Shown piece by piece: positions 1 through 64,000 of a stretch of DNA of 64,000 nucleotides (the stretch's first letter is position 1; each line of letters starts with the position of its first letter). The DNA lies in assembly GCF_020804225.1 (NCBI RefSeq), contig NZ_WJBI01000014.1:252-64251 (forward strand). Direction: 5' to 3'. This DNA comes from Methanosarcina sp. DH2 (GTDB lineage Archaea; Halobacteriota; Methanosarcinia; Methanosarcinales; Methanosarcinaceae). The notes under the pieces were generated by a model. The model saw only the letters and a list, made by a program, of their open reading frames with translations, did not search any database and had not been told where the DNA came from. A program made the position numbers and the translations under genes.

Positions 1-136
1 CGTTTGTGGTTATAAGCATCCAAATTTGACAGAAGATATTAGAGAGTGGCTTTGTCCTTCCTGTAATGTTTTGCATGATAGGGACATTAATGCAGCTATC
101 AATATAAAGAAATTCGCCGTAGGGACTACGGTTTGA
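1..136 (+). CDS. tnpB: TnpB 3' end (IS605/IS1341-type), partial at window edge
   Basis: The first 136 bases read in frame from base 2 to a TGA at 134-136 as the C-terminus of a TnpB RNA-guided nuclease. It shows a CG half-site near the edge, then LCPSC and the motif HDRDINAAINIKKFA, which is the zinc-ribbon and RuvC-III part of TnpB, with the catalytic Asp in DRDxNAAxN. The rest of the gene lies upstream of the window, so I cannot say whether it is intact. It is followed directly by a structured right end. TnpB cuts DNA guided by an RNA made from the 3' end of its own gene; that role is family knowledge. Confidence 0.85.
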   Translation, partial: VCGYKHPNLTEDIREWLCPSCNVLHDRDINAAINIKKFAVGTTV

Positions 137-236
137 GCCTGTGGACCAGGAAAAAACGGCAACCGCCTAGTATGAAGCAGGAAGCACCTTCCTCAAAAAT
201 CTGAGTTTACGAAGATTTTAGGTAGGTGTAGTTCAC
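90..236 (+). mobile_element. IS605/IS1341-type right end with probable omegaRNA 3' scaffold
   Basis: Behind the tnpB stop lie two clear hairpins. One has arms AGGAAG (179-184) and CTTCCT (188-193) with a CAC loop. The other has arms AAAATCT (196-202) and AGATTTT (213-219). They are followed by GGTAGGTGTAGTTCAC, ending near 234-236. This is how the right end of IS605-family elements looks, where the guide RNA scaffold overlaps the end of tnpB and the guide is read from the flanking DNA. The exact element boundary and scaffold start are estimates. Confidence 0.6.
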
Positions 237-301
237 GTTTTGGGTAAATTTCCGTGGTCAGGAAAACTATTTCTCAGGCCGGTGGAGAGTTTCTACCTTT
301 A

Positions 302-1252
302 TCACTTATACCCGCACTGCTCAAGCCAGGTAAGGGACCTTATCCATTCCCCTTTTGGCTCCCTTGAAGTACCGACTACAAGCCGCTTCATATCCCCAAC
401 TTCTTCGACCACACCGCGGGCTTCTATGATTTCACCGGGAAGCGCCTGACCCGCGTAAGTATGGGTATAGGAGAGCACATGGTCAATTTCGTCATGCTCC
501 ACTTTGTAGTATGCAGGGCTGTCGAAAGCAAAGTCAGCGTTTTTGACTTCGGCTTCGATTTTCATTTTGACGGTATCTTTTCCCCGCAGCAGGGGCTCTT
601 TAATCTGATCCCATTCCCTTACGAAGAGAAGGTCGAAATATGTGCCCTCAACCATGCCGCGATTACCTTTCCTGGACTCATGCAGCATGAACTCGTCAAA
701 AGAGATCTCAGGTATCCTTTTCCTGTAGATCCTCTGCCACATGTCCTCGTCAAGCTCTTCGATAGGCCCCTCCTGCTGTTTTGCAATGGCTATGGCATCC
801 CTTGCCCTGAACCACATAGGACCATAAACAACAAAATCAACATCAGAACTCTCATTCTGCAGTCCTGCAAGCATTGAACCCGTAACTCCCATACTGGTCC
901 GGGGAATTTCTGCCATATCAAGCACCTTTACGATTGCCCTTACACGGCTGTCAGAGTTCACAAGCTCCGGAATGCAGTCAGAGGGACGCAGCACCTGCTT
1001 TACCTCGGACTCCGGGACAACATGCACGTCCTGCACCCAGTCAGGCCTGTTTTTTTTCATGAATTCGAAAGCAGGACCGAAATCATATTTTTTGTACTGC
1101 TTCCCGTTTAATTCCCTTTCCCCATTTTCATCCGGAACGTAGCGGAGTGTGGCTCTTATTCCATCATTACGGAAGTAGTCAGAAACCGCAAAGAGCCAGT
1201 CATCTTTTGTAAGAAGAAAATCCCTCAGGCGTGTTTTAAGCATTTGTACCAT
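302..1252 (-). CDS. Predicted archaeal nucleotidyltransferase (COG1665-like)
   Basis: The 316-residue protein carries a nucleotidyltransferase signature near residue 123: GVTGSMLAGLQNESSDVDF, that is, GS followed by a DxD motif. This is the metal-binding core of the DNA polymerase beta superfamily. The C-terminal third (HTYAGQALPGEIIEARG) looks like a small beta domain. It resembles a conserved archaeal family of predicted nucleotidyltransferases whose substrate is unknown to me. A second Met three codons in is an equally possible start. The gene stands alone and is divergent from the M20 amidohydrolase. Confidence 0.75.
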   Translation of the reverse strand: MVQMLKTRLRDFLLTKDDWLFAVSDYFRNDGIRATLRYVPDENGERELNGKQYKKYDFGPAFEFMKKNRPDWVQDVHVVPESEVKQVLRPSDCIPELVNSDSRVRAIVKVLDMAEIPRTSMGVTGSMLAGLQNESSDVDFVVYGPMWFRARDAIAIAKQQEGPIEELDEDMWQRIYRKRIPEISFDEFMLHESRKGNRGMVEGTYFDLLFVREWDQIKEPLLRGKDTVKMKIEAEVKNADFAFDSPAYYKVEHDEIDHVLSYTHTYAGQALPGEIIEARGVVEEVGDMKRLVVGTSREPKGEWIRSLTWLEQCGYK

Positions 1253-1656
1253 CCCTGAAACCTATAAAGAATACTTGATTTTAACTGTACTTAACTACCG
1301 CGATCCCTTTCAGATAAGAATAACCTTCTAATGACCTAAGGACCTGATAATGACCTCAATCGTGACCTGTAGCGACCTATCTGTAGTGACCTGATCGCGG
1401 ATCTTAATAACTACTTTAAAAACGACAGATTAATAACATCTTAACTGCCGTTGTTTCAAAATAAACAGCAAGATAAGATCTATTGTAACATTCATGTATT
1501 TAACTGTCAGTATTTTAATTCTTAAGTACAGGTAAGAAAATGGAGTAATATATACCTGGAGTTATATATACTCAAGAAGTAAAATAAAGAATACTGAACA
1601 TTATCGAGAAAATAAACGGAATAACCTGCGTGTGCAGAAGATCCGAGGGAATATTT
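1253..1656. other. Divergent intergenic region with TATA-like box
   Basis: About 400 AT-rich bases separate two divergent genes. Imperfect GACCT-containing repeats lie at about 1330-1395. A TATA-like ATATATAC / TTATATATA stretch lies at 1549-1570 and could serve the M20 gene. I see no coding signal. Confidence 0.5.
1645..1650 (+). promoter_or_regulatory. Ribosome binding site deciding a TTG start
   Basis: GAGGGA lies six bases before the in-frame TTG at 1657. The upstream ATG at 1630 has no such site, so the TTG start is favoured for the M20 amidohydrolase. Confidence 0.55.
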
Positions 1657-2916
1657 TTGAGAAATGATCAAATTGCAGAGGCGCTTGAAGCCTGGATTAT
1701 CCGACTGAGAAGAGAATTTCACCAGTATCCCGAACTCAGTTTCGAAGAATACGAGACCCAGAAACAAATTCTGGAAATCCTTGAAGAACTGGGAGTAGAA
1801 GCCAGGAAGATTGCTAATACCGGCGTGCTTGCAAGCATCCGGGGTACAATGCCTGGCCCCTGCATTGCCCTGAGAACAGATACGGACGGGTTGCAGGTTC
1901 AGGAAGAACACACAGAAAGAAACAGGGACTATATTTCCAGAAACGATGGAATAATGCATGCCTGCGGGCACGATGGGCATATGGCAATGCTCTTTGGGGC
2001 TGCAAGGCTCTTTTTAGAAAACAGGGATTTTCCGGGAGAAGTCCGCCTGATCTTCCAGCCCGCAGAAGAGATCCCACCCGGCGGTTCGGAGAGAATAATT
2101 GCCGAAGGCGGGCTTGAAGGTGTGGATGCGGTTATGGGCATGCATATCTTTACTAACCACGAATCAGGAAGCGTGGGTTTTCGTCCGGGGCCTTTTATGG
2201 CAAGCACAAACCGTTTCGAAGCCACTTTTAAAGGAAAGGGAGGTCACATTTCAAAACCTGAAAGCTGCATTGACCCTGTAAGAATGGCAACGGATTTTAT
2301 AACTAGCCTCTACCCTGCCCTCGAAAAGCGGCTTGAACCGGATAAGTATATCCTTGGAATAGGAAGAATCCAGGGAGGAGCCCAGTTCAACAGGACTCCT
2401 GATAGTGTAGGGATCCTTGGGAGCTACCGGACATTTGACAGCGAAACTACAGACATTATCGACTCTACGATAAAAGAGTGCCTTGAGAAAGTAAAGGGAA
2501 GATACGCAAAACCGGGCGAAGAGTTCTCAGGACTTCCGGAATATGAACTTGATATCCTGCACGGTTATCCGGTCCTGGTAAATAACCCTGTTTTCACAAA
2601 TGCGGTTAACTTAAAACTTCAGGAAAATTTTCCCAAGCTCACAGTCTATCCTGAAATAGAAAAGACCTTTGCTGCCGAAGATTTCGCAAGCTATCTCCAG
2701 ATGGTGCCAGGCATTTTTATTTCACTCGGCACCCGGAACCAGGAAAAAGGGATCGTTGAGATTAACCACTCATGCACATTCGATATTGATGAAGATATCC
2801 TGCTCACAGGAACCGAAATCTTCTACACCATTTCTCTGGATTTTCTGAAGCACCCTGAAAAATATCTCAACTTTCAGAAGTATAATGGCCTTCAGGAGTA
2901 TCTTGAAAAAGCCTGA
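1657..2916 (+). CDS. M20 family amidohydrolase (N-acyl-amino acid / hippurate hydrolase type)
   Basis: This is a zinc-dependent M20D peptidase-family amidohydrolase that would release a carboxylic acid from an N-acyl amino acid or similar amide. The family marks are all present: RREFHQYPELSFEEYE near the N-terminus, RTDTDGL, the metal site HACGHDGHMAML, QPAEEIPPGG with the catalytic Glu pair, the lid-domain motif GKGGHISKPE, and AAEDFASY near the C-terminus. About 419 residues fits the family. I prefer the TTG at 1657 because GAGGGA lies six bases upstream; the ATG at 1630 lacks a ribosome site. The GNAT gene follows on the same strand. Confidence 0.88.
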   Translation: MRNDQIAEALEAWIIRLRREFHQYPELSFEEYETQKQILEILEELGVEARKIANTGVLASIRGTMPGPCIALRTDTDGLQVQEEHTERNRDYISRNDGIMHACGHDGHMAMLFGAARLFLENRDFPGEVRLIFQPAEEIPPGGSERIIAEGGLEGVDAVMGMHIFTNHESGSVGFRPGPFMASTNRFEATFKGKGGHISKPESCIDPVRMATDFITSLYPALEKRLEPDKYILGIGRIQGGAQFNRTPDSVGILGSYRTFDSETTDIIDSTIKECLEKVKGRYAKPGEEFSGLPEYELDILHGYPVLVNNPVFTNAVNLKLQENFPKLTVYPEIEKTFAAEDFASYLQMVPGIFISLGTRNQEKGIVEINHSCTFDIDEDILLTGTEIFYTISLDFLKHPEKYLNFQKYNGLQEYLEKA

Positions 2917-3030
2917 TTGGAAAAGTCTGAAAGCCGGAAGAAGCGAGTAATAAGGGCAGGTGAAAAGGAGCAGGTAGAGGAGCAGAGTAAATACAGGAAG
3001 CTGTTCATTTCAATGTAAGGAGAGAAAAAT

Positions 3031-3468
3031 ATGATAATTCAGAGGTATGATGATTACAGAAAGGAAGAAGTTCGCGATGTCGTCCTGGAAGTCCTGCTTG
3101 AACACGGCTTTGAGTATCACAGACTTAAAGATGCCGACCTGAAAGACATTTATGGCTACTATTTCGTAAGAGGAGGCACCTTTTTTGTAGGACTTGCAGA
3201 TAACAGGGTAGTGGGCACTGCAGGAGTCCGCAAACTTGATGGAAACCTCTGCGAAATCAGGCGCATTTATCTTAAAAAAGGCTTCAGGGGAAAAGGTAAT
3301 GGAGAAAAGCTTTTTCTGGCTGCTCTGGATTTTGCCGAGAAAAACTGTTCTGGCGCCATTCTTAAAACCGATTCAACACTCAAAAACGCGATAGGAATGT
3401 ATCTCAAGCACGGCTTTACATTTGTAAATGAAGAAGAAGGATACCTGTACTATGAGAAACGGTTTTAA
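3031..3468 (+). CDS. GNAT family N-acetyltransferase
   Basis: The 145-residue protein is a single GCN5-related acetyltransferase domain that transfers an acetyl group from acetyl-CoA to an unknown amine. The acetyl-CoA loop is seen in IRRIYLKKGFRGKGNGEKL, the R/QxxGxG/A motif, at about residues 74-92, followed by a helix and the C-terminal NAIGMYLKHGFTFV segment typical of the fold. A strong AAGGAGAG ribosome site sits just upstream of the ATG. It follows the M20 gene by 114 bases on the same strand, so co-transcription is possible. The substrate cannot be read from sequence. Confidence 0.85.
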   Translation: MIIQRYDDYRKEEVRDVVLEVLLEHGFEYHRLKDADLKDIYGYYFVRGGTFFVGLADNRVVGTAGVRKLDGNLCEIRRIYLKKGFRGKGNGEKLFLAALDFAEKNCSGAILKTDSTLKNAIGMYLKHGFTFVNEEEGYLYYEKRF

Positions 3469-3508
3469 CAGAAGTTGTTTCATATAAACCGTTATGGGCT
3501 ACGTTGTT

Positions 3509-3548
3509 GAAACCGTTTCGCAGAAAAAGATCTGGAATAAACGGTTTC
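3509..3548. terminator. Inverted repeat between convergent genes
   Basis: GAAACCGTTT (3509-3518) and AAACGGTTTC (3539-3548) form a perfect 10-bp inverted repeat with a 20-base loop. T-rich sequence follows at 3563-3660. It sits between the convergent GNAT and GH15 genes, which fits a terminator or 3' UTR hairpin. A further GAAACGGTTT copy ends the GNAT gene. Confidence 0.4.
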
Positions 3549-3648
3549 ACCAGCAAGTACAGGTACTTTATCTTTATGATGTTTTCATTTTATTTCTTAC
3601 TTTTTCATTTAGTTCCTGCAAATTTTCATTTGATTTTCAAATTCAATA

Positions 3649-5700
3649 TTATTTTTCCGGTAAGCTACAGGACCCACCTTCTCTTTTTGCAAGAGCCTGG
3701 AGATACTCAAGTACGGCAAGCACGAAAGCCGAATGGGACCAGGCGAGCGGAAGGACAGAAAGGGCTCTGCCTCTGTCGTCTATCTGCTCGGGCATAAGAC
3801 CCGAAGGATGAGCGTAGGCAGCACACCAGACAAGAAGCTCAAGAGCCCTTTCCAGGTCCCCCATTGCCGAATGCCACTGGGAAAGCCAGAGAGTGCAGAT
3901 AATCCAGCTGTTCATATAACCGTAGTAGCTGTCATGGAGATACCTGGCAATCCCGCCTGAGGGGCGCAAAAGTTCATGTTCGATTGCTTCCATTGTCCGG
4001 ACAACTCTCGGGTCATCGGGAGGTAGGATTCCGAAATACCAGACTGCAAAGACCGAGGAATCAAGGGTTGATTCTTCGAGAGAGCGCCGGAAACGTTTGA
4101 GTTTACCATCATAAAGCCTCTCAATAATTGCCTCTTTTACCCGGTCTGCAGCCGCTTTCCAGATATCTGCATTAGAGTAATCTCCGAGTGAGCGGGCGAG
4201 TTCACAGGCACCCCTGAGCCCTGCATAGACTGTGCAGGCACTGTAGGTATGTACACCTTTTCTCTCTTCCCAGAGGTCAAAACTTGAGATTGGAAGATCC
4301 GTTTCCTTATCAATTGATTTTGTGAGATAGTTAGCTGCGGGAATCACAAGACCTCTGTAATACCTGCCTGTTGTCCATACGCTCCTCGCAATCTCCCAGT
4401 TATTGTAAAGAGCATAGAGAGGAAGCCCTGTCTCATCAATCTGAATCATGGGCACTGGATGCCAGGTGCTCCCGAAATCTCCTGCAGGCGTGTATTTGTG
4501 AAGAAAATTGCCCCTGGTGGTAATGGTTTTTGAAAAAAACTCAAAGGTCTCAGCACTCAGGTGGTGATACCGTGCCCTGTCAAGGGCAAGGCAGACCCAG
4601 GCAGCATCTCTTGGCCAGCAGTAAGTATAAAGGTCTGCCCCGAACTGCCTGATATCCGAATCACAGGACGCGATCACAGAACCCGTAATATCCATATGCG
4701 CCACGGCCGCAAGAAGACTTCTGTAGAAGCTTTTGATAACTTTTTCAGGGAGCTGCGGCATCCAGGCATACTCAGGAAGGACAGATACACGTTCGGTAAA
4801 TGAATTCCAGAAATTGAAATTATGGTGGAAAAGGTCACTTTTTCCGGCTTCTTTTACCCTTTTATGGACTTTGAGTACATTACAATAATTCTTTCCGAGG
4901 ACAATCCAGAAGTGCACCCTCGTTGCTTCTCCCGGTTTCAGCTCAGGAAGGGTCCACCCCAGTGTGGAGTCTACCGAGCCGTGAGCTACCGGATTTCCAC
5001 TCAGGTTTGCATCGCTTTCCATATCTTTCCAGGTACCTTCAAGCCCTTTCCATTCGGCAGTTCCTACAGCGTACTGGTCAAATGCAGGTTCACTGGCGTG
5101 CAGGAAATAGCGATCGCGCTTGTAATGGATAAGGACATGTTTATCAATTACAGCGGTTTCTCCGATCTTGGTCTCAAGAATCCTGTAATTCTGGTTGGAA
5201 AAAAGGCGGAGGCGCCTTGAGGAATTGGAAACATTCCTGACCTCGAATGTCCTGTAGAAGATATTTGTAGACGGGTGGACTGCCTCCCATACGGTAACTT
5301 TGAGCCCCAATTCCGGGTTTTCAAAAACTGTTTCCCCTATGTTTGAGGTAACTTCTCTGCAGGCTTCAGGTACTCTTTCACTACCTTTTTCATTCCCGGT
5401 TCCTTTTCCTGTCTTTTTCTCTGCTGTATTTTTTGCATTTTTTTCTTCAGGAGCCCCTGAGATTTCAAGGATCCTGTTGCAGAACTCTGTCTCAAACTCC
5501 GACTTATATCGCTGCCGGACAGTCCAGTTTTCGAGCCAGCTGCAATAAAGGGAATCGAGGTCACATACACCGACCCTTATCAAGTTCCCGTGATTCTCAA
5601 GTCCCACATACGGGAAATAAACATCCCTTATAGTACCTCTCTCATCTTCACAAATCAGGATTTTTCCATTTCCGAAAATCAGCGGCCTAATTCCAGACAC
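3649..5700 (-). CDS. Glycoside hydrolase family 15 (glucoamylase / glucodextranase type)
   Basis: The 683-residue protein fits archaeal GH15 enzymes, which release glucose from alpha-glucans or cleave oligosaccharides by inversion. The N-terminal part (RPLIFGNGKILICEDERG, about residues 5-22) opens the beta-sandwich domain. A lysine- and glutamate-rich low-complexity insertion lies near residues 80-115. The (alpha/alpha)6 barrel follows, with YTYCWPRDAAW near residue 360. The likely catalytic acid is in LWEERKG near 478 and the catalytic base in LMPEQIDDRG near 635. No signal peptide is seen, so an intracellular role in glycogen turnover is likely. It has no operon partner here. Confidence 0.88.
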   Translation of the reverse strand: MSGIRPLIFGNGKILICEDERGTIRDVYFPYVGLENHGNLIRVGVCDLDSLYCSWLENWTVRQRYKSEFETEFCNRILEISGAPEEKNAKNTAEKKTGKGTGNEKGSERVPEACREVTSNIGETVFENPELGLKVTVWEAVHPSTNIFYRTFEVRNVSNSSRRLRLFSNQNYRILETKIGETAVIDKHVLIHYKRDRYFLHASEPAFDQYAVGTAEWKGLEGTWKDMESDANLSGNPVAHGSVDSTLGWTLPELKPGEATRVHFWIVLGKNYCNVLKVHKRVKEAGKSDLFHHNFNFWNSFTERVSVLPEYAWMPQLPEKVIKSFYRSLLAAVAHMDITGSVIASCDSDIRQFGADLYTYCWPRDAAWVCLALDRARYHHLSAETFEFFSKTITTRGNFLHKYTPAGDFGSTWHPVPMIQIDETGLPLYALYNNWEIARSVWTTGRYYRGLVIPAANYLTKSIDKETDLPISSFDLWEERKGVHTYSACTVYAGLRGACELARSLGDYSNADIWKAAADRVKEAIIERLYDGKLKRFRRSLEESTLDSSVFAVWYFGILPPDDPRVVRTMEAIEHELLRPSGGIARYLHDSYYGYMNSWIICTLWLSQWHSAMGDLERALELLVWCAAYAHPSGLMPEQIDDRGRALSVLPLAWSHSAFVLAVLEYLQALAKREGGSCSLPEK

Positions 5701-6417
5701 CTCCGACTCTATTTTCTATTATTTAGCTCTATTCTGTATTTTTCTTGACCGTGTTCTATCGTGAGAAATCAGCACAAACCTGATAGGGTTGTGGTTTTAC
5801 TATATCTCACTTTTAGATCTTAATATTTTTTTAAGCCTGACCTATAAGTTAAAAGCATGCATCACACTCTGAAATCGGAATTATTAAAGCCGATTGTTAA
5901 AGCTGATTGTTAAAGCCGATTGTTAAAGCTGATTGTTAAAGCTGGTTATTAAAGCCAATCTGTTTTACAGCTTGTCAATAAAGGTTGAACCGTTTTTGGA
6001 CCCTGCTCTCGAGTGTGCTGAACATCCCCCAGGATTAAGTTCGAAGAGTACGGTACGTGTCACAGGCGACCAGAAAAATCAAATCTATTTTAAATTTAAG
6101 TTCTTATAACAATTTAACATCTCGCCTAAAATATTTAAGGGGAAGAAAACCATGTAAAAAATGACAACTTTAGATTTAAAAACTGTGATCTTCAGGAGAT
6201 ACACATTAAAATAATTCATAAACTTGGAATCAGGGAAGAAAAAGTATACTCCTAGCGCATGCGATTTTCAGAAGTACGGAGTGACCAGCCTGTTGAAATG
6301 AATTTAATTTCTTGCTAAGGATATATATAAATTTCATACGAAAGTTTATATTTAGTTGAGTTATTGTTAATATGAATTATAAAACGAATTCTTTAAAAAA
6401 AGTATCCACATACAAAA
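5701..6417. other. Long AT-rich intergenic region
   Basis: Besides the 13-bp tandem repeat reported separately, this stretch holds TATA-like sequence at 6318-6331 (GATATATATAAATTTC) and 6340-6356, which could drive the small CxxC gene downstream. I see no open reading frame with support. Confidence 0.5.
5884..5960. repeat. 13-bp tandem repeat, six units
   Basis: Units of TTAAAGCYGATTG run head to tail: 5884, 5897, 5910 and 5923 are near perfect and alternate between CC and CT at positions 7-8; those at 5936 and 5949 are degenerate. No unique spacers are present, so it is a simple tandem repeat upstream of the GH15 gene, not a CRISPR. Confidence 0.9.
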
Positions 6418-6432
6418 ATGTGCGTGTCTACT

Positions 6433-6588
6433 ATGGTTTACGTAAAAAAAATATGCCCCGTTTGCGGGAAAGAATTCTTTGTCCTCAAGAGTGCCGAGGA
6501 AAAGGCAATATACTGTACTCTGGCGTGCCTGGCAACAGCTCAGGATAAGTTCGAACGCAGAGGCAGGGCCTTACCAGGCTTTAGCTAA
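6433..6588 (+). CDS. Small CxxC...CxxxC putative zinc-binding protein, 51 residues
   Basis: A 51-codon frame starts at the ATG at 6433 and ends with TAA at 6586-6588. An in-frame ATG at 6418 is an alternative. The protein begins MVYVKKICPVCGKEFFVL and has cysteines at 8, 11, 28 and 32, giving CxxC-x16-CxxxC, the spacing of a small treble-clef or ribbon zinc finger. The tail is short and basic (FERRGRALPGF). Two TATA-like boxes lie 80-120 bases upstream and a hairpin with a T run follows. I do not know its function; nucleic-acid or protein binding would be a guess. Confidence 0.6.
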   Translation: MVYVKKICPVCGKEFFVLKSAEEKAIYCTLACLATAQDKFERRGRALPGFS

Positions 6589-6622
6589 GCATTCTTATTT
6601 CAGGCAAAAGAACTCAAAAACT

Positions 6623-6668
6623 AAAAGGGAAAACACCCGGGAAAAGGGAACGTTTTCCGTCCTTTTTT
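6623..6668 (+). terminator. Hairpin followed by a T run
   Basis: AAAAGGGAAAAC (6623-6634) can pair with GTTTTCCGTCCTTTT (6652-6666), and a run of six Ts follows. It lies just past the small CxxC gene and before the convergent wrbA gene. Confidence 0.5.
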
Positions 6669-6681
6669 ATTTTTGAAGTTT

Positions 6682-7311
6682 TTATTTTCCAGCAATTTTT
6701 TTTGCGATCCTGGCTACGTGCCTGCCCTGGTAACGTGCCATTTCAAGTTCATTTTCTGACGGCTGGCGGCTTATGTCTTCTCCGGCAATCGTTGAAGCTC
6801 CATATGGGCTGCCGCCTGTAATTTCATCCATTCTAGTCTGCCTCTTTTCTGCATAAGGAAGCCCGACAATGACCATTCCGAGATGAAGCAGGGTAACATG
6901 AAATGAGAGGATTGTGGATTCCTGTCCCCCATGCTGTGTATTACTGGAGGTAAAAGCGCTTCCCACCTTTCCTACAAAAGCATCCTGGCTCCACAGATAT
7001 CCGACACCGTCAAGGACTGCACGCATCTGGGCAGTCATCATCCCGTAGCGTGTAGGAGTCCCGAATATCAATGCATCCGCACCAGCCAGAACCTCTCCAT
7101 ACATGTCCCGGGTCAGGACGGGAATATGGGCAAAGAGTTTTTTAGTTTCTATTGCCCCCATTTTTTCCAGAATTTCATCCGTTAATGTCTCAGGCACCTG
7201 ATAGATTTCAACCTCTGCTCCCTCAACTTCCCTTGCTCCTGCAGCGACAGCTTCTGCCATCTTATAAATGTGCGCGTGAACACTGTGAAATATTACATTT
7301 ACCTTAACCAT
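6682..7311 (-). CDS. wrbA: WrbA-type NAD(P)H:quinone oxidoreductase (flavodoxin-like)
   Basis: The 209-residue protein matches WrbA, an FMN-binding enzyme that reduces quinones with two electrons and protects against oxidative stress. The flavodoxin phosphate loop is modified to FHSVHAHIYKMAEAVAAGA at the N-terminus. Central FMN-contact motifs are FGTPTRYGMMTAQMRAVLDG, and SSNTQHGGQESTI matches the WrbA-specific TGTQHGGQE-type loop. The end RYQGRHVARIAKKI is also typical. Length fits the family. It stands alone, convergent with the small CxxC gene. Confidence 0.93.
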   Translation of the reverse strand: MVKVNVIFHSVHAHIYKMAEAVAAGAREVEGAEVEIYQVPETLTDEILEKMGAIETKKLFAHIPVLTRDMYGEVLAGADALIFGTPTRYGMMTAQMRAVLDGVGYLWSQDAFVGKVGSAFTSSNTQHGGQESTILSFHVTLLHLGMVIVGLPYAEKRQTRMDEITGGSPYGASTIAGEDISRQPSENELEMARYQGRHVARIAKKIAGK

Positions 7312-7466
7312 CCAATCCCTCTTTAAAAGCGGCTAAAATTGTACTTAGATGCGATTCGGGTTCCGAAAATAAAATAAACTGATGTAAGCCCCCTAAAACT
7401 CCAGAATCCCTCCCTAAAGGTAATTTCTGATACGTTATATAGCTTGTTAGTAAAACTCAGAGTTCC

Positions 7467-7634
7467 TTTATCGGAGTTACTTTATCGGAGTTACTTTATC
7501 GGAGTTACTTTATTGGAGTTACTTTATCGGAGTTACTTTATTGGAGTTACTTTATCGGAGTTACTTTATCGGAGTTACTTTATCGGAGTTACTTTATCGG
7601 GGTTACTTTATCGGGGTTACTTCATCAGAGCTAT
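7467..7634. repeat. 14-bp tandem repeat array, eleven units plus a degenerate one
   Basis: Eleven units of TTTATCGGAGTTAC run without interruption from 7467 to 7620, with only C/T change in units at 7509 and 7537 and A/G change in those at 7593 and 7607. A degenerate unit follows at 7621-7634. Because 14 is not a multiple of three, the array keeps a reading frame open on its own; I do not call it a gene. It ends about 45 bases before the first glycosyltransferase gene. Confidence 0.93.
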
Positions 7635-7677
7635 TTTTTTCGATTTTCCGGAGGTATCAAAATAGTTATTAAGAAAT

Positions 7678-8823
7678 ATGATGTATAAGCTGGACATGCC
7701 CTCTCTTTCTATTGTAATGCCTTCTATGAATGAAGAAGAAACTATCCGTATTTGCATACAGAAAGCTCAGACTATATTCAAAAAATATGGTATAGAGGGG
7801 GAAATAATCGTTGCTGATAACTCATCGGATAAAACCGCAGAGATCGCAGCATCCATGGGTGCAAAAGTTATAGGCCCGATAAAAGGGTACGGGAACGCCT
7901 ATCTCAAAGGGCTGGCCGAAGCGAAGGGTGACTATATTGCTATTGCAGATGCAGATAACACTTATGATCTCCTTGAGCTTGACAAATTTCTGGATCCCCT
8001 TATATCAGGAGAAGCTGATTTTATAATGGGCACACGGCTTAAGGGTGAAATCAAAAAAGGAGCTATGCCCTGGCTGCACCAGTACATCGGCAATCCCATC
8101 CTGACCGGAATGCTCAATTTCCTGTTCAAAACAAAAATCTCGGACGCACACTGCGGAATGAGGGCTTTTACTAAAGAGGCCCTTGAAAAAATGAACCTTA
8201 AAACGCATGGTATGGAACTTGCGTCCGAGATGGTAATTGAAGCTGCAAGATGCAGGCTGAGGATTAAAGAAGTCCCCATAACCTATTACTCACGTAAAGC
8301 TCCCTCCAAGCTGCGCTCTTTTCAGGACGGCTGGCGGCATGTAAGGTTTATGATGTTATACAGGCCAGTCCCTTTCCTCTATCTGCCCGGAGCTTTTGTG
8401 TTTATCCTGGGTTTTCTCATAACCGCTTCCCTTCTTCTCACGGACAATGCTGCATATAACCGGCTGCACTCATTTATTTTGGGCAGCATGCTCCTAATCA
8501 TTGGCGGGCAAATTCTGGCCACTGGCGGATATATGAAGACATACGGCATGATACATGGAATGTACCGGGACGACAGAACAGGCAGGAAATTTCTGAGCTA
8601 CCATTCCCTTGAAAAAGAACTGCTCGGAGGCTCCCTTATCCTGGGCTCAGGCTTTATTCTCGGGCTGAAAGTCGCCTATACATGGGCCAGTTCAGGATAT
8701 GGCTCTCTTGAAGAAGTGGAATCTGCAGTTATTTCAATGGTCCTTGCAGCAGTAGGGCTCCAGCTGATCTTTTCTGCAATCTTTGTAAGCATAATGCTCC
8801 TCGAAGTTGATACTGATTGGTAA
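7678..8823 (+). CDS. GT2 glycosyltransferase with C-terminal membrane helices (DPM1-like)
   Basis: Residues 7-240 form a GT-A family 2 transferase of the dolichol-phosphate mannose synthase kind. SIVMPSMNEEETI is the first strand, DNSSDKTAEIAASMGAKVI the nucleotide-binding loop, and IADADNTYDLLELDKF the DxD metal site. About four hydrophobic helices follow from residue 245 (FLYLPGAFVFILGFLITAS and others), so the enzyme is membrane-bound and likely loads a sugar onto a polyprenyl phosphate on the cytoplasmic side. GGAGGT lies 25 bases upstream, too far for a usual site; starts at 7681 and 7696 are also possible. A GT4 gene follows after 9 bases, suggesting an operon. Confidence 0.87.
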   Translation: MMYKLDMPSLSIVMPSMNEEETIRICIQKAQTIFKKYGIEGEIIVADNSSDKTAEIAASMGAKVIGPIKGYGNAYLKGLAEAKGDYIAIADADNTYDLLELDKFLDPLISGEADFIMGTRLKGEIKKGAMPWLHQYIGNPILTGMLNFLFKTKISDAHCGMRAFTKEALEKMNLKTHGMELASEMVIEAARCRLRIKEVPITYYSRKAPSKLRSFQDGWRHVRFMMLYRPVPFLYLPGAFVFILGFLITASLLLTDNAAYNRLHSFILGSMLLIIGGQILATGGYMKTYGMIHGMYRDDRTGRKFLSYHSLEKELLGGSLILGSGFILGLKVAYTWASSGYGSLEEVESAVISMVLAAVGLQLIFSAIFVSIMLLEVDTDW

Positions 8824-8832
8824 AGTGATTTA

Positions 8833-9990
8833 ATGAAAATTGCCTTCGTATACGACGCTGTCTATCCCTGGGTCAAAGGGGGCGCAGAAATGCGCATTCA
8901 CGAACTTGGGAGGCGGCTTTCTTCACAGGGGCACGATGTGCACCTGTTCGGGATCAAATGGTGGGAAGGCGTAGACGTAATTCAGCACGAAGGTATGACC
9001 CTGCACGGCGTCTGTAAAGCTCGGAACCTTTATGTAAACGACAGGCGTTCAATTCCCGAAGCGCTTGTGTTTGCTATAAAGCTGTTTCCAGCTCTCCTGA
9101 AAGAAAGATTCGACCTTATCGATGTAAGCGTATTCCCCTATTTTTCCTGTTTTACAGTAAAAGCAGTTTCAGTCCTGAAAAAGACCCCTGCAGTATTTAC
9201 ATGGCATGAAGTATGGGGGGATTACTGGTACGAATACCTTGGAAAAAAGCAGGGGTTTTTGGGACTCGTAATAGAGATCACAGTTGCAAGAATCTCAAAG
9301 AACAACATTGCGGTCTCGGACTGGACAAAGAGCAGGCTTGAAACCCTGGGGGTGCCAAGCAGTAGGATTGCACTCCTGCCCAACGGGGTCGACTTGAAGT
9401 TAATTTCTGAAATCAAACCTGCAGGTCAGGATTTATCGGGAAGCTCGGGAGGCAAAATATATGATATTATCTTCGCAGGCAGGCTCATAAAAGAAAAAAA
9501 CGTTGATGTTTTGATAAAAGCTGTCTCCCTGTTAAAAAAAGATTTTCCTGAAATCTGCTGCTGTGTCGTTGGAGACGGACCGGAAAGGAAATTTCTGGAG
9601 AAACTTACTATTGAGCTTGATGTGCAGAAAAATGTAAAATTTGAAGGGTTTCAGGAGTACAGGGCATTAATTGGAAAAATCAAAGCTTCAAGAGTCCTTG
9701 TGCTGCCTTCTTCAAGGGAAGGGTTCGGGATGGTTGTAATCGAAGCTTTTGCCTGTGGGGTGCCTGTAGTGACAGTTAGAGAGAAACATAACGCGGCACA
9801 GGGGCTGGTTGAAGATGGAGTCGACGGGTTTGTCGTGAGGCTGGATGAGAAGGAAATTGCTGAGAGTGTAAATAAAATTCTTCAAACTGATAATTATACG
9901 GAAATGACAAAATATACCAAAAAAGCTAGAAGTTCTGACTGGGACACGCTATCCACAGAACTTCTCTCAATTTATCTAAAACTATTATAA
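8833..9990 (+). CDS. GT4 glycosyltransferase
   Basis: The 385-residue protein is a GT-B fold family 4 transferase that moves a sugar from an NDP- or GDP-sugar to a lipid-linked glycan. The acceptor domain starts MKIAFVYDAVYPWVKGGAE with the GGAE loop. The donor domain is seen in IIFAGRLIKEKNVDVLIKA and in the ExnE motif SREGFGMVVIEAFACG near residue 300. No membrane helix is evident. It begins 9 bases after the upstream GT2 stop, so the two are likely co-transcribed and act on the same polyprenyl-linked glycan. The specific sugar is unknown. Confidence 0.9.
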   Translation: MKIAFVYDAVYPWVKGGAEMRIHELGRRLSSQGHDVHLFGIKWWEGVDVIQHEGMTLHGVCKARNLYVNDRRSIPEALVFAIKLFPALLKERFDLIDVSVFPYFSCFTVKAVSVLKKTPAVFTWHEVWGDYWYEYLGKKQGFLGLVIEITVARISKNNIAVSDWTKSRLETLGVPSSRIALLPNGVDLKLISEIKPAGQDLSGSSGGKIYDIIFAGRLIKEKNVDVLIKAVSLLKKDFPEICCCVVGDGPERKFLEKLTIELDVQKNVKFEGFQEYRALIGKIKASRVLVLPSSREGFGMVVIEAFACGVPVVTVREKHNAAQGLVEDGVDGFVVRLDEKEIAESVNKILQTDNYTEMTKYTKKARSSDWDTLSTELLSIYLKLL

Positions 9991-10010
9991 AAAACAACCA
10001 TTTTCACAAT

Positions 10011-10273
10011 TACATATGAAAAATTGCCGTGGAAGCTACAACTTTCTGAAAGAATGTAGTAACTATGAATGAAAAAGGATATCGTGAAAGTGTAATTGAC
10101 AGTGAAACCAAAATTTTGTAGAACCGAACGTTGACAGTATAATTGAAGTAGTAAAGGCAATTTCAAAGAACTCTAGAAGACAAAAGGACGCTTATTTAGA
10201 AAGAGCAAAAATGTTTGACAAAACTGTATTTACCGAAAAAGTAATTCTGGTTACATCAAAAAGTAGGTTATAA
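10011..10273 (+). pseudogene. Decayed C-terminal remnant of a GT4 glycosyltransferase
   Basis: Read in frame from about 10011, the DNA gives TYEKIAVEATTF, a stop at 10047-10049, then KNVVTMNEKGYRESVIDSE and TKIL with a stop at 10119. Reading then continues in another frame as FVEPNVDSIIEVVKAISKN and AYLERAKMFDKTVFTEKV to TAA at 10271. Together this lines up with the donor-domain end of the GT4 at 23565-24656 ([49 protein letters not shown]). One nonsense codon and at least one frameshift are present, so the gene is dead; the N-terminal half is gone. Confidence 0.7.
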
Positions 10274-10307
10274 AAGAGCGACGCTATTAAGGATCAAAAC
10301 AAGAAGC

Positions 10308-10397
10308 TATGATTTACTTATAAAGTGTTATTTTGGCTGAAAATGATAAAAACGAAAAGATATGATTTTCTTATAAAGTGTTACTTTGGCTGAAAAT
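10308..10397. repeat. Pair of 38-bp imperfect direct repeats
   Basis: Copy one (10308-10345) and copy two (10361-10397) both read TATGATTTnC, TTATAAAGTGTTA, TTTGGCTGAAAAT with a few changes, 15 bases apart. They lie in the non-coding gap behind the GT4 remnant. Function unknown. Confidence 0.85.
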
Positions 10398-10685
10398 ATC
10401 CGTTCTTTATTAAATATTTACTACAGCGTGTTTAATTACAAGAGTATTTGTAGTAATAGCCCATAGATCAAATAGGTAGATGAGGGGATATATATTTAGT
10501 ACCATGTATAAAATAAAAAAAGCTTTATATATAGTATTGCCTTTCAAAAAATAGAAAAAACCTGTCCGTAGAATTCTTCGTTCGAAAATTCTAAATTTTT
10601 CACATGTATACGGATGAGAATTCAAAATATAAAAAAGAAATTGTTAAATTATAAAAAAGAAATTATCTAAGCAGGGGTATCAATC
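10398..10685 (+). promoter_or_regulatory. Putative promoter and structured leader of the epimerase operon
   Basis: TTTATATATA at 10524-10533 is a good TATA box. The leader of about 130 bases holds a strong hairpin at 10570-10592: AGAATT-C-TTC, loop GTTC, GAA-AATTCT. It is enclosed by TCCGTA (10565-10570) and TACGGA (10609-10614). GGGG at 10674-10677 may be the ribosome site. The regulatory role is inference. Confidence 0.45.
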
Positions 10686-11621
10686 ATAAATATCTTGGTA
10701 ACTGGTGGGGCAGGTTTTATTGGTTCCCATCTAATAGAGAAGTTGCTTAACGTAGGTAACGAGGTCACATGTTTGGATAACTTCAATGATTACTATGACC
10801 CTCAAATAAAAAGAAAAAATATAGAACCTTTTTTAGAAAATGAGAACTTCCAGCTCATCGAAGGAGATATTAGAGATAAAGCTCTTTTGAAAGATATTTT
10901 TAGGTCAACTGACTACGTTTTTCATGAAGCTGCCCAGGCAGGTATAAGAATCTCAGTTAAAGATCCCATGAAACCTCATGAAATTAACACAACAGGCACC
11001 CTAAATCTGCTGGAGGCAGCTGTCAATTCCGGTGTTAAGAAAATTATTAATGCCTCTTCATCTTCAGTTTACGGAAAAGTAGAATATCTCCCTTTTGATG
11101 AAAATCACCCCAATAGCCCAGTATCACCTTACGGAGTTTCGAAACTGATGGCTGAACACTACTGCAGGGTTTTTGAGGATCTCTACGGCTTAAAAAGTGT
11201 ATCCCTGCGCTATTTTACGGTTTACGGGCCAAGAATGAGACCAGATCTTGCAATCAGCATTTTTACGAAAGCTGCCCTGAAGAATGAAACAATCCTCATT
11301 TTCGGAGATGGAGAAAAAACCAGGGATTTCACCTGCATCGATGACATCGTACAGGCGAACCTGATCTGTATGAAAAAAGGCAGCGGCGTTTATAATATTG
11401 GTAGCGGGCATTCTATCACTATCAATGAGCTTGCGTCAAAAGTTATTGAGATTAACGAAAGTGAGTCGGAAATTGTTCACACGAATTCTGTGAAAGGAGA
11501 TGCAGAACACACTCTGTCAAGTTCTAAAAAAGCATTGAAGGAAATTGGATGGAAACCTAAAGTAACAATAGAAGATGGGCTTGAGAGGTATGCAAGATGG
11601 ATCTCGAACTTTCAGTTGTGA
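10686..11621 (+). CDS. NAD-dependent sugar epimerase (UDP-glucose/GlcNAc/GlcA 4-epimerase type)
   Basis: This is an extended short-chain dehydrogenase that would epimerise C4 of a UDP-sugar. The NAD loop is VTGGAGFIGSHL, the catalytic triad is in ASSSSVYG and PYGVSKLMAEHYC (YxxxK), and VYGPRMRPD is a family mark. No ATG, GTG or TTG lies before the start of the Rossmann strand: the frame reads ATA AAT ATC TTG GTA ACT GGT. TTG at 10695 is the first standard start and would trim the strand. ATA at 10686, with GGGGT seven bases upstream, would give the usual NILVTGG start, and I use it here with caution. The next gene overlaps by 25 bases. Confidence 0.85.
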   Translation: MNILVTGGAGFIGSHLIEKLLNVGNEVTCLDNFNDYYDPQIKRKNIEPFLENENFQLIEGDIRDKALLKDIFRSTDYVFHEAAQAGIRISVKDPMKPHEINTTGTLNLLEAAVNSGVKKIINASSSSVYGKVEYLPFDENHPNSPVSPYGVSKLMAEHYCRVFEDLYGLKSVSLRYFTVYGPRMRPDLAISIFTKAALKNETILIFGDGEKTRDFTCIDDIVQANLICMKKGSGVYNIGSGHSITINELASKVIEINESESEIVHTNSVKGDAEHTLSSSKKALKEIGWKPKVTIEDGLERYARWISNFQL

Positions 11622-12541
11622 TTCCTGCTTATAATGAGGAAGAAAATATCGAACCCTGCTGCCAGGAAGTTAAAACTGCTCTTGAGCCTCTTGGGATTAA
11701 TTACGAAATAATTTTTGTGGACGACGGTTCTACTGATCTTACTTTTAAAAAACTTAGTGACCTCAGTAAAAATAATGAGAAGCTGAAAGTGGTTAAGTTA
11801 AGGAAGAACTTTGGGCAAAGTGCAGCCTTAAGAGCCGGTCTTGATCACGCCACTGGCAGAACTATCGTTACTATGGATGCAGATCTTCAAAATGACCCGA
11901 AAGATATCCCTAAATTACTGGAAAAACTCGAAAAAGAAGATCTTGATGTTGTCTGTGGGTGGAGATTTGACCGAAAAGATTCCTTTTCAAAAAAACTTTT
12001 TTCAAAGCTCGCAAATCGGATAAGGAAGAGATTTACAGGAGAAACTATTCATGATTCCGGTTGTACTCTACGAACTTATGTAAAAGAAAGCACCGAAAGC
12101 CTTGAACTATACGGAGAACTGCACAGATATATTCCAGCTATGCTTTCCTGGAAAGGGTATAGAATAGGAGAAATAAAAACGAACCACAGAGAACGAAAGT
12201 ACGGGAAAACAAAATATAACTGGAAAAGGATTGTTAAAGGTTTTCTTGACCTTTTGGTTGTAACTTTCTGGCAGAAATATTCCATGAGACCAATCCATAT
12301 TTTCGGAAGCATGGGGATTGTTTTAAGTTTTATAGGTGGAATCGTTTCCGCATATCTTGTTATTTTAAGATTATTTTATGGAATTGGGATTACAGATAGA
12401 CCATTATTTACCGTTGGTATTATGTCTCTGGTTATAGGCACACAATTTTTTACCATTGGTATCCTTGCAGATATTTTGGTAAAAATATATTATGGCCAGA
12501 ACGGCCGGAAGAATTATTTGGTTGAGAGGATTATCGAGTGA
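11597..12541 (+). CDS. GT2 glycosyltransferase, polyprenyl-phosphate type with two membrane helices
   Basis: The 314-residue protein has the layout of GtrB/ArnC-like family 2 enzymes, which move a sugar from a nucleotide onto polyprenyl phosphate. The GT-A domain shows LSVVIPAYNEEENIEP, FVDDGSTDLTFKKL and the metal site MDADLQNDPKDIPKLLE. Two hydrophobic helices close the protein (FGSMGIVLSFIGGIVSAYLV and a second near residues 265-295). It starts 25 bases inside the end of the epimerase gene and ends 4 bases inside the next GT4, so the three are one transcription unit. The sugar carried may be the epimerase product; that is inference. Confidence 0.88.
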   Translation: MDLELSVVIPAYNEEENIEPCCQEVKTALEPLGINYEIIFVDDGSTDLTFKKLSDLSKNNEKLKVVKLRKNFGQSAALRAGLDHATGRTIVTMDADLQNDPKDIPKLLEKLEKEDLDVVCGWRFDRKDSFSKKLFSKLANRIRKRFTGETIHDSGCTLRTYVKESTESLELYGELHRYIPAMLSWKGYRIGEIKTNHRERKYGKTKYNWKRIVKGFLDLLVVTFWQKYSMRPIHIFGSMGIVLSFIGGIVSAYLVILRLFYGIGITDRPLFTVGIMSLVIGTQFFTIGILADILVKIYYGQNGRKNYLVERIIE

Positions 12542-13671
12542 GAGTTTTGATGTTGAATTATGAGTTTCCTCCACTGGGTGGAGGAGGAGGAGTAGCTGCC
12601 AAAAAACTTGCAGAAGGCTTTATTAAGCTCGGTTATCAGGTCGATTATGTCACAACCGGATTTAATGACTTAAAAAATTACGAAGATGTTGATGGAATTA
12701 ATGTTTATAGAGTTAGTGTCATCGGGCGAAAAGAACTATCTACTGCTACAATCCCATCTATGATCAGTTTCCCTTTTTTAGCTTACACAAAAGCTTGTGA
12801 ATTGTGCAAAATAAATCAGTATTCATTTATTAACACTCACTTTGCTATTCCGACCGGACCCCTGGGAATCTGGATATCTCGTAAATTTAACCTGCAGAAC
12901 ATTCTATCCATATATGGAGGAGATATCTATGATCCTTCTAAAAGTTATTCTCCTCACAAAAAATGGTACTTAAAGAAAGTAGTAAAATGGGTGTTAAGTA
13001 ATTCAAGATATGTTGTTGCCGAATCATCGAATATCAAAGATAATGCATTAAAACACTATAATATTGAAAAAGACATAAACATTATTCCTTTAGCTTACGA
13101 GCCTGTTATATTTGGAAAAATCAACCGCGAAAGTTTGGGTTTGGACAGGAATATATTTTATACTATAAGTATTGGAAGATTGGTGAAGCGAAAAGGCTTT
13201 GAATTTTTGATTAAAGCTATTAAAAACACTCCTGATAACGTTCATGCGTTGGTTATTGGAGAAGGCCCTGAAAAAGACAATTTAGTAAATTTAGCTAAAG
13301 AATTGAATATTTCAGACAGGATTCATTTTTTAGGATTTGTTTCAGAAATTGAGAAGTTTCAATATCTTCAAAACTCTGATGTTTACGTGCTTTCTTCAGT
13401 ACATGAAGGGTTTGGGATCGTTTTACAGGAGGCTATGCAGGTGGGTCTTCCAATAATCTCAACTGATAACGGTGGTCAGGTTGATTTTATAAAAGAAGGA
13501 AAGAATGGATATCTTGTTCGTTTTGGAGACGTTGAAGCTCTGGCCAGTATGATAAATAAATTTGAGCAAGATGACCAGCTCAAAGTTAATTTTTCAGAGT
13601 ATAATAAAGAAGAAGTTAAGAAATTCGAAGATAAAAGGATATGTAAAGAATATCTGGGGATATTGGGATGA
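12538..13671 (+). CDS. GT4 glycosyltransferase
   Basis: The 377-residue GT-B transferase starts with GTG at 12538, overlapping the upstream stop by four bases (GTGA). The N-terminal domain has the glycine loop PPLGGGGGVAAKKLAEGF; the C-terminal domain has SIGRLVKRKGFEFLIKAI and the ExnE motif VHEGFGIVLQEAMQVG. It is the last gene of the epimerase-GT2-GT4 operon and most likely adds a sugar to a lipid-linked glycan. Codon use is more AT-rich than in the flanking housekeeping genes. Donor and acceptor are unknown. Confidence 0.9.
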   Translation: MRVLMLNYEFPPLGGGGGVAAKKLAEGFIKLGYQVDYVTTGFNDLKNYEDVDGINVYRVSVIGRKELSTATIPSMISFPFLAYTKACELCKINQYSFINTHFAIPTGPLGIWISRKFNLQNILSIYGGDIYDPSKSYSPHKKWYLKKVVKWVLSNSRYVVAESSNIKDNALKHYNIEKDINIIPLAYEPVIFGKINRESLGLDRNIFYTISIGRLVKRKGFEFLIKAIKNTPDNVHALVIGEGPEKDNLVNLAKELNISDRIHFLGFVSEIEKFQYLQNSDVYVLSSVHEGFGIVLQEAMQVGLPIISTDNGGQVDFIKEGKNGYLVRFGDVEALASMINKFEQDDQLKVNFSEYNKEEVKKFEDKRICKEYLGILG

Positions 13672-13675
13672 GAAA

Positions 13676-13717
13676 TAATAATGAAATGATAATAATGAAA
13701 TGATAATAATGAAATGA
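13676..13717. repeat. 14-bp tandem repeat, three perfect units
   Basis: TAATAATGAAATGA is repeated exactly three times directly behind the stop of the GT4 gene and before the convergent flippase-like gene. Confidence 0.9.
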
Positions 13718-13731
13718 TCCCGATTCAAAAA

Positions 13732-14715
13732 TTATTTTTTACATAAATATTGGTACCCATATAATCCTAGCAGCACATAATAAACGATTCCGATGATATG
13801 AATAACTATCCCCGAATTGATTGCAAGTTCTTTAGTCAGCCCTATTCCAATAAAACCTATTGCCCACCCAACTTCATAAGTTCCGAACCCTCCCAGGCCT
13901 TGAACAGGAAGAACGGACATAAAAACTACAAAAGTAGAGGCTAACAAAACCTCAAAAAAGCCAATATTTATATCTAAAGATTTAATTAAAGTATAATTTA
14001 AAAAATATAAAGTAAGCCAAATGATAATTGAAATGATACATAGTTCCATCATTCTACCGTTATTCTTTATATTTTTAAAACTGCCAACTATCTCTTTTGC
14101 TTTTTTTAGGAATATATTAACTAAAAAATTATTATCTAGTTTGAGAGTTATGAAAATTGTATTAGCAAACCTCAAAAAGACTTCACCTGCGTATAGCAAG
14201 ATCACTAAAAAAATAGCCAGCAAGACCGTAAATAAAACAACTAACCAGATAACGCTAGAAAACATTTCAGGCAAATCCCTTACAAACAGCGAAGAAACAA
14301 AAAACAGTAATGAAATTGTAATGAAATCTAGCACCCTTGCAACCATCAATGTTGCAACGCCTTCTCCGGTAGACTTATCATGATATTTTTTTAAAATATA
14401 AATATAAGAGAGTTCACCAGATCTTGCTGGAAGAATACTATTTACCATATTGTGAACACATACAATGTGAAAAAGATCGGGAAAGGATATTTTTTTGTCT
14501 AAAAGAATATGGAATCTTAATCCCCTAAAAACATAACTCAAAATATACAAAAAAAAACCTAGGATTAAATAAATTTTATTAATATTCTTAATCGTTGTTA
14601 TAAGGTCCTCTATTCTGATCTGAGATAATATTATTCCAAGAAGCAAAAAAGTTACAAGCACAGGTATAAGCTTTTTTCTAGTAATAAATTTCATAAGTAA
14701 TTTCCATTTTCGCAC
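13732..14715 (-). CDS. AglD/UPF0104-type integral membrane protein (flippase-like domain)
   Basis: The 327-residue protein is hydrophobic along its length with about eight membrane segments and belongs to the lysylphosphatidylglycerol synthase transmembrane / UPF0104 family. Family marks are FRGLRFHILLD near residue 66, the HNMVNSILPARSGELSYIYI segment near 88-107, and VLPVQGLGGFGTYEVGWAIG near 265. Relatives are found in archaeal N-glycosylation loci and may handle lipid-linked sugars; the mechanism is not established. It is the last gene in the minus-strand glycan block, 218 bases from the DUF2079 gene. Confidence 0.82.
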   Translation of the reverse strand: MRKWKLLMKFITRKKLIPVLVTFLLLGIILSQIRIEDLITTIKNINKIYLILGFFLYILSYVFRGLRFHILLDKKISFPDLFHIVCVHNMVNSILPARSGELSYIYILKKYHDKSTGEGVATLMVARVLDFITISLLFFVSSLFVRDLPEMFSSVIWLVVLFTVLLAIFLVILLYAGEVFLRFANTIFITLKLDNNFLVNIFLKKAKEIVGSFKNIKNNGRMMELCIISIIIWLTLYFLNYTLIKSLDINIGFFEVLLASTFVVFMSVLPVQGLGGFGTYEVGWAIGFIGIGLTKELAINSGIVIHIIGIVYYVLLGLYGYQYLCKK

Positions 14716-14933
14716 TAATCAAAGATCTATTTATTGCATCACGGCAACGGTCAGCAATGACAGTACTCCATATAAATATTACGCTTAATGTATACTCATT
14801 CAGCTTTATAATTGTAGGGTTTTTACCTCAGATTGTAAAGGAAATAAAAGGTTTTCGGAAGCTTTAATTCGGAAATAAAGACGTTTTAGTGAAATTAAGT
14901 TACTGATTTTTATAATGCTGAACAGTTATAATA

Positions 14934-16925
14934 TTACATGCATTTGTGTATATTAATTCTTTCCACATACAAATCACTGGAAAGCGGCTGAAATACACGG
15001 AATTCAAATACAGAATCTTCGTGCTCTTTAACACTTAAGGTCAAATTCTGAGAACAGTATTTTCCCTCAATTAAATCGTTTGCATATATATCTTTCGTTG
15101 AATCAACTCTTTGCTCCCCGTTTTTGATATATGAGATGTCTATACTTGCAATATTAGAAGAAGCGTTAGTAATATTCTCTGCTTTCAAAATGTACTCTAT
15201 AGTGTATTTTCCTTCAGGCAATGTTATGTATGGACCATAGACTAAATGACCAGACTCATTAAAAGTTTTATCACTATAAAAAGCATATTTTCCTATTTGT
15301 TGATCATATATGAGCGAACCTGTAGTTTTTTGGCTACGGAAAAACAGATTGTTGTAGACAAAATTGTCATCACCTAGACTGCTGGACTCAAGAGTTTGAT
15401 TGTTTTTTTCGAGGATAAAACAACAACTGTCCGAATAATAAAGCTCATGATTTTTTAAATAAGAAGTGATGCTTTGATATAGACTATAACTCGCTAATGA
15501 AGTCTTTTTTATAATTATATAATCATAGTAATCTGGATTATCTCTTTCATTATAACCTGTATATGTAACGTTAAGGTTTCTATAAAAATAACAACCTAAA
15601 TCCCCTGAACAAAGAATACTATCATCACTAGGAATGAGGCTGATATTTTCAAAAAATTCATGAGCTTCATCTTTCTGAGCTGAATTAATATCTGAAATTG
15701 CTCCACTAACTCCCCCATAGACAAAAAACGAATAAAGACTTAGAGATATTAGAATAATTAAAACCAAATTGAATTTTCTGGTGCTAATTTTTTGCTTAAT
15801 AGATGAAAGGGAGAAAATAGCAGAACAAATAATGACGAAGACTATTACCGATGTATAATGAAAATTAATCATACGTTGGGCTGGAGAATTTGCTAAAAGA
15901 TTCTGTAAAAATACTGGGGATGCAATTAGTAGGATTGTGGGACTAAAAAAGCTAATATAACCTACAGGTAAAAATAAAGTTAGCAAATAATTTAAACTTT
16001 CTTGAGTGAACAGGTATTCGCAAAGCAGTTGGGGATTTGTTAAGAGACTGTATATTACATCAGTGATTGATGTGCCTAAATAAGAATATCTGCCAGCTAA
16101 CATTCCAGACTGAGGTGTTAGAATATACCCATAAAGCTGATTAGATAAATCTGCGAAATAGGGCTTTAAATAAAATAATTCAAAAGAAAAGATCCCAATA
16201 CCTAATAATAAAGGAGTATAAACCCATTTTTTATCGTACTTTTCTATAAAAGCATACACCCCAAACATTATAGCTACTAGAGGTATGTTCTCTTTACAAA
16301 TGCATGCAAGAAACAAGAAAAATAAAAACTTATTAAAAGATTTAATATACATGTAATAAAAAGAAAACAAAAGAAAAGGCAGTGCAAATATCTCTTCTTT
16401 AACACTTTCTAAAAATAGCCAGCTTACAGTCGGGTGTAAGAAATATATCATGACTGAAACTAATGATATCTTTTTGGATTTAGACACTTCATTAGCTAAC
16501 CAGTAGACGGGAAACGCACCTAAAGATAATAGAAAGGAACTGATAATCGAAAAAGTAATCGGATGAGGATAAATATAAAAAAAAGGTAGAAGTAATAAAA
16601 AAATATACCTCTGATGGCCAACAAAATCTATAATTTCCCCATTTATTGATGAATAAAAGAAATGATCATGGACAACAGTATTATGAAAAAGTTGATACAT
16701 TATTCCTTTGTCAAAAGGATTAAAAGGACACATATATTGATAAGTTGAATTAAGCAAAAAAGTATAGAAGAGAAAGTTAGAAAAAAATAGAAATAGAACT
16801 AGAGCATCAAAAGTATCGTATCTTACAAATAATCCTTTAAGGTTATGGATCACCTTTTTTGGATTAAAGTATGCTTCAAGACTTGAGTTTAAAGCTTTAA
16901 ACACATGATTAGCTTTTGATAACAC
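14934..16925 (-). CDS. DUF2079 family multi-spanning membrane protein
   Basis: The 663-residue protein has many hydrophobic segments in its first 430 residues, then a soluble exterior domain to the end. The DUF2079 marks are seen: FDKGIMYQLFHNTV, VGHQRYIFLLLLPFFYIYP, LLSLGAFPVYWLANEVS and FLHPTVSWLFLESVKEEIFA. The family is related in layout to GT-C membrane glycosyltransferases, so a role in sugar transfer at the outer face is plausible but unproven. The C-terminal 150 residues look like an extracellular beta domain. Codon use is very AT-rich. It lies between the triple GT4 and the AglD-like gene. Confidence 0.83.
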   Translation of the reverse strand: MLSKANHVFKALNSSLEAYFNPKKVIHNLKGLFVRYDTFDALVLFLFFSNFLFYTFLLNSTYQYMCPFNPFDKGIMYQLFHNTVVHDHFFYSSINGEIIDFVGHQRYIFLLLLPFFYIYPHPITFSIISSFLLSLGAFPVYWLANEVSKSKKISLVSVMIYFLHPTVSWLFLESVKEEIFALPFLLFSFYYMYIKSFNKFLFFLFLACICKENIPLVAIMFGVYAFIEKYDKKWVYTPLLLGIGIFSFELFYLKPYFADLSNQLYGYILTPQSGMLAGRYSYLGTSITDVIYSLLTNPQLLCEYLFTQESLNYLLTLFLPVGYISFFSPTILLIASPVFLQNLLANSPAQRMINFHYTSVIVFVIICSAIFSLSSIKQKISTRKFNLVLIILISLSLYSFFVYGGVSGAISDINSAQKDEAHEFFENISLIPSDDSILCSGDLGCYFYRNLNVTYTGYNERDNPDYYDYIIIKKTSLASYSLYQSITSYLKNHELYYSDSCCFILEKNNQTLESSSLGDDNFVYNNLFFRSQKTTGSLIYDQQIGKYAFYSDKTFNESGHLVYGPYITLPEGKYTIEYILKAENITNASSNIASIDISYIKNGEQRVDSTKDIYANDLIEGKYCSQNLTLSVKEHEDSVFEFRVFQPLSSDLYVERINIHKCM

Positions 16926-17036
16926 AATCTATAATCTCCGGATATCTCTGATTCATTGTTCGATAGAAGAGCATATTAGACTCGTGTATGCTTCGACTAA
17001 CTTTTCCCATCTTCTTTATAGTCAGAAGATCAATCA

Positions 17037-20000
17037 TTAGAGATCCATTTTCATAAGATATAAATCATCATATAATAAGCTTTCAAATTTATTTGCTATA
17101 TTTGGCCAACTATTTTCTTCAATTTTTTTCTTTGCCAGATCGATGGTTTTTTTACGAAATTCATCATTTGAATAGATTTTTATTAATCCTTCAGCTATTT
17201 TATCTGGAGAACAACTTGAAATCTTGTACACTTCCTCATTGAACTCACTAAATATTGGAATATCTGTTACGATTACAGGCCTATGAGATGCCAAAGCAAA
17301 TCTTATAGCCGCACTGGAAGCTTCTTTGGTCTTTTTGTAAGGCATAACAACAACATCTGATACCTGCAATAAGTAAATTATTTCCTGCTCTTCCAGGAAA
17401 TCTGTAAAGAATATAACATGATTGCTTAGCCTTAACTTGTTAACCTCTTTCCTGCATTCTTCGTAATATTTTTCTGAAGTTTCATCTGGAAAAATGGAGC
17501 TTACAACCAAAAAAAGTACATCAGGATATTCGTTGATTATTGAAGGTAATGCCTTTATTGTTTCTAATACACCTTTGTGTGGCAAGAGAAAACCAAAAGT
17601 AGAGATTATTTTGGAATTATTAAAAATTCCTGATCTAATTTTTTCTTTTTCATAATCATCAAAAATTACATTTCCTTGAGGAATTTTTATGACATTATCA
17701 GAAATTCCCTTTTCGGATAACTTTTTGACATCATTTGTAGTGTGAACCCAGATCTTGTCTACAAGTTTTAGCTCTTCCGTGATAGTGTCTAATTTAATGG
17801 GCTTATTCATAAATTCAGTATCATTTATGGAATGGAAAGTGATTATCAATTTTACACCCTTGCCTTTTAGTTTTTTGACCATATCAGCCAGAGCATTCAG
17901 TTCAAAAAATCCAAAGTTGAATTGAACATGAACGATGTCCAGATTACTTTCCAGTATTTTATTGCTAAGAGTGCTCAAGTCATCGAAATATGGTTCCCAA
18001 CAACGGATTACGTTATCTTCATCACTTGCTACAAGTTCTTTAGAGCTAACTTTGTTTGCAAAAATTATAATTTCTTTAAAATTGCTTAAATTGTTAACTA
18101 AATATTTTGTATACTCGGAAATACCACATTTCGTATTCCAGGTAGAGACGACTCCTAATTTTGGTTTAAACTGAACACTCCTCAAAAATTCGATTGCTTT
18201 TTTAGCTGAAACTTCCCAGTTGAAATTATTTTTGATATTTGTGTACGCCGCTTCTATTTTTGTTTTTACTTCGTTACTATTTTTATTTTCATACACATGC
18301 CTCATCAAACTGGATAAATGGTCTATATCAGGTTCTGCCCATAATGAACCTTCCATTGAATATTCTTCCATTAGATGAGTTTTAGAGGGCTTCAGTTCAA
18401 AATCAATTAAATATGAATTTTCGTCATCGCAAAAATCCAATTGTCCACCATATCTCGTAGCTATGACTGGAATTTTATAAAGCATCGCTTCAGCAATGGT
18501 CAAACCAAATCCTTCACCCCTGGAGGGAGACACATAGCAGTCACATTTTATATATAAAGATACCAAATCATTTTGGGTAATATCTTTATCAATATGAATT
18601 ATTTCGGGACCGTCAGGCCCTACAATATTTTTTATTTGTTCAGAAGTATGGTTATGAGGATTTGGGAAAGTCTTCAAAACCAGGCAGACATCGTCCTCTT
18701 TACTGAACTCTTTAGCATAAGCTCTCAAAAGTACGTCTATCCCTTTTCTCGGGAAACCCGAACCTACATTAAAGAACAAGAACTTTTTATTTGTGTTTAG
18801 CTTCATGGGCAAGATATCTTTTTGAAAAACATCTACTTCAACACCATTAGGTATGACTTCAATTCGACTCTTTACACCGGATTTGATCAACACCTTCTTC
18901 ACAAAATTAGATGGAACGAGTATGCCATCCAAACTGTTGAAGTCATTTATCCATTCCCATGGAACAGAAGACTCTTCCCAAGCGAAGTATATGAGATTAT
19001 ATCTACCCTGCATATCTTTTATTCTCGGGGGATATATATTCCTAATAGCAAAAGTTGGATATCTAATTTGATTTTCCCACAGTGTTTTAACTTTATTGTC
19101 TGTTATACTACCTTTTTTTGGCACATAGTCTCCAGCTCCTGTTGTCGCAAAGAGCGAAACATTATAGCCCAGTTTGTCTAATGCTATTGCTAAATTTCGA
19201 TTTACGATAGACAAACTATAAGAATCTTCAAATGTACCCTCTATTCTTATTGTCGATTTAGAATAAGTATCTTTAAAGTCGGTATCTATATAATCTTTTA
19301 AAATTCCTGCAATTCTCTCTCTGCTGAAAAACTCCAGTCTTTCAGACTGCTTTTTAATAATTCGATTTCTCAATACCTTATCTTTAACTAACAAGTTAAT
19401 TAGTTCAGCAATCTCTATGTAATTTTTATCATTAATTATGATCCCGGCGCCACCAAGTGTATCAGGAATTGCAGTAGAATTATATGCGATAATTGGAACT
19501 TCAAAATACATGCTTTCAAGTAATGGAACACAGAAACCCTCGTGCTCGCTCATAGTCAAAAAAATATCACTTACTTTATAATAAGATACCAACTCATCTA
19601 AATTAGTGTGCCCTGTAAAATATACATTTTTCAGATCTAATTTTAGGATTATATCGTTCAAATAGTTATAATACGAATCCATCCCGTTATAAGAACCTAC
19701 TAAAAACAATCTGGATTTAGGATTTATATATTTGTTATAATTGTAAAAACACTTTATCGCATCATCTACTTTCTTATTTGGACTTATTCTACCAACAACT
19801 AATATATTGACAAATTCATCATCGTACTTTTTAATTACCTGATTATTCGGAGTGATGTCAAATTTATTTAAGTTGACTAAATATGGGAGAACACCCGTTT
19901 TAATAAATCCTATACTAATCAAGTCTTGTCTATTAAATTCAGAATCTGCTAGTGCTACATCAACAATATTTCTGATTTGATTTTTTAGTTCATAAATCCC

Positions 20001-20348
20001 AATTTTTGTTGCATGCTCGTATTCAGAGCTGAAATTCTGGAAAAATACAGGTGGAGTTATATTGTGATATAGTAATATTTTCTTATCAGGCAGTGAACTA
20101 ATAAAATCTAAAAGTTCAGAGCCATATCCTATAGAGTAATGCACTATGAGAATATTTTGAGGGGAACTAACTTTTTTATATTCAGCATAATTTTTTATGT
20201 TTTTTAATTTGGGATGGATAAACTTAGCATAAATATCAGATTCGTAACCAAACTCGTTTAGAATCTTTCTTATTTCGATCATTTCATTTCCAATCGCATC
20301 CCCATAACTTACTGAAGGATGGATTTGATGAATTTGGAATCTTCTCAT
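17037..20348 (-). CDS. Giant glycosyltransferase with three tandem GT4 domains
   Basis: The 1103 residues divide into three GT-B units. Unit one (1-370) has ILVVGRISPNKKVDDAI and SEHEGFCVPLLESMYFEVP. Unit two (about 370-730) has FFNVGSGFPRKGIDVLLRAY and SRGEGFGLTIAEAMLYKIP. Unit three (about 730-1103) opens with VVSTWNTKCGISEYTKYL and has STFGFLLPHKGVLETIKALP, but its ExnE site reads KEASSAAIRFALASHRP, with the second Glu replaced by Phe. No membrane segment is seen. Multi-domain GT4 proteins often polymerise the repeat unit of exported glycans. The gene starts 29 bases behind the methyltransferase and belongs to the Wzm-Wzt operon. It is strongly AT-rich. Confidence 0.92.
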   Translation of the reverse strand: MRRFQIHQIHPSVSYGDAIGNEMIEIRKILNEFGYESDIYAKFIHPKLKNIKNYAEYKKVSSPQNILIVHYSIGYGSELLDFISSLPDKKILLYHNITPPVFFQNFSSEYEHATKIGIYELKNQIRNIVDVALADSEFNRQDLISIGFIKTGVLPYLVNLNKFDITPNNQVIKKYDDEFVNILVVGRISPNKKVDDAIKCFYNYNKYINPKSRLFLVGSYNGMDSYYNYLNDIILKLDLKNVYFTGHTNLDELVSYYKVSDIFLTMSEHEGFCVPLLESMYFEVPIIAYNSTAIPDTLGGAGIIINDKNYIEIAELINLLVKDKVLRNRIIKKQSERLEFFSRERIAGILKDYIDTDFKDTYSKSTIRIEGTFEDSYSLSIVNRNLAIALDKLGYNVSLFATTGAGDYVPKKGSITDNKVKTLWENQIRYPTFAIRNIYPPRIKDMQGRYNLIYFAWEESSVPWEWINDFNSLDGILVPSNFVKKVLIKSGVKSRIEVIPNGVEVDVFQKDILPMKLNTNKKFLFFNVGSGFPRKGIDVLLRAYAKEFSKEDDVCLVLKTFPNPHNHTSEQIKNIVGPDGPEIIHIDKDITQNDLVSLYIKCDCYVSPSRGEGFGLTIAEAMLYKIPVIATRYGGQLDFCDDENSYLIDFELKPSKTHLMEEYSMEGSLWAEPDIDHLSSLMRHVYENKNSNEVKTKIEAAYTNIKNNFNWEVSAKKAIEFLRSVQFKPKLGVVSTWNTKCGISEYTKYLVNNLSNFKEIIIFANKVSSKELVASDEDNVIRCWEPYFDDLSTLSNKILESNLDIVHVQFNFGFFELNALADMVKKLKGKGVKLIITFHSINDTEFMNKPIKLDTITEELKLVDKIWVHTTNDVKKLSEKGISDNVIKIPQGNVIFDDYEKEKIRSGIFNNSKIISTFGFLLPHKGVLETIKALPSIINEYPDVLFLVVSSIFPDETSEKYYEECRKEVNKLRLSNHVIFFTDFLEEQEIIYLLQVSDVVVMPYKKTKEASSAAIRFALASHRPVIVTDIPIFSEFNEEVYKISSCSPDKIAEGLIKIYSNDEFRKKTIDLAKKKIEENSWPNIANKFESLLYDDLYLMKMDL

Positions 20349-20377
20349 AAATCACACCACTTACTATTTTTGGCAGC

Positions 20378-21550
20378 TTATTCTTTTTCTTCAGTAACTA
20401 TGCATACTATTTGTGTATCTTCACGATAATATTCCAATTTTTCAATGTTGAATCCACCATCATTGAGGATTACTTCCCATTCTTCAGTAGTCATTTTTCT
20501 CTCATTCCCAAACTCACGTTTCGGGTAATGTATTGAAGGAACAGAGAATACAACATATTTTGCCGTTTCAAGTTGCTTTGAAAGTATTTTTATAAGGCCT
20601 TCATTATCAAAGTGTTCCAGTGTGCCCTGTGAAAAAGCTACATCAAAATATTTATTTTTAAAAAGGTTTAGAGAGTTTGCATCAAGCATGACGAAATTAG
20701 CATGTCCACCTAATCTCTTGTTAGTGTTTATTGCATTGAAAATTACATTTATATCATTATCTAATCCCAGAACTTGATATTTTTGTCTGGAGAAATAAAT
20801 TGACATCGTAGCAGTACCTATGCCAACCTCAACCAGTTTAGGCACCCTTTTTTCCGAAGCCTTGTGTGCATATTCTTCTATTAGTGAAATAAAATGTTTA
20901 TGATGGTTCATATTTCCTAGCAGGTCTGCTTCGGAAATATCTTCACTATAATATTCTCCCCATGAAGAAGATGCTACTGCGTTTCCTGAAGAAGTTAAGG
21001 AATTAGAATTCATAACTTTCACTTTTTGTTCAAGCTCAACAACTTTAGCGTCCAACGCACTAGCTTGTGAATTTGATTCCTCATTTTTAATTAGAAGCTC
21101 TTCATATTTTCGCATGAGGTCTTCATTCTTTCCAAGAATCCCTTCATATTTCCCAAGAAGTTCCTTATTCTTCCCCAGAAGCTCCGTACAGATCCTACAA
21201 ATGCACGCATTTAATTCACTTTGTTGAGAAAAAATTGGGTCTACATATCGTTTAACTTCCCCGTTTACCAGATTGCGCGCTTTTACCAAAAAAGACCCTA
21301 TAAAAGGGCGATGTGAACTAATCACATAGCTTCTGTTTTGAACATCATAATTTGAAGTTAAATATTCAAGATCTTTGGCTGCCATTCCATCCACCATAGG
21401 AAGAAAACTTTTTTCAGGGTTTTTTATAACAAAGTTTGGGATCGATTCTGAGTAAGCACCAGCTTTTTTTCTGCTCTGAATATTATCTCTTATCTTTTCC
21501 AAAATTTCTTTTGCATTGATTTCATCATCATGAACTTCAAAAGTATTCAT
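20378..21550 (-). CDS. SAM-dependent methyltransferase with N-terminal coiled coil of exact heptads
   Basis: The 390-residue protein has a long N-terminal part, then a class I methyltransferase domain from about residue 215. Motif I is LVEVGIGTATMSIYF at 239-253; GLDND follows, then FDVAFSQGTLEHF. Residues 124-158 are five seven-residue repeats (LLGKNKE, LLGKYEG, ILGKNED, LMRKYEE, LLIKNEE), continued by a less regular coil to about 180. It begins one base after the Wzt stop. A coiled-coil methyltransferase beside Wzt recalls the WbdD chain terminator of bacterial ABC-dependent O-antigens, where the coil sets chain length. No kinase domain is seen. The acceptor is inferred to be a glycan. Confidence 0.87.
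   Translation of the reverse strand: MNTFEVHDDEINAKEILEKIRDNIQSRKKAGAYSESIPNFVIKNPEKSFLPMVDGMAAKDLEYLTSNYDVQNRSYVISSHRPFIGSFLVKARNLVNGEVKRYVDPIFSQQSELNACICRICTELLGKNKELLGKYEGILGKNEDLMRKYEELLIKNEESNSQASALDAKVVELEQKVKVMNSNSLTSSGNAVASSSWGEYYSEDISEADLLGNMNHHKHFISLIEEYAHKASEKRVPKLVEVGIGTATMSIYFSRQKYQVLGLDNDINVIFNAINTNKRLGGHANFVMLDANSLNLFKNKYFDVAFSQGTLEHFDNEGLIKILSKQLETAKYVVFSVPSIHYPKREFGNERKMTTEEWEVILNDGGFNIEKLEYYREDTQIVCIVTEEKE
21077..21181 (-). repeat. 21-bp in-frame repeats encoding five coiled-coil heptads
   Basis: Five consecutive 21-base units inside the methyltransferase gene encode a seven-residue pattern [LI][LM]x K[NY]E-like with hydrophobic first and second positions. DNA similarity between units is still visible, so they arose by recent tandem duplication. 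Confidence 0.8.
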
Positions 21551-21551
21551 A

Positions 21552-22796
21552 TCAGATCGCCCTCTCTGAATTTAATAGCCAGGAGCATGAAAGACCCAAT
21601 ATACCCTCCTCATATCCAGTTGGAATTACGGAGAATGAATATTGCTTATCCTTATGATCTAACGGAACGTAGTCTTTGGATTGTACCAAGTCTACTGTCA
21701 TTAAAAACTTCCCTGTTTGTAAAGGTATTTTTTCAATTAGCAGATCTATATAGCCACTTCCCAGAATACTATTAATCGGATAATTTTTAAGATAAGTATT
21801 TGTTCCAAAAAGATGCTTACCCCTTTCGGAATACAGCGCAATACCAAATACAGGGTCCTCTACAAGCTCCTTTGAATTGTAAAAAATACGTACTTTCATT
21901 GGGTCAAGGGAATTAAAGTTAGTATTTGCATGGTCAAATTTATCATAAAAACTTACATCAACGATCTCTGCTATTTTTCCAGAAATCTGGCGGCAAGTAA
22001 GCCCATCTTTACCATCTTGTAATTTGTTTTCGTTTGATTCAGGTTCGTTATTATTCGAAGGAGAAGTTTCCACTTTTGAATAAACGTATCTATCTATCAC
22101 TTCAGTTGGATCTCCTATTGCAACCTGCCTTCCTTTATTTAAAAGTAAAACCTTATCACAAAATCTCCTTACCGCCCCAAGATCATGGGAAACAAAGATT
22201 ATTGTAATTCCTTTTTTCCGGTACTCATTCAAGACATCCAGGCACTTCTGCTGGAACTCCATATCTCCTACAGCCAGTACTTCGTCCATCAAGAGAATTT
22301 CCGGATTGGTTTGAATTGCTGTTGAAAAGGCAAGCCTTACCTGCATGCCCGATGAAAAATTTTTGAGTTTCGTATCCCTGAAGTTCTTAAGTCCTGCGAA
22401 CTCAAGAATATCATCCAGTTTATCATTGATTTCTCTTTTTTGCATGCCCATTATAGTTGCATAGATTTTTATGTTCTCTGAAGCCGTGAGGTCCGGCTGG
22501 AAGCCAACTCCAAGTTCAAGGAAGGGAGTGAGTTTTTTTAGGGCAGTAACACTCCCTAGTGACGGACGTAAGATATTTGCAATAATTTTTAATAGAGTGC
22601 TCTTTCCACTTCCGTTCTCTCCAATAATTCCAAGAGCTTCCCCCTCTTCAACTGTAAAATTAATGTCTCTAAGTGCATGGAAAGTTTCGTATGTAGGAGG
22701 CTTGAAAACCCCAGTTAAAGTTTCAAATATAGTGGTTCTTTTTTGATGGGGTATGCGAAATGTCTTATGCAAGTGTTCAACCTTAATTGCAGTCAT
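21552..22796 (-). CDS. wzt: Wzt-type ABC transporter ATPase with C-terminal cargo-binding-like domain
   Basis: Residues 1-240 are an ABC ATPase of the polysaccharide/teichoic acid exporter class: Walker A GIIGENGSGKSTLLK, signature LKNFSSGMQVRLAFS, Walker B PEILLMDEVLAVGD, and the switch FVSHD. After a serine/asparagine linker, residues from about 270 to 414 form a beta-rich domain (SLDPMKVRIFYNSKEL, FGIALYSERGKHLFG), like Wzt C-terminal domains that bind the modified chain end in E. coli O8/O9a-type systems. The start overlaps the Wzm stop by one base. It powers export of a lipid-linked glycan with the permease encoded upstream. Confidence 0.93.
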   Translation of the reverse strand: MTAIKVEHLHKTFRIPHQKRTTIFETLTGVFKPPTYETFHALRDINFTVEEGEALGIIGENGSGKSTLLKIIANILRPSLGSVTALKKLTPFLELGVGFQPDLTASENIKIYATIMGMQKREINDKLDDILEFAGLKNFRDTKLKNFSSGMQVRLAFSTAIQTNPEILLMDEVLAVGDMEFQQKCLDVLNEYRKKGITIIFVSHDLGAVRRFCDKVLLLNKGRQVAIGDPTEVIDRYVYSKVETSPSNNNEPESNENKLQDGKDGLTCRQISGKIAEIVDVSFYDKFDHANTNFNSLDPMKVRIFYNSKELVEDPVFGIALYSERGKHLFGTNTYLKNYPINSILGSGYIDLLIEKIPLQTGKFLMTVDLVQSKDYVPLDHKDKQYSFSVIPTGYEEGILGLSCSWLLNSERAI

Positions 22797-23575
22797 CAGA
22801 TTTCCTCCGCAAATCTGGGTTCTAATCTGGAAAAAATAATGTATCCAACAAGAAGGAAAACTATTGATGAAAGAAACATAAATAAAAGATCCTCTATTTT
22901 CGCTGGAGACGAATAGATAATAGTATCTCTTGCAGAAATAATAATCCGTGCAATTGGATTCAATAAGATAAATCCCTGTAGATTTTTAGGAAATACGTCA
23001 AGTGTGTATAGTATAGGAGTTGCAAAATATCCAACCTGCAAAAGAACCTGCCAGATAAACTGTACATCCCTGTAAAATACATTCAATGCGGAAAGAGCCA
23101 GGGAGAGACCAAATGAAATAATAAAAAGGAAAAACAGAATAAATGGCACGTATACCAGGTTAATGGAAATTGGTACTCTGAAAAATACCATAAATATTAT
23201 GAATATCAAAGACTCGAAGATGCTCATAAGCAAAGCTGTAATGCATGAGGAAACAACAAAAATATCACGCGGAAAGTAAATTTTCTTAACGATACTCGCT
23301 CTTCCTACTATGGAAAACATTCCGATAGTGGTAGCTCTGCTCAAAAAACCCCATAAAATAATTCCAAGAAGCAAGAATAGCTGGTAGTGCTCCACCTGAA
23401 CCCTCATTAAATTTGAGAAAATAACATACAGAACTATGAGCATAAGCATGGGCTCCAGAAGTGACCAGAAATAACCCAGTATAGAATTTTTATATCTCAA
23501 TTTAAACTCGCTCCATGCCAGTTGCCAGATAAGATTCCGGTAGTCATACATCTCTTTAATGTGCTTAACGATCAT
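22796..23575 (-). CDS. wzm: Wzm-type ABC-2 permease for polysaccharide export
   Basis: The 259-residue protein has about six membrane helices and an amphipathic N-terminal segment. It carries the family marks [20 protein letters not shown] and [20 protein letters not shown] near the N-terminus. The helices near residues 60-75, 105-135, 140-165, 175-195 and 230-250 fit ABC-2 exporters of O-antigen, teichoic acid or capsule. It overlaps the upstream GT4 gene by 11 bases and the Wzt gene by one, so the pair is translationally coupled. With Wzt it should move a polyprenyl-linked polymer across the cytoplasmic membrane. Confidence 0.92.
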
Positions 23576-24644
23576 TATTTACCACATTTTTTATCTTTTC
23601 ACTAAAAATCGAAAGATCAAAGCGTTTTGCCTGCTCAAGACAGGCATCCCTATATTTTTCGGGTTCACAGGATATGAATTTGACAGCCTCTATAACGCTG
23701 GGAACATCTGCATTTATAAGAAGACCCGTTTTTTCGGTTACTGTCTCTTTAAATCCGCCCTCATTCACAGCCACAACAGGTTTTCCACTTGCCATGGCTT
23801 CCACAGGCGTCATCCCGAAGTCCTCGTCCATAGCAGTGCAGATAAAACCTTTACAGCGAGAGTAGAGGTCAAGCAGCTCTATCTCAGAGACTTCCCCAAG
23901 TACTTTTACATTATCTGGCAGATTGTTAATGACATTTTTTGCATAACTTTTTGCATGGTCTCCTTTTGAGTATCCTCCTACAATAAGAAGTTTTTCTTCG
24001 GGCATTTCCCTGAAGGCTTCTATCTGGAGCTCGACTCTTTTTTCAGGATAGAGGCGATTTACCGAAAGCCAAAAATCTCCATATTCTTTACAGGTGAATT
24101 TTGCAGTCTCAACCGGAGGATAGATAACCTCAGCGTTCCTATGGAGATATTTTTTGATCCTCTGTAACGTATTCTTCGAGTTAGTTGCAATCTTACAGAC
24201 GTGGGAAAGGTAATATTCGGAAACCGGTCTGTGAAGTCTGACCCATATTCTGAAGAAAACGGAAACAAAAAATGACTGCCTCATCAGAAAGGTATCATAA
24301 AGATCGTAGAAGGCCCTCGTAGGAGTATGGCAGTAATACAAATTTGGTTTATGTTTTTTTGCAGCGAAATACGCCCAGTTCCCGGAAAAAATAAAGAAAT
24401 CATACTTTTTTGAGAAATCACACGTTGCAAAGAGGAAAGATGCTGAAATCTGCTTCAAAGGAGGCACCTTTGAAGTCTTACCAAGACTTATGATGTGTAT
24501 ATCGGAATAGCCCATCTTTTTTATGGATTCAATATTTAAGTCCGTAGTGATAACATCGGCATTAAAATATTTTGCGAGCATCAAAACCAGTTTTTCTCCA
24601 CCGCCAATAGCTCCGAAGTAGTCGTGAAAGATAGCTGTTTTCAT
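23565..24644 (-). CDS. GT4 glycosyltransferase, first gene of the export operon
   Basis: A GT-B family 4 transferase of about 359 residues. [19 protein letters not shown] carries the acceptor-side GGGE loop; [11 protein letters not shown] and [15 protein letters not shown] are typical of the mannosyltransferase-like WbaZ/ALG2 group. The donor domain has [19 protein letters not shown] and the ExnE motif [19 protein letters not shown] prefer the ATG at 24644; an ATG four codons earlier also exists. Its end overlaps wzm by 11 bases. The remnant at 10011-10273 is a decayed relative. Mannose is a plausible sugar given the nearby GDP-mannose dehydratases, but this is inference. Confidence 0.9.
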
Positions 24645-24656
24645 GTTTATTCTCAT

Positions 24657-25049
24657 TTTTTTAAATTATTTCACGTTAGATTTAAATTGTGATTTATATG
24701 TGTTTCGAAGCGATTTTTAATTTGAATAAAAATTCAGTTATCTGCTGCAGCATATATTCAAGCTTGATACTTGTTTCCCCTAAACGAACTTTTTTTACCA
24801 TATCAGATCATCAGTTATAGCCTGAATAAAGGATCTAACAATAAAAAGCTGAATACATTCGTTTTAATTTCACGCAGTAGAAACAATTTAACAGAAAGCT
24901 AGCAAAAATAGGAAGCTAGCAAAAACATGGTATACAATTAGTTTATATATTAAGAAGTTATGCTTTTTGCAAATAGAGCTACGTTTTTAAGAATAATGAA
25001 TGTCCTATTTCCTGCAGGATAAGAATTGGGAGCAAAATAAGGTGATTCC
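24657..25049. promoter_or_regulatory. Divergent promoter region between the export operon and the GDP-mannose dehydratases
   Basis: About 390 AT-rich bases lie between two divergent glycan operons. TTTATATATTAAG at 24942-24954 is a TATA-like box for the plus-strand genes. An AGCTAGCAAAAA sequence occurs twice near 24898 and 24913. Ribosome site AAGGTGATT (25038-25046) precedes the TTG start at 25050. I see no reading frame with support. Confidence 0.45.
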
Positions 25050-26075
25050 TTGACAAAGGTCGCACTGATCACAGGCATAACAGGCCAGGATGGCACGTAT
25101 ATTTCAAAACTTTTATTAGATAAGGGATATGTAGTGCATGGGATAAAGAGAGAATCTTCTACTGCCAGAACAGAAGATAAAGGTGGTGCGCAGAAAAACA
25201 TAAATCTTCACTTTCATTTCTGCGACATAACCGATTACTCAAAGCTTATAAGAATTATCAAAGAGGTCCGCCCGGATGAAATATATAATCTGGCGGCTCA
25301 AAGCAATGTACAGATCTCTTTTGACCGACCAGAATATACAGCAGAAATTAACGCACTCGGCACCCTGCGCCTCCTTGAAGCCATACGCACCCTTGGACTG
25401 GAAAAGAAAACAAGGTTTTTTCAGGCTTCCACGGGGGATTTATTCGGAAATTCACTGGAAATCCCGCAAAATGAAAGTACTCCTTTCTACCCGCGAAACC
25501 CTTATGCAGTGTCCAAATTGTATGCTTACTGGATTGCAATAAACTATCGTGAAGCTTATGATATGTTTGTCTGCAATGGTATCCTGTTTAACCATGAATC
25601 CCCAATAAGACCCGAAAATTTTGTTACGAGAAAAATTACCAAGGCTGCAGTTAGAATAAAAAAAGGACTTCAAGAGAAACTGTACCTTGGAAATCTGAAT
25701 GCAAAAAGAGACTGGGGGTTTGCAGGGGATTACGTTGAAGCTATGTGGCTCATGTTACAACAGGATGAACCGGATGATTATGTAATTGCAACAGGTGAAA
25801 CACATTCAGTACAGGATATGGTGGAATTTGCATTCAGAGAGGTTGGGCTTGAGATCGAATGGGAAGGAGAAGGGCTTGAGAAAAAAGGGAGAAACGCTGC
25901 AACAGGTGAGATCCTGATAGAAGTGGACCCCCAGTTCTATAGGCCTCTTGAATCAAGCTTATTAGTTGGAAACCCTTCAAAAGCCAGAGAAAAACTTGGA
26001 TGGATGCCAGTAGTAAATTTTGAAGAACTGGTTAAAATGATGGTCAAAAACGACCTGAAATTCGTAGAAAGTTAA
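25050..26075 (+). CDS. GDP-mannose 4,6-dehydratase paralogue with altered active site
   Basis: The 341-residue extended short-chain dehydrogenase starts at TTG behind AAGGTG. It matches GDP-mannose 4,6-dehydratase along its whole length: [35 protein letters not shown], the YxxxK pair Y152/K156 in [11 protein letters not shown], and [11 protein letters not shown]. Two points differ from the family and from the next gene. The catalytic T-S-E reads T128-G-D130, Glu replaced by Asp. The NADP-binding RRSSxxNTGRI loop reads [13 protein letters not shown]. It may act on a related GDP-sugar or a different step. The second paralogue follows after 28 bases. Confidence 0.85.
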
Positions 26076-26103
26076 AATATTTGTTTGAAATTGCGTGGTA
26101 AAA

Positions 26104-27132
26104 ATGTCTAAGGTCGCATTACTTACAGGTGTAACCGGGCAGGATGGAGCATACCTTGCCGAACTTCTGTTAAACAAAGGATATACTGTGCATGGAATGC
26201 ATAGAAGATCGTCTCTAAGCAATACAGGACGTATAGATCATCTCCTGCAAGATCCGCATCAAAAAGGCTCCAAATTTTTTATGCATTACGGAGACCTGAC
26301 CGATTCAGCAAATGTTATCAAACTTATTAAGGACATAGAACCTGATGAAATTTACAACCTTGGCGCCCAAAGTCATGTCCAGGTTTCTTTTGAGATCCCG
26401 GAATACACTGCAAATTCGGATGGAATTGGAGCCCTTCGTATCTTGGAGGCAATCAGAATTCTTGGGCTGGAAGACAAATCTAAGTTCTATCAGGCATCAA
26501 CCAGTGAATTATTCGGGAAAGTACGTGAAGTTCCCCAAACAGAAACTACTCCCTTCTACCCGCGAAGTCCCTATTCAATAGCTAAACTGTATGCTTACTG
26601 GATTGCCATAAATTATCGTGAAGCTTATGGCATGTTTGCCTGTAACGGCATCCTGTTTAATCATGAATCCCCTTTGAGAGGAGAAACTTTCGTCACCAGG
26701 AAGATTACAATAGCTGTGTCAAAGATTAAAAAAGGCCTTCAGGATAAACTCTATCTTGGAAACCTCAATGCCAAACGTGACTGGGGATTTGCAGGAGACT
26801 ACGTTGAAGCTATGTGGCTCATGCTGCAGCAGGATAAACCCGAGGATTACGTTGTAGCAACAGGGGAAACTCACTCCGTTAGAGAATTTACTGAACTTGC
26901 ATTCAGAGAAGCAGGTATCGACATAAAATGGGAAGGAGAGGGAATTAGCGAGATAGGCAGGGATGCTGACAGCGGAAAAGTAATTGTGGAAGTTGATCCG
27001 ATGTTTTACAGACCGACTGAAGTGGACCTCTTAATAGGGGACCCTTCAAAAGCCAGGGAAAGACTTGGCTGGAAAACAAAGGTCAGTTTTGAAGAACTGG
27101 TAAGAATGATGGTAAAAAGTGATATGAGATAA
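26104..27132 (+). CDS. gmd: GDP-mannose 4,6-dehydratase
   Basis: The 342-residue enzyme converts GDP-mannose to GDP-4-keto-6-deoxymannose, the precursor of GDP-rhamnose, fucose, perosamine and related sugars. Key residues are intact: [32 protein letters not shown] for NADP, T133-S-E135 in [11 protein letters not shown]157 and K161 in [12 protein letters not shown], and [20 protein letters not shown] prefer ATG at 26104; a GTG at 26095 would add three residues. It is a tandem paralogue of the gene upstream. No GDP-4-keto-deoxymannose reductase is seen in the window, unless the first paralogue fills that step. Confidence 0.92.
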
Positions 27133-27165
27133 CTACCTCTGGAGTGGGGTAGAAAATCCTTTTTA
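27133..27165 (+). terminator. Hairpin and T run after gmd
   Basis: CTACCTC (27133-27139) pairs with GGGGTAG (27146-27152), loop TGGAGT, followed by a T-rich stretch at 27158-27164. It separates the gmd pair from the aglB gene. Confidence 0.5.
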
Positions 27166-27194
27166 CTAAAAAAGCTTGATTTCTAAGATTGGGA

Positions 27195-27210
27195 CTAAAA
27201 TTTATAATTA
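27195..27210 (+). promoter_or_regulatory. TATA-like box for aglB
   Basis: AAAATTTATAATTACTT lies about 25-35 bases before the aglB start codons, which suggests a separate promoter and a very short leader. Confidence 0.45.
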
Positions 27211-27233
27211 CTTAAAAATTGAACGTGAGTGAT

Positions 27234-29714
27234 ATGGAGAAGTCAGAAAAATCCTGTCAAAACGAAAACGCACGAAAAAAAATTTCAAAAAATATTTTCG
27301 TGCTTGGGGCTGCTCTCTTAGCCGGCTTCATCATGCGCATGCTCTCCTATGCTTCACTTACTGCAGACGGAGGCATAACCTTCACGGGATATGATGAATT
27401 TTATCATATGCGGCGCATTCTTTATACAGCCTCTAATTTTCCCCATTCTCTTAACTTTGATACCTATCTCAACTATCCTTATGGTTTTGAGATCGGCTGG
27501 CCGCCATTCTTTGACCTGTTAGGTGCCCTGCTTGCAATAATTATGGGAGGGGCGCGGCCTGATACGCATACTGTTGAATTTGCCGGAGCTCTTTTGCCCG
27601 TACTGCTCGGAGTCCTGACAATAATTCCGGTATATTTGATAGCGGCTTCAGTTTTTGACAGAAAAACAGGGCTTGTTGGAGCTTTTGCTTTTGCGGTTCT
27701 GCCTGCCCATGTATACGTATCCCGCTTTGGGGCAGTAGATCACCACGTAGCTGAAGTATTCCTCTCAACAATAGCCTATGCATTTTTCATACTTGCCTTA
27801 AAGCTGGCAGGAGAAAGAAGTCTTTCGTTAAGTTCGCTCAAAAACATATCTTCAGACAGGAAACTCGTAAATCCTCTGCTTCTTGCAGTGGGTTCAGGGC
27901 TCTTTTTTTCGCTCCTTATCTTCACATGGGTAGGAGCTCCTGCCCTTATCGGCTTTGTTGTCCTTTATTCATTGGTTCAGGCAACACTCGATCTTAAAGC
28001 AGGGAAAAAGTCAGATTACCTCTTCATCTGTTCGTCTGTAGCCCTGTTTGCAACACTTCTGTTTACTATCCCCCTCTCAGCAGGAGCAGCCCGTCAGGGG
28101 TTTGAAATGAGTGCAATGTATCTTTCCTGGTTCCAGGTGGTCTATGTGCTGATCCTGCTCGCAGGAATATTTCTTTTATGGAGTTTTTCGGCATATATCT
28201 CAAAGAAAGGAGTGGACTGGAAGTACTATCCTGGCGTATTAATACTCATTTCCGTTTCGGGGTTTCTTTTCCTGCGGATATTTTCCGTCGAATACTACGC
28301 TTTCATTATCGAAGGACTGAGTTTCTTTTCGGGTAAAGGCGAATATATAAGCACAATTTCCGAAGCAGTCCCCCTGCTTCTGACCGCACAGGGAAAACTT
28401 ACCTTCTCGGCAGTACTGGGAAGTTTCGGGCTTTCTTTCCTGGCTGCACTTGCAGGATTTTTCCTGCTTATCCTTGAGTTAAAAAGCGAAAAATCAAAAC
28501 CAGAAGTGGTATTCTTCATTGTATGGACACTTTTTTATGCGTACCTTGCCCTTTCCCAGAGACGTTTTACCTATCTTTTTTCAGTTAATATCTCAATTCT
28601 TACTGCCTATCTCCTCTGGGTTCTGCTGGACTCGCTTGATTTCGAAACAGAAGTGAAAAAGCTGGTAAAATCCGGAAAAGGAATGGAAAAAGGCCCGCGA
28701 CCTGCCCTTCAAACAGGAAAGAAAACGCCATTAAAAACTAAATCAAAACCAAAAACCAGACAGGGGACGGAATCAAAGATTAAGGTTGCCGAACCGGACT
28801 ATTTTAAGCTTGTTTCAGGTATGGCACTGATAGGACTTGTCTTTGTACCCTCCTTATGGTTGGGTGCTGCTTTTGCAAAGGATGCAGTCTCAATTGACCC
28901 TGAATGGAAAGACTCCCTCGAATGGCTTGAGACTTCCACACCTGCAACCTCCTATTATCTTGAGCCTTCAGAAATCCCTGAATACGGAGTCCTTAGCTGG
29001 TGGGACTACGGAAACTGGATAGTATACGTGGGAAAGCGGCCTGCGGTTTCAAATAACTTCCAGACAGGCGTAGAAGATTCTGCACGCTTCTTTCTAACAG
29101 ATTCCGAAAAGGAAGCAAAAACAATAATAGAAAAGCTCAATATAAGATATGTAATAACCGACACACTGATGACAGAAGGTAAATTCGGAGCTATTGCCAA
29201 AATAGCGGGAAAAGAGATCGGTGACTACTACGAAGTCAAAACCGTGCAAGAAAATACAGGTCTCAAAACCGTTGCAACTCCCAAACAGACTCTTCTGCAG
29301 ACCCAGTTATATAAGCTTTACAAACTCGACGGGACATCCCTGGGGAATTTCAGGCTGGTTCATGAAAGCACTATAAATACCACAGATGGGAATAGCAGCG
29401 GAAACACTGTAAAGATATTCGAATATGTCAAGGGAGCCACTCTTTCAGGCACTGCAAGTCCTAACGAGACCGTGATGGCAACACTTGAGCTCAGCTCAAA
29501 TACAGGCAGGACATTCACATATCAGAAAGGGAGCGTGGCAGATGAGAAAGGTTCATTTGAGATAATCGTTCCCTATTCGACGGAAGACACAGGCAGAGTA
29601 CATGCAATATCCACCTATTCGCTGACCACAGGAAAAAACTCAACCGTTTCAGGAATTCAGGTGGCTGAAAACGACATTTTAAACGGGAATAGAATTGAAA
29701 CGAGCAATCCCTGA
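27234..29714 (+). CDS. aglB: Oligosaccharyltransferase AglB (STT3 family)
   Basis: This is the archaeal single-subunit oligosaccharyltransferase, which moves a lipid-linked glycan to Asn in N-X-S/T on exported proteins at the outer membrane face. The N-terminal half has about 13 membrane helices. The first acidic loop motif is FTGYDEFYHMRR; a second metal-site motif is GAVDHHVAEVF. The soluble half holds the signature WWDYGNW near residue 589. A lysine-rich cytoplasmic or loop linker lies near 480-510, and the C-terminal 100 residues look beta-rich. Starts at TTG 27219 or GTG 27225 are possible; I chose the ATG. Its place beside glycan genes fits its job. Confidence 0.94.
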   Translation: MEKSEKSCQNENARKKISKNIFVLGAALLAGFIMRMLSYASLTADGGITFTGYDEFYHMRRILYTASNFPHSLNFDTYLNYPYGFEIGWPPFFDLLGALLAIIMGGARPDTHTVEFAGALLPVLLGVLTIIPVYLIAASVFDRKTGLVGAFAFAVLPAHVYVSRFGAVDHHVAEVFLSTIAYAFFILALKLAGERSLSLSSLKNISSDRKLVNPLLLAVGSGLFFSLLIFTWVGAPALIGFVVLYSLVQATLDLKAGKKSDYLFICSSVALFATLLFTIPLSAGAARQGFEMSAMYLSWFQVVYVLILLAGIFLLWSFSAYISKKGVDWKYYPGVLILISVSGFLFLRIFSVEYYAFIIEGLSFFSGKGEYISTISEAVPLLLTAQGKLTFSAVLGSFGLSFLAALAGFFLLILELKSEKSKPEVVFFIVWTLFYAYLALSQRRFTYLFSVNISILTAYLLWVLLDSLDFETEVKKLVKSGKGMEKGPRPALQTGKKTPLKTKSKPKTRQGTESKIKVAEPDYFKLVSGMALIGLVFVPSLWLGAAFAKDAVSIDPEWKDSLEWLETSTPATSYYLEPSEIPEYGVLSWWDYGNWIVYVGKRPAVSNNFQTGVEDSARFFLTDSEKEAKTIIEKLNIRYVITDTLMTEGKFGAIAKIAGKEIGDYYEVKTVQENTGLKTVATPKQTLLQTQLYKLYKLDGTSLGNFRLVHESTINTTDGNSSGNTVKIFEYVKGATLSGTASPNETVMATLELSSNTGRTFTYQKGSVADEKGSFEIIVPYSTEDTGRVHAISTYSLTTGKNSTVSGIQVAENDILNGNRIETSNP

Positions 29715-29740
29715 CTGAAGCAGAAAATATATAATAAAGC

Positions 29741-30005
29741 TTGCCGCTCCGCCCGAGTTGTGCTACCCGAGCTTTGCCCCGAGTTTCGCTTCGGGAGCAC
29801 GAGGTCTGTTTCGCTCGCTTCGCTCGTTCAAGCAGACTAATTTATAAAAATAACAGCTTTTACTTCCTGAGTTTCGCGTCGGGATCACAGGAAATCAGAG
29901 ATTTTCAGGGAGTTGCACTGCAGGTTCAACAGCACGAGGTCCTTTTCGCCCCGAATTGCGCGTCGGGGGTACGCGGTCCTTTTCGCTGCGCTTAAGAGGA
30001 CTATT
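29741..30005. repeat. Dispersed GC-rich palindromic repeat, two or more tandem copies
   Basis: The block shares long stretches with 39464-39585: CCGCCCGAGTTGTGC, hairpins like CCGAGTTTCGCTTCGGG, the string ACGCGGTCCTTTTCGC, and a CAAGAGGACTAATTTAT-like end. Here one copy runs 29748-29850 and a second, more degenerate one 29930-30005. GC content is sharply above the surrounding DNA. It looks like a genome-dispersed repeat family, possibly non-autonomous. I do not call the open frames crossing it. Confidence 0.75.
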
Positions 30006-30323
30006 CAAAGTCTGGCTGGTGGCAGCTATAATCTTGTGCGGCGCAGGGGGAGAAAAATAGAAAAATTCCCTCATGGGGGGCCTGAATAGATTAACCAATT
30101 AATTGGGGTACAGTAAAAATAAGTAGAGAATAAAAAGGAATCTGAAAAAAGGAATTCAAAAAAGGAATTCAAAAAAGAAATCTGAAAAGGTGGGGGAAAG
30201 AGAAAATCCTTCTTTCTTTCTCTCATAGAAAGTTTAATAATGGCATTTCTACCGAAAAAGTCTGCTTTTTTCCGAAGGTTTACCTGCGAAGATTAGTCTC
30301 CTATACTTCCAGGTATTTCTCTT
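30006..30323. other. Intergenic region with GGAATTC-type short repeats
   Basis: No gene is seen. GAATCTGAAAAAAG and GGAATTCAAAAAA alternate at about 30136-30188 as a short imperfect tandem repeat. It is the 3' flank of the DHH-TrkA gene. Confidence 0.5.
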
Positions 30324-31811
30324 TTATTCTCCTGTACTTTCCACTCCGACGGCACTGAGGAACCTCTTGACAACTGCTTCGTTAACAAGCCTTAAGAGTG
30401 TCTGCCTGTCTTTTGTAGCGCTGAAAACCCCGAGGGGTATCTGGGCACCTGCTGCGTTTGCATGCCCTCCTGCATCTTCTCCGAAAGCCTGACGCATGAT
30501 CTCTCCCAGGTTTACCCTTATATCGGTGCTACGGCCGGAGATATAGATGCGGTCCTCGGTGACCCCGAAGACAACGGTTGTGGAGATCCCTTCCAGGCTC
30601 AGGAGGTAATCCGCAGCCTGAGGAAGAGTATCTCTATCGCGGATGTTCCCGACATTTGAGAGGAGGTAACTCCCGAGTACCTGCCGGTTTCGGATAGCTT
30701 CTCCGAGCACTTCGAGGGTCTCAATAGCCATTGCAGGCTGCTCTAGCTGGTCCAGGATCCCATGATTTGAAAGGGGATAGAGGTAGGAAGCAGCTGAGAG
30801 ATCTGCGGGATCGGTTTTCCGCTTGAAGTCCTGCGTGTCAGTCCTGATCCCATAGAGAAGAGCCGTCGCGAGGGTCTTCGATATGTTGATATTTAACTGC
30901 TGCAGGTACTTTGTCATGATAGTGGCTGTTGCCCCGAAATTGGGCCGGATGTCTATATATTCAGCCTTTATCTCGGTTTCTCCGGGTGGATGGTGGTCTA
31001 TCACAATGCCCACATATGAGTTAAGAGGAACCATATTGTTAACGCCGGGGATTGAACAGTCTATCAGGGCAATTTCATCAAAGTCATTAGGGTCATGCTC
31101 TTCCATCTTGCTGAGATCTATTCCGAGAAGATTTACGAAAGCTTTGTTCTCCTGATGTCCGATCCTTCCGTGATAGAGGATATTTGCTTCAACCCCAAGG
31201 CTTTTTGCGATCTCTTTTAAAGCAAGCCCGCTGGATATTGCATCAGGGTCAGGGTTGTCATGAATTACAATAGCAAGTTTTTTATCCCTTATCCCTTTCA
31301 GCCATCTGGCAAGCCTGTTGCCTCTGTGAACGGATTCAGCCCTCTCAAGAGAGCGAGAAAGGGAACTTGCAACGAGCTTCGAGGGCATAAAGACGTAGTC
31401 TGTTCCCAGATCTTCCATTTTTTCTTTACTGATAATATCAGAAGCACGGGAAAAGATCTGGATATCCGGGTTTACTGCTTTTTTAAAGTTTTCAATTCCT
31501 TTCCTGTTAGCCTCATTATTGGAACTCAGGAAGAGTATTGCAACGACGTTTTTAAGGTCAACATTATTAATGAGTTCAGGATCAGAGATATCTCCAAGAA
31601 TAGTTTCAAAGCCTTCTTCTCTGAGAGTTTCAACCTTGGCCTCGTCTTTATCCACTATGATTACAAGCTTATTGCTTTCCCTGAGCTCTTTTGCAAGTGC
31701 AAAACCAATACTACCGCTGCCCAGAATAAGGTACCTGGGTTTAACTGTGCTCTTAAGGCTGCTATCCGCATCTTTTGAAGAACTAGACAAAAATCGTCCT
31801 CCTGCTCTCAT
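30324..31811 (-). CDS. TrkA-N / DHH-DHHA1 fusion phosphoesterase
   Basis: Residues 20-150 (from the ATG at 31811) form a Rossmann RCK/TrkA-N domain: RYLILGSGSIGFALAKEL, IIVDKDEAKVETLREEGF. It is followed by a DHH phosphoesterase: IVIHDNPDPDAISSGLALKE, ALIDCS, and VIDHHPPGE with the DHH triad. The C-terminal DHHA1 part has GGHANAAGAQIP. DHH enzymes of this type cleave cyclic di-nucleotides, short RNAs or similar phosphodiesters with manganese; which of these here is not shown. A nucleotide-sensing NAD domain fused to it suggests redox or ligand control. TTG at 31841 would add ten residues. Confidence 0.9.
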   Translation of the reverse strand: MRAGGRFLSSSSKDADSSLKSTVKPRYLILGSGSIGFALAKELRESNKLVIIVDKDEAKVETLREEGFETILGDISDPELINNVDLKNVVAILFLSSNNEANRKGIENFKKAVNPDIQIFSRASDIISKEKMEDLGTDYVFMPSKLVASSLSRSLERAESVHRGNRLARWLKGIRDKKLAIVIHDNPDPDAISSGLALKEIAKSLGVEANILYHGRIGHQENKAFVNLLGIDLSKMEEHDPNDFDEIALIDCSIPGVNNMVPLNSYVGIVIDHHPPGETEIKAEYIDIRPNFGATATIMTKYLQQLNINISKTLATALLYGIRTDTQDFKRKTDPADLSAASYLYPLSNHGILDQLEQPAMAIETLEVLGEAIRNRQVLGSYLLSNVGNIRDRDTLPQAADYLLSLEGISTTVVFGVTEDRIYISGRSTDIRVNLGEIMRQAFGEDAGGHANAAGAQIPLGVFSATKDRQTLLRLVNEAVVKRFLSAVGVESTGE

Positions 31812-32557
31812 GTAAGTCCAGACATGTGCAAAGGAAAGCAAACATTTGATCAGATTCCTGCCTGCTTACAATTTTTTACTTTTCTCTCTATTCAAATCGC
31901 AATAAAGGAATAAGGTAAAAACATTACATTGTTAGACATAAGGCTATTTAAAATTATTTCAATACTAAATTCGATACATAAAATAATTTAGTTTTATAAT
32001 ATAATTTAATTTTTAGATTCGCTTTCGTTTTTTCGTATTCACAACTGGAGTGCTGAATTTACCTGTTTTTCTCTGCTAACCTTAGTTATTAGTTACTCTT
32101 ACTATACATTTGTTACTACTGCTGAAGTTACCTGCTATGGGAATAAACTTCACGGGTAGCGAACGAACTGGTCTTATATTCCTGAATATAAGTCCGTCTC
32201 TACCGCATAACCTGGTTTTGAAGAATTATCTGCTTTTCAGCGGTATATATGCTTATTAGAATGCAGCGTATATAGTAATAAGAATAGATTGAGAACAGAT
32301 AAGTTTTCCTCAGAATGAGTTGCTTCAGTATAAAAACAGCAAGTAAGCTCAGGCAAGAATACCTGGAGAAAAATGTGGAAAAAAATGTATGAGAAAAAAG
32401 ATGGAAAAAAATGTAGAAAAAAATGTATGAGAAAAATATATGAGGAAAACAGCCGGAAAGATATCTGGGAGGCATTCCAGTTTTCGGTATACTGAGGATT
32501 CAAACTTACAATCAAAACTATGTAAAGGAATAGATAAAAAGACCTGCAGGCAACAGC
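31812..32557. other. AT-rich intergenic region with AAAAATGTATGAGAAAAA repeats
   Basis: About 740 bases without a supported gene. Imperfect repeats of the type GGAAAAAAATGTA and TATGAGAAAAA lie at about 32368-32450 on the way to nnr. TATA-like AT runs are many; none stands out as the promoter. Confidence 0.5.
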
Positions 32558-34060
32558 ATGAAATATATCAGCTCTTTACGAATGAAGGCGATAGATACAA
32601 ACTGTGCATATATGGGGCTGGCCCCGCTCCAGCTAATGGAAAATGCGGGCGCGTCTATTGCACAGAGTATAAAGGAAAAGCTTGGGAGCGGGAAGGTACT
32701 GTTTGTGGCAGGCAGGGGAAATAACGGAGGCGATGCTTTTGTTGCTGCCAGGCACCTTACAGGCATTCCCGGATACATTGTAAAGGTAATCCTGCTTGGA
32801 AAAGCCCGGGATATAGGGACTGAAGAAGCTTTTCATAACTTCTCTCTGTTGAGGTTCAGCAGGGTGCAGACATTTGAGATAAGAGATTCAAGCCAGCTTG
32901 CAGCTTGTGAATGGTTTTCAGAAGCCGACCTGCTTGTGGATGCTGTTTTCGGCACAGGTGTCAAAGGAAAAATAAAAGAGCCCGAATCAACTGCAATTGA
33001 CCTTATAAACAGGGAAGGAAAAGCCGGAAAAACCATAATTGCCGTGGATATCCCGTCCGGGCTTGACCCTGATGGAGAAGATTTTGAAAAAGCTGTATAT
33101 GCAGACCTTACGGTAACCTTCCACCGCATGAAAGCAGGGCTCCTGGGAGAGCAGGCTAAACAGTATACAGGTACGGTAAGGATTGCAGAAATCGGGATCT
33201 GCGCGGATGCGGAACGTTATGTGGGTCCCGGTGACCTGCAGATGCTGCAAAAGAGGAAGCCTGAAGCGCACAAAGGAAATGCTGGAAGGATCCTTATAAT
33301 AGGGGGAGGCCCTTACTCCGGAGCGCCTGCACTTGCAGCCCTTGCAGCCCTGAGGGCAGGGGCAGACCTGGTAACAACAGCAGTGCCTGAGTCTGTAGCC
33401 GGAATAATAGCATCCTATTCCCCTGACATTATTGTCCGGAAACTCTCTTCAAATATACTCTGCCCTGAAGACCTGTCTATCCTGCCTGATCTAATCAATT
33501 CCCACGATGTGGTTGTAATGGGAATGGGACTTGGGAGAGCGGCAGAGACCCTTGAAGCTGTAAGAAAGATACTGCCCTTTTGCAGAAAAGCAGTCGTCGA
33601 TGCCGATGCCCTTTCAGCTCTTTCAGGTACCCTCTTCGAGACCCTTGCAGGAAACTGTGAAATAATAGTGACCCCACATGCAGGAGAATTTTCGCGCTTA
33701 AGGGATATGGAAATTCCCGAAACCCCTGAAGCTCGCGAAAGAGCTGTAAGAGAGTTTTCGGAGGAAAAGGGCGTGGTGACAATCCTGAAGGGAAAGATAG
33801 ACATTATTTCTGACGGGAAACAGACCCTTCTGAACAGGACAGGGAACCCCGGCATGACCGTAGGAGGTACTGGAGACGTTCTGGCAGGTATTACAGGGTC
33901 TCTTTTTTCCAGAAACCCAACGTTTCTTGCCGCAGCCTGTGCAACCTTCATCAATGGGGCAGCCGGAGACCTGGCTTTTGAGAAAGCAGGGAATGCGCTG
34001 CTTGCAACTGATGTAATTGAAAAAATTCCTGAAATAATCAAAGAGGCAGGAATAGGGTAA
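32558..34060 (+). CDS. nnr: Bifunctional NAD(P)H-hydrate epimerase / ADP-dependent dehydratase
   Basis: The 500-residue enzyme repairs hydrated NADH and NADPH. The N-terminal half (1-210) is the YjeF-N epimerase: APLQLMENAGASIAQSI, VLFVAGRGNNGGDAFVAARH, DAVFGTGVKGK and AVDIPSGLDPDG. The C-terminal half (215-500) is the ribokinase-like dehydratase: HKGNAGRILIIGGGPYSGAP, VDADALSAL, TPHAGEFSRL and the nucleotide site NPGMTVGGTGDVLAG. Length and order match archaeal and bacterial Nnr fusions. It stands upstream of a small conserved protein gene with its own ribosome site. Confidence 0.95.
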   Translation: MKYISSLRMKAIDTNCAYMGLAPLQLMENAGASIAQSIKEKLGSGKVLFVAGRGNNGGDAFVAARHLTGIPGYIVKVILLGKARDIGTEEAFHNFSLLRFSRVQTFEIRDSSQLAACEWFSEADLLVDAVFGTGVKGKIKEPESTAIDLINREGKAGKTIIAVDIPSGLDPDGEDFEKAVYADLTVTFHRMKAGLLGEQAKQYTGTVRIAEIGICADAERYVGPGDLQMLQKRKPEAHKGNAGRILIIGGGPYSGAPALAALAALRAGADLVTTAVPESVAGIIASYSPDIIVRKLSSNILCPEDLSILPDLINSHDVVVMGMGLGRAAETLEAVRKILPFCRKAVVDADALSALSGTLFETLAGNCEIIVTPHAGEFSRLRDMEIPETPEARERAVREFSEEKGVVTILKGKIDIISDGKQTLLNRTGNPGMTVGGTGDVLAGITGSLFSRNPTFLAAACATFINGAAGDLAFEKAGNALLATDVIEKIPEIIKEAGIG

Positions 34061-34217
34061 AAAATTAGAGTATAGAAAGCTGCTCTAAAAAGCGCAATCT
34101 GACAAGAAAAAATATTCATATGAAACAATGTTCAGACAATACTCAAATAATACTCAAACATAACCATACCATATTCGAATAACAACCACTCAATGCCGGA
34201 ATGTGAGGGAAAGAAAT

Positions 34218-34403
34218 ATGGTACATGATTTTGAGAGAAAAATAGATGTGGAAATCGAAAGGACAAGAATAAGAATTACTGTTTTTCACGGGGAAGATGA
34301 AGAAGTTATAAAACTCAATCTGGAAGAAGCCGAGGAACTTGCAGAAAAACTGCAACAGACGATTGAGGACTACTCGCAGCGCAAACAAATCAGGATTGAC
34401 TAA
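34218..34403 (+). CDS. Small conserved hypothetical protein, 61 residues
   Basis: The frame starts at ATG 34218, seven bases after GAGGGAA. It encodes a short acidic-basic protein with a beta-strand-rich first half (RKIDVEIERTRIRITVFHG) and a helical second half (KLNLEEAEELAEKLQQTIE). No cysteine or membrane segment is present. I do not recognise the family; size and pattern suggest a small soluble partner protein. It lies between nnr and moaC on the same strand. Confidence 0.65.
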   Translation: MVHDFERKIDVEIERTRIRITVFHGEDEEVIKLNLEEAEELAEKLQQTIEDYSQRKQIRID

Positions 34404-34429
34404 ACAGGAATAAATTAAAAAACCGGAAG

Positions 34430-34518
34430 TTCAGGGCAAAGAAACCAATTCAGGGCAAAAAAACCAATTCAGGGCAAAAAAACCAATTCAGGGCAAAAAA
34501 ACCAATTCAGGGCAAAAA
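34430..34518. repeat. 19-bp tandem repeat, four units and a partial
   Basis: TTCAGGGCAAAnAAACCAA units start at 34430, 34449, 34468 and 34487, with a partial fifth at 34506. They lie between the 61-residue gene and moaC and have no unique spacers. Confidence 0.93.
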
Positions 34519-34559
34519 GGCCGGAAGTCACAAACAAAATTAAAAGTTATATAGAGCTT

Positions 34560-34575
34560 AAAAATTATATATAAT
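34560..34575 (+). promoter_or_regulatory. TATA box for moaC
   Basis: AAAAATTATATATAATTCC lies about 35-45 bases before the GTG start, the spacing expected for an archaeal promoter with a short leader. GGTGAT at 34599-34604 can serve as ribosome site. Confidence 0.5.
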
Positions 34576-34606
34576 TCCAGACAGATACGAAAAACGCGGT
34601 GATTTT

Positions 34607-35122
34607 GTGGAGAAGTCGTTTACTCATATTGAAGCCGGTAGGGCAAAAATGGTCGATATAAGCGAAAAAAATAATGTTCCCAGGCTGGCACGGGCTGCAG
34701 GAGAAATCGTACTTTCCGCAGAAACTATAGAGAAAATAAGGACAGGAACCGTTGAGAAAGGAAATGTATTTTCAACTGCAAGAGTTGCAGCCGTGCTTGC
34801 TGTTAAGAAGACCCCGGAGACAATTCCATTGTGTCATCAGATCCCGATAACAGGGATAGATGTGGATTTAGAGGTAGGGGATGATGCGGTTTCTGCAGTT
34901 GTGGAGGTCCGTACTGTAGGGAAAACCGGAGTTGAAATGGAAGCTCTGACAGGGGTTTCGGTTGCGCTGCTTACTGTCTGGGATATGGTAAAATCTGCCG
35001 AAAAGGATGAAAGCGGAAATTACCCGCATACACAGATAAGAAACATCAGGGTACTTGAAAAGCTCAAAGGGCAAAGTTTCGAAGAGGCAAAAGCCGAAAA
35101 AAGAAAGGTCCATTTAAAATAA
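34607..35122 (+). CDS. moaC: Cyclic pyranopterin monophosphate synthase MoaC
   Basis: MoaC turns the MoaA product into cyclic pyranopterin monophosphate for molybdopterin or tungstopterin, which methanogens need for formylmethanofuran dehydrogenase. The 171-residue protein has the family motifs VAAVLAVKKTPETIPLCHQI, and GKTGVEMEALTGVSVALLTV followed by WDMVKSAEKDESG with the active-site Asp and Lys. The start is GTG at 34607 behind GGTGAT. The N-terminus (SFTHIEAGRAKMVDIS) is the usual MoaC opening. The prs gene follows after 49 bases. Confidence 0.96.
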   Translation: MEKSFTHIEAGRAKMVDISEKNNVPRLARAAGEIVLSAETIEKIRTGTVEKGNVFSTARVAAVLAVKKTPETIPLCHQIPITGIDVDLEVGDDAVSAVVEVRTVGKTGVEMEALTGVSVALLTVWDMVKSAEKDESGNYPHTQIRNIRVLEKLKGQSFEEAKAEKRKVHLK

Positions 35123-35171
35123 GCTTTTTAAAGGATGGGATATATCAAGACGGCAAACTGAGGTATGTATC

Positions 35172-36035
35172 TTGAAGATTATAGGTGGACCAGCATCACA
35201 ATTACTTGCCAGCCGCACGGCCAGGGCTCTAGGGACAGAGCCTGTACTCAGCGAGTTTAACCGCTTCCCTGACGGGGAACTTTACCTTAGAATCGCAGAT
35301 GAAATAGAAAACGAAAAAGTAACTCTCATCCAGAGCACGCCAACAGATTCTGACTTTGTTGCTCTGCTCCAGCTTATCGATGCCTGTGAGGAGGCAGCTG
35401 AAATCAATGTTGTGATTCCTTACATGGGCTACGCGAGGCAGGACAAGAAATTCAAACCAGGAGAGCCCATAAGTGCCCGCGCTATTGCCCGCTGCATTAA
35501 CGCTGACAGGGTCTTCACAATAAATATTCACGAAAGGAGTGTACTTGAACACTTCCCCTGCCCTGCCAGGAATCTTGACGCAGCAAACCTGATGGGCACA
35601 TACATTGCAAGTTTCGGCCTCGAAAATCCCATGCTGGTTGCTCCCGACGAAGGGGCTCGGGTTCTTGTAAAGAATGTGGCTTCCGGATATGGTTTTGACC
35701 ATGATCATCTTCAGAAAACAAGGCTCAGTGGAGATACCGTTGTGATCAAGACAAAAAACCTTGATGTAACCGGCAGGCATGTTGTCCTTGTGGATGATAT
35801 GATCGCAACCGGCGGAACAATGGCCGAGTCAATCCGAATGCTTAAAGCACAGGGAGCAATTGATGTCCACCTTGCCTGTGTGCACCCTGTCCTTACAAGA
35901 AATGCGGCTTTAAGGCTGTTCAATGCAGGAGTAAAAGATATAATCGCAACCGACACTCTCGAGAAAGCTCAGAGTAAACTGAGTGTTGCCCCTCTTGTTG
36001 CAGAAGCACTTTCAGGTAATTCAACTTTGAGTTAA
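35172..36035 (+). CDS. prs: Ribose-phosphate pyrophosphokinase (PRPP synthase)
   Basis: The 287-residue enzyme makes PRPP from ribose 5-phosphate and ATP for nucleotide, histidine and cofactor synthesis. Motifs are complete: FPDGELYLRI, the flexible loop PYMGYARQDKKFKPGEPIS, NIHERSVLEHF, APDEGARVLVKNVA, and the PRPP loop VLVDDMIATGGTM. TTG at 35172 is chosen because GAGGTA lies six bases upstream; the ATG at 35165 is out of frame. The short archaeal class length fits. Confidence 0.96.
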   Translation: MKIIGGPASQLLASRTARALGTEPVLSEFNRFPDGELYLRIADEIENEKVTLIQSTPTDSDFVALLQLIDACEEAAEINVVIPYMGYARQDKKFKPGEPISARAIARCINADRVFTINIHERSVLEHFPCPARNLDAANLMGTYIASFGLENPMLVAPDEGARVLVKNVASGYGFDHDHLQKTRLSGDTVVIKTKNLDVTGRHVVLVDDMIATGGTMAESIRMLKAQGAIDVHLACVHPVLTRNAALRLFNAGVKDIIATDTLEKAQSKLSVAPLVAEALSGNSTLS

Positions 36036-36297
36036 AAGCCTATTAAAACCCATTTAAAAAAAACCAAATTACTTAAATTCTCTTTTTTACTGGCAGAGCA
36101 CAGTTGCTGCAACAAGCAGTTTGCCCTTTTTCTCTCATAACTCCCCAAACTCTTCAGAATTCACAAAACAAAGCCTCTTCCTGCCCAGACAATACATATC
36201 AAATAAGCCGAATCCTCTCAATAAGTCCCACAGCAAGCTATTATAACGCCGTAAAAAAAAGTAGAGATTCAGCTATTACATCAACAAGTTCTACTAA
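36036..36297. other. Intergenic region upstream of the RHS remnant
   Basis: I find no support for a gene. A short frame at 36104-36349 crosses into the RHS remnant in the wrong frame and is not credible. Confidence 0.4.
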
Positions 36298-36700
36298 ATC
36301 GAAAACGACATATCCACCAGCTACTTCTTCCGTGATGATGAACGCATAGCCAGACAAACAGCTGAAGGCGTTGAGTGGTACCTTTTCGACCACCTCGGCA
36401 GCACTTCCTCCCTGATGGTGGACGAGACCGGACTTGAGGTTGAACGCACTGAGTACTTCCCATACGGCCAGTTCAGGTCAGGCGGTCTGGAGAAATACGG
36501 TTTCGAAGGTCAGGAAAATAATGATGATACAGGGCTAATATACTACGGTGCAGGATGTACTACGGTCGCTGATGTACTACGGTGAAAGGTATTATTCGCC
36601 TGAATACAGGATTTTTGTTCAGCCAGATACACTGCTTCCTGATCCGTATAATACGCAGGCATTAAACAGGTATGCTATGCGCTGAGTAATAGAATAAAAG
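36298..36700 (+). pseudogene. RHS / YD-repeat core fragment, frameshifted
   Basis: From 36298 the frame gives ISTSYFFRDDERIARQ, then EWYLFDHLGSTSSLMVDETG, VERTEYFPYGQFRSGGLEKY, GFEGQENNDDTGLIYYGA, which is the core-domain end of an RHS/YD-repeat protein. At 36541 a 17-bp unit starting TACTACGGT is present three times (36541, 36558, 36575). This shifts the frame; reading resumes as MYYGERYYSPEYRIFVQPD and LLPDPYNTQALNRYA in the third copy's frame. A second shift at about 36670 breaks the expected RYAYALSN. Both ends are missing. RHS proteins are large toxin carriers or surface proteins; this piece is dead. Confidence 0.85.
36541..36583. repeat. 17-bp tandem triplication that breaks the RHS frame
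   Basis: TACTACGGTGCAGGATG, TACTACGGTCGCTGATG and a third TACTACGGT follow head to tail. Two extra 17-base units add 34 bases, shifting the frame by one. Confidence 0.85.
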
Positions 36701-37182
36701 CAGTAGACAGTCAACTACCCCTACCTGCCAGCCTGCGGCTGTCGAGAAAGGAGTATCCTGCTTATGAGGATGAATTTGGATGCCATTAACAATGCTAAAT
36801 GGTTAAATCATCGTTATAAACATGTAGCAGACAAACGCATACTACGAAAAAAATAATGTAAAAAGGACTTCATCTTCTCATACGGAATGCAAGGTTATGG
36901 CTTGCCCTGGGCTGGACAATTCTATATAATTGCCTTTTTTTGCCTGGAAGATGGAACGGCAGGAGATAAGGGCGTGGGCGCAGAACTTGCCGCCTTTCCT
37001 TTTCCAGTCCCGGGTCTGTCCCTGAAAACCTCAGCCTTGAAGACCTCCGGAAAAACCCGCTTGCCTGGCAGTTTGCCGGGATAAGTAGAAACTTAAAGAT
37101 TCATGCCATTTCCGGGCTCTGATCGTTTTATTCCATTTTATCACCGTTAACTATTTTTTATATTCTGCGTATTCTTAGTATT
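36701..37182. other. Intergenic region behind the RHS remnant
   Basis: No supported gene. A 28-codon frame at 36770-36856 (MNLDAINNAKWLNHRYKHVA) could be a scrap of an RHS tip domain but is too short to call. The rest to 37182 has no recognisable signal apart from AT-rich promoter-like sequence at about 37125-37170. Confidence 0.4.
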
Positions 37183-38025
37183 ATGACCCTTCCAGAAGTT
37201 TGTCCACTTGATGAAAACCAGACATGCAAAGGGCGGGATTGCCACCTCTTCTGCCTGGAATGGAGAACAAGGGAACCTACCTGCCTTATAGGCTACAATA
37301 CAACAAGTAAAGTCAGGTCCGGCAAGGACGGCCGTAAAAAAGACACTTATGCAGAAGACACCTTTCGCAAGTTAGAGGGGCAGCCTGTGCACAGATGGAA
37401 AAATGTCTCTGAAAAAGGAGACTGGACACCTACCAGACCGGCAGAAAGGCTTCACGAAAGACATTTAGAAAGGCCTCCTGAAAGACATTTAGAAAGGCCT
37501 CCTGAAAGACATTTAGAGAAGTCTCCTGAAAGACATTTAGAAAGATCTTCGGACAGGCCTGTTGAGAAAAAGGAAGAGAAACCTTCTCATGCTGTGGAAA
37601 GAGACCCCCAGAAATATTTCTTCGGATGCCGCGAAGCAGCCATGGATACAAAACCTGAAAGAAGCCCTGAAGAAGATTTAGAAAAAAGGCCGCACGGGAG
37701 ACAGGCTTCCAGCGAGGCTGAGAGAGCTTCCATTAGACTGGAAGCTAGGCTGAAAAAAGAGCCTGTCGAAGAAGACCCGATTATATATGCAAAGCCGCAG
37801 CCAAAGGCTCAGGAAAAACCAAAAGTCCAGGAAAAAATAATTTCCAGAGATAAGCATGCAACAATCTTTGCATCCTGTGACGGAGAAGAAAAGAAAAATA
37901 TTTATCCTTCCGGCAGGGAAGAAAAACCAAGAAAGACTACTGAAAACGGGGAAAAGCGAAAAAAGTTTGACGAAGTAATGGAAATTGATCTTCCAGATAA
38001 TTACGAAGAGGAGTTCTGGAGTTAA
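37183..38025 (+). CDS. Hypothetical charged protein with N-terminal cysteine cluster
   Basis: The 280-residue protein opens with five cysteines at 7, 15, 20, 24 and 34 (VCPLDENQTCKGRDC, FCLEWR, PTCLIGYN), a likely metal site. The rest is highly charged and probably unstructured. Residues 92-123 are four eight-residue repeats, RHLERPPE or close variants. Proline, glutamate and lysine dominate to the end, which closes with an acidic EIDLPDNYEEEFWS. No signal peptide or membrane helix is seen. I do not recognise a family; it looks like a Methanosarcina-specific protein. It stands alone. Confidence 0.7.
   Translation: MTLPEVCPLDENQTCKGRDCHLFCLEWRTREPTCLIGYNTTSKVRSGKDGRKKDTYAEDTFRKLEGQPVHRWKNVSEKGDWTPTRPAERLHERHLERPPERHLERPPERHLEKSPERHLERSSDRPVEKKEEKPSHAVERDPQKYFFGCREAAMDTKPERSPEEDLEKRPHGRQASSEAERASIRLEARLKKEPVEEDPIIYAKPQPKAQEKPKVQEKIISRDKHATIFASCDGEEKKNIYPSGREEKPRKTTENGEKRKKFDEVMEIDLPDNYEEEFWS
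37456..37551 (+). repeat. 24-bp in-frame tandem repeat, four units
   Basis: GAAAGACATTTAGAAAGGCC plus TCCT is repeated at 37456, 37480, 37504 and 37528 inside the charged hypothetical gene; the first two are identical and the last two carry a few changes. Confidence 0.92.
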
Positions 38026-38665
38026 AAAATTTCCAATCCTGAAAAATAAATAATCAGGATGCTCAAAATTAATTTGTGAAGGTAAAATTAATTTAGGGTT
38101 AACCTCAAGTTAACTTAGGGTTAACAGAGCCAGCTAAAGTTAATAAAACCACTAAAGTTGATTGAATAATTAGAAATTAACTTAGAATTAACTTAAAATT
38201 AACTTAGAATTAACCTAGAATTAACCTAGAATTAACCTAGAATTAACTTAGAATTGATTTAGAGAAAACTAGCATTACCCGGAATTGTTCAAAATTACTC
38301 AAATTAACCTGGAATTGATCGAATTAACTTAGAATAGAACAACAGGTCGGAGTTTTGAAAAAAAACCGTTTAGAGCCCAAAAAAGAAGAAAATGTTTTTT
38401 TCATTTTCTGAGTTTCCAACAGGCCTGCAGGACCTGCTTGATGAAACCTTTCCTGGTTCGTGGATTGATTCCGGGCATTATGCCTTCTAAGATTTTGCTT
38501 CTTAAAGCAGGGTATGTGAGTTATAATTAGAGATTTATATAGAAGAAGATGAATAAAAATATGAAATAAATAAAGCTCCTGCATATTGGAAACGTTAGGT
38601 TTTCGTTCGTGTTATTCAATTTTATTTTCTATGTTAAAGCAAGAATAGGGATGCAATGATTAAGG
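38026..38665. other. AT-rich intergenic region with repeats
   Basis: About 640 bases without a supported gene. TTAAC-containing repeats dominate from 38085 to 38335; the regular part is listed separately. A frame on the minus strand at 38324-38584 has no motif or ribosome site that I would trust. Confidence 0.5.
38177..38253. repeat. 11-bp tandem repeat, seven units
   Basis: TTAACYTAGAA units start at 38177, 38188, 38199, 38210, 38221, 38232 and 38243, followed by degenerate copies to about 38335. The 11-base period is close to one turn of DNA, so the AT steps face one side of the helix. Confidence 0.92.
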
Positions 38666-39460
38666 ATGGACCGCCAGACATACCAGAAGATGTACAGTTC
38701 ACTGCATAACTTTGGAGACGTTTTCCGCCTCTCAGAGGAATACACCAGACCTGCAGGCATGATTGCTACCATTCTTAACCAGAAGGTCGTGAAAATGACC
38801 AGGTTCAAGCACAGGAAGGTTTATTCCAGAGAAAAGGAACTCTTTTTGAGGTGGAAGCAGGGGCGATCTATTCTTGAACTTGCGGAGTATACACTTTTTC
38901 CTCCAACACTCATGGCTTCCTTGATCCTTAAGAACTGTGAGCTGTCCCGAAAAAGCATAAACTGGCTGTTCAAGCACCTCGATTGCATCGAAAGCCGCCG
39001 CCTGAGAAAAGAGGTCAGAAAAGCCCTTGACGCGGACTATTTCTTTTCGCCTCGTGCCCATGAGATGCAGTGCAAAAAAGGCGAAATGGGAGAAGAGATT
39101 ATCCGCAAATGGCTGGATGACAGGAGCATTTCTTACTGCACTGAAGCTGAAATTAGGGCCCAGGGAGACGGCAAGACTCCGGACTTTGTCCTTTCAGACC
39201 CGATCCCCATAGAGGACCATATGGTCAGGTGGATTGAGAGCAAAGCTCTCTTCGGGGACGATTTTGAGCACAAACATTACGCAAAGAAACAATTCAGGGA
39301 ATATGCCGACATTTTCGGAGAAGGCATGGTAGTCTACTGGTATGGTTACCTGGAAGACCTCCCGTCCGAAGGTGAGGGCTACCTGATAAAAGACCACAGC
39401 TTTTTTGGAGAATATAAAGAGCAGACTGATGAATTGTTCAACTATCTGGTATACTGGTGA
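38666..39460 (+). CDS. Predicted PD-(D/E)XK nuclease, archaeal homologue of CDIN1 (C15orf41)
   Basis: The 264-residue protein matches the archaeal-eukaryotic family that includes human CDIN1. The N-terminal half (1-125) is helical and helix-turn-helix-like (GRSILELAEYTLFPPTLMAS). The C-terminal half is a restriction-endonuclease-like domain with GEMGEEIIRKWL, the TPD motif KTPDFVL, and the ExK motif VRWIESKALFGD followed by YAKKQFREYADIFGEG. These give a complete PD-(D/E)XK site near residues 150-195. It likely cuts or binds nucleic acids; the substrate is not known. It stands alone. Confidence 0.85.
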   Translation: MDRQTYQKMYSSLHNFGDVFRLSEEYTRPAGMIATILNQKVVKMTRFKHRKVYSREKELFLRWKQGRSILELAEYTLFPPTLMASLILKNCELSRKSINWLFKHLDCIESRRLRKEVRKALDADYFFSPRAHEMQCKKGEMGEEIIRKWLDDRSISYCTEAEIRAQGDGKTPDFVLSDPIPIEDHMVRWIESKALFGDDFEHKHYAKKQFREYADIFGEGMVVYWYGYLEDLPSEGEGYLIKDHSFFGEYKEQTDELFNYLVYW

Positions 39461-39463
39461 GTT

Positions 39464-39590
39464 GCCCCGCCCGAGTTGTGCCACCCGAGTTGCGCCACCC
39501 GAGTTGCGCCACCCGAGTTGCGCCTCGGGAGTACGCGGTCCTTTTCGCTCCGCTTCGCTTCGCTCAAGAGGACTAATTTATGGCTTATAG
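39464..39590. repeat. Dispersed GC-rich repeat, second location
   Basis: CCCGAGTTGCGCCAC is repeated four times in tandem from about 39470, ending in a CGCCTCGGGAGTACGCGG segment, TCCTTTTCGCTCCGCTTCGC and CAAGAGGACTAATTTAT. The same parts occur at 29748-30005, so this is a dispersed repeat family. Confidence 0.8.
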
Positions 39591-40088
39591 CAGTGAACTT
39601 TACTCAAGAAAACTGAATTACAATATCTCTACTCTTTGCAACGTCATTCACTATACCAAACGGTTTTTATCACGCTCGACGCGGTAGAGCGGTCTTTTAG
39701 ACAAAAAAGAGAAAGGCCAGCAAGATGCGAAAAATTAAAGCAAAAATAAATCGATAAGTAAAAGCAGCTAAAAACTCCAAGGAGTCAAAAGTATTTAACG
39801 GTACAAATAACAGAGTAAAATAATGTATTAAAAGTACTCCTTTCAAGCTCCGTTTTTATTTTTGTTATCTTATGTTTTTTCACATTTTTTCCCGACCTGT
39901 ATCTTTATTTCTTTTCGCTTTTTAACTTCGAGATTATAAATACAATTATCCTGGCATATCATACAGGATTCATTTTTGCTTCATCCAATACTGTTTTTAT
40001 TAGATATATCGTAAAGAGCGTCAAGACCAGATTGTATTAACACGAAAATATAATTATCCAATATATAACTGGAATACGGGGGGCAAAT
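39591..40088. other. AT-rich intergenic region before the F420 oxidoreductase
   Basis: No supported gene in about 500 bases. TATA-like ATTAGATATATCG near 40000 and ATATATAAC near 40060 may act as promoter elements for the gene at 40089, whose ribosome site is GGGGG at about 40077. Confidence 0.45.
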
Positions 40089-41087
40089 ATGCTTAAGATA
40101 GGATGTAAAATTGGACCTGAACAGTTTCCACCTTTAGAGATGCTGGAACAGGTGATCGCAGCCGAGAAAAATGGGTTTGAAAGTATAGATGTTAGTGACC
40201 ATTTCCATCCCTGGAGCGAGGAGGGACAGGCATGTTTTACCTGGAGCTGGCTTGGAGCCGCAGCTGCAAGGACAGAGACCATTGAACTGGGTCCGGGGGT
40301 CACATGCCCAATTTTGCGCTATAATCCGGCTATCATTGCGCAGGCAGCGGCAACTGTCTCTTCTCTGGCTGGAGGCAGAACCTATCTAGGAGTAGGGACC
40401 GGGGAAGCGCTCAATGAATACCCGGTGACCTACGAATGGCCGACTTTTAGAGAGCGCCAGGCAATGATGATTGAAGCCATACAACTTATCCGCAGCCTCT
40501 GGACCGGAGAAAAGATAGATTTCGAAGGGTGCTATTACCGCATGAAGCAGGCTAAACTGTATACCCTGCCCAAAAATGAGATTCCCATATATATTTCGTC
40601 CCTTGTTCCGGAAAGCGCCTACCTTGCCGGATATTACGGGGACGGGCTTATGACCGTAGGAGGAGCTCTGGAGATGCCGGAATATGAACAGATGCTTTCT
40701 GAGGTCAGAAGAGGGGCCACTGATGCCGGCAAAGACTTTGAAAAGATGCCAAAAGCTATAGAACTTTTTGTAGATTATACCGGAGATCTCGAAAAAGCGG
40801 TTGAGAGCTTCAAAAAATACTGGGCAGGAGCTTTAATACCTGCCCTTTTCCTGAATAAAATCTATACTCCTACCATGTCTGTGCAGAACGGCAAAGTAGT
40901 TGGTAAGGATATTATTCAGAAATCAGTCCTCATATCAGATGACCCGGAAAAGCACATAGAATTTGCAAAACAGTATATTGATGCAGGTTTTACACATCTA
41001 TACTTTCACTCGGCAGCACAGGACCAGGTAGCTTTTATCGAGGGTTATGGAAAAGACGTTTTACCTGCTTTAAAGAAAATGGGATAA
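40089..41087 (+). CDS. LLM-class F420-dependent oxidoreductase (glucose-6-phosphate dehydrogenase-like)
   Basis: The 332-residue protein is a TIM-barrel bacterial-luciferase-like enzyme using coenzyme F420. IDVSDHFHPWSEEGQ is the F420 pocket motif shared with F420-dependent glucose-6-phosphate dehydrogenase; VTCPILRYNPAIIAQAAATV and GRTYLGVGTGEALNEYPV are further family marks. Length fits. The true substrate in a methanogen is unknown; a sugar phosphate or another secondary alcohol is possible. It is convergent with rad50 over a T-rich stretch. Confidence 0.9.
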   Translation: MLKIGCKIGPEQFPPLEMLEQVIAAEKNGFESIDVSDHFHPWSEEGQACFTWSWLGAAAARTETIELGPGVTCPILRYNPAIIAQAAATVSSLAGGRTYLGVGTGEALNEYPVTYEWPTFRERQAMMIEAIQLIRSLWTGEKIDFEGCYYRMKQAKLYTLPKNEIPIYISSLVPESAYLAGYYGDGLMTVGGALEMPEYEQMLSEVRRGATDAGKDFEKMPKAIELFVDYTGDLEKAVESFKKYWAGALIPALFLNKIYTPTMSVQNGKVVGKDIIQKSVLISDDPEKHIEFAKQYIDAGFTHLYFHSAAQDQVAFIEGYGKDVLPALKKMG

Positions 41088-41094
41088 ATATTCC

Positions 41095-41175
41095 CGTTAA
41101 ACTTATTTTTTTCTGCTATTTAATTTTAATTTTACTTTGCCTTTTAATACGTTCCATACTGCGCAGGACTTTCCT
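41095..41175. terminator. T-rich stretch between convergent genes
   Basis: TTATTTTTTTCTGC and TTTAATTTTAATTTTAC lie just behind the F420 oxidoreductase stop and fit archaeal U-rich termination. No clear hairpin is seen. Confidence 0.35.
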
Positions 41176-41197
41176 TTACCGTGCAAGAAAGTTTTTT

Positions 41198-44100
41198 TTA
41201 AAGCCTTAAGATTGAAGACATATTGGTAAGAGGGTCTTTTTCTACCTGGAAAACATGGTCTGCAGAATCGATAAGAGAGTCATCGTGAGAAACCACTATG
41301 ATTTGACCGACTCCAATGCTTCGCATCATATCTATGAGTTTCAAAAGCTGCCTGATGTGCCCGCGGTCCAGAAAAACTGTGGGTTCATCAAGGATCATTG
41401 GAGGAAGCCCTTCTGCCCTGTCTCCGCCAAAGCCAAGTGCGAGGAGCCTGTAGATTGCACAGCGCAGGACAAGGTTGAAGATTGCACGCTCGCCTCCGCT
41501 CAGGAGTTTGGGCTCGAGAGGGGTGCCGTCTTTTCTGTAAACAGTCAGGTTGTATTCCGGATCAAGCTCGATATGTGAATAAGCGTTGTTTGTATACATG
41601 AAGCCGAACATCTCATTTAAGAGGACGGAGAGGGCACCTATATTCCTTGCCCGCATATCAGCCCGGACGCGCAGATAAGTATTTTCAAGCTCTTCGGCAT
41701 TTCCGTATACGGCTTCAAGATACAGCCGTTTGTTTTCAAGAGCCCTCAGCTCTTCTTTGAGTTCTCTGAGGCGCTTTAAGCTGTTTTCAGTCATGCCGAT
41801 TTCTTTAAGTAAAGCATCTTTTTCGACAGTTACATCCCGGATATTCTCTGCAATTTTTACCTGAGCCTGTTCAAACTGAGAGCGCTTCTGCTGGAGTTCT
41901 TCAAGCCTGTTTCCTTCCAGTTTATCTTCCAGCTGCTTTATCCTCTCGCTGCGTTCAAGGATATCGCGGTCAAAGAAACCTACCTTTTCTGCCAGATTTC
42001 GTATAGCAGTCTCAAGCTCGGAGATTTTATGCCTGGTATTTTCCATGCGGAGCAGGTTAGCCTGAAGTTTTTTTGCCTGCCCGAGAAGCCTTTCACTTTC
42101 GGCATGGGCTTTTTTTGCCTCATTTTCTTTTTTCCGCACGGCTTCGAGACCAAGTTCGAGAGCTTCAAGTTTTTCTTTTGACAAAGTTTCCTTTTCTGCA
42201 AACACTTTTAATTTTTGATTGATCTCTCCAAGCCTTTGCCCGTAATTTTCGATCAGAGCAAGGGAAGTCCGGATTCTTCCGTTCAGGGCTTCGATTTCAG
42301 AGACATTTTCGGCAAGCTTTCTTTCAAAAGCTTTTGCCTCATGGAGAGCCTTTTCACTTTCACTGTGAGCGTTTTGAGCCGCCCTTTCCTGGTCCTGCAG
42401 GGCTTTAGTGTCCGAAAGAAGCTGACTAAGTGAGGCTTCAATTTCCTGTTTCCGTCTATTAAGGCTCTCAAGCTTCAGGGAGTCTTCCTCTATCCGGGCT
42501 CTATGGGTCTCTATCAGTTTCCCGGAAGCTTTTGCCTTCTCCGTGAGCTTTTCAATTTCAATGTCATAATCCGAAATCTGCTTTTCCAGCTTCTTTGCAT
42601 CCTTGAGTCGAGTGAGTTTTTTCTCAAGTTCAGCATGTTGAAGCTTTATTTCTGCAAGTTCCGAAGCAAGCTTTCCTTTTTTCTCTTCGCATTCTTCTGC
42701 CGTGCACGCGATTTCTGACCCTTTAAGTTCCTGCCCGCAGGTAGGGCATTTCCCTTCGGCAAGCAGTTCCCTGTTTTTCCGGAGGATGTTTTCAATTTCC
42801 CTTAAAGTAGCCTCAAGCTCTTTTTCCCGCCCATGCAACCTGTTTTTGTTTTCCAGCAGAATCTCGCTAAAATCTTCCAGATTATCGAGCTGGCCTCCGG
42901 TAAAGCCAAGCCCTTTCAGTTCGGATAAAACCCCGGACTTTTGCTCCCGGATATCCAGTACTGATTTTGAGTTGTCTCTGAGTTCATTTTCAAGAACCTC
43001 GATTTCTGTGCTTCCTTTCCGGAATGCAGCCCTGCAGTTTTGCAGTTCCTTTTCAAGCTCAAGCAGGTTTGAGTCTCCGGTTTCTTTTTCCTGAAGGGAG
43101 AGACCAAGCTTTGCCGAAACCTCATTTTTCCGGTCCCTGAGAAGACTTTCTTTTTCTTCAAGCCCTTTTATAACCGAAGCGATTTCATCAATAGCCCCAG
43201 GGTCTTCACTTAAGCCTGTTTTAAAGCCCGCTTTTTCTTTCAGTCCTTTATTTTCCTCTTCGAGCTTCCTTATATTTTCCCTGTACCCTTCAATTTCCTT
43301 ATTTGCAGCCCCGATACTGGCCCTGCACTCAAGCAGAGTATGTTCAGCTTCAATCCTTTCTTTTTCAAGCTCGTTTAAAGCATGTACGCTGGTTTCTTCT
43401 TCTTTCAGGAGAAGGGCAAGTTCTTTTGATGCAGAGTTTACCTTTTCCCTTGAAGAGGACTCCTCTTTTTCCTGGCGCAAAAGCAGAGGTTCAATTTCGA
43501 GGCCTCCAAAGCAGCACTCATCTCTCAAGCCAGTGTTTTCTTCCCCGAGTTCAAGCAAAACATGCCTGTACCCCTGGGCTTCCCCTGAAAAGACTTCCTT
43601 TTCCTTAAAACAGCCTGCCTTATCTTCCTGAGCCTTAAAGATAGCCTGTTTCAAAGCCTCAATTTCCTGCAGGCGTTCCCTGTAGTCTGCAATTCTGAGG
43701 TCAAGTTCTCCTTTACGAGCAGCTGCAAATTCTTTTTTGTCATTAAGACTATCCAAGGCAACGTCAGCATCTTTCACCTTTTGCCTGAGCCTGTTAAGTG
43801 AGGCAAAGGGTTCAGTGCTTTCAATTCCTTCGATTTCGGCTTTCACGCCCGAAAGGCTGTTTTTTGCATCCCTCTCAAGCCTTCGGACAGCCGTCTTCGC
43901 ATAGCCGGCTCTTTCGCGATACTCCTCAAGCTTTCCTAGCTGCAACAGGTCATCAATCATGCGCTGCCTATCCTTTGGCTTTGCATTGATAAGAACGTCA
44001 ATTTCTCCCTGCCGGATATACGCGCAGTTCCTGTACGCTTCTTCATCCATGTTCAAGAGGGCACATACCTCTTCATAGGTTCGGGTCGCTTGGTCAACAA

Positions 44101-44434
44101 TATTCTCCCCGTCCGCATAGAGCACGCACCTTGAACTTGAAGCATTTTCACTTTTCGCAGAGTACCTGAAAGCCTGCTCAAGGAGATACTCCTTCCCGAG
44201 ATGTTCAAAGCCCAGGTTGATTTTTGCACTCTCAGCCCCTTTGAAAATCATATCCGCAAGTACAAAGTCCTTTGAAAGGATCTTGCTCCCGAAAAGCCCC
44301 ATGAAGCAGGCTTCGAGCAGGCTTGATTTCCCGCTCCCGTTTACCCCGGAAATAACTGTCACTCCATCTTCGAAAGCAAAGTCCAGCTTTTTGTAGCTCC
44401 GGATATTTTCTATGTACAGGTTTTTCAGCTTCAA
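41198..44434 (-). CDS. rad50: DNA repair ATPase Rad50
   Basis: The 1078-residue SMC-like ATPase works with Mre11 in double-strand break processing. Walker A is VISGVNGSGKSSLLEACF at about residue 30. Long coiled coils flank the zinc hook CPTCGQEL near residue 563. The C-terminal lobe has the signature KLLSGGERAIFNLVLRCA and Walker B PPMILDEPTVFLDRGH, with the His switch VVSHD. Its ATG overlaps the mre11 stop by four bases, so the two are coupled. Length is slightly above the archaeal norm. Confidence 0.97.
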   Translation of the reverse strand: MKLKNLYIENIRSYKKLDFAFEDGVTVISGVNGSGKSSLLEACFMGLFGSKILSKDFVLADMIFKGAESAKINLGFEHLGKEYLLEQAFRYSAKSENASSSRCVLYADGENIVDQATRTYEEVCALLNMDEEAYRNCAYIRQGEIDVLINAKPKDRQRMIDDLLQLGKLEEYRERAGYAKTAVRRLERDAKNSLSGVKAEIEGIESTEPFASLNRLRQKVKDADVALDSLNDKKEFAAARKGELDLRIADYRERLQEIEALKQAIFKAQEDKAGCFKEKEVFSGEAQGYRHVLLELGEENTGLRDECCFGGLEIEPLLLRQEKEESSSREKVNSASKELALLLKEEETSVHALNELEKERIEAEHTLLECRASIGAANKEIEGYRENIRKLEEENKGLKEKAGFKTGLSEDPGAIDEIASVIKGLEEKESLLRDRKNEVSAKLGLSLQEKETGDSNLLELEKELQNCRAAFRKGSTEIEVLENELRDNSKSVLDIREQKSGVLSELKGLGFTGGQLDNLEDFSEILLENKNRLHGREKELEATLREIENILRKNRELLAEGKCPTCGQELKGSEIACTAEECEEKKGKLASELAEIKLQHAELEKKLTRLKDAKKLEKQISDYDIEIEKLTEKAKASGKLIETHRARIEEDSLKLESLNRRKQEIEASLSQLLSDTKALQDQERAAQNAHSESEKALHEAKAFERKLAENVSEIEALNGRIRTSLALIENYGQRLGEINQKLKVFAEKETLSKEKLEALELGLEAVRKKENEAKKAHAESERLLGQAKKLQANLLRMENTRHKISELETAIRNLAEKVGFFDRDILERSERIKQLEDKLEGNRLEELQQKRSQFEQAQVKIAENIRDVTVEKDALLKEIGMTENSLKRLRELKEELRALENKRLYLEAVYGNAEELENTYLRVRADMRARNIGALSVLLNEMFGFMYTNNAYSHIELDPEYNLTVYRKDGTPLEPKLLSGGERAIFNLVLRCAIYRLLALGFGGDRAEGLPPMILDEPTVFLDRGHIRQLLKLIDMMRSIGVGQIIVVSHDDSLIDSADHVFQVEKDPLTNMSSILRL

Positions 44435-46572
44435 AGGTAATCACCAAGGTTATACTGTCTGGGCACAGCAGGCTTTTCTTTTCCTCTTTTCTGGCTCTGC
44501 TTTACCGGTTTTACGATTCTATCCGGAACCTGGGATGGTTTTTCATTCGGGGGTATTTCATCCACAGACTTTTCATCCACAGACTTTTCATCCACAGACT
44601 TTTCATCCACAGACTTTTCATCCACAGACTTTTCATCCACAGGTTTTTCATTCGCAGATTTTTCATCCGGAAGCTTTCCGATTTTGTCCCTTCCGTCTTT
44701 TTCGGGACTGATTTCTATTCCGAACCCGGATAGATTCCCAGCCTCTATCTCTATTTTATTTCCGGCGTCTGTCCCGAACTCGGTTCTTTCTTCTCTATCT
44801 TCCCCAGGAATTTCTCCAGGAATTTCTGTAAGGGTTCCGGGAGTTTCCTCCAGAGTTTCAGATGAAGAGGGTTCTTCATCCTGGAAACTGACCAAGGGAC
44901 TAATAGTAACTCCAGAATCAACTTCTGGACCAGGAACGACTTCGGGAATTTCGGTTTCTACATGTGCCTCTGCGGGTCCAGCATTTTCATATAACCCGGC
45001 AGTTTCAGAGGATTCGGCACTTCCGTATGTTACGGGTACATGAAGAGATTCAAGGCTCTCATTAAATGATTCAGGGGTTTTAGCGAGAGTTTCATGAACC
45101 TTATCAGGAATTTCAGAAACTTCGTCAGGGTCTTCAAAACTATTATTGAGAGATTCAGAGCTTTCAATTCTTGCAAAAGCCCTCAGGATCTCAGATTTTC
45201 CGGCAATTGTCGCAAAGTCAGCCCTTCCTGCAAGTTCGAGATTTTCAACCTGTCTTTTAACCTGTCCAGCAACACCTTCAGGTTTGAATTCTTCAGGCTC
45301 CCCAATCCCGATGGGACCTGAAGGGCTCGCAGAGCTGTCAGGACTGACAGGAAAGGTAGGAATAATGGGAACGATAGGAACAATAGGACTGACAGGGATC
45401 TCTATCTTGAAATCCGGGTCTTTGAAATCCAGTGCTTCAATCAATCCCGAGAGCCGGTTCTCTGTTTCTTCGTCCACCCTTGACCTTGACACGTCCGGGC
45501 TCCGGATAATCTCATCGACTATCAGCCCGCCGTCGTTCAAGCTCATCCTGCGGATCTCTTCGGCAACTGCATGGTCGGGATCAGAAAATGCAACTTTGAT
45601 AACTTCCTCGGGGAGGAGACCCTCTTTTACCCTGAGGTCGTTAACCTTTGCCACGAGGGCTCCTTTGCTTAACAGGTATTCTTCGATCTCGCTGAAGGAG
45701 AGGACTGGACCTGAATCTCCTGAAATATCCAGGAACACCACCGACTCCGGTAGCTCTTCAAGGTGCTCGTTTACGGCAGAAAAAATCTGTTCGTATGGCT
45801 TTTCTTCCCCGTCAAGTTTTGCCGTAATGAACAGGAAATTTCGGGTAGGGATAGTTCTTCTGCTTATTTCCAGCCCTTCCCCGGAAAGAGTGATAATATT
45901 GTAAGAACGGGGCTCGCTTTCAGATGCACTATTACGCTCTGTGCTGCCCGAGTATGTAGCCCAGGTCTCCCCTACCTTTATCTTTTCATATTTGTGGTAG
46001 TCCCCGAGAAGAATTGCATCAACCTTAAAAGGAAGGTTTTCAAGCACCCCGGTGCAGTCCCAGTCCGCATACGGGAAAGGCTGCACGATCTGATGCATTA
46101 CAAGCAGCTTCCTGCAGTTTTCCGGCAGGGATTCCGGAACTTCAAACCCTGAATAATCGTAAAGAGGAATCTTTGACTTCGGGACGCTGTCAATCCCGTA
46201 AATTGCCGTGCCTCCTCCCCCTACCAGCTGCGGTGTTTTCCCGAGCCTTGCTGCAAGCCCCATTTCCTCAAAGAGGTCCAGCCACTGGATATTTTGCTTG
46301 CTCTCGTGGTTCCCGACAATTCCAAAAAAAGGTATGTTTGCAGCCTTCAACCGGAACAGGAGGTTCATCGTCTCAAGGAGGTCTTCAAGGGTCGGGTTTC
46401 TTGAATCAAAAAGGTCTCCCGCATGCACGACAGCATCAACCTGCATGTCAACCGCATCCTGAATGACTACCTCAAAAGCCTTAAAAAAGTCCTGCCTACG
46501 TACCTCGCTGTGGTACTGCCGGTATCCCAGGTGCGTGTCTGCTGTGTGGAGTATCCTTGTTTCCTGAACCAT
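44431..46572 (-). CDS. mre11: DNA repair nuclease Mre11 with long C-terminal extension
   Basis: The first 370 residues are a calcineurin-like manganese nuclease: ILHTADTHLGYRQYHSEVRR, VVHAGDLFDSRNPTLEDL, FGIVGNHESKQN, and AILLGDYHKYEKIKVG. With Rad50 it resects and opens hairpins at DNA breaks. Archaeal Mre11 is usually near 400 residues; this one has 713. The extra 310 residues are serine-, proline- and glutamate-rich, with SPIVPIVPIIPTFPVSP near 395, and five VDEKS repeats near 648-672. The last 20 residues turn basic (KQSQKRGKEKPAVP), perhaps a Rad50 or DNA contact. A 225-base copy of its middle lies at 47843-48067. Confidence 0.96.
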   Translation of the reverse strand: MVQETRILHTADTHLGYRQYHSEVRRQDFFKAFEVVIQDAVDMQVDAVVHAGDLFDSRNPTLEDLLETMNLLFRLKAANIPFFGIVGNHESKQNIQWLDLFEEMGLAARLGKTPQLVGGGGTAIYGIDSVPKSKIPLYDYSGFEVPESLPENCRKLLVMHQIVQPFPYADWDCTGVLENLPFKVDAILLGDYHKYEKIKVGETWATYSGSTERNSASESEPRSYNIITLSGEGLEISRRTIPTRNFLFITAKLDGEEKPYEQIFSAVNEHLEELPESVVFLDISGDSGPVLSFSEIEEYLLSKGALVAKVNDLRVKEGLLPEEVIKVAFSDPDHAVAEEIRRMSLNDGGLIVDEIIRSPDVSRSRVDEETENRLSGLIEALDFKDPDFKIEIPVSPIVPIVPIIPTFPVSPDSSASPSGPIGIGEPEEFKPEGVAGQVKRQVENLELAGRADFATIAGKSEILRAFARIESSESLNNSFEDPDEVSEIPDKVHETLAKTPESFNESLESLHVPVTYGSAESSETAGLYENAGPAEAHVETEIPEVVPGPEVDSGVTISPLVSFQDEEPSSSETLEETPGTLTEIPGEIPGEDREERTEFGTDAGNKIEIEAGNLSGFGIEISPEKDGRDKIGKLPDEKSANEKPVDEKSVDEKSVDEKSVDEKSVDEKSVDEIPPNEKPSQVPDRIVKPVKQSQKRGKEKPAVPRQYNLGDYL
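44556..44645 (-). repeat. 15-bp in-frame tandem repeat in mre11
   Basis: TTTCATCCACAGACT (plus-strand view) is repeated exactly five times from 44556 to 44630, with variant units to about 44675. It encodes VDEKS repeats in the Mre11 tail. Confidence 0.95.
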
Positions 46573-46949
46573 GAATATCAGTCTCTGGTTTTAACGCTAT
46601 AAGGATTTGTATATTAGTATTTAACTCATTTCCACAGACTCGTGGCTAAGAGCTCATGTTAATTCAGCGAAGCCTGAACATTATTCTTAATCATTTCGAT
46701 TAACGCGTTGGAGTGGTTACTCATGATTTAAATCTACTCTTTTTATAAAAAATCACGAATTCAAATAAAAAAGCATATATGTCAGAAATAATATAAATTA
46801 CGATTATAATTTGTCACCTTTTTAACAGAATACAGAAAATTAGGCACACTGCCAAAAATTAAGAACAAATTTATTACTTTTGACTGCAAAAATAGGGGTG
46901 AATAGCAAAAAATCAGAAATAGTCATAGTAATTAAAAGGTGGGAGAAAG
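46573..46949. promoter_or_regulatory. Divergent intergenic region, mre11-rad50 and CPBP gene
   Basis: About 375 AT-rich bases. Candidate elements are ATATTAGTATTTAA at 46611-46624 for the mre11 side and AATATAAATTACG at 46790-46803 for the plus side. GGTGGGAG at 46938-46945 is the ribosome site of the CPBP gene. No reading frame is supported. Confidence 0.45.
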
Positions 46950-47819
46950 ATGATTCCTAACTACAGGTACAAACCCGGAGCCTATTATATTACCATTTTT
47001 ATTATAACCTATGCTCTCTGGTTTTCAGGGGCATATTTAAGTTTTCATGATGATAGCGGACTGTATATATTATTAATGTTACTTGGAATGATGACGCCTT
47101 TTCTTATTGCATTATTTATGATATTTACATCTAAAAATTCGGATTTAAAAAAGGATTTTATCAACAGGTTTATCAATCTCAGGTTAATAAACCCAAAAGT
47201 GCTACTGGCATTTTTTTTAATAATGCCACTCACTGTTCTGGTATCTATCTTTCTTTCTCTTCCATTTGGTGGATCGACTTCTCAATTTCAATTTGCTGAA
47301 AATTACTCTTTTTCATCAGGGTTTGTCCCTGCGTTTCTTACTCTTATCCTGGCTTCAATTTTTGAAGAGCTTGGATGGAGAGGATACGGCTTTGAAAGTC
47401 TGCAAAGCCGGCACACTTTCTTTACGGCATCGATTGTTTTCAGTATACTCTGGTCGCTCTGGCACTTCCCGCTGATCTTTGTCAATCACTTTTACCAGTA
47501 CGAGATTTTCCACGAAAACATCTGGTATGCGGTGAATTTTTTTGTCAGCATTATCCCTATGGGAGTGATTATCAGCTGGATCTACATAAAAAACGGAAAA
47601 AGTGTTCTGGCAGCGATTCTCATTCACATTTGCATCAATTTCTCGCAGGAAGCTCTGCAAATGACTCAATTTGCAAAGTGCATTGAAACTGTGGTTGTTA
47701 CTATCGTTGCTGCCATTATTTTCATATCAGACAAAGAGATGTTTTTTTCGAAAGAACATCTTACTACTGGAGTTGACGAGTTACCGAGAATGACAGGATC
47801 ACTGGAGTTAACTGAGTGA
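46950..47819 (+). CDS. CPBP family intramembrane metalloprotease (CAAX/Abi type)
   Basis: The 289-residue protein has about eight membrane helices and the three CPBP motifs. Motif 1 is FEELGWRGYGFESLQ (EExxxR) near residue 140, motif 2 is SILWSLWHFPLIFVNHF (FxxxH-like) near 170, and motif 3 is AAILIHICINF near 225. These residues place metal and nucleophile inside the membrane, as in Rce1-type proteases. Members process prenylated proteins, bacteriocins or unknown substrates; I cannot say which here. A good ribosome site precedes the ATG. The tail is soluble. Confidence 0.92.
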   Translation: MIPNYRYKPGAYYITIFIITYALWFSGAYLSFHDDSGLYILLMLLGMMTPFLIALFMIFTSKNSDLKKDFINRFINLRLINPKVLLAFFLIMPLTVLVSIFLSLPFGGSTSQFQFAENYSFSSGFVPAFLTLILASIFEELGWRGYGFESLQSRHTFFTASIVFSILWSLWHFPLIFVNHFYQYEIFHENIWYAVNFFVSIIPMGVIISWIYIKNGKSVLAAILIHICINFSQEALQMTQFAKCIETVVVTIVAAIIFISDKEMFFSKEHLTTGVDELPRMTGSLELTE

Positions 47820-47842
47820 CAAATCTCTGAGGTTAACTGAAT

Positions 47843-48067
47843 TTCCCCGTCGATTTTTGCCATAATGAGAAGGAAATTGCGGGTAGGAATAGTCCTCCTG
47901 CTGATTTCCAGCCCTTCCCCGAAAAGAGTGATGATATTGTAAGAACGGGTCTCATTTTCGGACGCACTGTTGCGTTCGGTACTGCCCGGGTATGTGACCC
48001 AGGTTTCCCCTACCTTTATTTTTTCGTATTTGTGGTAATCCCCGAGGAGAATTGCATTAACCTTAAA
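47843..48067 (-). pseudogene. Displaced 225-bp internal fragment of mre11
   Basis: This stretch aligns base for base, without gaps, with 45805-46029 inside mre11; I count about 31 mismatches by hand, mostly transitions. Read on the minus strand it gives AILLGDYHKYEKIKVGETW, YPGSTERNSASENETRSYN and LEISRRTIPTRNFLLIMAKI, still open. Both ends are abrupt. It cannot make a working enzyme. It lies 1.3 kb from mre11, behind the CPBP gene. Confidence 0.9.
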
Positions 48068-48266
48068 CGAACGGCTGAAACCGATATGCTTTGAGAAATC
48101 AGAGAGAAATCATCAACCACGCCGGAAAAAATAGAGAGACAAATCATCTACTTTTTAATAGTATCAATCAAAAAATGTCACAAGATCTGAAAAATGAGCA
48201 TGCACTGAAGAATCATCACATTGAAAACGTATCAACATTAGATATCATCATATTAATGGTGTCAAA
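48068..48266. other. Short intergenic region
   Basis: I see no gene or clear control site here beyond AT-rich sequence before the nuclease gene; ATCATCA-type motifs recur at about 48205-48258. Confidence 0.4.
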
Positions 48267-48971
48267 ATGAGAATTGTAACCTGGAATTGTAATATGGCAT
48301 TCAGGAAAAAGTATGAGAAAATTCTTCCATACAATCCAGATTTACTGATTGTTCCGGAATGCGAACATCCGGGCAAATTTACTGATGACTTTTATTCGAA
48401 TGTTTTGTGGATCGGGGATAATAAAAACAAAGGCTTAGGGGTTTTCAGTTTCAACGACATAGAAATTTCTTTACATGAATCCTATTGTGAAGAATATAGA
48501 TATGTTCTCCCGATTAAAATGACCAATCCAAAAGCTACAAACCTTATCGCAATATGGTCACAGAATAATAAAGAAGATCCTAAAAGAAGATATATAGGAG
48601 AGGTTTGGAAATCGTTGAATTATTATAAAGATATGCTCAAATCTCCAGTAATTATTGCAGGAGACTTCAACTGGAACGTTATCTGGGATAGAAAACCTGA
48701 CTATCCTCTTTACGGAACACTCACCAATGTAATTCACTTTTTAAAACAACTTGAGATACATAGCGCGTACCATAAATCTGCAAATATAAGTTTTGGTCAT
48801 GAGAAAGAACCAACCTTATACTTCAGGAAAAACAGAAAAACTCCTTATCATATTGATTATATATTTGCATCAACGGACATCATAAATTGCACTAAAGAAT
48901 TTTCTATTGGTAAATATGAAGACTGGATCGCTTTAAGTGATCACATGCCATTAATGGCAGAATTCGAGTAA
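48267..48971 (+). CDS. Endonuclease/exonuclease/phosphatase (EEP) family protein
   Basis: The 234-residue protein has all four EEP marks: MRIVTWNCNMAFRKKYEKIL at the N-terminus, LLIVPECEHPG with the metal Glu, IIAGDFNWNVIWD (GDFN), and the C-terminal pair HIDYIFAS and LSDHMPLMAEF. Members cut DNA, RNA, or phosphate esters with magnesium. It has no signal peptide, so it acts in the cytoplasm. It is short for the family but complete. The surroundings, with decayed genes, suggest an accessory region. Confidence 0.87.
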   Translation: MRIVTWNCNMAFRKKYEKILPYNPDLLIVPECEHPGKFTDDFYSNVLWIGDNKNKGLGVFSFNDIEISLHESYCEEYRYVLPIKMTNPKATNLIAIWSQNNKEDPKRRYIGEVWKSLNYYKDMLKSPVIIAGDFNWNVIWDRKPDYPLYGTLTNVIHFLKQLEIHSAYHKSANISFGHEKEPTLYFRKNRKTPYHIDYIFASTDIINCTKEFSIGKYEDWIALSDHMPLMAEFE

Positions 48972-49037
48972 ATTTACTGGTTTTTTCAAGTAGCTAACCT
49001 CTAAAATCAGAGTTTCACTGGTACATCCAGACGTTCT

Positions 49038-49063
49038 CCGAACCAAAAAGACATTTATTCTCT
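49038..49063 (+). repeat. 26-bp sequence shared with the rubrerythrin leader
   Basis: CCGAACCAAAAAGACATTTA plus TTCTCT recurs at 50277-50302 with one change. Looser similarity continues for about 50 bases. At the second site it lies 117 bases before rubrerythrin; here no credible gene follows. Confidence 0.85.
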
Positions 49064-49256
49064 AACAAATGAAAAATGAATTAGGAGTTATACAGTTGAA
49101 GAAAAATAGTAGTACGGAATTTCAGAGTATCCAAGACAAGAATTTGATTATAGTGCCTAATGTGTCCGGTTCAATGCTTCAACCATGTAGATCCTGCTTT
49201 CTTACTTCTTTTTGCTTGTGTACAAATTATCATCCCCTGGGAGACCATGACTATGT

Positions 49257-49598
49257 TCATTTAGGGAAGGAAGTATAGAGTTTCTTTCCGGCAGTATATC
49301 CCTCACCGTATCCGGCTTTATATCCGTTAAAATATCCGCCATCATATCCAGAATCTGGCCCATAGTAGATCATAATGAATACCTTTGGATCTTTACCAGC
49401 TATTCCATCTTTAAATCCATCACCGTACCCTATATGGTATCCTTCTCTGTATCCGCGATCATAGCTGTCAGATTTTTCGTTCCCATATTTTGTCGAGAAA
49501 GCTGCACTTACTGGCGCAGCTGCTAATGAAGCTATAAAGAGGACTAACAAGAAAACGCCCAATATCTTTCCTTTGCTTCCAAATTTTTGTTTTCCCAT
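49257..49598 (-). CDS. Small exported protein with GYxxGY repeats
   Basis: The 113-residue protein has an N-terminal basic stretch and a hydrophobic core (ILGVFLLVLFIASLAAAPVS) ending in a likely signal cleavage site at APVSAAF. The mature part is a tyrosine- and glycine-rich repeat, YDRGYREGYHIGYGDGFKDG and YDGGYFNGYKAGYGEGYTAG, with a four-residue GYxxG period. Such repeats form helix-turn or membrane-associated structures in several small families; the function is unknown to me. The start lies close to a long AT-rich gap. Confidence 0.72.
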   Translation of the reverse strand: MGKQKFGSKGKILGVFLLVLFIASLAAAPVSAAFSTKYGNEKSDSYDRGYREGYHIGYGDGFKDGIAGKDPKVFIMIYYGPDSGYDGGYFNGYKAGYGEGYTAGKKLYTSFPK

Positions 49599-50418
49599 TT
49601 GCTACTCTCCAAACCTTTACCTGATTTAATCTAGTGCATCGATTCCAAAAATAAATCCTTTATTTTGTAGTAGATTCGTGATATGTAGGCAGACTCAAAA
49701 GTCTAGGTTTGTGAATATTTCGAAATCGCAGTACTAGTATTATAATATCCAGTCACAAGACTGACATTTCAAATCCCTGTACTTCAGTTGTATAACATCC
49801 ACAGCAATCGATTTGTTAGGTTATTCGGGTTAAGTGCTTTTAATTTTTAGATAAATAGATTTGAATTTCAATTGCTTGTAAGCGTATATGCATATATCTG
49901 ATAAATATATAAGTCAAATAGAATAAAATTTCCGTATAATTAATAATTATAAAAAAATGAAGGCGATAAAAAGGTAAAGAGACTAAAAAGATGCCTGGCA
50001 GACTCAAACACTCCGTGGGAACCCGGAGGGGCTCAAATATCATATAATTTTGCCCTTTACCATACCTAAATTTTTAACTTTTAAACTCGAATTGCAATTA
50101 TCACATCATCGAAAATAGAGCCTGATCGAAAAGTGGATTTGAGGTATATTAAAAACCCAGTTGAAAACTCATCATTGAATATCCACCCATAACTCCAGAT
50201 TCTTGCCTAGATCAGCTCATTAAAGTGCGTTTCCGATCTCAGACAGCTACCTAAAAAAGCTGTTCTAAGCCTCTTCCCGAACCAAAAAGACTTTTATTCT
50301 CTTAAACTCAAATAAGAGACAAACTCGGACTTACACAATTGAATAGAAAAATAACAGGATGAATGCGTAAGTCTGAAGCTATTGAATTATCGAATTTTAT
50401 TGAAAAGGGGTTTTTTAA
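49599..50418. other. Long intergenic region before rubrerythrin
   Basis: About 820 bases. I see no credible gene. A second copy of the 26-bp shared sequence sits at 50277-50302. The downstream leader of about 100 bases has no strong hairpin. TTTTTTAAATG precedes the start, with AAAAGGGG as ribosome site at 50402-50410. Confidence 0.5.
50277..50302 (+). promoter_or_regulatory. Possible promoter of rubrerythrin (copy of 49038-49063)
   Basis: CCGAACCAAAAAGAC followed by TTTTATTCTCT could combine a BRE-like purine stretch with a weak TATA element. That it recurs at 49038 supports a control role; the assignment is inference. Confidence 0.35.
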
Positions 50419-50967
50419 ATGAAAAAGATGACAGAACAGCATCTTATCAATGCATTTGGTGGGGAAAGCCAGGCACATATGAGGTATTTGCATTTTGCAA
50501 ACCAGGCTGAAAAAGAAAAATTCACAAATGTAGCCCGCCTATTCCGCGCAATCTCTCATGCTGAATACGTTCATGCAGGAGACCATTACAAAGCATTAAA
50601 ACATCTCAATGGGGGATTTGTCGCAAACAGCATGGCAGCTTTTGGTCCAGGGGACACAATTAAAAACCTTCAACTAGCAATCGACGGCGAGACATTTGAA
50701 ATTGAAGAAATGTATCCCGTATACATAGAGGTAGCAAAATTCCAAGGAGAAAAAATCGCGCAGAGAAGTTTTGAATGGTCGTATGCTACTGAAAAACTGC
50801 ACAAACAGCTTTTTGAAAAAGCATTCGAATCGGTTAATGCAGGAAAAGATGTTGAACTCGGCCCTGTCCAGATTTGCGAGGTATGTGGATATACTCTCGA
50901 AGGAGAGGCACCGGATAGATGCCCAGTATGTGGTGCAGTAAAAGAGAAGTTTACCGCGTTTAGATAA
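50419..50967 (+). CDS. rbr: Rubrerythrin
   Basis: The 182-residue protein reduces peroxide and protects anaerobes from oxygen. The ferritin-like domain (1-140) holds the diiron ligands in AFGGESQAHMRYLHFANQAE, FRAISHAEYVHAGDHYKAL and WSYATEKLHKQLFEKAF. The C-terminal rubredoxin-like domain has CEVCGYTLEGEAPDRCPVCG, two CxxC pairs for one iron. Both domains are complete. AAAAGGGG precedes the ATG. A perfect 14-bp inverted repeat follows the stop. Confidence 0.95.
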   Translation: MKKMTEQHLINAFGGESQAHMRYLHFANQAEKEKFTNVARLFRAISHAEYVHAGDHYKALKHLNGGFVANSMAAFGPGDTIKNLQLAIDGETFEIEEMYPVYIEVAKFQGEKIAQRSFEWSYATEKLHKQLFEKAFESVNAGKDVELGPVQICEVCGYTLEGEAPDRCPVCGAVKEKFTAFR

Positions 50968-50979
50968 TTTCCAAAAGGC

Positions 50980-51049
50980 GAGCTTATCCTATAACTCAAA
51001 ACTTACTTTTTTGAATTTCGTATTTTTAGAATATGTATAGGATAAGCTC
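50980..51049. terminator. Perfect 14-bp inverted repeat behind rubrerythrin
   Basis: GAGCTTATCCTATA (50980-50993) and TATAGGATAAGCTC (51036-51049) are exact inverse complements with a 42-base, T-rich loop. It may be a terminator or RNA-stabilising stem, or the relic of a small mobile element. Confidence 0.6.
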
Positions 51050-51072
51050 AAAAATAAGCTCAAGCAGGATTT

Positions 51073-51170
51073 TCACCTGCGATAAAGAGCAAAAGCCAAT
51101 GCAAAAACTGAAATTGCGCCGGCTAGTGTAAAGGCTGGCGTGGATGCAGTAAATACGTTTTGAAAAGCTA
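51073..51170 (-). pseudogene. C-terminal remnant of a TPAF-anchor exported protein
   Basis: On the minus strand the frame reads IAFQNVFTASTPAFTLAGAI then SVFALAFALYRR and a stop at 51073-51075. This is the same C-terminal pattern (T-P-A-F, hydrophobic helix, basic end) as in the intact protein at 53453-54058. Nothing of the body remains upstream. Confidence 0.7.
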
Positions 51171-51337
51171 TTGTGAAAATATTTATTTTCGAAAAACTAC
51201 TGCGGAAAGTGGATTAAATGAAATATTGTCATTGCCTGTACTTTAAGTTCAAAATATAAAATATATGTCAACGAATATTTTTGAAGATATTTTTCTTCAT
51301 TACATTTATTAGTTTATTCGACATTTCAATAAACATG

Positions 51338-52498
51338 GTAGGAAAATTGATAGAGTCGACAACGAAATTTTTCTTTTTAGCCTTGTTGGTGATAGCTATA
51401 CCCGCAAGTATACCTACTGCTTGTGCCGGGGATATAACTGTTGATGTTAATGGTTCTGAGAAATATACATCTATACAGGCTGCAATTAACGAATCATCGA
51501 ATGGAGACAACATAATTATCTTATCTGGAGTATATATTGAAAATTTGGTCATTGACAAACCTTTGACTATAATTTCTAAAACCGGAGATCCAACAGATGT
51601 GACAATAAAAGCTCCTCTTCCAGATGTTGTTGCAGTAGAGATCGATGCTAACAATACTGTATTTAAAGGAATTACTATCGCTTCTTACTACAAACTTGGC
51701 CAAGATTATGGTATAGTTATTATGGATAATGAAAATATTACTGTTAAAAATAATATATTTATTGGGTGTAAGAAAGGGATTACAATCATAAGGTCTTACA
51801 ACTGTACAATTGAAGATAACTATATGGAAGGCAAGAAAGGTGGAAAAGGAATCGACCTATATTTAGCAGGAAACAATTTAATTCGAAGAAACACGATTAC
51901 AAAATCTGGTGGTGCAATATGGGAAGATTACTGCGAAATTGGTAACGTATACCACGAAAACAACTTATCTGAGAACTGGAACGGGATTACCTTGATTCAT
52001 GATTCAGATTATAGTTCGGTATACGACAATTTGATACAAGGAAATGAAAATGATGGTATTTCTATAAGCTGGGCAGATAATAATGTAATTGTCAATAACT
52101 GGATTCTTGAAAATGGACAGGGAATCAATATCTATGATTCAAAACATAACAACATCAGTAGTAATGTGATTATGGATAATAAATATGGGATAGAGTTTGC
52201 GAGCGCTTATTCAAATCTAATCTATAATAATTATTTTAGAAATCCAAAAAATATTGCATGGGGCGATGGCCGTAATACTTGGAACGTGAGCAAAACACCC
52301 GGGAAAAACATAATTGGCGAATCCGATATCGCCGGAAATTGCTGGTTAGATAACGATGGAAATGGGATAAGTCACGAACTGCCAGATTTAAATGGTGATG
52401 GGATTTGCGACGAAGGGTATGACGTAGAGTATGACGGATGGGATTACCTTCCATTAAAAGACAACGGAAAAATACCCCAGAAATCAGACCGAAATTAA
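51338..52498 (+). CDS. Exported right-handed beta-helix protein (NosD/PbH1 type)
   Basis: From the ATG at 51338 the protein has a signal peptide (KFFFLALLVIAIPASIPTAC, cut near ACAG). Then comes TVDVNGSEKYTSIQAAINES, the usual opening of NosD-like beta-helix proteins, and rows of parallel beta-helix turns (ENITVKNNIFIGCKKGITII, ADNNVIVNNWILENGQGINI, SKHNNISSNVIMDNKYGIEF). The end has LDNDGNGISHELPDLNGDGI, calcium-like. Such proteins bind or cleave polysaccharides at the cell surface; the substrate is unknown. TTG at 51281 is a weaker start. A membrane anchor appears out of frame just after the stop (see 52487-52574). Confidence 0.85.
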   Translation, partial: VGKLIESTTKFFFLALLVIAIPASIPTACAGDITVDVNGSEKYTSIQAAINESSNGDNIIILSGVYIENLVIDKPLTIISKTGDPTDVTIKAPLPDVVAVEIDANNTVFKGITIASYYKLGQDYGIVIMDNENITVKNNIFIGCKKGITIIRSYNCTIEDNYMEGKKGGKGIDLYLAGNNLIRRNTITKSGGAIWEDYCEIGNVYHENNLSENWNGITLIHDSDYSSVYDNLIQGNENDGISISWADNNVIVNNWILENGQGINIYDSKHNNISSNVIMDNKYGIEFASAYSNLIYNNYFRNPKNIAWGDGRNTWNVSKTPGKNIIGESDIAGNCWLDNDGNGISHELPDLNGDGICDEGYDVEYDGWDYLPLKDNGKIPQKSDRN

Positions 52499-52574
52499 AC
52501 AAGCACCTATAAACTTTGATTTAATAATCAATGCTCTTTTATTAGCAGTTGTGATTGTTAAAAAAAGAGGATGA
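52487..52574 (+). pseudogene. Out-of-frame membrane anchor behind the beta-helix gene
   Basis: Overlapping the NosD stop, the next frame reads TEIKQAPINFDLIINALLLA then VVIVKKRG and a stop at 52572-52574. A hydrophobic helix ending in KKR is the usual C-terminal anchor of exported archaeal proteins. One base lost or gained before 52490 would join it to the beta-helix protein. Confidence 0.55.
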
Positions 52575-52653
52575 AAATAAAAACGACGAAATAAGGTATT
52601 CAGTTTGCTCCAACAATAAAACTTATTAAGGATTCCGAGTGCCGGGGAAATAT

Positions 52654-53252
52654 TTAGCGGCGGAATACTGTAAGGATCATTACCAGTGAAAGGAGAGTGC
52701 CTATAGCTGTGAAGGCGGGAGTTAATTCAGGGAAAGTTGTAGTTTCTGGTGATGTTGAGGCAGGAGATTGGCCTTCGTAGTATTCGGTGCTTATATATGG
52801 GTAAGCAATGGTGAACCCGCTGTTAACTAAAATATTTCCCGTTTCAAAATCATTTATCTGGTATACTAAATCTATTGATAAGACTCCACCGGCCCAATTT
52901 TCGGTTGGGGCAACTATCCATTCATATGATTTAGTGGATTTCTCCTCTACAACATCCCCGGTATATATATTCATTCTTTAGGTTGAACTATTTATCACAT
53001 AAAAATTATTCTTTTCTATCTCACTTAGCATTACAGACAATTCAGATTTTTTATATATATCTTAAAATCAATCCTTACTGTGAATAATGGTTCATCTATT
53101 TTTAATATAGGTTTTGGGACTTCTGTAGTATCTAAGATTTTGCCGTTGAAATAAAGGTCGTATTCATAAACTTCTCCATAAGGATTATATGCAGACGCTA
53201 AGTTCGTAAATAAAATTAAACCTATCCCGATTATTGTTACCTTTTGTCTCAT
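52654..53252 (-). pseudogene. Broken small exported protein, paralogue of 53453-54058
   Basis: The N-terminal piece (ATG at 53252) has a signal peptide (VTIIGIGLILFTNLASA) and YDLYFNGKILDTTEVPKPIL, matching VYFNDQILPGEMVATPILKV of the neighbour. After a frameshift at the six-T run 53047-53052 it continues as SELSVMLSEIEKNNFYVINS, hits a stop at 52978-52980, then runs as SYEWIVAPTENWAGGVLSID and VNSGFTIAYPYISTEYYEGQ to the TPAF anchor ELTPAFTAIGTLLSLVMILT. The intact copy aligns over its full length, so one frameshift and one nonsense codon have killed it. Confidence 0.82.
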
Positions 53253-53452
53253 GATTACCCCCAAAGCTCTGTTAAAAGAGCACAATATATTATTGATTTT
53301 TCAATTCTAACTCCTGTTTAATCTCCAACTCCCTTTGTTCTAGATCCAATGATTGTAGCAGATTATCCTGTTAGGTGAAATGTGATCTACTCGGTATTAG
53401 AATAACTTGAGCTAATCGGATTAAAAATAAATTTCATCTCCCGTCACAGTAT

Positions 53453-54058
53453 TTACTGGCGAGAGAATCTGAAAAATACAAGCACAAGTGCCGAAATAGC
53501 TGTTATTAAACTGAAAGCTGGCGTGGCTGTGGATGTGGAAGAAGGTTCAGTTTCTGAAACGGGATGGTTTTCAGAAGTGGGGATTTCGCCTTTATAGTAT
53601 TCGTTTGAGATGGTACAGTAGGCGACCGTGAAACCACTATTCAGAATCGGCTCTGGGTTTCCTTTTTCGAGGAAAGAATAATGGAAGTTGATAGGAAGCG
53701 AGCCACCTGCCCATCCTTCAGTTGGTTTAACAGTCCATTCAAAAATATGAGATTCGTTTGGTTTTAAATTAACACTAGAATATCTACCCATTTGGGAAGG
53801 ACCCTCAATCACTTCAAAATCGCCACTTCCGATCTCTGATATTTGTCCAGACACCTTATATTCTTGATAGACTGTAATGTTTACTTTTATGTTAAAAGGC
53901 TCCCCGACCTTTAATATAGGTGTTGCAACCATTTCGCCTGGCAAAATTTGATCGTTAAAGTATACGTCCATTTTTCCATACTCACTTAGTGCAGTGGCAT
54001 TACTTTGAAAGAATATAAAACTGAGAATTATTCCAAAAGCTATGTTTCTTAGTCTCAT
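53453..54058 (-). CDS. Small exported protein of the Methanosarcina array (sarcinarray/MAST-like) with TPAF C-terminal anchor
   Basis: The 201-residue protein has a signal peptide (AFGIILSFIFFQSNATA), a beta-rich body (MDVYFNDQILPGEMVATPIL, SHIFEWTVKPTEGWAGGSLP, ILNSGFTVAYCTISNEYYKG), a serine/threonine-rich linker and a C-terminal T-P-A-F motif, hydrophobic helix and basic end. From memory it resembles the sarcinarray/MAST family of Methanosarcina; I could not check that. The C-terminus resembles sorting signals of the archaeosortase kind. It starts two bases after the 1381-residue gene's stop, so the two are likely translated together. Confidence 0.75.
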   Translation of the reverse strand: MRLRNIAFGIILSFIFFQSNATALSEYGKMDVYFNDQILPGEMVATPILKVGEPFNIKVNITVYQEYKVSGQISEIGSGDFEVIEGPSQMGRYSSVNLKPNESHIFEWTVKPTEGWAGGSLPINFHYSFLEKGNPEPILNSGFTVAYCTISNEYYKGEIPTSENHPVSETEPSSTSTATPAFSLITAISALVLVFFRFSRQ

Positions 54059-54060
54059 TA

Positions 54061-57000
54061 TTATTCTCCGTACTTTATCGTCAGGTTTTCATATCCAACT
54101 GATTGCTCAGATATACCACCTTCTTTATCCCCAACCCCTTTTACACCAGGGCCAACAACTGTAGCAGCATATCCTGAAAATTTGAACTTAATTGGAGTAT
54201 TGGTTCCTAATTTCAGATTATATCCTTGTTCATCAGTTTTTATCGGATCATAAATTTCGGAGTATTTTCTCACATACATCTGCCCTTTGTGACCAAAATA
54301 AGGTTTAGGAATCACTTCATTATCATTATCGTTAATAGTAAACATTTCGTACTCTCCCTTCACCTCATATGTCCAAACATTAACCGTAAAAATCCAATGC
54401 GGAGGTAATACAGGTAACCCGCACGGAACAGCTGCCATCGTCCTATCAAGCCTTTTTGTGACCTTATCTGCCACCTCCCCCGAATACCTATCAACGGTCT
54501 CGTCTGCCAGATTTTTCAGCTCACCATCAATAATCCCAAAAAAAATATCAAGAGCCTCCCCCTTACTTGCTGTGACTGCACAGATCCCATTTGCAACACC
54601 CATTCTGACGTCTGTGTCAACTCTGTTCAAAGTGGCTTCAAGTTCATCGGGCCCAACCGAAGGGTTTGAATTCCGAATTTCTGTTTTCACGATGACGGCA
54701 AGTTCGGTTGCGAGCTGGTCTGTAGTAGATTTTTCAATTAATTCTTCATCGGAGAGGCTGTTAAGATAACCAGCTGTAACTGCACGGACACGGTCTTTTT
54801 TGATCCAGCCGGAAATAACAGGGTTTGAACTTACTTCACCGGCTACCTTGTCAGTGATCTGAAGTCTCATTTCCCGTGCATAGACCAGTTTCAGGTTGTG
54901 GACTTCCGTATTAAGGCGGGCTGTGTCTAAAGAAACTCCCTGTTCGCTGAGGTTCTGCTCCAGCAGGTTAACTTCTGTGTTCAGGGTGGAAATGCTCTGG
55001 CTGATCTGCTTGGAGGTTTCGGTCTTTACGTATTCACCGCTTGAGGAGATGGCGTCTGCAATTTCTTCGGAAATGTTGGTTGTGAAAATGCAGGTGTTCC
55101 GGACACCGAGGGGGTAGATTGTTTTCCCTCCCATAGAGTCACCCCATTCGTATTCTCCCCTGAGGTCGAAGTCCGGGTCGTGATAGAGATAGTTCGGCTT
55201 CTGGTCAACTATGAGGGTCAGGTTTTCAGTCCAGTTGTATTTGCTTTCGGGCTGGCCTGTTACTGTCATTGTGGAGATAATGCCCATATCCTTTCCAAGA
55301 GCAGAGGCGGCCCTATCTATTGCAGGGTTGTCGAAAAGGGTCATGGGACCTGAGGTTACACTATCAAACGCACCGGTACTGAGGCCTTTTTTCTCAAGGG
55401 CTTTGAGGATGTAGGAGTTAAGGTTGGTATCCAGTTTTTTGTTTTTTTGTTCGATGTCTTTAAGCAGCCTGTTATAGGCTTCGTTTCTTGCAATGTATCG
55501 GGCAGAATCGCTTGAACTGTACATCTTCCCGGCATGGGTGAGGTGTTGCTTTTTGTTTACATAGGCTTCCCGGCTTGCTTTGAGGTCAAGAATGAGTTTT
55601 TCGGCAGTTTTCACCTGAAGGTCTGTAGGGTCTTGGCCAGGGGATTCAAGGAGAGAGTAGTTGAAAGTGGGGTTGTCCTTTTCAACAGCATCAAGCATTG
55701 CCAGCACTTCTTCGGCCATCACCCTGTGCAGCCAGGGTGGGATATCACAGTTGACAGCACGCTGTGCAAGATACTTCCTGTCAGGGTAAGCCCAGAAAGC
55801 GCTTTGGATTGTTCTGAGGTCCACATAAGCAGTTCTATATTTGTCTGCAGCGTCGGAACAACAGGGATCAAACCTTTCTGCACCGGCTGTGTACAGGGTT
55901 GTTTCCCTGTATTCCCTTTCTATAGGATCGGTATAGGTAGATATGCCCTTGTAGCTGCCTGTCGGAGGACGCTGGTGATAAATTATTGTAAGGTTTTCGG
56001 ATTCGGTTTCTGTGTGGAAAAGGGATTCGGAATCGGTCTTGCTTATAGTTTCTGAATCAGAGCCGCTGGATGAGGCATAATTTGCTTCTATGGATGTGGT
56101 GCCGTCCGCGTGATGGTTGACCGTGTGCCAGACGTATGTGTATGTATAATCATAATTAATTCTCCACGTTGTCCTGATTCTATAATAGATATCATAGCGG
56201 ACGCCCCAATCAAAAATGTGGTTTTCTCTGCTGAGATAGCCGTCACCTGTTCTGTTTTCGGCAACAAGCAGGTCATTAGCTCTGTACTCGTAGTGAGGTT
56301 CAACTCTTACGTCAGCTACCTCTACGGACCTCAAGCTAACAGAGGCATCTATAATCTGCCAGCTTTTTAGCTTCCCTCTTGGAGGATCGATTTCAGGATC
56401 CAGAGTCTCCGAATAGAAATTTGTAACAGAGTTACTCCAGGGATAAGAGGGCACACGTGACCCTGCATGTGTACCTGATGCAAGATAATCAGAATCCCAG
56501 CTGACAGTGTACCCGCTGTATGAAACCGAATCCCGGTCAAAATCCGCTGTGATTGTTGAAGCCAGAGGGCCAGGGGAATTAAAGCCGTCCCTTATAATCT
56601 GTCCCTGGACAGGAGCAGTGTAGACACTGTTTGTAACCGTGTGGATAAGGTCAGGATTTTCCTTTGCCCACACATGGTCATTGAAGACCCAGCCGTCAAG
56701 GACTCCTTCTGTGTAGTCTGAAGCTGAGACATTTATTTCCGCATACTCGGAAAGCTCGTCGTAGGAAGTGTTTGATTCCACAAGGGATTTCTCTATACCT
56801 TTTTCCACTTCCAGGGAAAAGGATTTGTTCTGTGCAAGGGAAGAATAAGTAGTCGTGAGATTCACTCTCTCATCCATTTCATAATCATAGGGAATCACAG
56901 AGACGTTCGAAGTGGTTGAGTTCAGCAGGTTCGGGCTGGTCTTTGCACTGCTGGAAGCGCGGACATCTTCATACAGAACCTTTCCATTATAGTAAGTGGT

Positions 57001-58206
57001 GTATGTAAGAGCCAGAGGGTCAACCGAGTCAAAGATTTTTTTCTGAGTGTAAAGTGTGGCTCCATTGACAGAACTTGCAAGGGCAGGATTTGTCAGAATG
57101 TTCAAAGGGCCGTTTGCATAATGTTGCCAGGGGCCGTAAATAAAAGTCCTCAGGTTTGTTGCCCCGAGCACGATATTGGAAGTTGAGTCCAGGCCTGAAG
57201 ATGTTCCGAGTGCGGTTTCATATTCCCTGACAAGCTCTTCGAGCAGGGGTTCCCTTGAGGTGATAAGGGTGGAGAGGTTCATGCTCATATTGAACGTTTC
57301 TCCGGATTCAAGGTCTATAAGGGTATAGTTCAAAACAGGAATTTCAAAGATATAGTAAATCGTATAGCTTTTGTCCGCAGGGGAAATCTCCCGCTGAAGG
57401 GTCCCTTCAACTTTTCTTACCTTTATTTGCTCGGGTTCTATATCAGGTTCCACATTAATGGCATATTCCCTGAAGGTATGGCTGTTGCCCTGGTAGTTTG
57501 CCGAAAGCAGCCTGTTGAAAGATTCTGCCGTGATATCCTTTATAGGACTTGCTTCAATCTGGAACCAGTCCGAGGCTTTGAGTTCGTCTCCATAATAGAG
57601 TTCAATGGATGCATATCCTGCTTCTCCAGTTTCCGGAACTTCCACATACTCATCAAAGGAAACTTTTTGAAGAAAACCGGTAGCTTTACCATAATTCACA
57701 CGTTTGAGTTGCTTCCCTGCAGAATCTTTTACGACCAGGACAACGTCCCTGTTTTTCCAGAGTGATTCGATTCTACCCCAGACATCGGAGGGCAGGTTTA
57801 AGGAGATTTGAAGGGTGTCTCCTTTCTCAAGGTTCTGGTTTTGTGGAACTGCCATAAAATTGTCTTCGGAGAACCTCTCAACAGGAGAGCCTTCGGGCAG
57901 AATAACAGGGTGTTCTCCCTGCCATTCCAGAGCTTCCATCCCGGCATAGTTAAGACAGCGGGAAAGATCATACACGGCGAGATTGATAGCCGTCTGCCTG
58001 GGATCGCTTTTCTCAGTAGTATAGATTGTTTCGGCAACTTCGCTGTCCATTTTCAGAAGGTAGACAGAAGTAAAGGTTGCAGCAAGGACAATGAAAATCC
58101 CTATCACAGCATAAGGAATATAGGCGCTGGTATCCTGGAAAAACCAGGAACATTTGAAAAAAGAGCGTTTAATAAATTGTTTCCCAGCTATACGCCTCAC
58201 CCGCAA
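54061..58206 (-). CDS. Very large exported protein with one N-terminal membrane anchor, unknown function
   Basis: The 1381 residues start with a basic stretch and one hydrophobic helix (YIPYAVIGIFIVLAATFTSV, about residues 31-50), reminiscent of pilin-like or TadE-type anchors; the cleavage site is not clear. The rest should lie outside. It has many aromatic and threonine-rich stretches, NxS/T sequons (for example NMSMNLS, NVSVSASD-like), beta-rich blocks near 90-330, and a helical region near 830-1270. Cysteines are few (FDPCCSD near 795). The end is again beta-rich (FKFSGYAATVVGPGVKGVG). I know no named family. The small array protein follows, coupled. Confidence 0.8.
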   Translation of the reverse strand: MRVRRIAGKQFIKRSFFKCSWFFQDTSAYIPYAVIGIFIVLAATFTSVYLLKMDSEVAETIYTTEKSDPRQTAINLAVYDLSRCLNYAGMEALEWQGEHPVILPEGSPVERFSEDNFMAVPQNQNLEKGDTLQISLNLPSDVWGRIESLWKNRDVVLVVKDSAGKQLKRVNYGKATGFLQKVSFDEYVEVPETGEAGYASIELYYGDELKASDWFQIEASPIKDITAESFNRLLSANYQGNSHTFREYAINVEPDIEPEQIKVRKVEGTLQREISPADKSYTIYYIFEIPVLNYTLIDLESGETFNMSMNLSTLITSREPLLEELVREYETALGTSSGLDSTSNIVLGATNLRTFIYGPWQHYANGPLNILTNPALASSVNGATLYTQKKIFDSVDPLALTYTTYYNGKVLYEDVRASSSAKTSPNLLNSTTSNVSVIPYDYEMDERVNLTTTYSSLAQNKSFSLEVEKGIEKSLVESNTSYDELSEYAEINVSASDYTEGVLDGWVFNDHVWAKENPDLIHTVTNSVYTAPVQGQIIRDGFNSPGPLASTITADFDRDSVSYSGYTVSWDSDYLASGTHAGSRVPSYPWSNSVTNFYSETLDPEIDPPRGKLKSWQIIDASVSLRSVEVADVRVEPHYEYRANDLLVAENRTGDGYLSRENHIFDWGVRYDIYYRIRTTWRINYDYTYTYVWHTVNHHADGTTSIEANYASSSGSDSETISKTDSESLFHTETESENLTIIYHQRPPTGSYKGISTYTDPIEREYRETTLYTAGAERFDPCCSDAADKYRTAYVDLRTIQSAFWAYPDRKYLAQRAVNCDIPPWLHRVMAEEVLAMLDAVEKDNPTFNYSLLESPGQDPTDLQVKTAEKLILDLKASREAYVNKKQHLTHAGKMYSSSDSARYIARNEAYNRLLKDIEQKNKKLDTNLNSYILKALEKKGLSTGAFDSVTSGPMTLFDNPAIDRAASALGKDMGIISTMTVTGQPESKYNWTENLTLIVDQKPNYLYHDPDFDLRGEYEWGDSMGGKTIYPLGVRNTCIFTTNISEEIADAISSSGEYVKTETSKQISQSISTLNTEVNLLEQNLSEQGVSLDTARLNTEVHNLKLVYAREMRLQITDKVAGEVSSNPVISGWIKKDRVRAVTAGYLNSLSDEELIEKSTTDQLATELAVIVKTEIRNSNPSVGPDELEATLNRVDTDVRMGVANGICAVTASKGEALDIFFGIIDGELKNLADETVDRYSGEVADKVTKRLDRTMAAVPCGLPVLPPHWIFTVNVWTYEVKGEYEMFTINDNDNEVIPKPYFGHKGQMYVRKYSEIYDPIKTDEQGYNLKLGTNTPIKFKFSGYAATVVGPGVKGVGDKEGGISEQSVGYENLTIKYGE

Positions 58207-58431
58207 AATAAATATTGTAAAGAATTGAAGAATTAGAGTAAAAAATATTAGATAGTTTTATGCATAAATAGTTTCCTTTATATTGGAAAAGCATATAAAT
58301 AAAAATAAAAGATAGATAAATAAAAATAAAAGGGAGATAAATGAAAAAAAAAGTAAAAAGCAAATCAAAAAAATTGAAAAAAATAATTTATTTTATTTGT
58401 TGATACTGTTATTTGCTGACACATTTCATCC
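58207..58431. other. Very AT-rich intergenic gap
   Basis: AAATAAAAATAAAAGATAGA-like repeats at 58295-58350 fill this gap between two minus-strand genes. A small frame here (58169-58363) overlaps the start of the large gene and is not credible. Confidence 0.5.
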
Positions 58432-59739
58432 TTAACTGATAATTTTCCCCAGGAAATAGCCGGGCTTCGCGCTCGTAATTTCCACTTTAGCATACTCACC
58501 GGGCCTGAGATTGGAGCCACTAATCACAACCGGGCGGTAGGAATCAGTACGTGTAAGAACATCCCCCATCTCCGTATATTTCGAGACAAAAACCCTGCCT
58601 TTCCAACCAATCATCTCGTGCTTGGACTCGATCTTTATCTGCTCACAGACTTTATGTAGAGTGTGGGAGCGCTGCACGGAAATCCTGGAATCGAGGTTCC
58701 GGAAAGAAAAGGCTTTAGTGTGCGGACGCGGGGAGTATCTGGAAATATTGATCTTTTCCGGGCGGTATTTTTTTACCCATTCTACAGTCTCTTCGAAATC
58801 CTCATCGGTTTCCTCACAGAAGCCAACAATTATGTCGGTAAAAAGGGAGAGGTCTTCGAAGCGAGAACGGAATTTCATAATGATTTTATCCACAGCGTCC
58901 ATTTTATGCAGGCGGTTCATTTTTTTCAGTACAGAGTGAGAGGCAGACTGAATCGGAAGATGGAGGAGCTTGAAAACTTTATCGGAGTCGAAGGAATCTA
59001 CCAGATCGTCCAGGATAGGAAGAACGGAAAATGGGTTCATCATGCCGACCCTTACCTTGAAATCACCGGGAATTCCCGAAATCATGCGCAGGAGCTCAGG
59101 GAGTTTGACGCCTGTATCCATACCGTACTGGCTGTCGTCCTGTGAGGTGAGCCAGATCTCCCGGCAGCCGTCTGCAACTGCGGAGCGAATATCCTCTACG
59201 ATTTCTTCAGGCGGGAAAGAGCGAAGCTTACCCCTTGCATACTTTACTATACAGTAGGAGCAGGCGAAGTTGCAACCCTGGGAGATCTGGCAGATATGAA
59301 TAATGGGGTTGGAGCGCTCACGCGGGACATTAAGAAAACCCATGGGCTCGGAAGTCCGCAATTCCAGGTGCTCTCCTCCGGAAATCCCTGACTTTTCCCT
59401 CTTTTCGATAGAGGAGAGAAGATCGCCCAGACGAGAAATTGCATTTACCCCAAGAATATGGGCTTCAGGGTTTGCATGCAGGATATCTTCAAGCTGGACT
59501 TCGGGCATGCAGCCGGAAACAATTACCTGGATGCCCTTCTCGCCCATAATGCGGATCTTATAGAGGATTTTTTGTTCTGTTGTATACTTGACCGTGCAGG
59601 AGTTGCATATATAAATCTCTGCCTGACTGACAGCGCCAGGGCTCAATAATTCGTGCCCGAGCCTTTCCACACTTGCCTTCATGATCTCTGCTGATGCCTG
59701 GCTTGCAGAACAACCAAAACTCTCAAGATAGACTTTCAT
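58432..59739 (-). CDS. tRNA t6A37 methylthiotransferase (e-MtaB / CDKAL1 type)
   Basis: The 435-residue radical SAM enzyme adds a methylthio group to t6A37 in tRNAs reading ANN codons. The N-terminal UPF0004 domain has LESFGCSASQASAEIMKASV and ICNSCTVKYTTEQKILYKI, with Cys ligands of the second cluster. The radical SAM site is SQGCNFACSYCIVKYARGKL (CxxxCxxC). A TRAM domain closes it (GWKGRVFVSKYTEMGDVLTR, GEYAKVEITSAKPGYFLGKI). Length fits the archaeal/eukaryotic subgroup. It stands alone on the minus strand. Confidence 0.93.
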   Translation of the reverse strand: MKVYLESFGCSASQASAEIMKASVERLGHELLSPGAVSQAEIYICNSCTVKYTTEQKILYKIRIMGEKGIQVIVSGCMPEVQLEDILHANPEAHILGVNAISRLGDLLSSIEKREKSGISGGEHLELRTSEPMGFLNVPRERSNPIIHICQISQGCNFACSYCIVKYARGKLRSFPPEEIVEDIRSAVADGCREIWLTSQDDSQYGMDTGVKLPELLRMISGIPGDFKVRVGMMNPFSVLPILDDLVDSFDSDKVFKLLHLPIQSASHSVLKKMNRLHKMDAVDKIIMKFRSRFEDLSLFTDIIVGFCEETDEDFEETVEWVKKYRPEKINISRYSPRPHTKAFSFRNLDSRISVQRSHTLHKVCEQIKIESKHEMIGWKGRVFVSKYTEMGDVLTRTDSYRPVVISGSNLRPGEYAKVEITSAKPGYFLGKIIS

Positions 59740-59754
59740 ACTCTGCCTTCACAA

Positions 59755-59945
59755 TTTGATTTGACACTTTGACGTGACATTTTTTAATTTTATTTTTTGA
59801 TTTTATTTTTTAATTTTATTTTTTGATCTGACATTTTTGATTTGGTTTTTTGATCTGACATTTTGATTTGACATTTTGACTTCGTACTGTGACTTGATAT
59901 TTTGACTTGACACTTCGAATTAATACTTCGGCTCAAAATTTTGCA
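59755..59945. repeat. T-rich imperfect repeats (TTTGATTTGACA type)
   Basis: Variants of TTTTTTGATCTGACA, TTTGATTTGACA and TTTTAATTTTATTT recur from 59755 to about 59945. They lie upstream of the e-MtaB gene on its promoter side. Period is irregular. Confidence 0.75.
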
Positions 59946-59997
59946 GTTTGCCCTGATATTTATAACGATGTCCATAATCCATATTCACTGATTATAC

Positions 59998-60035
59998 CAG
60001 AAGATACCTGAGAAGATACCTGAGAAGATACCTGA
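59998..60035. repeat. 13-bp tandem repeat, three units
   Basis: AGAAGATACCTG with one joining base is repeated three times behind the glpX gene, just before its 3' end. Confidence 0.85.
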
Positions 60036-60090
60036 TCCACACCGGTCCGTGTTTCAAAAAGTAGTGGAAATAAAAAGATGAAAAAAGGAT

Positions 60091-61179
60091 TTACAGGTAG
60101 AGTGGAGTCTCCCGCTTATCCTTGATATAAATACTGTCTGTGAACCTGACAGCTCCAGATGCACCCATGGAGACTGTGTGTACTCTGGCATCTCCGCCAC
60201 CAAAGAGGTTGGCTTCACGCAGGAAGTGACCCGGAGTTACGGCTGTTGCGGAAAAAATTACATCTTTTCCTGGAACAAGTCTATCGGTATCAAGGATGTC
60301 ATTAAGATTCTCAAGGGTGATTCCCATCTTTTCGAGCCTGGGCATTTTTTCTTCGATTTCTTCCTCAATTTTGTCTTTCGTCTTTCCGTTTGCAACGGTT
60401 GGCAGGACAAGCCTTGCAAGGATTTTTCCACCCAGGATCTTGATTGCAGCGGCTGTCAGGACAGCCTCTCCCGAACCACCTGCTCCCATAACCATATGGA
60501 TCCCTGAGCCACGGACAGCAGTTGCAACGCCAGGCATAAGGTCTCCGTCGGTAACCAGCCTTACGCGGGCTCCAGCTTCCCGGATTTCGGTTATTTTTTG
60601 GACGTGTCTGGGACGGTCAAGAATCACTACCACAAGTTCTTCAACGCTCCTTCCGAGCGCTTTTGCAACAATTTGAAGGTTGTACCTGACAGGGGCATCC
60701 AGATCGATCCTTTCATCAGGATGGTCCATTTCATAACGAACAACATCCGGACCGACAACTATCTTGTCCATATAGATATCCGGACCGTGGAAGATCCCTC
60801 CCCTTTCAGCCATAGCCATGACTGCAACCGAACCCGGGCAGCCGTCTGCTGTAAGGTTTGTGCCTTCCAGAGGATCAACTGCAATATCAACTTCAAGGTT
60901 ACCTTTCCCTGTCCCGACCTCTTCTCCGATATAAAGCATAGGGGCTTCGTCCCTCTCTCCTTCCCCTATCTTAATTATGCCTTTCATGTCAAGCTTGTTC
61001 AACATCCTTCGCATGGAGGCAACTGCTACCTGGTCGGCAAAGTGCTTGTCCCCGCGTCCCATCTGATAGGCTGCGGCAATTGCAGCAGCTTCGGTTACAT
61101 GAATGAGCCTTGGCAGCAAGTTGTATTCAATAGGCCCGGCACACTCGAACATCTCTTCTACAGTCTTTGGATGAGGCAT
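60091..61179 (-). CDS. glpX: Fructose-1,6-bisphosphatase class II (GlpX)
   Basis: The 362-residue enzyme removes the 1-phosphate of fructose 1,6-bisphosphate in gluconeogenesis. Marks are KIGEGERDEAPMLYIGEEVG, the metal and substrate motif VDPLEGTNL, GPDIYMDKIVVGPDV and VMGAGGSGEAVLTAAAIKIL. Length fits the class II type common in bacteria. Many archaea use the bifunctional aldolase/phosphatase instead, so the gene may add to or replace it here. It stands alone on the minus strand, divergent from the amidotransferase. Confidence 0.93.
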   Translation of the reverse strand: MPHPKTVEEMFECAGPIEYNLLPRLIHVTEAAAIAAAYQMGRGDKHFADQVAVASMRRMLNKLDMKGIIKIGEGERDEAPMLYIGEEVGTGKGNLEVDIAVDPLEGTNLTADGCPGSVAVMAMAERGGIFHGPDIYMDKIVVGPDVVRYEMDHPDERIDLDAPVRYNLQIVAKALGRSVEELVVVILDRPRHVQKITEIREAGARVRLVTDGDLMPGVATAVRGSGIHMVMGAGGSGEAVLTAAAIKILGGKILARLVLPTVANGKTKDKIEEEIEEKMPRLEKMGITLENLNDILDTDRLVPGKDVIFSATAVTPGHFLREANLFGGGDARVHTVSMGASGAVRFTDSIYIKDKRETPLYL

Positions 61180-61460
61180 GATAATCGACTCTTATTTCCT
61201 GCTTCCTGATAAAATCCTGAAATAAAAATCCTTTTCTAACTATTCCCTTTGTCTGTTTATGTGATCTGTTGGCACAATACTATATTAAGGAATCTATTAG
61301 CAAGGTCCAAAGACAGATATTTATTTCATGAAATATCTATCGAAGAAAACCCTATAAAAATATCAATAAGACAGTATAAGGTTGACCCGAATCAATTATA
61401 AATACGGAAATATTAAACACGAAAACTTTTTATTACACTCACAACTGAAGTGAAAAAACC

Positions 61461-62183
61461 ATGAAAGTCCACTGCCTCCAGCACCTTAAAAATGAGACCC
61501 TTGGAAATATAGGGACCTGGGTGTCCCTGAGAGGGCACAGCCTGACAAAAACCCTGCTTTATGAAAAACCTGTCTTTCCTGAGCCTGAAGACTTTGATTT
61601 GCTCCTGATAATGGGCGGTACAATGAGTGTTTATCAGGAAAAGGAGTTCCCATGGCTCAAGCCTGAAAAAGAGTTTGTAAAAAAGGTAATAGATACAGGC
61701 AAACCTGTGCTTGGAAGCTGTTTTGGAGCACAGATGATTGCAGAGGTTCTCGGAGGAAAAGTTACCAGAAGTAGGTTCAAGGAAATAGGCTGGCACAGGG
61801 TGAAATTTTTACCAGGAAAAGACACGAACAATGAGGAAGGGATAAGCTCAGAGTTCCCTCCAGGCTTATTTCCCGAATTTACTGCTTTCATGTGGCACGG
61901 AGAAACTTTTGAAACTCCCGCAGGCGCAGTAAGACTTTTCGAAAGCGAAGCCTGCCTGAATCAGGGTTTTATTTATAGAGGAAACATTCTCGGGCTGCAG
62001 TTTCACCCTGAAGCTGACAGGCAGTGGATAGGGAACCTTATAGAGGATTCGGGGCACGAGCTTGTTGAAGGAAAATTCATCCAGTCTAAAGAGGAAATAC
62101 TCAGGCATGAACATTTTCTTGGAGGCTCCCGAAATATTGCTTTTTCCCTGATGGACTGGTTTGAGAAAAAGTGTGAAAATTGA
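61461..62183 (+). CDS. Class I glutamine amidotransferase-like protein
   Basis: The 240-residue protein is a GMP-synthase-like class I amidotransferase domain alone. The nucleophile elbow is GSCFGAQMIAEVLGG (Cys near 94) and the His-Glu pair is in LQFHPEADRQWIGNL. MGGTMSVYQEKEFPWLKPEK is another family mark. It would release ammonia from glutamine for an unknown partner, or act on gamma-glutamyl compounds. It has no synthase neighbour in the window. Confidence 0.9.
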   Translation: MKVHCLQHLKNETLGNIGTWVSLRGHSLTKTLLYEKPVFPEPEDFDLLLIMGGTMSVYQEKEFPWLKPEKEFVKKVIDTGKPVLGSCFGAQMIAEVLGGKVTRSRFKEIGWHRVKFLPGKDTNNEEGISSEFPPGLFPEFTAFMWHGETFETPAGAVRLFESEACLNQGFIYRGNILGLQFHPEADRQWIGNLIEDSGHELVEGKFIQSKEEILRHEHFLGGSRNIAFSLMDWFEKKCEN

Positions 62184-62313
62184 GGTAGAGGCGAAAAGGT
62201 CATAATATGAAATAGGAGCTTAAAAAGATAATCCTGTGTTTAAAAATCAGGTAAGCCTGGGCATTAATTTAAATCCAGGCATTAATTTAAGTTCTGTTCA
62301 AGTTAATTTCTGC

Positions 62314-62844
62314 TTATTTTAAGAAGTCTGCGAGAGCTACTCTTTCGATCACGAGTTCCGGGATATGTTCTTCTCCTGAGGCTTCTATTTCTGCATCTGT
62401 AATTTTGAAGAGAGAAAGGATCCCTTTCCTTTTCGCACTGGAATAAGCAAGCAGTTCAGAACACGGTTTTTCTTCGATAAGATTCTGAAGTTCGGAGAAA
62501 GCAGGAAGCAAATTATCCATTTTTCCAAGCAGCACGAAAACCGCATTATTTTCTCCTTCATGCAGGCCTATAGAAAAACTCCTTTCAATCTGCCTCTCTC
62601 CGGCTGCATAACGCATGATCTCGATGCCCGGGTCTTTTGCAACGTTCCTACCTGCTGCGACAGCTCTGAGAGCCTTCCCTACTGCAAAATGAAGGTGTCT
62701 TTCGCCCGCGACAAGGTCGGCATTCAGACCCTGGATTGTTACTCTGTTTTCGGAAGCTGTTGTATTTATTGTCTTTAGAAAACCGGGAAGGTTCGGGATT
62801 CCCACCGCTCCGCAAATAACCTGGATTTCCCTTTGCATTTCCAT
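62314..62844 (-). CDS. KEOPS complex subunit Cgi121
   Basis: The 176-residue protein matches archaeal Cgi121, which binds Bud32 and the tRNA 3' end within KEOPS, the complex that makes t6A37. Family marks are RHLHFAVGKALRAVAAGRNV, GIEIMRYAAGERQIERSFSI, and the C-terminal hydrophobic strand HIPELVIERVALADF. A second Met two codons in is also a possible start. The t6A methylthiotransferase sits 2.5 kb away, a pathway link though not an operon. Confidence 0.9.
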   Translation of the reverse strand: MEMQREIQVICGAVGIPNLPGFLKTINTTASENRVTIQGLNADLVAGERHLHFAVGKALRAVAAGRNVAKDPGIEIMRYAAGERQIERSFSIGLHEGENNAVFVLLGKMDNLLPAFSELQNLIEEKPCSELLAYSSAKRKGILSLFKITDAEIEASGEEHIPELVIERVALADFLK

Positions 62845-62979
62845 ACTCCTGCCATATCCCGGACTCTACAATAAGGGTTTCGGTTGAGGAAAATGTGTGA
62901 TAAAGCAAGCAGGCAATCTGGACCTGATATAAAGGTTTTTATTCTTCCAATGTATAAACTTAATGACTAATAAAATTAA

Positions 62980-63010
62980 TGGAGTAGTTATATATATATT
63001 ATAAAAGTCC
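62980..63010 (+). promoter_or_regulatory. TATA-like promoter of the MEDS-PAS gene
   Basis: GTTATATATATATTATAAAAG lies about 65-85 bases before the GTG start and is the strongest TATA-like element in this gap. Confidence 0.45.
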
Positions 63011-63067
63011 CTAATATATTTTGCACTTAAACAGTTCGGAGAGCTAAGTCCATATGTCTCCGGGAAG

Positions 63068-64000
63068 GTGTTAAACATAAAAAATAATAGGATCAAGTCA
63101 GAGTTATGTTTCTGTTCAGTTATTCCGTCCAATGGCCTTACTGCGATCTATAAGGAAGCGGAAGAAAGGACAGAGCTTACAGCAGCTTATATTAAGGCAG
63201 GGCTGCAACAAAACGAGCGCTGCATCTGGCTTGTCCCGAACCCTGAAAGTGCAGAGTTAGCAAAAGATTTGCTTGCAAACTCGGAGCTGGATATCGAAAA
63301 CTGCATAAAAACAGCAAGGCTCAAGATAATCCCCCTGCAGGAAGCGGCAGCCGTTTCTGTCAAGCAGCCTGAGGTTTCAGAGATATATTTTGATTGGAAA
63401 GCAGGAGCTCCGCAAAAAGAGATTATTAAGTTTATCCATACAGGAAACTGGCGGTACCTGCGCATCAACCTGGAAGTTAAAACGTTTGGAAAATCAATTA
63501 CCGGCTCCCTTAAAGAATTAAGACGTATCCTTGCTGAAAATATACCTGAAAAGAAAATCAGGTCACTCTTTATGATTAAAGAGGAAGATCTTTCCCCAGG
63601 GGAGGTTTTCGACCTTATAGAAGCCGGGGAAAAATTGCTGACAAGAAGAAACGGAAAATGGAAATTTCTCAGAATAAAGCAAGAAAGTCCGGACAAAAAG
63701 TTTAAGACATTACTTGAGAGTTCAGGGGACTCCATTCTCATACATGACATGAAAGGCAGGGTTCTGGAAGCAAACCATGTAGCCTGTGAAATCTTCGGAT
63801 ATACACGTAGCAAAATGCTCGGAAAGCACATTAAAGATTTACGGACCAATATCCACCTTACCGAGTTCGGACAGCAGATAGAGAAGCTAAAACAAACCGG
63901 ATATTTTATTTTTGAAATGGACTCCCTGAGGAGAGACGGCACGGTTATTCCTCAAGAAATCAACAACAGGCTAATTGAATACGAAGGAGAGGCAGCCGTA
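63068..64000 (+). CDS. MEDS-PAS sensory protein, 3' end beyond the window
   Basis: The frame is open from about 63000 to the window end with no stop. Residues from ELCFCSVIPSNGLTAIYKEA through ERCIWLVPNPESAELAKDLL to GEVFDLIEAGEKLL match the MEDS (methanogen/methylotroph, DcmR sensory) domain. A PAS domain follows: FKTLLESSGDSILIHDMKGR, ACEIFGYTRSKMLGKHIKDL, FIFEMDSLRRDGTVIPQEIN. It is most likely the N-terminus of a sensory histidine kinase. GTG at 63068 is my best start, weakly supported. The MEDS active-site His-Cys pair seen in relatives reads FCS here. Confidence 0.8.
   Translation, partial: MLNIKNNRIKSELCFCSVIPSNGLTAIYKEAEERTELTAAYIKAGLQQNERCIWLVPNPESAELAKDLLANSELDIENCIKTARLKIIPLQEAAAVSVKQPEVSEIYFDWKAGAPQKEIIKFIHTGNWRYLRINLEVKTFGKSITGSLKELRRILAENIPEKKIRSLFMIKEEDLSPGEVFDLIEAGEKLLTRRNGKWKFLRIKQESPDKKFKTLLESSGDSILIHDMKGRVLEANHVACEIFGYTRSKMLGKHIKDLRTNIHLTEFGQQIEKLKQTGYFIFEMDSLRRDGTVIPQEINNRLIEYEGEAAV

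Follow-up and report, generated by a model that had tools for sequence, protein, structure and literature searches.

The window analyzed here is a 64,000-nucleotide stretch of the Methanosarcina sp. DH2 genome (contig NZ_WJBI01000014.1). According to our ORF calls, it holds a glycan-export locus of five minus-strand genes (17037-24656) with junctions of -11, -1, +1, and +29 bases, whose products are, in gene order, a GT4 glycosyltransferase, Wzm, Wzt with a Wzt_C domain, a protein that joins a helix to a methyltransferase, and a GT4 with three domains. An earlier note, made from the sequence alone, had described five minus-strand genes with these identities and with overlaps or gaps of less than 30 bases; the ORF calls and the Pfam matches agree on both counts. 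The note placed the end of the locus at 24644, which is the second Met of the ORF opening at 24656; since a homolog starts at the same Met (MKxAIFHD), 24644 is probably the better start for the first GT4. As the note had also reported, two genes of the GDP-mannose dehydratase family lie divergently; we place them 393 bases away. The features of the locus and its neighbors are as follows.

23565..24644, minus strand: GT4, conserved first gene (ORF opens at 24656); PF00534
22796..23575, minus strand: Wzm, ABC-2 permease; PF01061
21552..22796, minus strand: Wzt, ATPase with a C-terminal carbohydrate-binding module (CBM); PF00005 and PF14524
21573..21989, minus strand: Wzt_C/CBM domain, residues 270-408; PF14524 (9.6e-22) and identity analysis
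20378..21550, minus strand: candidate chain terminator, 390 aa, N-module plus coiled coil plus class I methyltransferase; Pfam, alignment, AlphaFold
21206..21550, minus strand: N-terminal module, residues 1-115; alignment and phylum search
21008..21262, minus strand: predicted single helix, residues 97-181 (85 residues, ~12.7 nm); AlphaFold and periodicity
20381..20971, minus strand: class I methyltransferase domain of the window type, residues 194-390; PF13649, AlphaFold, Foldseek
17037..20348, minus strand: three-domain GT4, 1103 aa, WbdA homolog, proposed polymerase; WbdA alignment
19284..20348, minus strand: GT4 domain 1, residues 1-355, EX7E at 270/278; Pfam and motif
18165..19238, minus strand: GT4 domain 2, residues 371-728, EX7E at 612/620; Pfam and motif
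17064..18143, minus strand: GT4 domain 3, residues 736-1095, EX7E absent at the expected place; Pfam and motif
25050..26075, plus strand: GDP-mannose 4,6-dehydratase (GMD)-family protein 1, TGDLFG in place of the TSELFG active-site motif; TIGR01472 and motif
26095..27132, plus strand: GDP-mannose 4,6-dehydratase 2, TSELFG; TIGR01472 (596 bits) and motif
27219..29714, plus strand: AglB oligosaccharyltransferase, WWDYG; PF02516, PF18079, PF22627, and motif

Wzm matches the ABC2_membrane family (PF01061, 1.5e-20) and is 27% identical to Escherichia coli O8 Wzm (110 bits). Wzt carries an ABC_tran domain (PF00005, 2.5e-25) and is 31% identical to E. coli O8 Wzt over its full length, including the CBM; its residues 30-377 match the Wzt of the solved bacterial structure 8dku, from Aquifex aeolicus (3e-68), and this homology reaches through most of the CBM. 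The cargo-like C-terminal domain of the earlier note is thus a Wzt_C/CBM. The 1103-residue GT4 contains three GT-1 stretches (Pfam, 2.7e-62), aligns over 924 columns with the WbdA of E. coli O8 at 29% identity (439 bits), and is 32% identical to a Methylosinus protein over nearly its full length. The third domain of WbdA-O8 likewise lacks EX7E, so that the EX7E/EX7E/none pattern is common to both proteins. By its three GT4 domains and its homology, the archaeal protein is best assigned to the WbdA family. The first GT4 (PF00534, 1e-26), whose C-terminal half scores 246 bits against the Archaeoglobus fulgidus wbaZ-1 structure 2f9f, is 62-91% identical among Methanosarcina and related loci, even where Wzm and Wzt differ; we propose that it is an adaptor or priming glycosyltransferase. 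For the three-domain GT4, the adjoining GMD genes suggest GDP-mannose-derived sugars.

These genes resemble those of a characterized bacterial pathway. The rfb locus of E. coli O8 (equivalent to Klebsiella pneumoniae O5) has the same core order, wzm-wzt-wbdD-wbdA, and likewise combines a three-GT4 polymerase of the same motif pattern, a Wzt with a CBM, and a methyltransferase-only terminator with a coil. E. coli O9a and K. pneumoniae O3 have the polymerase-terminator-CBM export logic in common with the archaeal locus (PMC11231755, PMC3482155), but their WbdD has a kinase domain that the archaeal protein lacks, and their polymerase has two GT modules rather than three (PMC11231755). In K. pneumoniae O7, a single chain, ORF6, is built as methyltransferase-kinase-coil-GT2-GT2 (PMC11231755), whereas the window encodes separate proteins with GT4 domains. 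Overall, the locus contains the Wzm-Wzt pair, the Wzt CBM, and the multi-GT polymerase of the ABC-dependent polymerase-terminator class (E. coli O8/O9a and K. pneumoniae O3/O4/O5/O7/O12), together with, at the level of architecture (AlphaFold and heptads), a coil ending on one side in an enzyme that is a candidate for chain termination. It differs from WbdD-family systems in the type of methyltransferase domain and in the order methyltransferase(-kinase)-coil-C-terminal polymerase-binding part. The likeness to O8/O9a claimed in the earlier note stands for the sequences of polymerase and exporter and for gene order, but not for the methyltransferase domain or the domain layout, which is reversed. 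Moreover, E. coli O8 has WbdB and WbdC downstream, and the archaeal locus has one GT4 upstream instead. Unlike E. coli O8, the archaeal host has no WecA-type phosphoglycosyltransferase (PF00953, at E 1e-3; present in 12 of 14 control genomes) and no WaaL-type (Wzy_C) ligase (PF04932) in its genome, so the first and last steps may differ from those of bacteria. We consider it probable, at about 0.7, that these genes form an archaeal polymerase-terminator-exporter locus that operates in the manner of the E. coli O8/K. pneumoniae O5 system.

The N-terminal module of the candidate terminator matches no Pfam family. It shows two conserved stretches in the alignment, DDEIN..EKIRDNI..RK and SSHRP..G..LVKxRxLVxGEVKRYVDP, and is proposed to be the anchoring or polymerase-recruiting part. 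The module helix was also considered as a membrane-binding amphipathic helix, an idea that we rejected given its unremarkable amphipathicity. The catalytic domain matches Methyltransf_25 (PF13649, 1.8e-8) and is predicted with a pLDDT of ~90 over most of its length; its Foldseek matches are SAM methyltransferases that share the generic class I fold only, the best of them including porphyrin and protein N-terminal methyltransferases. Neither the window protein nor its two-sequence profile matches O8 WbdD, whereas the other archaeal methyltransferase type (MT2), ~20% identical to the window's catalytic domain, matches WbdD-O8 with a profile E of 3e-35. Judged by sequence, the window protein is not of the WbdD family: its catalytic domain appears unrelated, and its module-coil-methyltransferase order is the reverse of the methyltransferase-coil-anchor order in O8.

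The heptad coiled coil reported in the earlier note was recovered both as the single helix predicted by AlphaFold and as a heptad signal in residues 112-185 (p=0.014 against shuffles), with self-similarity peaks at shifts of 7, 14, 21, and 28; the G003 orthologue gives p=0.003. For loci L024, L036, and L113 the heptad test was not significant, and their coils show self-similarity periods of 11, 15, or 26 residues. The window and G003 proteins are 75% identical, and their sole indel is of 14 residues, or two heptads, in the coil; other close pairs differ there by 7 or 22 (11+11) residues. Indels of repeat-unit size are expected in any coiled coil, and these changes would be compatible with coil length setting chain length. 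Alternatively, the glycan may be made, exported by Wzm-Wzt, and methylated while the coil serves only as a scaffold tethering the enzyme to the polymerase, with no measuring of length. Such a role would suit locus L081, where the spacer is almost absent (5 residues) and a coil ruler therefore cannot be universal, as well as the different repeat types across loci (7, 11, 15, and 26); in addition, we found no chain-length data for any archaeon. Yet spacer length varies widely among homologs (5-193 residues), largely by whole coil repeats, and a comparable arrangement is a ruler in characterized bacteria (PMC11231755). We regard a pure scaffold as rather unlikely.

The module is present in 59 distinct proteins. 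Each of the 56 that are complete has a methyltransferase at its end, WbdD-like in 51 and of the window type in 5; the window type has relatives in four further lineages. A Wzt gene lies in the same locus and on the same strand in 55/59 cases (directly upstream in 41), and in a comparison of 295 genomes from the phylum, the module and Wzt_C went together (28/38 versus 1/257). Most of the ~50 loci examined show the arrangement GT4-Wzm-Wzt(-C)-module/methyltransferase, which is therefore not due to chance. Two findings that could have refuted the note's reading turned out otherwise: the Wzt C-domain is a CBM, and the gene order is kept across many methanogen lineages. The earlier reading of a polymerase-terminator-exporter operon is thus supported. 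These comparisons make the locus one variant within a widespread archaeal family, in which most members have a WbdD-related methyltransferase. Namely, the module-coil-MT2 proteins of Methanosarcina, Methanoculleus, Methanoregula, Methanoperedens, Methanolobus, and others have the same N-module, coil, and place after Wzt as the window protein, but a WbdD-related catalytic domain. A search for the window protein on plasmids gave no match. As for the note's remark that no archaeal version had been described, one sentence in PMC11231755 names ORF6-O7 and ORF7-O7 homologs in Methanoculleus marisnigri, without analysis of the locus; archaeal versions are thus not wholly undescribed, and beyond this remark we found no literature on archaeal Wzm/Wzt or chain-length control.

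The generic fold and the Foldseek matches of the window enzyme would also fit a methyltransferase unrelated to the locus, acting on a small molecule, RNA, or protein and merely located in the operon. This is very improbable: the domain shares a polypeptide with a module that elsewhere accompanies WbdD-like methyltransferases beside Wzt, the same fusion occurs in distant lineages, and locus L112 retains a decayed WbdD-like fragment alongside its window-type enzyme, as if one methyltransferase had replaced the other. We also asked, with trees of 50 loci, whether the CBM reads the methyltransferase type. Such coevolution was rejected, since the trees rule against a single CBM clade for window-type enzymes (p-AU 5e-5) and L112 is a counterexample, its CBM being 81% identical to a Methanoculleus CBM paired with the other methyltransferase type. 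Across genera, CBM types do not follow methyltransferase types, and a sorting-like pattern is seen within Methanosarcina: the CBMs of the window and of G003 show 52% identity to those of nine Methanosarcina loci with the other methyltransferase (nucleotide-binding domains, 83%), and these nine share 77% CBM identity among themselves. Loci L037 and L038, of the same methyltransferase type, have 72% CBM and 92% nucleotide-binding domain identity.

With few exceptions, the Methanosarcina loci examined have AglB as their divergent neighbor, as do some loci of further Methanosarcinaceae; AglB may be the attaching enzyme. Accordingly, the ABC transporter might export a lipid-linked glycan that AglB moves onto S-layer asparagines, giving long, size-controlled N-glycans instead of a polysaccharide that is free or bound to lipid. 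The lack of a Wzy_C ligase favors such a route, but four AglB_L1 genes and nine genes of the Polysacc_synt flippase type are present in the genome, and AglB does not adjoin the locus in most other lineages. This route, compatible with our main explanation, is a tentative possibility that we would not expect to hold.

In the polymerase-terminator-exporter model, the first GT4 would put the first sugar or sugars on a polyprenol-linked primer made elsewhere. The three-domain GT4, by homology, would polymerize the chain; its probable donor is GDP-mannose or a GDP-6-deoxysugar, which the two GMDs may help to supply. The terminator protein, by its architecture, could hold the polymerase at its N-module, and the methyltransferase, which the helix sets ~10-13 nm apart from that module, would methylate the non-reducing end of a chain that is long enough, so that growth stops. 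As in characterized bacteria, the Wzt CBM would bind the capped chain for export by Wzm-Wzt, and attachment to the surface might fall to the neighboring AglB or another enzyme. We infer chain-length control and cap recognition at this locus. The core order, the WbdA homology, the Wzt CBM, the methyltransferase that ends every complete module protein (mostly of the WbdD-related type), the linkage of module and Wzt, and the published bacterial logic count in favor of the model, and coil changes in whole repeats (periods of 7, 11, 15, or 26) count for its ruler part. Against it, we count the generic, non-WbdD-like methyltransferase, the lack of CBM sorting across genera, the missing WecA- and WaaL-type genes, the near absence of a spacer in L081, the unremarkable amphipathicity of the module, and the fact that coiled coils generally change by repeat units.

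A gene set like the build-cap-export set of E. coli O8 thus lies in a methanogen, and the chassis of its candidate capping protein recurs beside an exporter in numerous methanogens; whether the length of archaeal surface sugar chains is controlled can therefore be tested directly. In bacteria, the way in which a terminator and a coiled-coil ruler exert such control has been worked out (PMC11231755, PMC3482155). A bolder and rather unlikely extension is that, in many methanogen lineages, a methyl-capped polysaccharide of controlled chain length is made on an archaeal chassis of module, coil ruler, and exchangeable methyltransferase. In Methanosarcina, AglB would then receive the product, Wzm-Wzt export would form one pathway with N-glycosylation, and the locus would vary like an O-serotype locus. 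With AglB nearby, one may ask how glycans exported by an ABC transporter become attached to an S-layer cell. The window and its G003 orthologue, one 14-residue coil indel apart, already offer a natural experiment on the ruler. If such control operates in methanogens, archaea would have surface glycans that are O-antigen-like, size-controlled, and variable, along with naturally occurring coil-length variants that differ by exact repeats and natural swaps of capping enzymes on one chassis.

The earlier note described five minus-strand genes separated by overlaps or gaps of less than 30 bases. The ORF junctions (-11, -1, +1, and +29 bases) agree with this, and each domain is backed by Pfam. The genes, identified by ORF and Pfam, are as follows.

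23565-24656, minus strand: GT4
22796-23575, minus strand: Wzm
21552-22796, minus strand: Wzt
20378-21550, minus strand: methyltransferase protein, 390 aa
17037-20348, minus strand: three-GT4-domain protein (GT4x3)

The GDP-mannose dehydratase pair noted as divergent from this run was also recovered, as two GMD-family genes, followed by AglB with a WWDYG motif. The GMDs point to GDP-mannose and 6-deoxy derivatives as candidate sugars. GMD1 (25050-26075) has TGDLFG where GMD2 has TSELFG, a variant shared by five of six GMD1 loci (TGEIFG in L030); GMD1 may be a GMD-derived reductase/epimerase rather than a second dehydratase. AglB adjoins the locus in nearly all Methanosarcina loci, and the 4.6-Mb genome (G000; genus group g1, Methanosarcina) carries four AglB_L1 genes. 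Neither a PF00953 initiator nor a Wzy_C ligase was found in this genome. Downstream of the locus (13732-16925, minus strand), an LPG_synthase_TM/flippase-like protein is encoded alongside a DUF2079 membrane protein; each also has relatives close to some related loci (L022 and L060). Elsewhere, tandem SMC_N and calcineurin-like phosphoesterase genes (41198-46572, minus strand) are probably a Rad50/Mre11 pair for ordinary DNA repair.

The O8 reference was a plasmid record found by tblastn, in which wzm and wzt are annotated as "O8 family" and wbdC is also annotated; two genes are labeled merely methyltransferase and glycosyltransferase, so that the names WbdD and WbdA derive from locus position, domains, and the literature. 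Its order is wzm-wzt-methyltransferase (WbdD position)-large GT (WbdA position)-GT-wbdC, and the core gene order of the E. coli O8 rfb locus is the same as that of the window locus. WbdA and GT4x3 are 28.9% identical over 924 columns (439 bits), and in each protein EX7E is present in the first two domains but absent from the third; Wzt is 31% identical over its full length, and Wzm is 27% identical. In O5/O8, WbdA has three mannosyl GT modules and a methyl ends the chains (PMC11231755), and O8 WbdD is a simple methyltransferase (PMC3482155). Therefore, within the O8/O9a-type parallel first proposed, O8 rather than O9a is the closest known system. A conjugative IncX5 plasmid from E. coli carries a complete O8-type O-antigen locus (L100), the WbdD coil of which contains a tandem duplication of ~50 residues.

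Single archaeal Wzm, Wzt, and GT genes are already known, and solved structures exist for Archaeoglobus fulgidus wbaZ-1 (2f9f) and a methyltransferase (3dli). The note knew of no described archaeal version with all parts; Methanoculleus homologs of O7 enzymes are mentioned in one sentence (PMC11231755). In the open-licence papers searched, we found no description of the archaeal N-terminal module discussed below, of the methyltransferases exchanged on it, or of an archaeal locus in O8-type order.

The 390-aa protein, the candidate terminator, comprises a module without a Pfam family (about residues 1-115), a long helix (residues 97-181, AlphaFold), and a class I methyltransferase domain (residues 194-390; pLDDT of about 90 over most of it). 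Of 295 genomes searched in the phylum, 29 have the module, and the GTDB collection yielded 44 loci with it, almost all from methanogens or their methanotrophic relatives (Methanolobus, Methanohalophilus, Methanoculleus, Methanoregula, Methanothrix, Methanoperedens, and Methanocella). Outside these genera, it was found in "Ca. Fermentimicrarchaeum" and on one short contig of a bacterial "Ca. Nanosynbacter" MAG (L085), where the module-methyltransferase gene could be binning contamination. All 56 module proteins with a complete C terminus (59 distinct proteins in all) end in a methyltransferase. Synteny in other archaea bears out the arrangement: Wzt lies in the same locus and on the same strand for 55/59 module proteins (54 of these Wzts have the C-terminal carbohydrate-binding module, CBM), and 41/59 follow Wzt within 400 bases. 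The module is present in 28 of 38 genomes with Wzt_C above the cutoff versus 1 of 257 without it (Fisher 1e-29), a value that overstates independence because the genomes are related; adjacency to Wzt is the stronger point. In some bacterial loci (Pseudomonas, Shinella, and Campylobacter), a related methyltransferase directly follows Wzt, although no match of these proteins to the archaeal module was established.

When the CBM is compared with methyltransferase type, its identity drops strikingly within the genus, and no clade-level agreement appears across genera. Given this mixed result, we infer recognition of the cap by the Wzt CBM from bacterial systems only (PMC11231755).

The catalytic domain of the candidate terminator has no match to O8 WbdD. 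The catalytic domain borne on the same module in other Methanosarcina loci, ~20% identical to that of the window, does match it (profile E, 3e-35). The layout thus amounts to WbdD in reverse order, on which the enzyme can be exchanged. The window-type methyltransferase is found on this module in four further, distant lineages, directly after Wzt in all three of their fully read loci (L112, L113, and L114). Just downstream of the intact protein in L112 lies a decayed WbdD-like fragment (2796-3185), possibly a fossil of catalytic-domain replacement. Methanosarcina also has a second type of locus, in which Wzm/Wzt differ (L028, L031, L032, L034, L035, and L039); there, the module lies within proteins of 1,084 to 1,120 aa, after two additional methyltransferase domains and one other stretch.

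The window protein and its close ortholog in genome G003 (404 aa) are ~75% identical, and their single indel, of 14 residues, falls in the coil. In other close pairs, the coil differs by 7 or by 22 (11+11) residues, and gaps outside it span 0 to 2 residues in most. Exceptions are L037/L041, with two 11-residue gaps offset from each other; some close pairs with 5- and 12-residue gaps near the catalytic domain; and combined or nonunit gaps (29 and 13, for example). By self-similarity, the period is 7 residues for the window, whereas other Methanosarcina show 11, some show 15, and L113 shows 26; in L113, a near-perfect 26-residue tandem repeat (8550-9956; 65% self-identity at shift 26) suggests recent lengthening of the coil by duplication. 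Spacers range from 5 to 193 residues, the shortest in "Ca. Fermentimicrarchaeum" (L081, 7944-9062), where the module joins the methyltransferase almost without a coil. The pattern of coil lengths is one that a ruler under selection could give, but whole-repeat changes are obligatory in any coiled coil, and L081 has almost no spacer.
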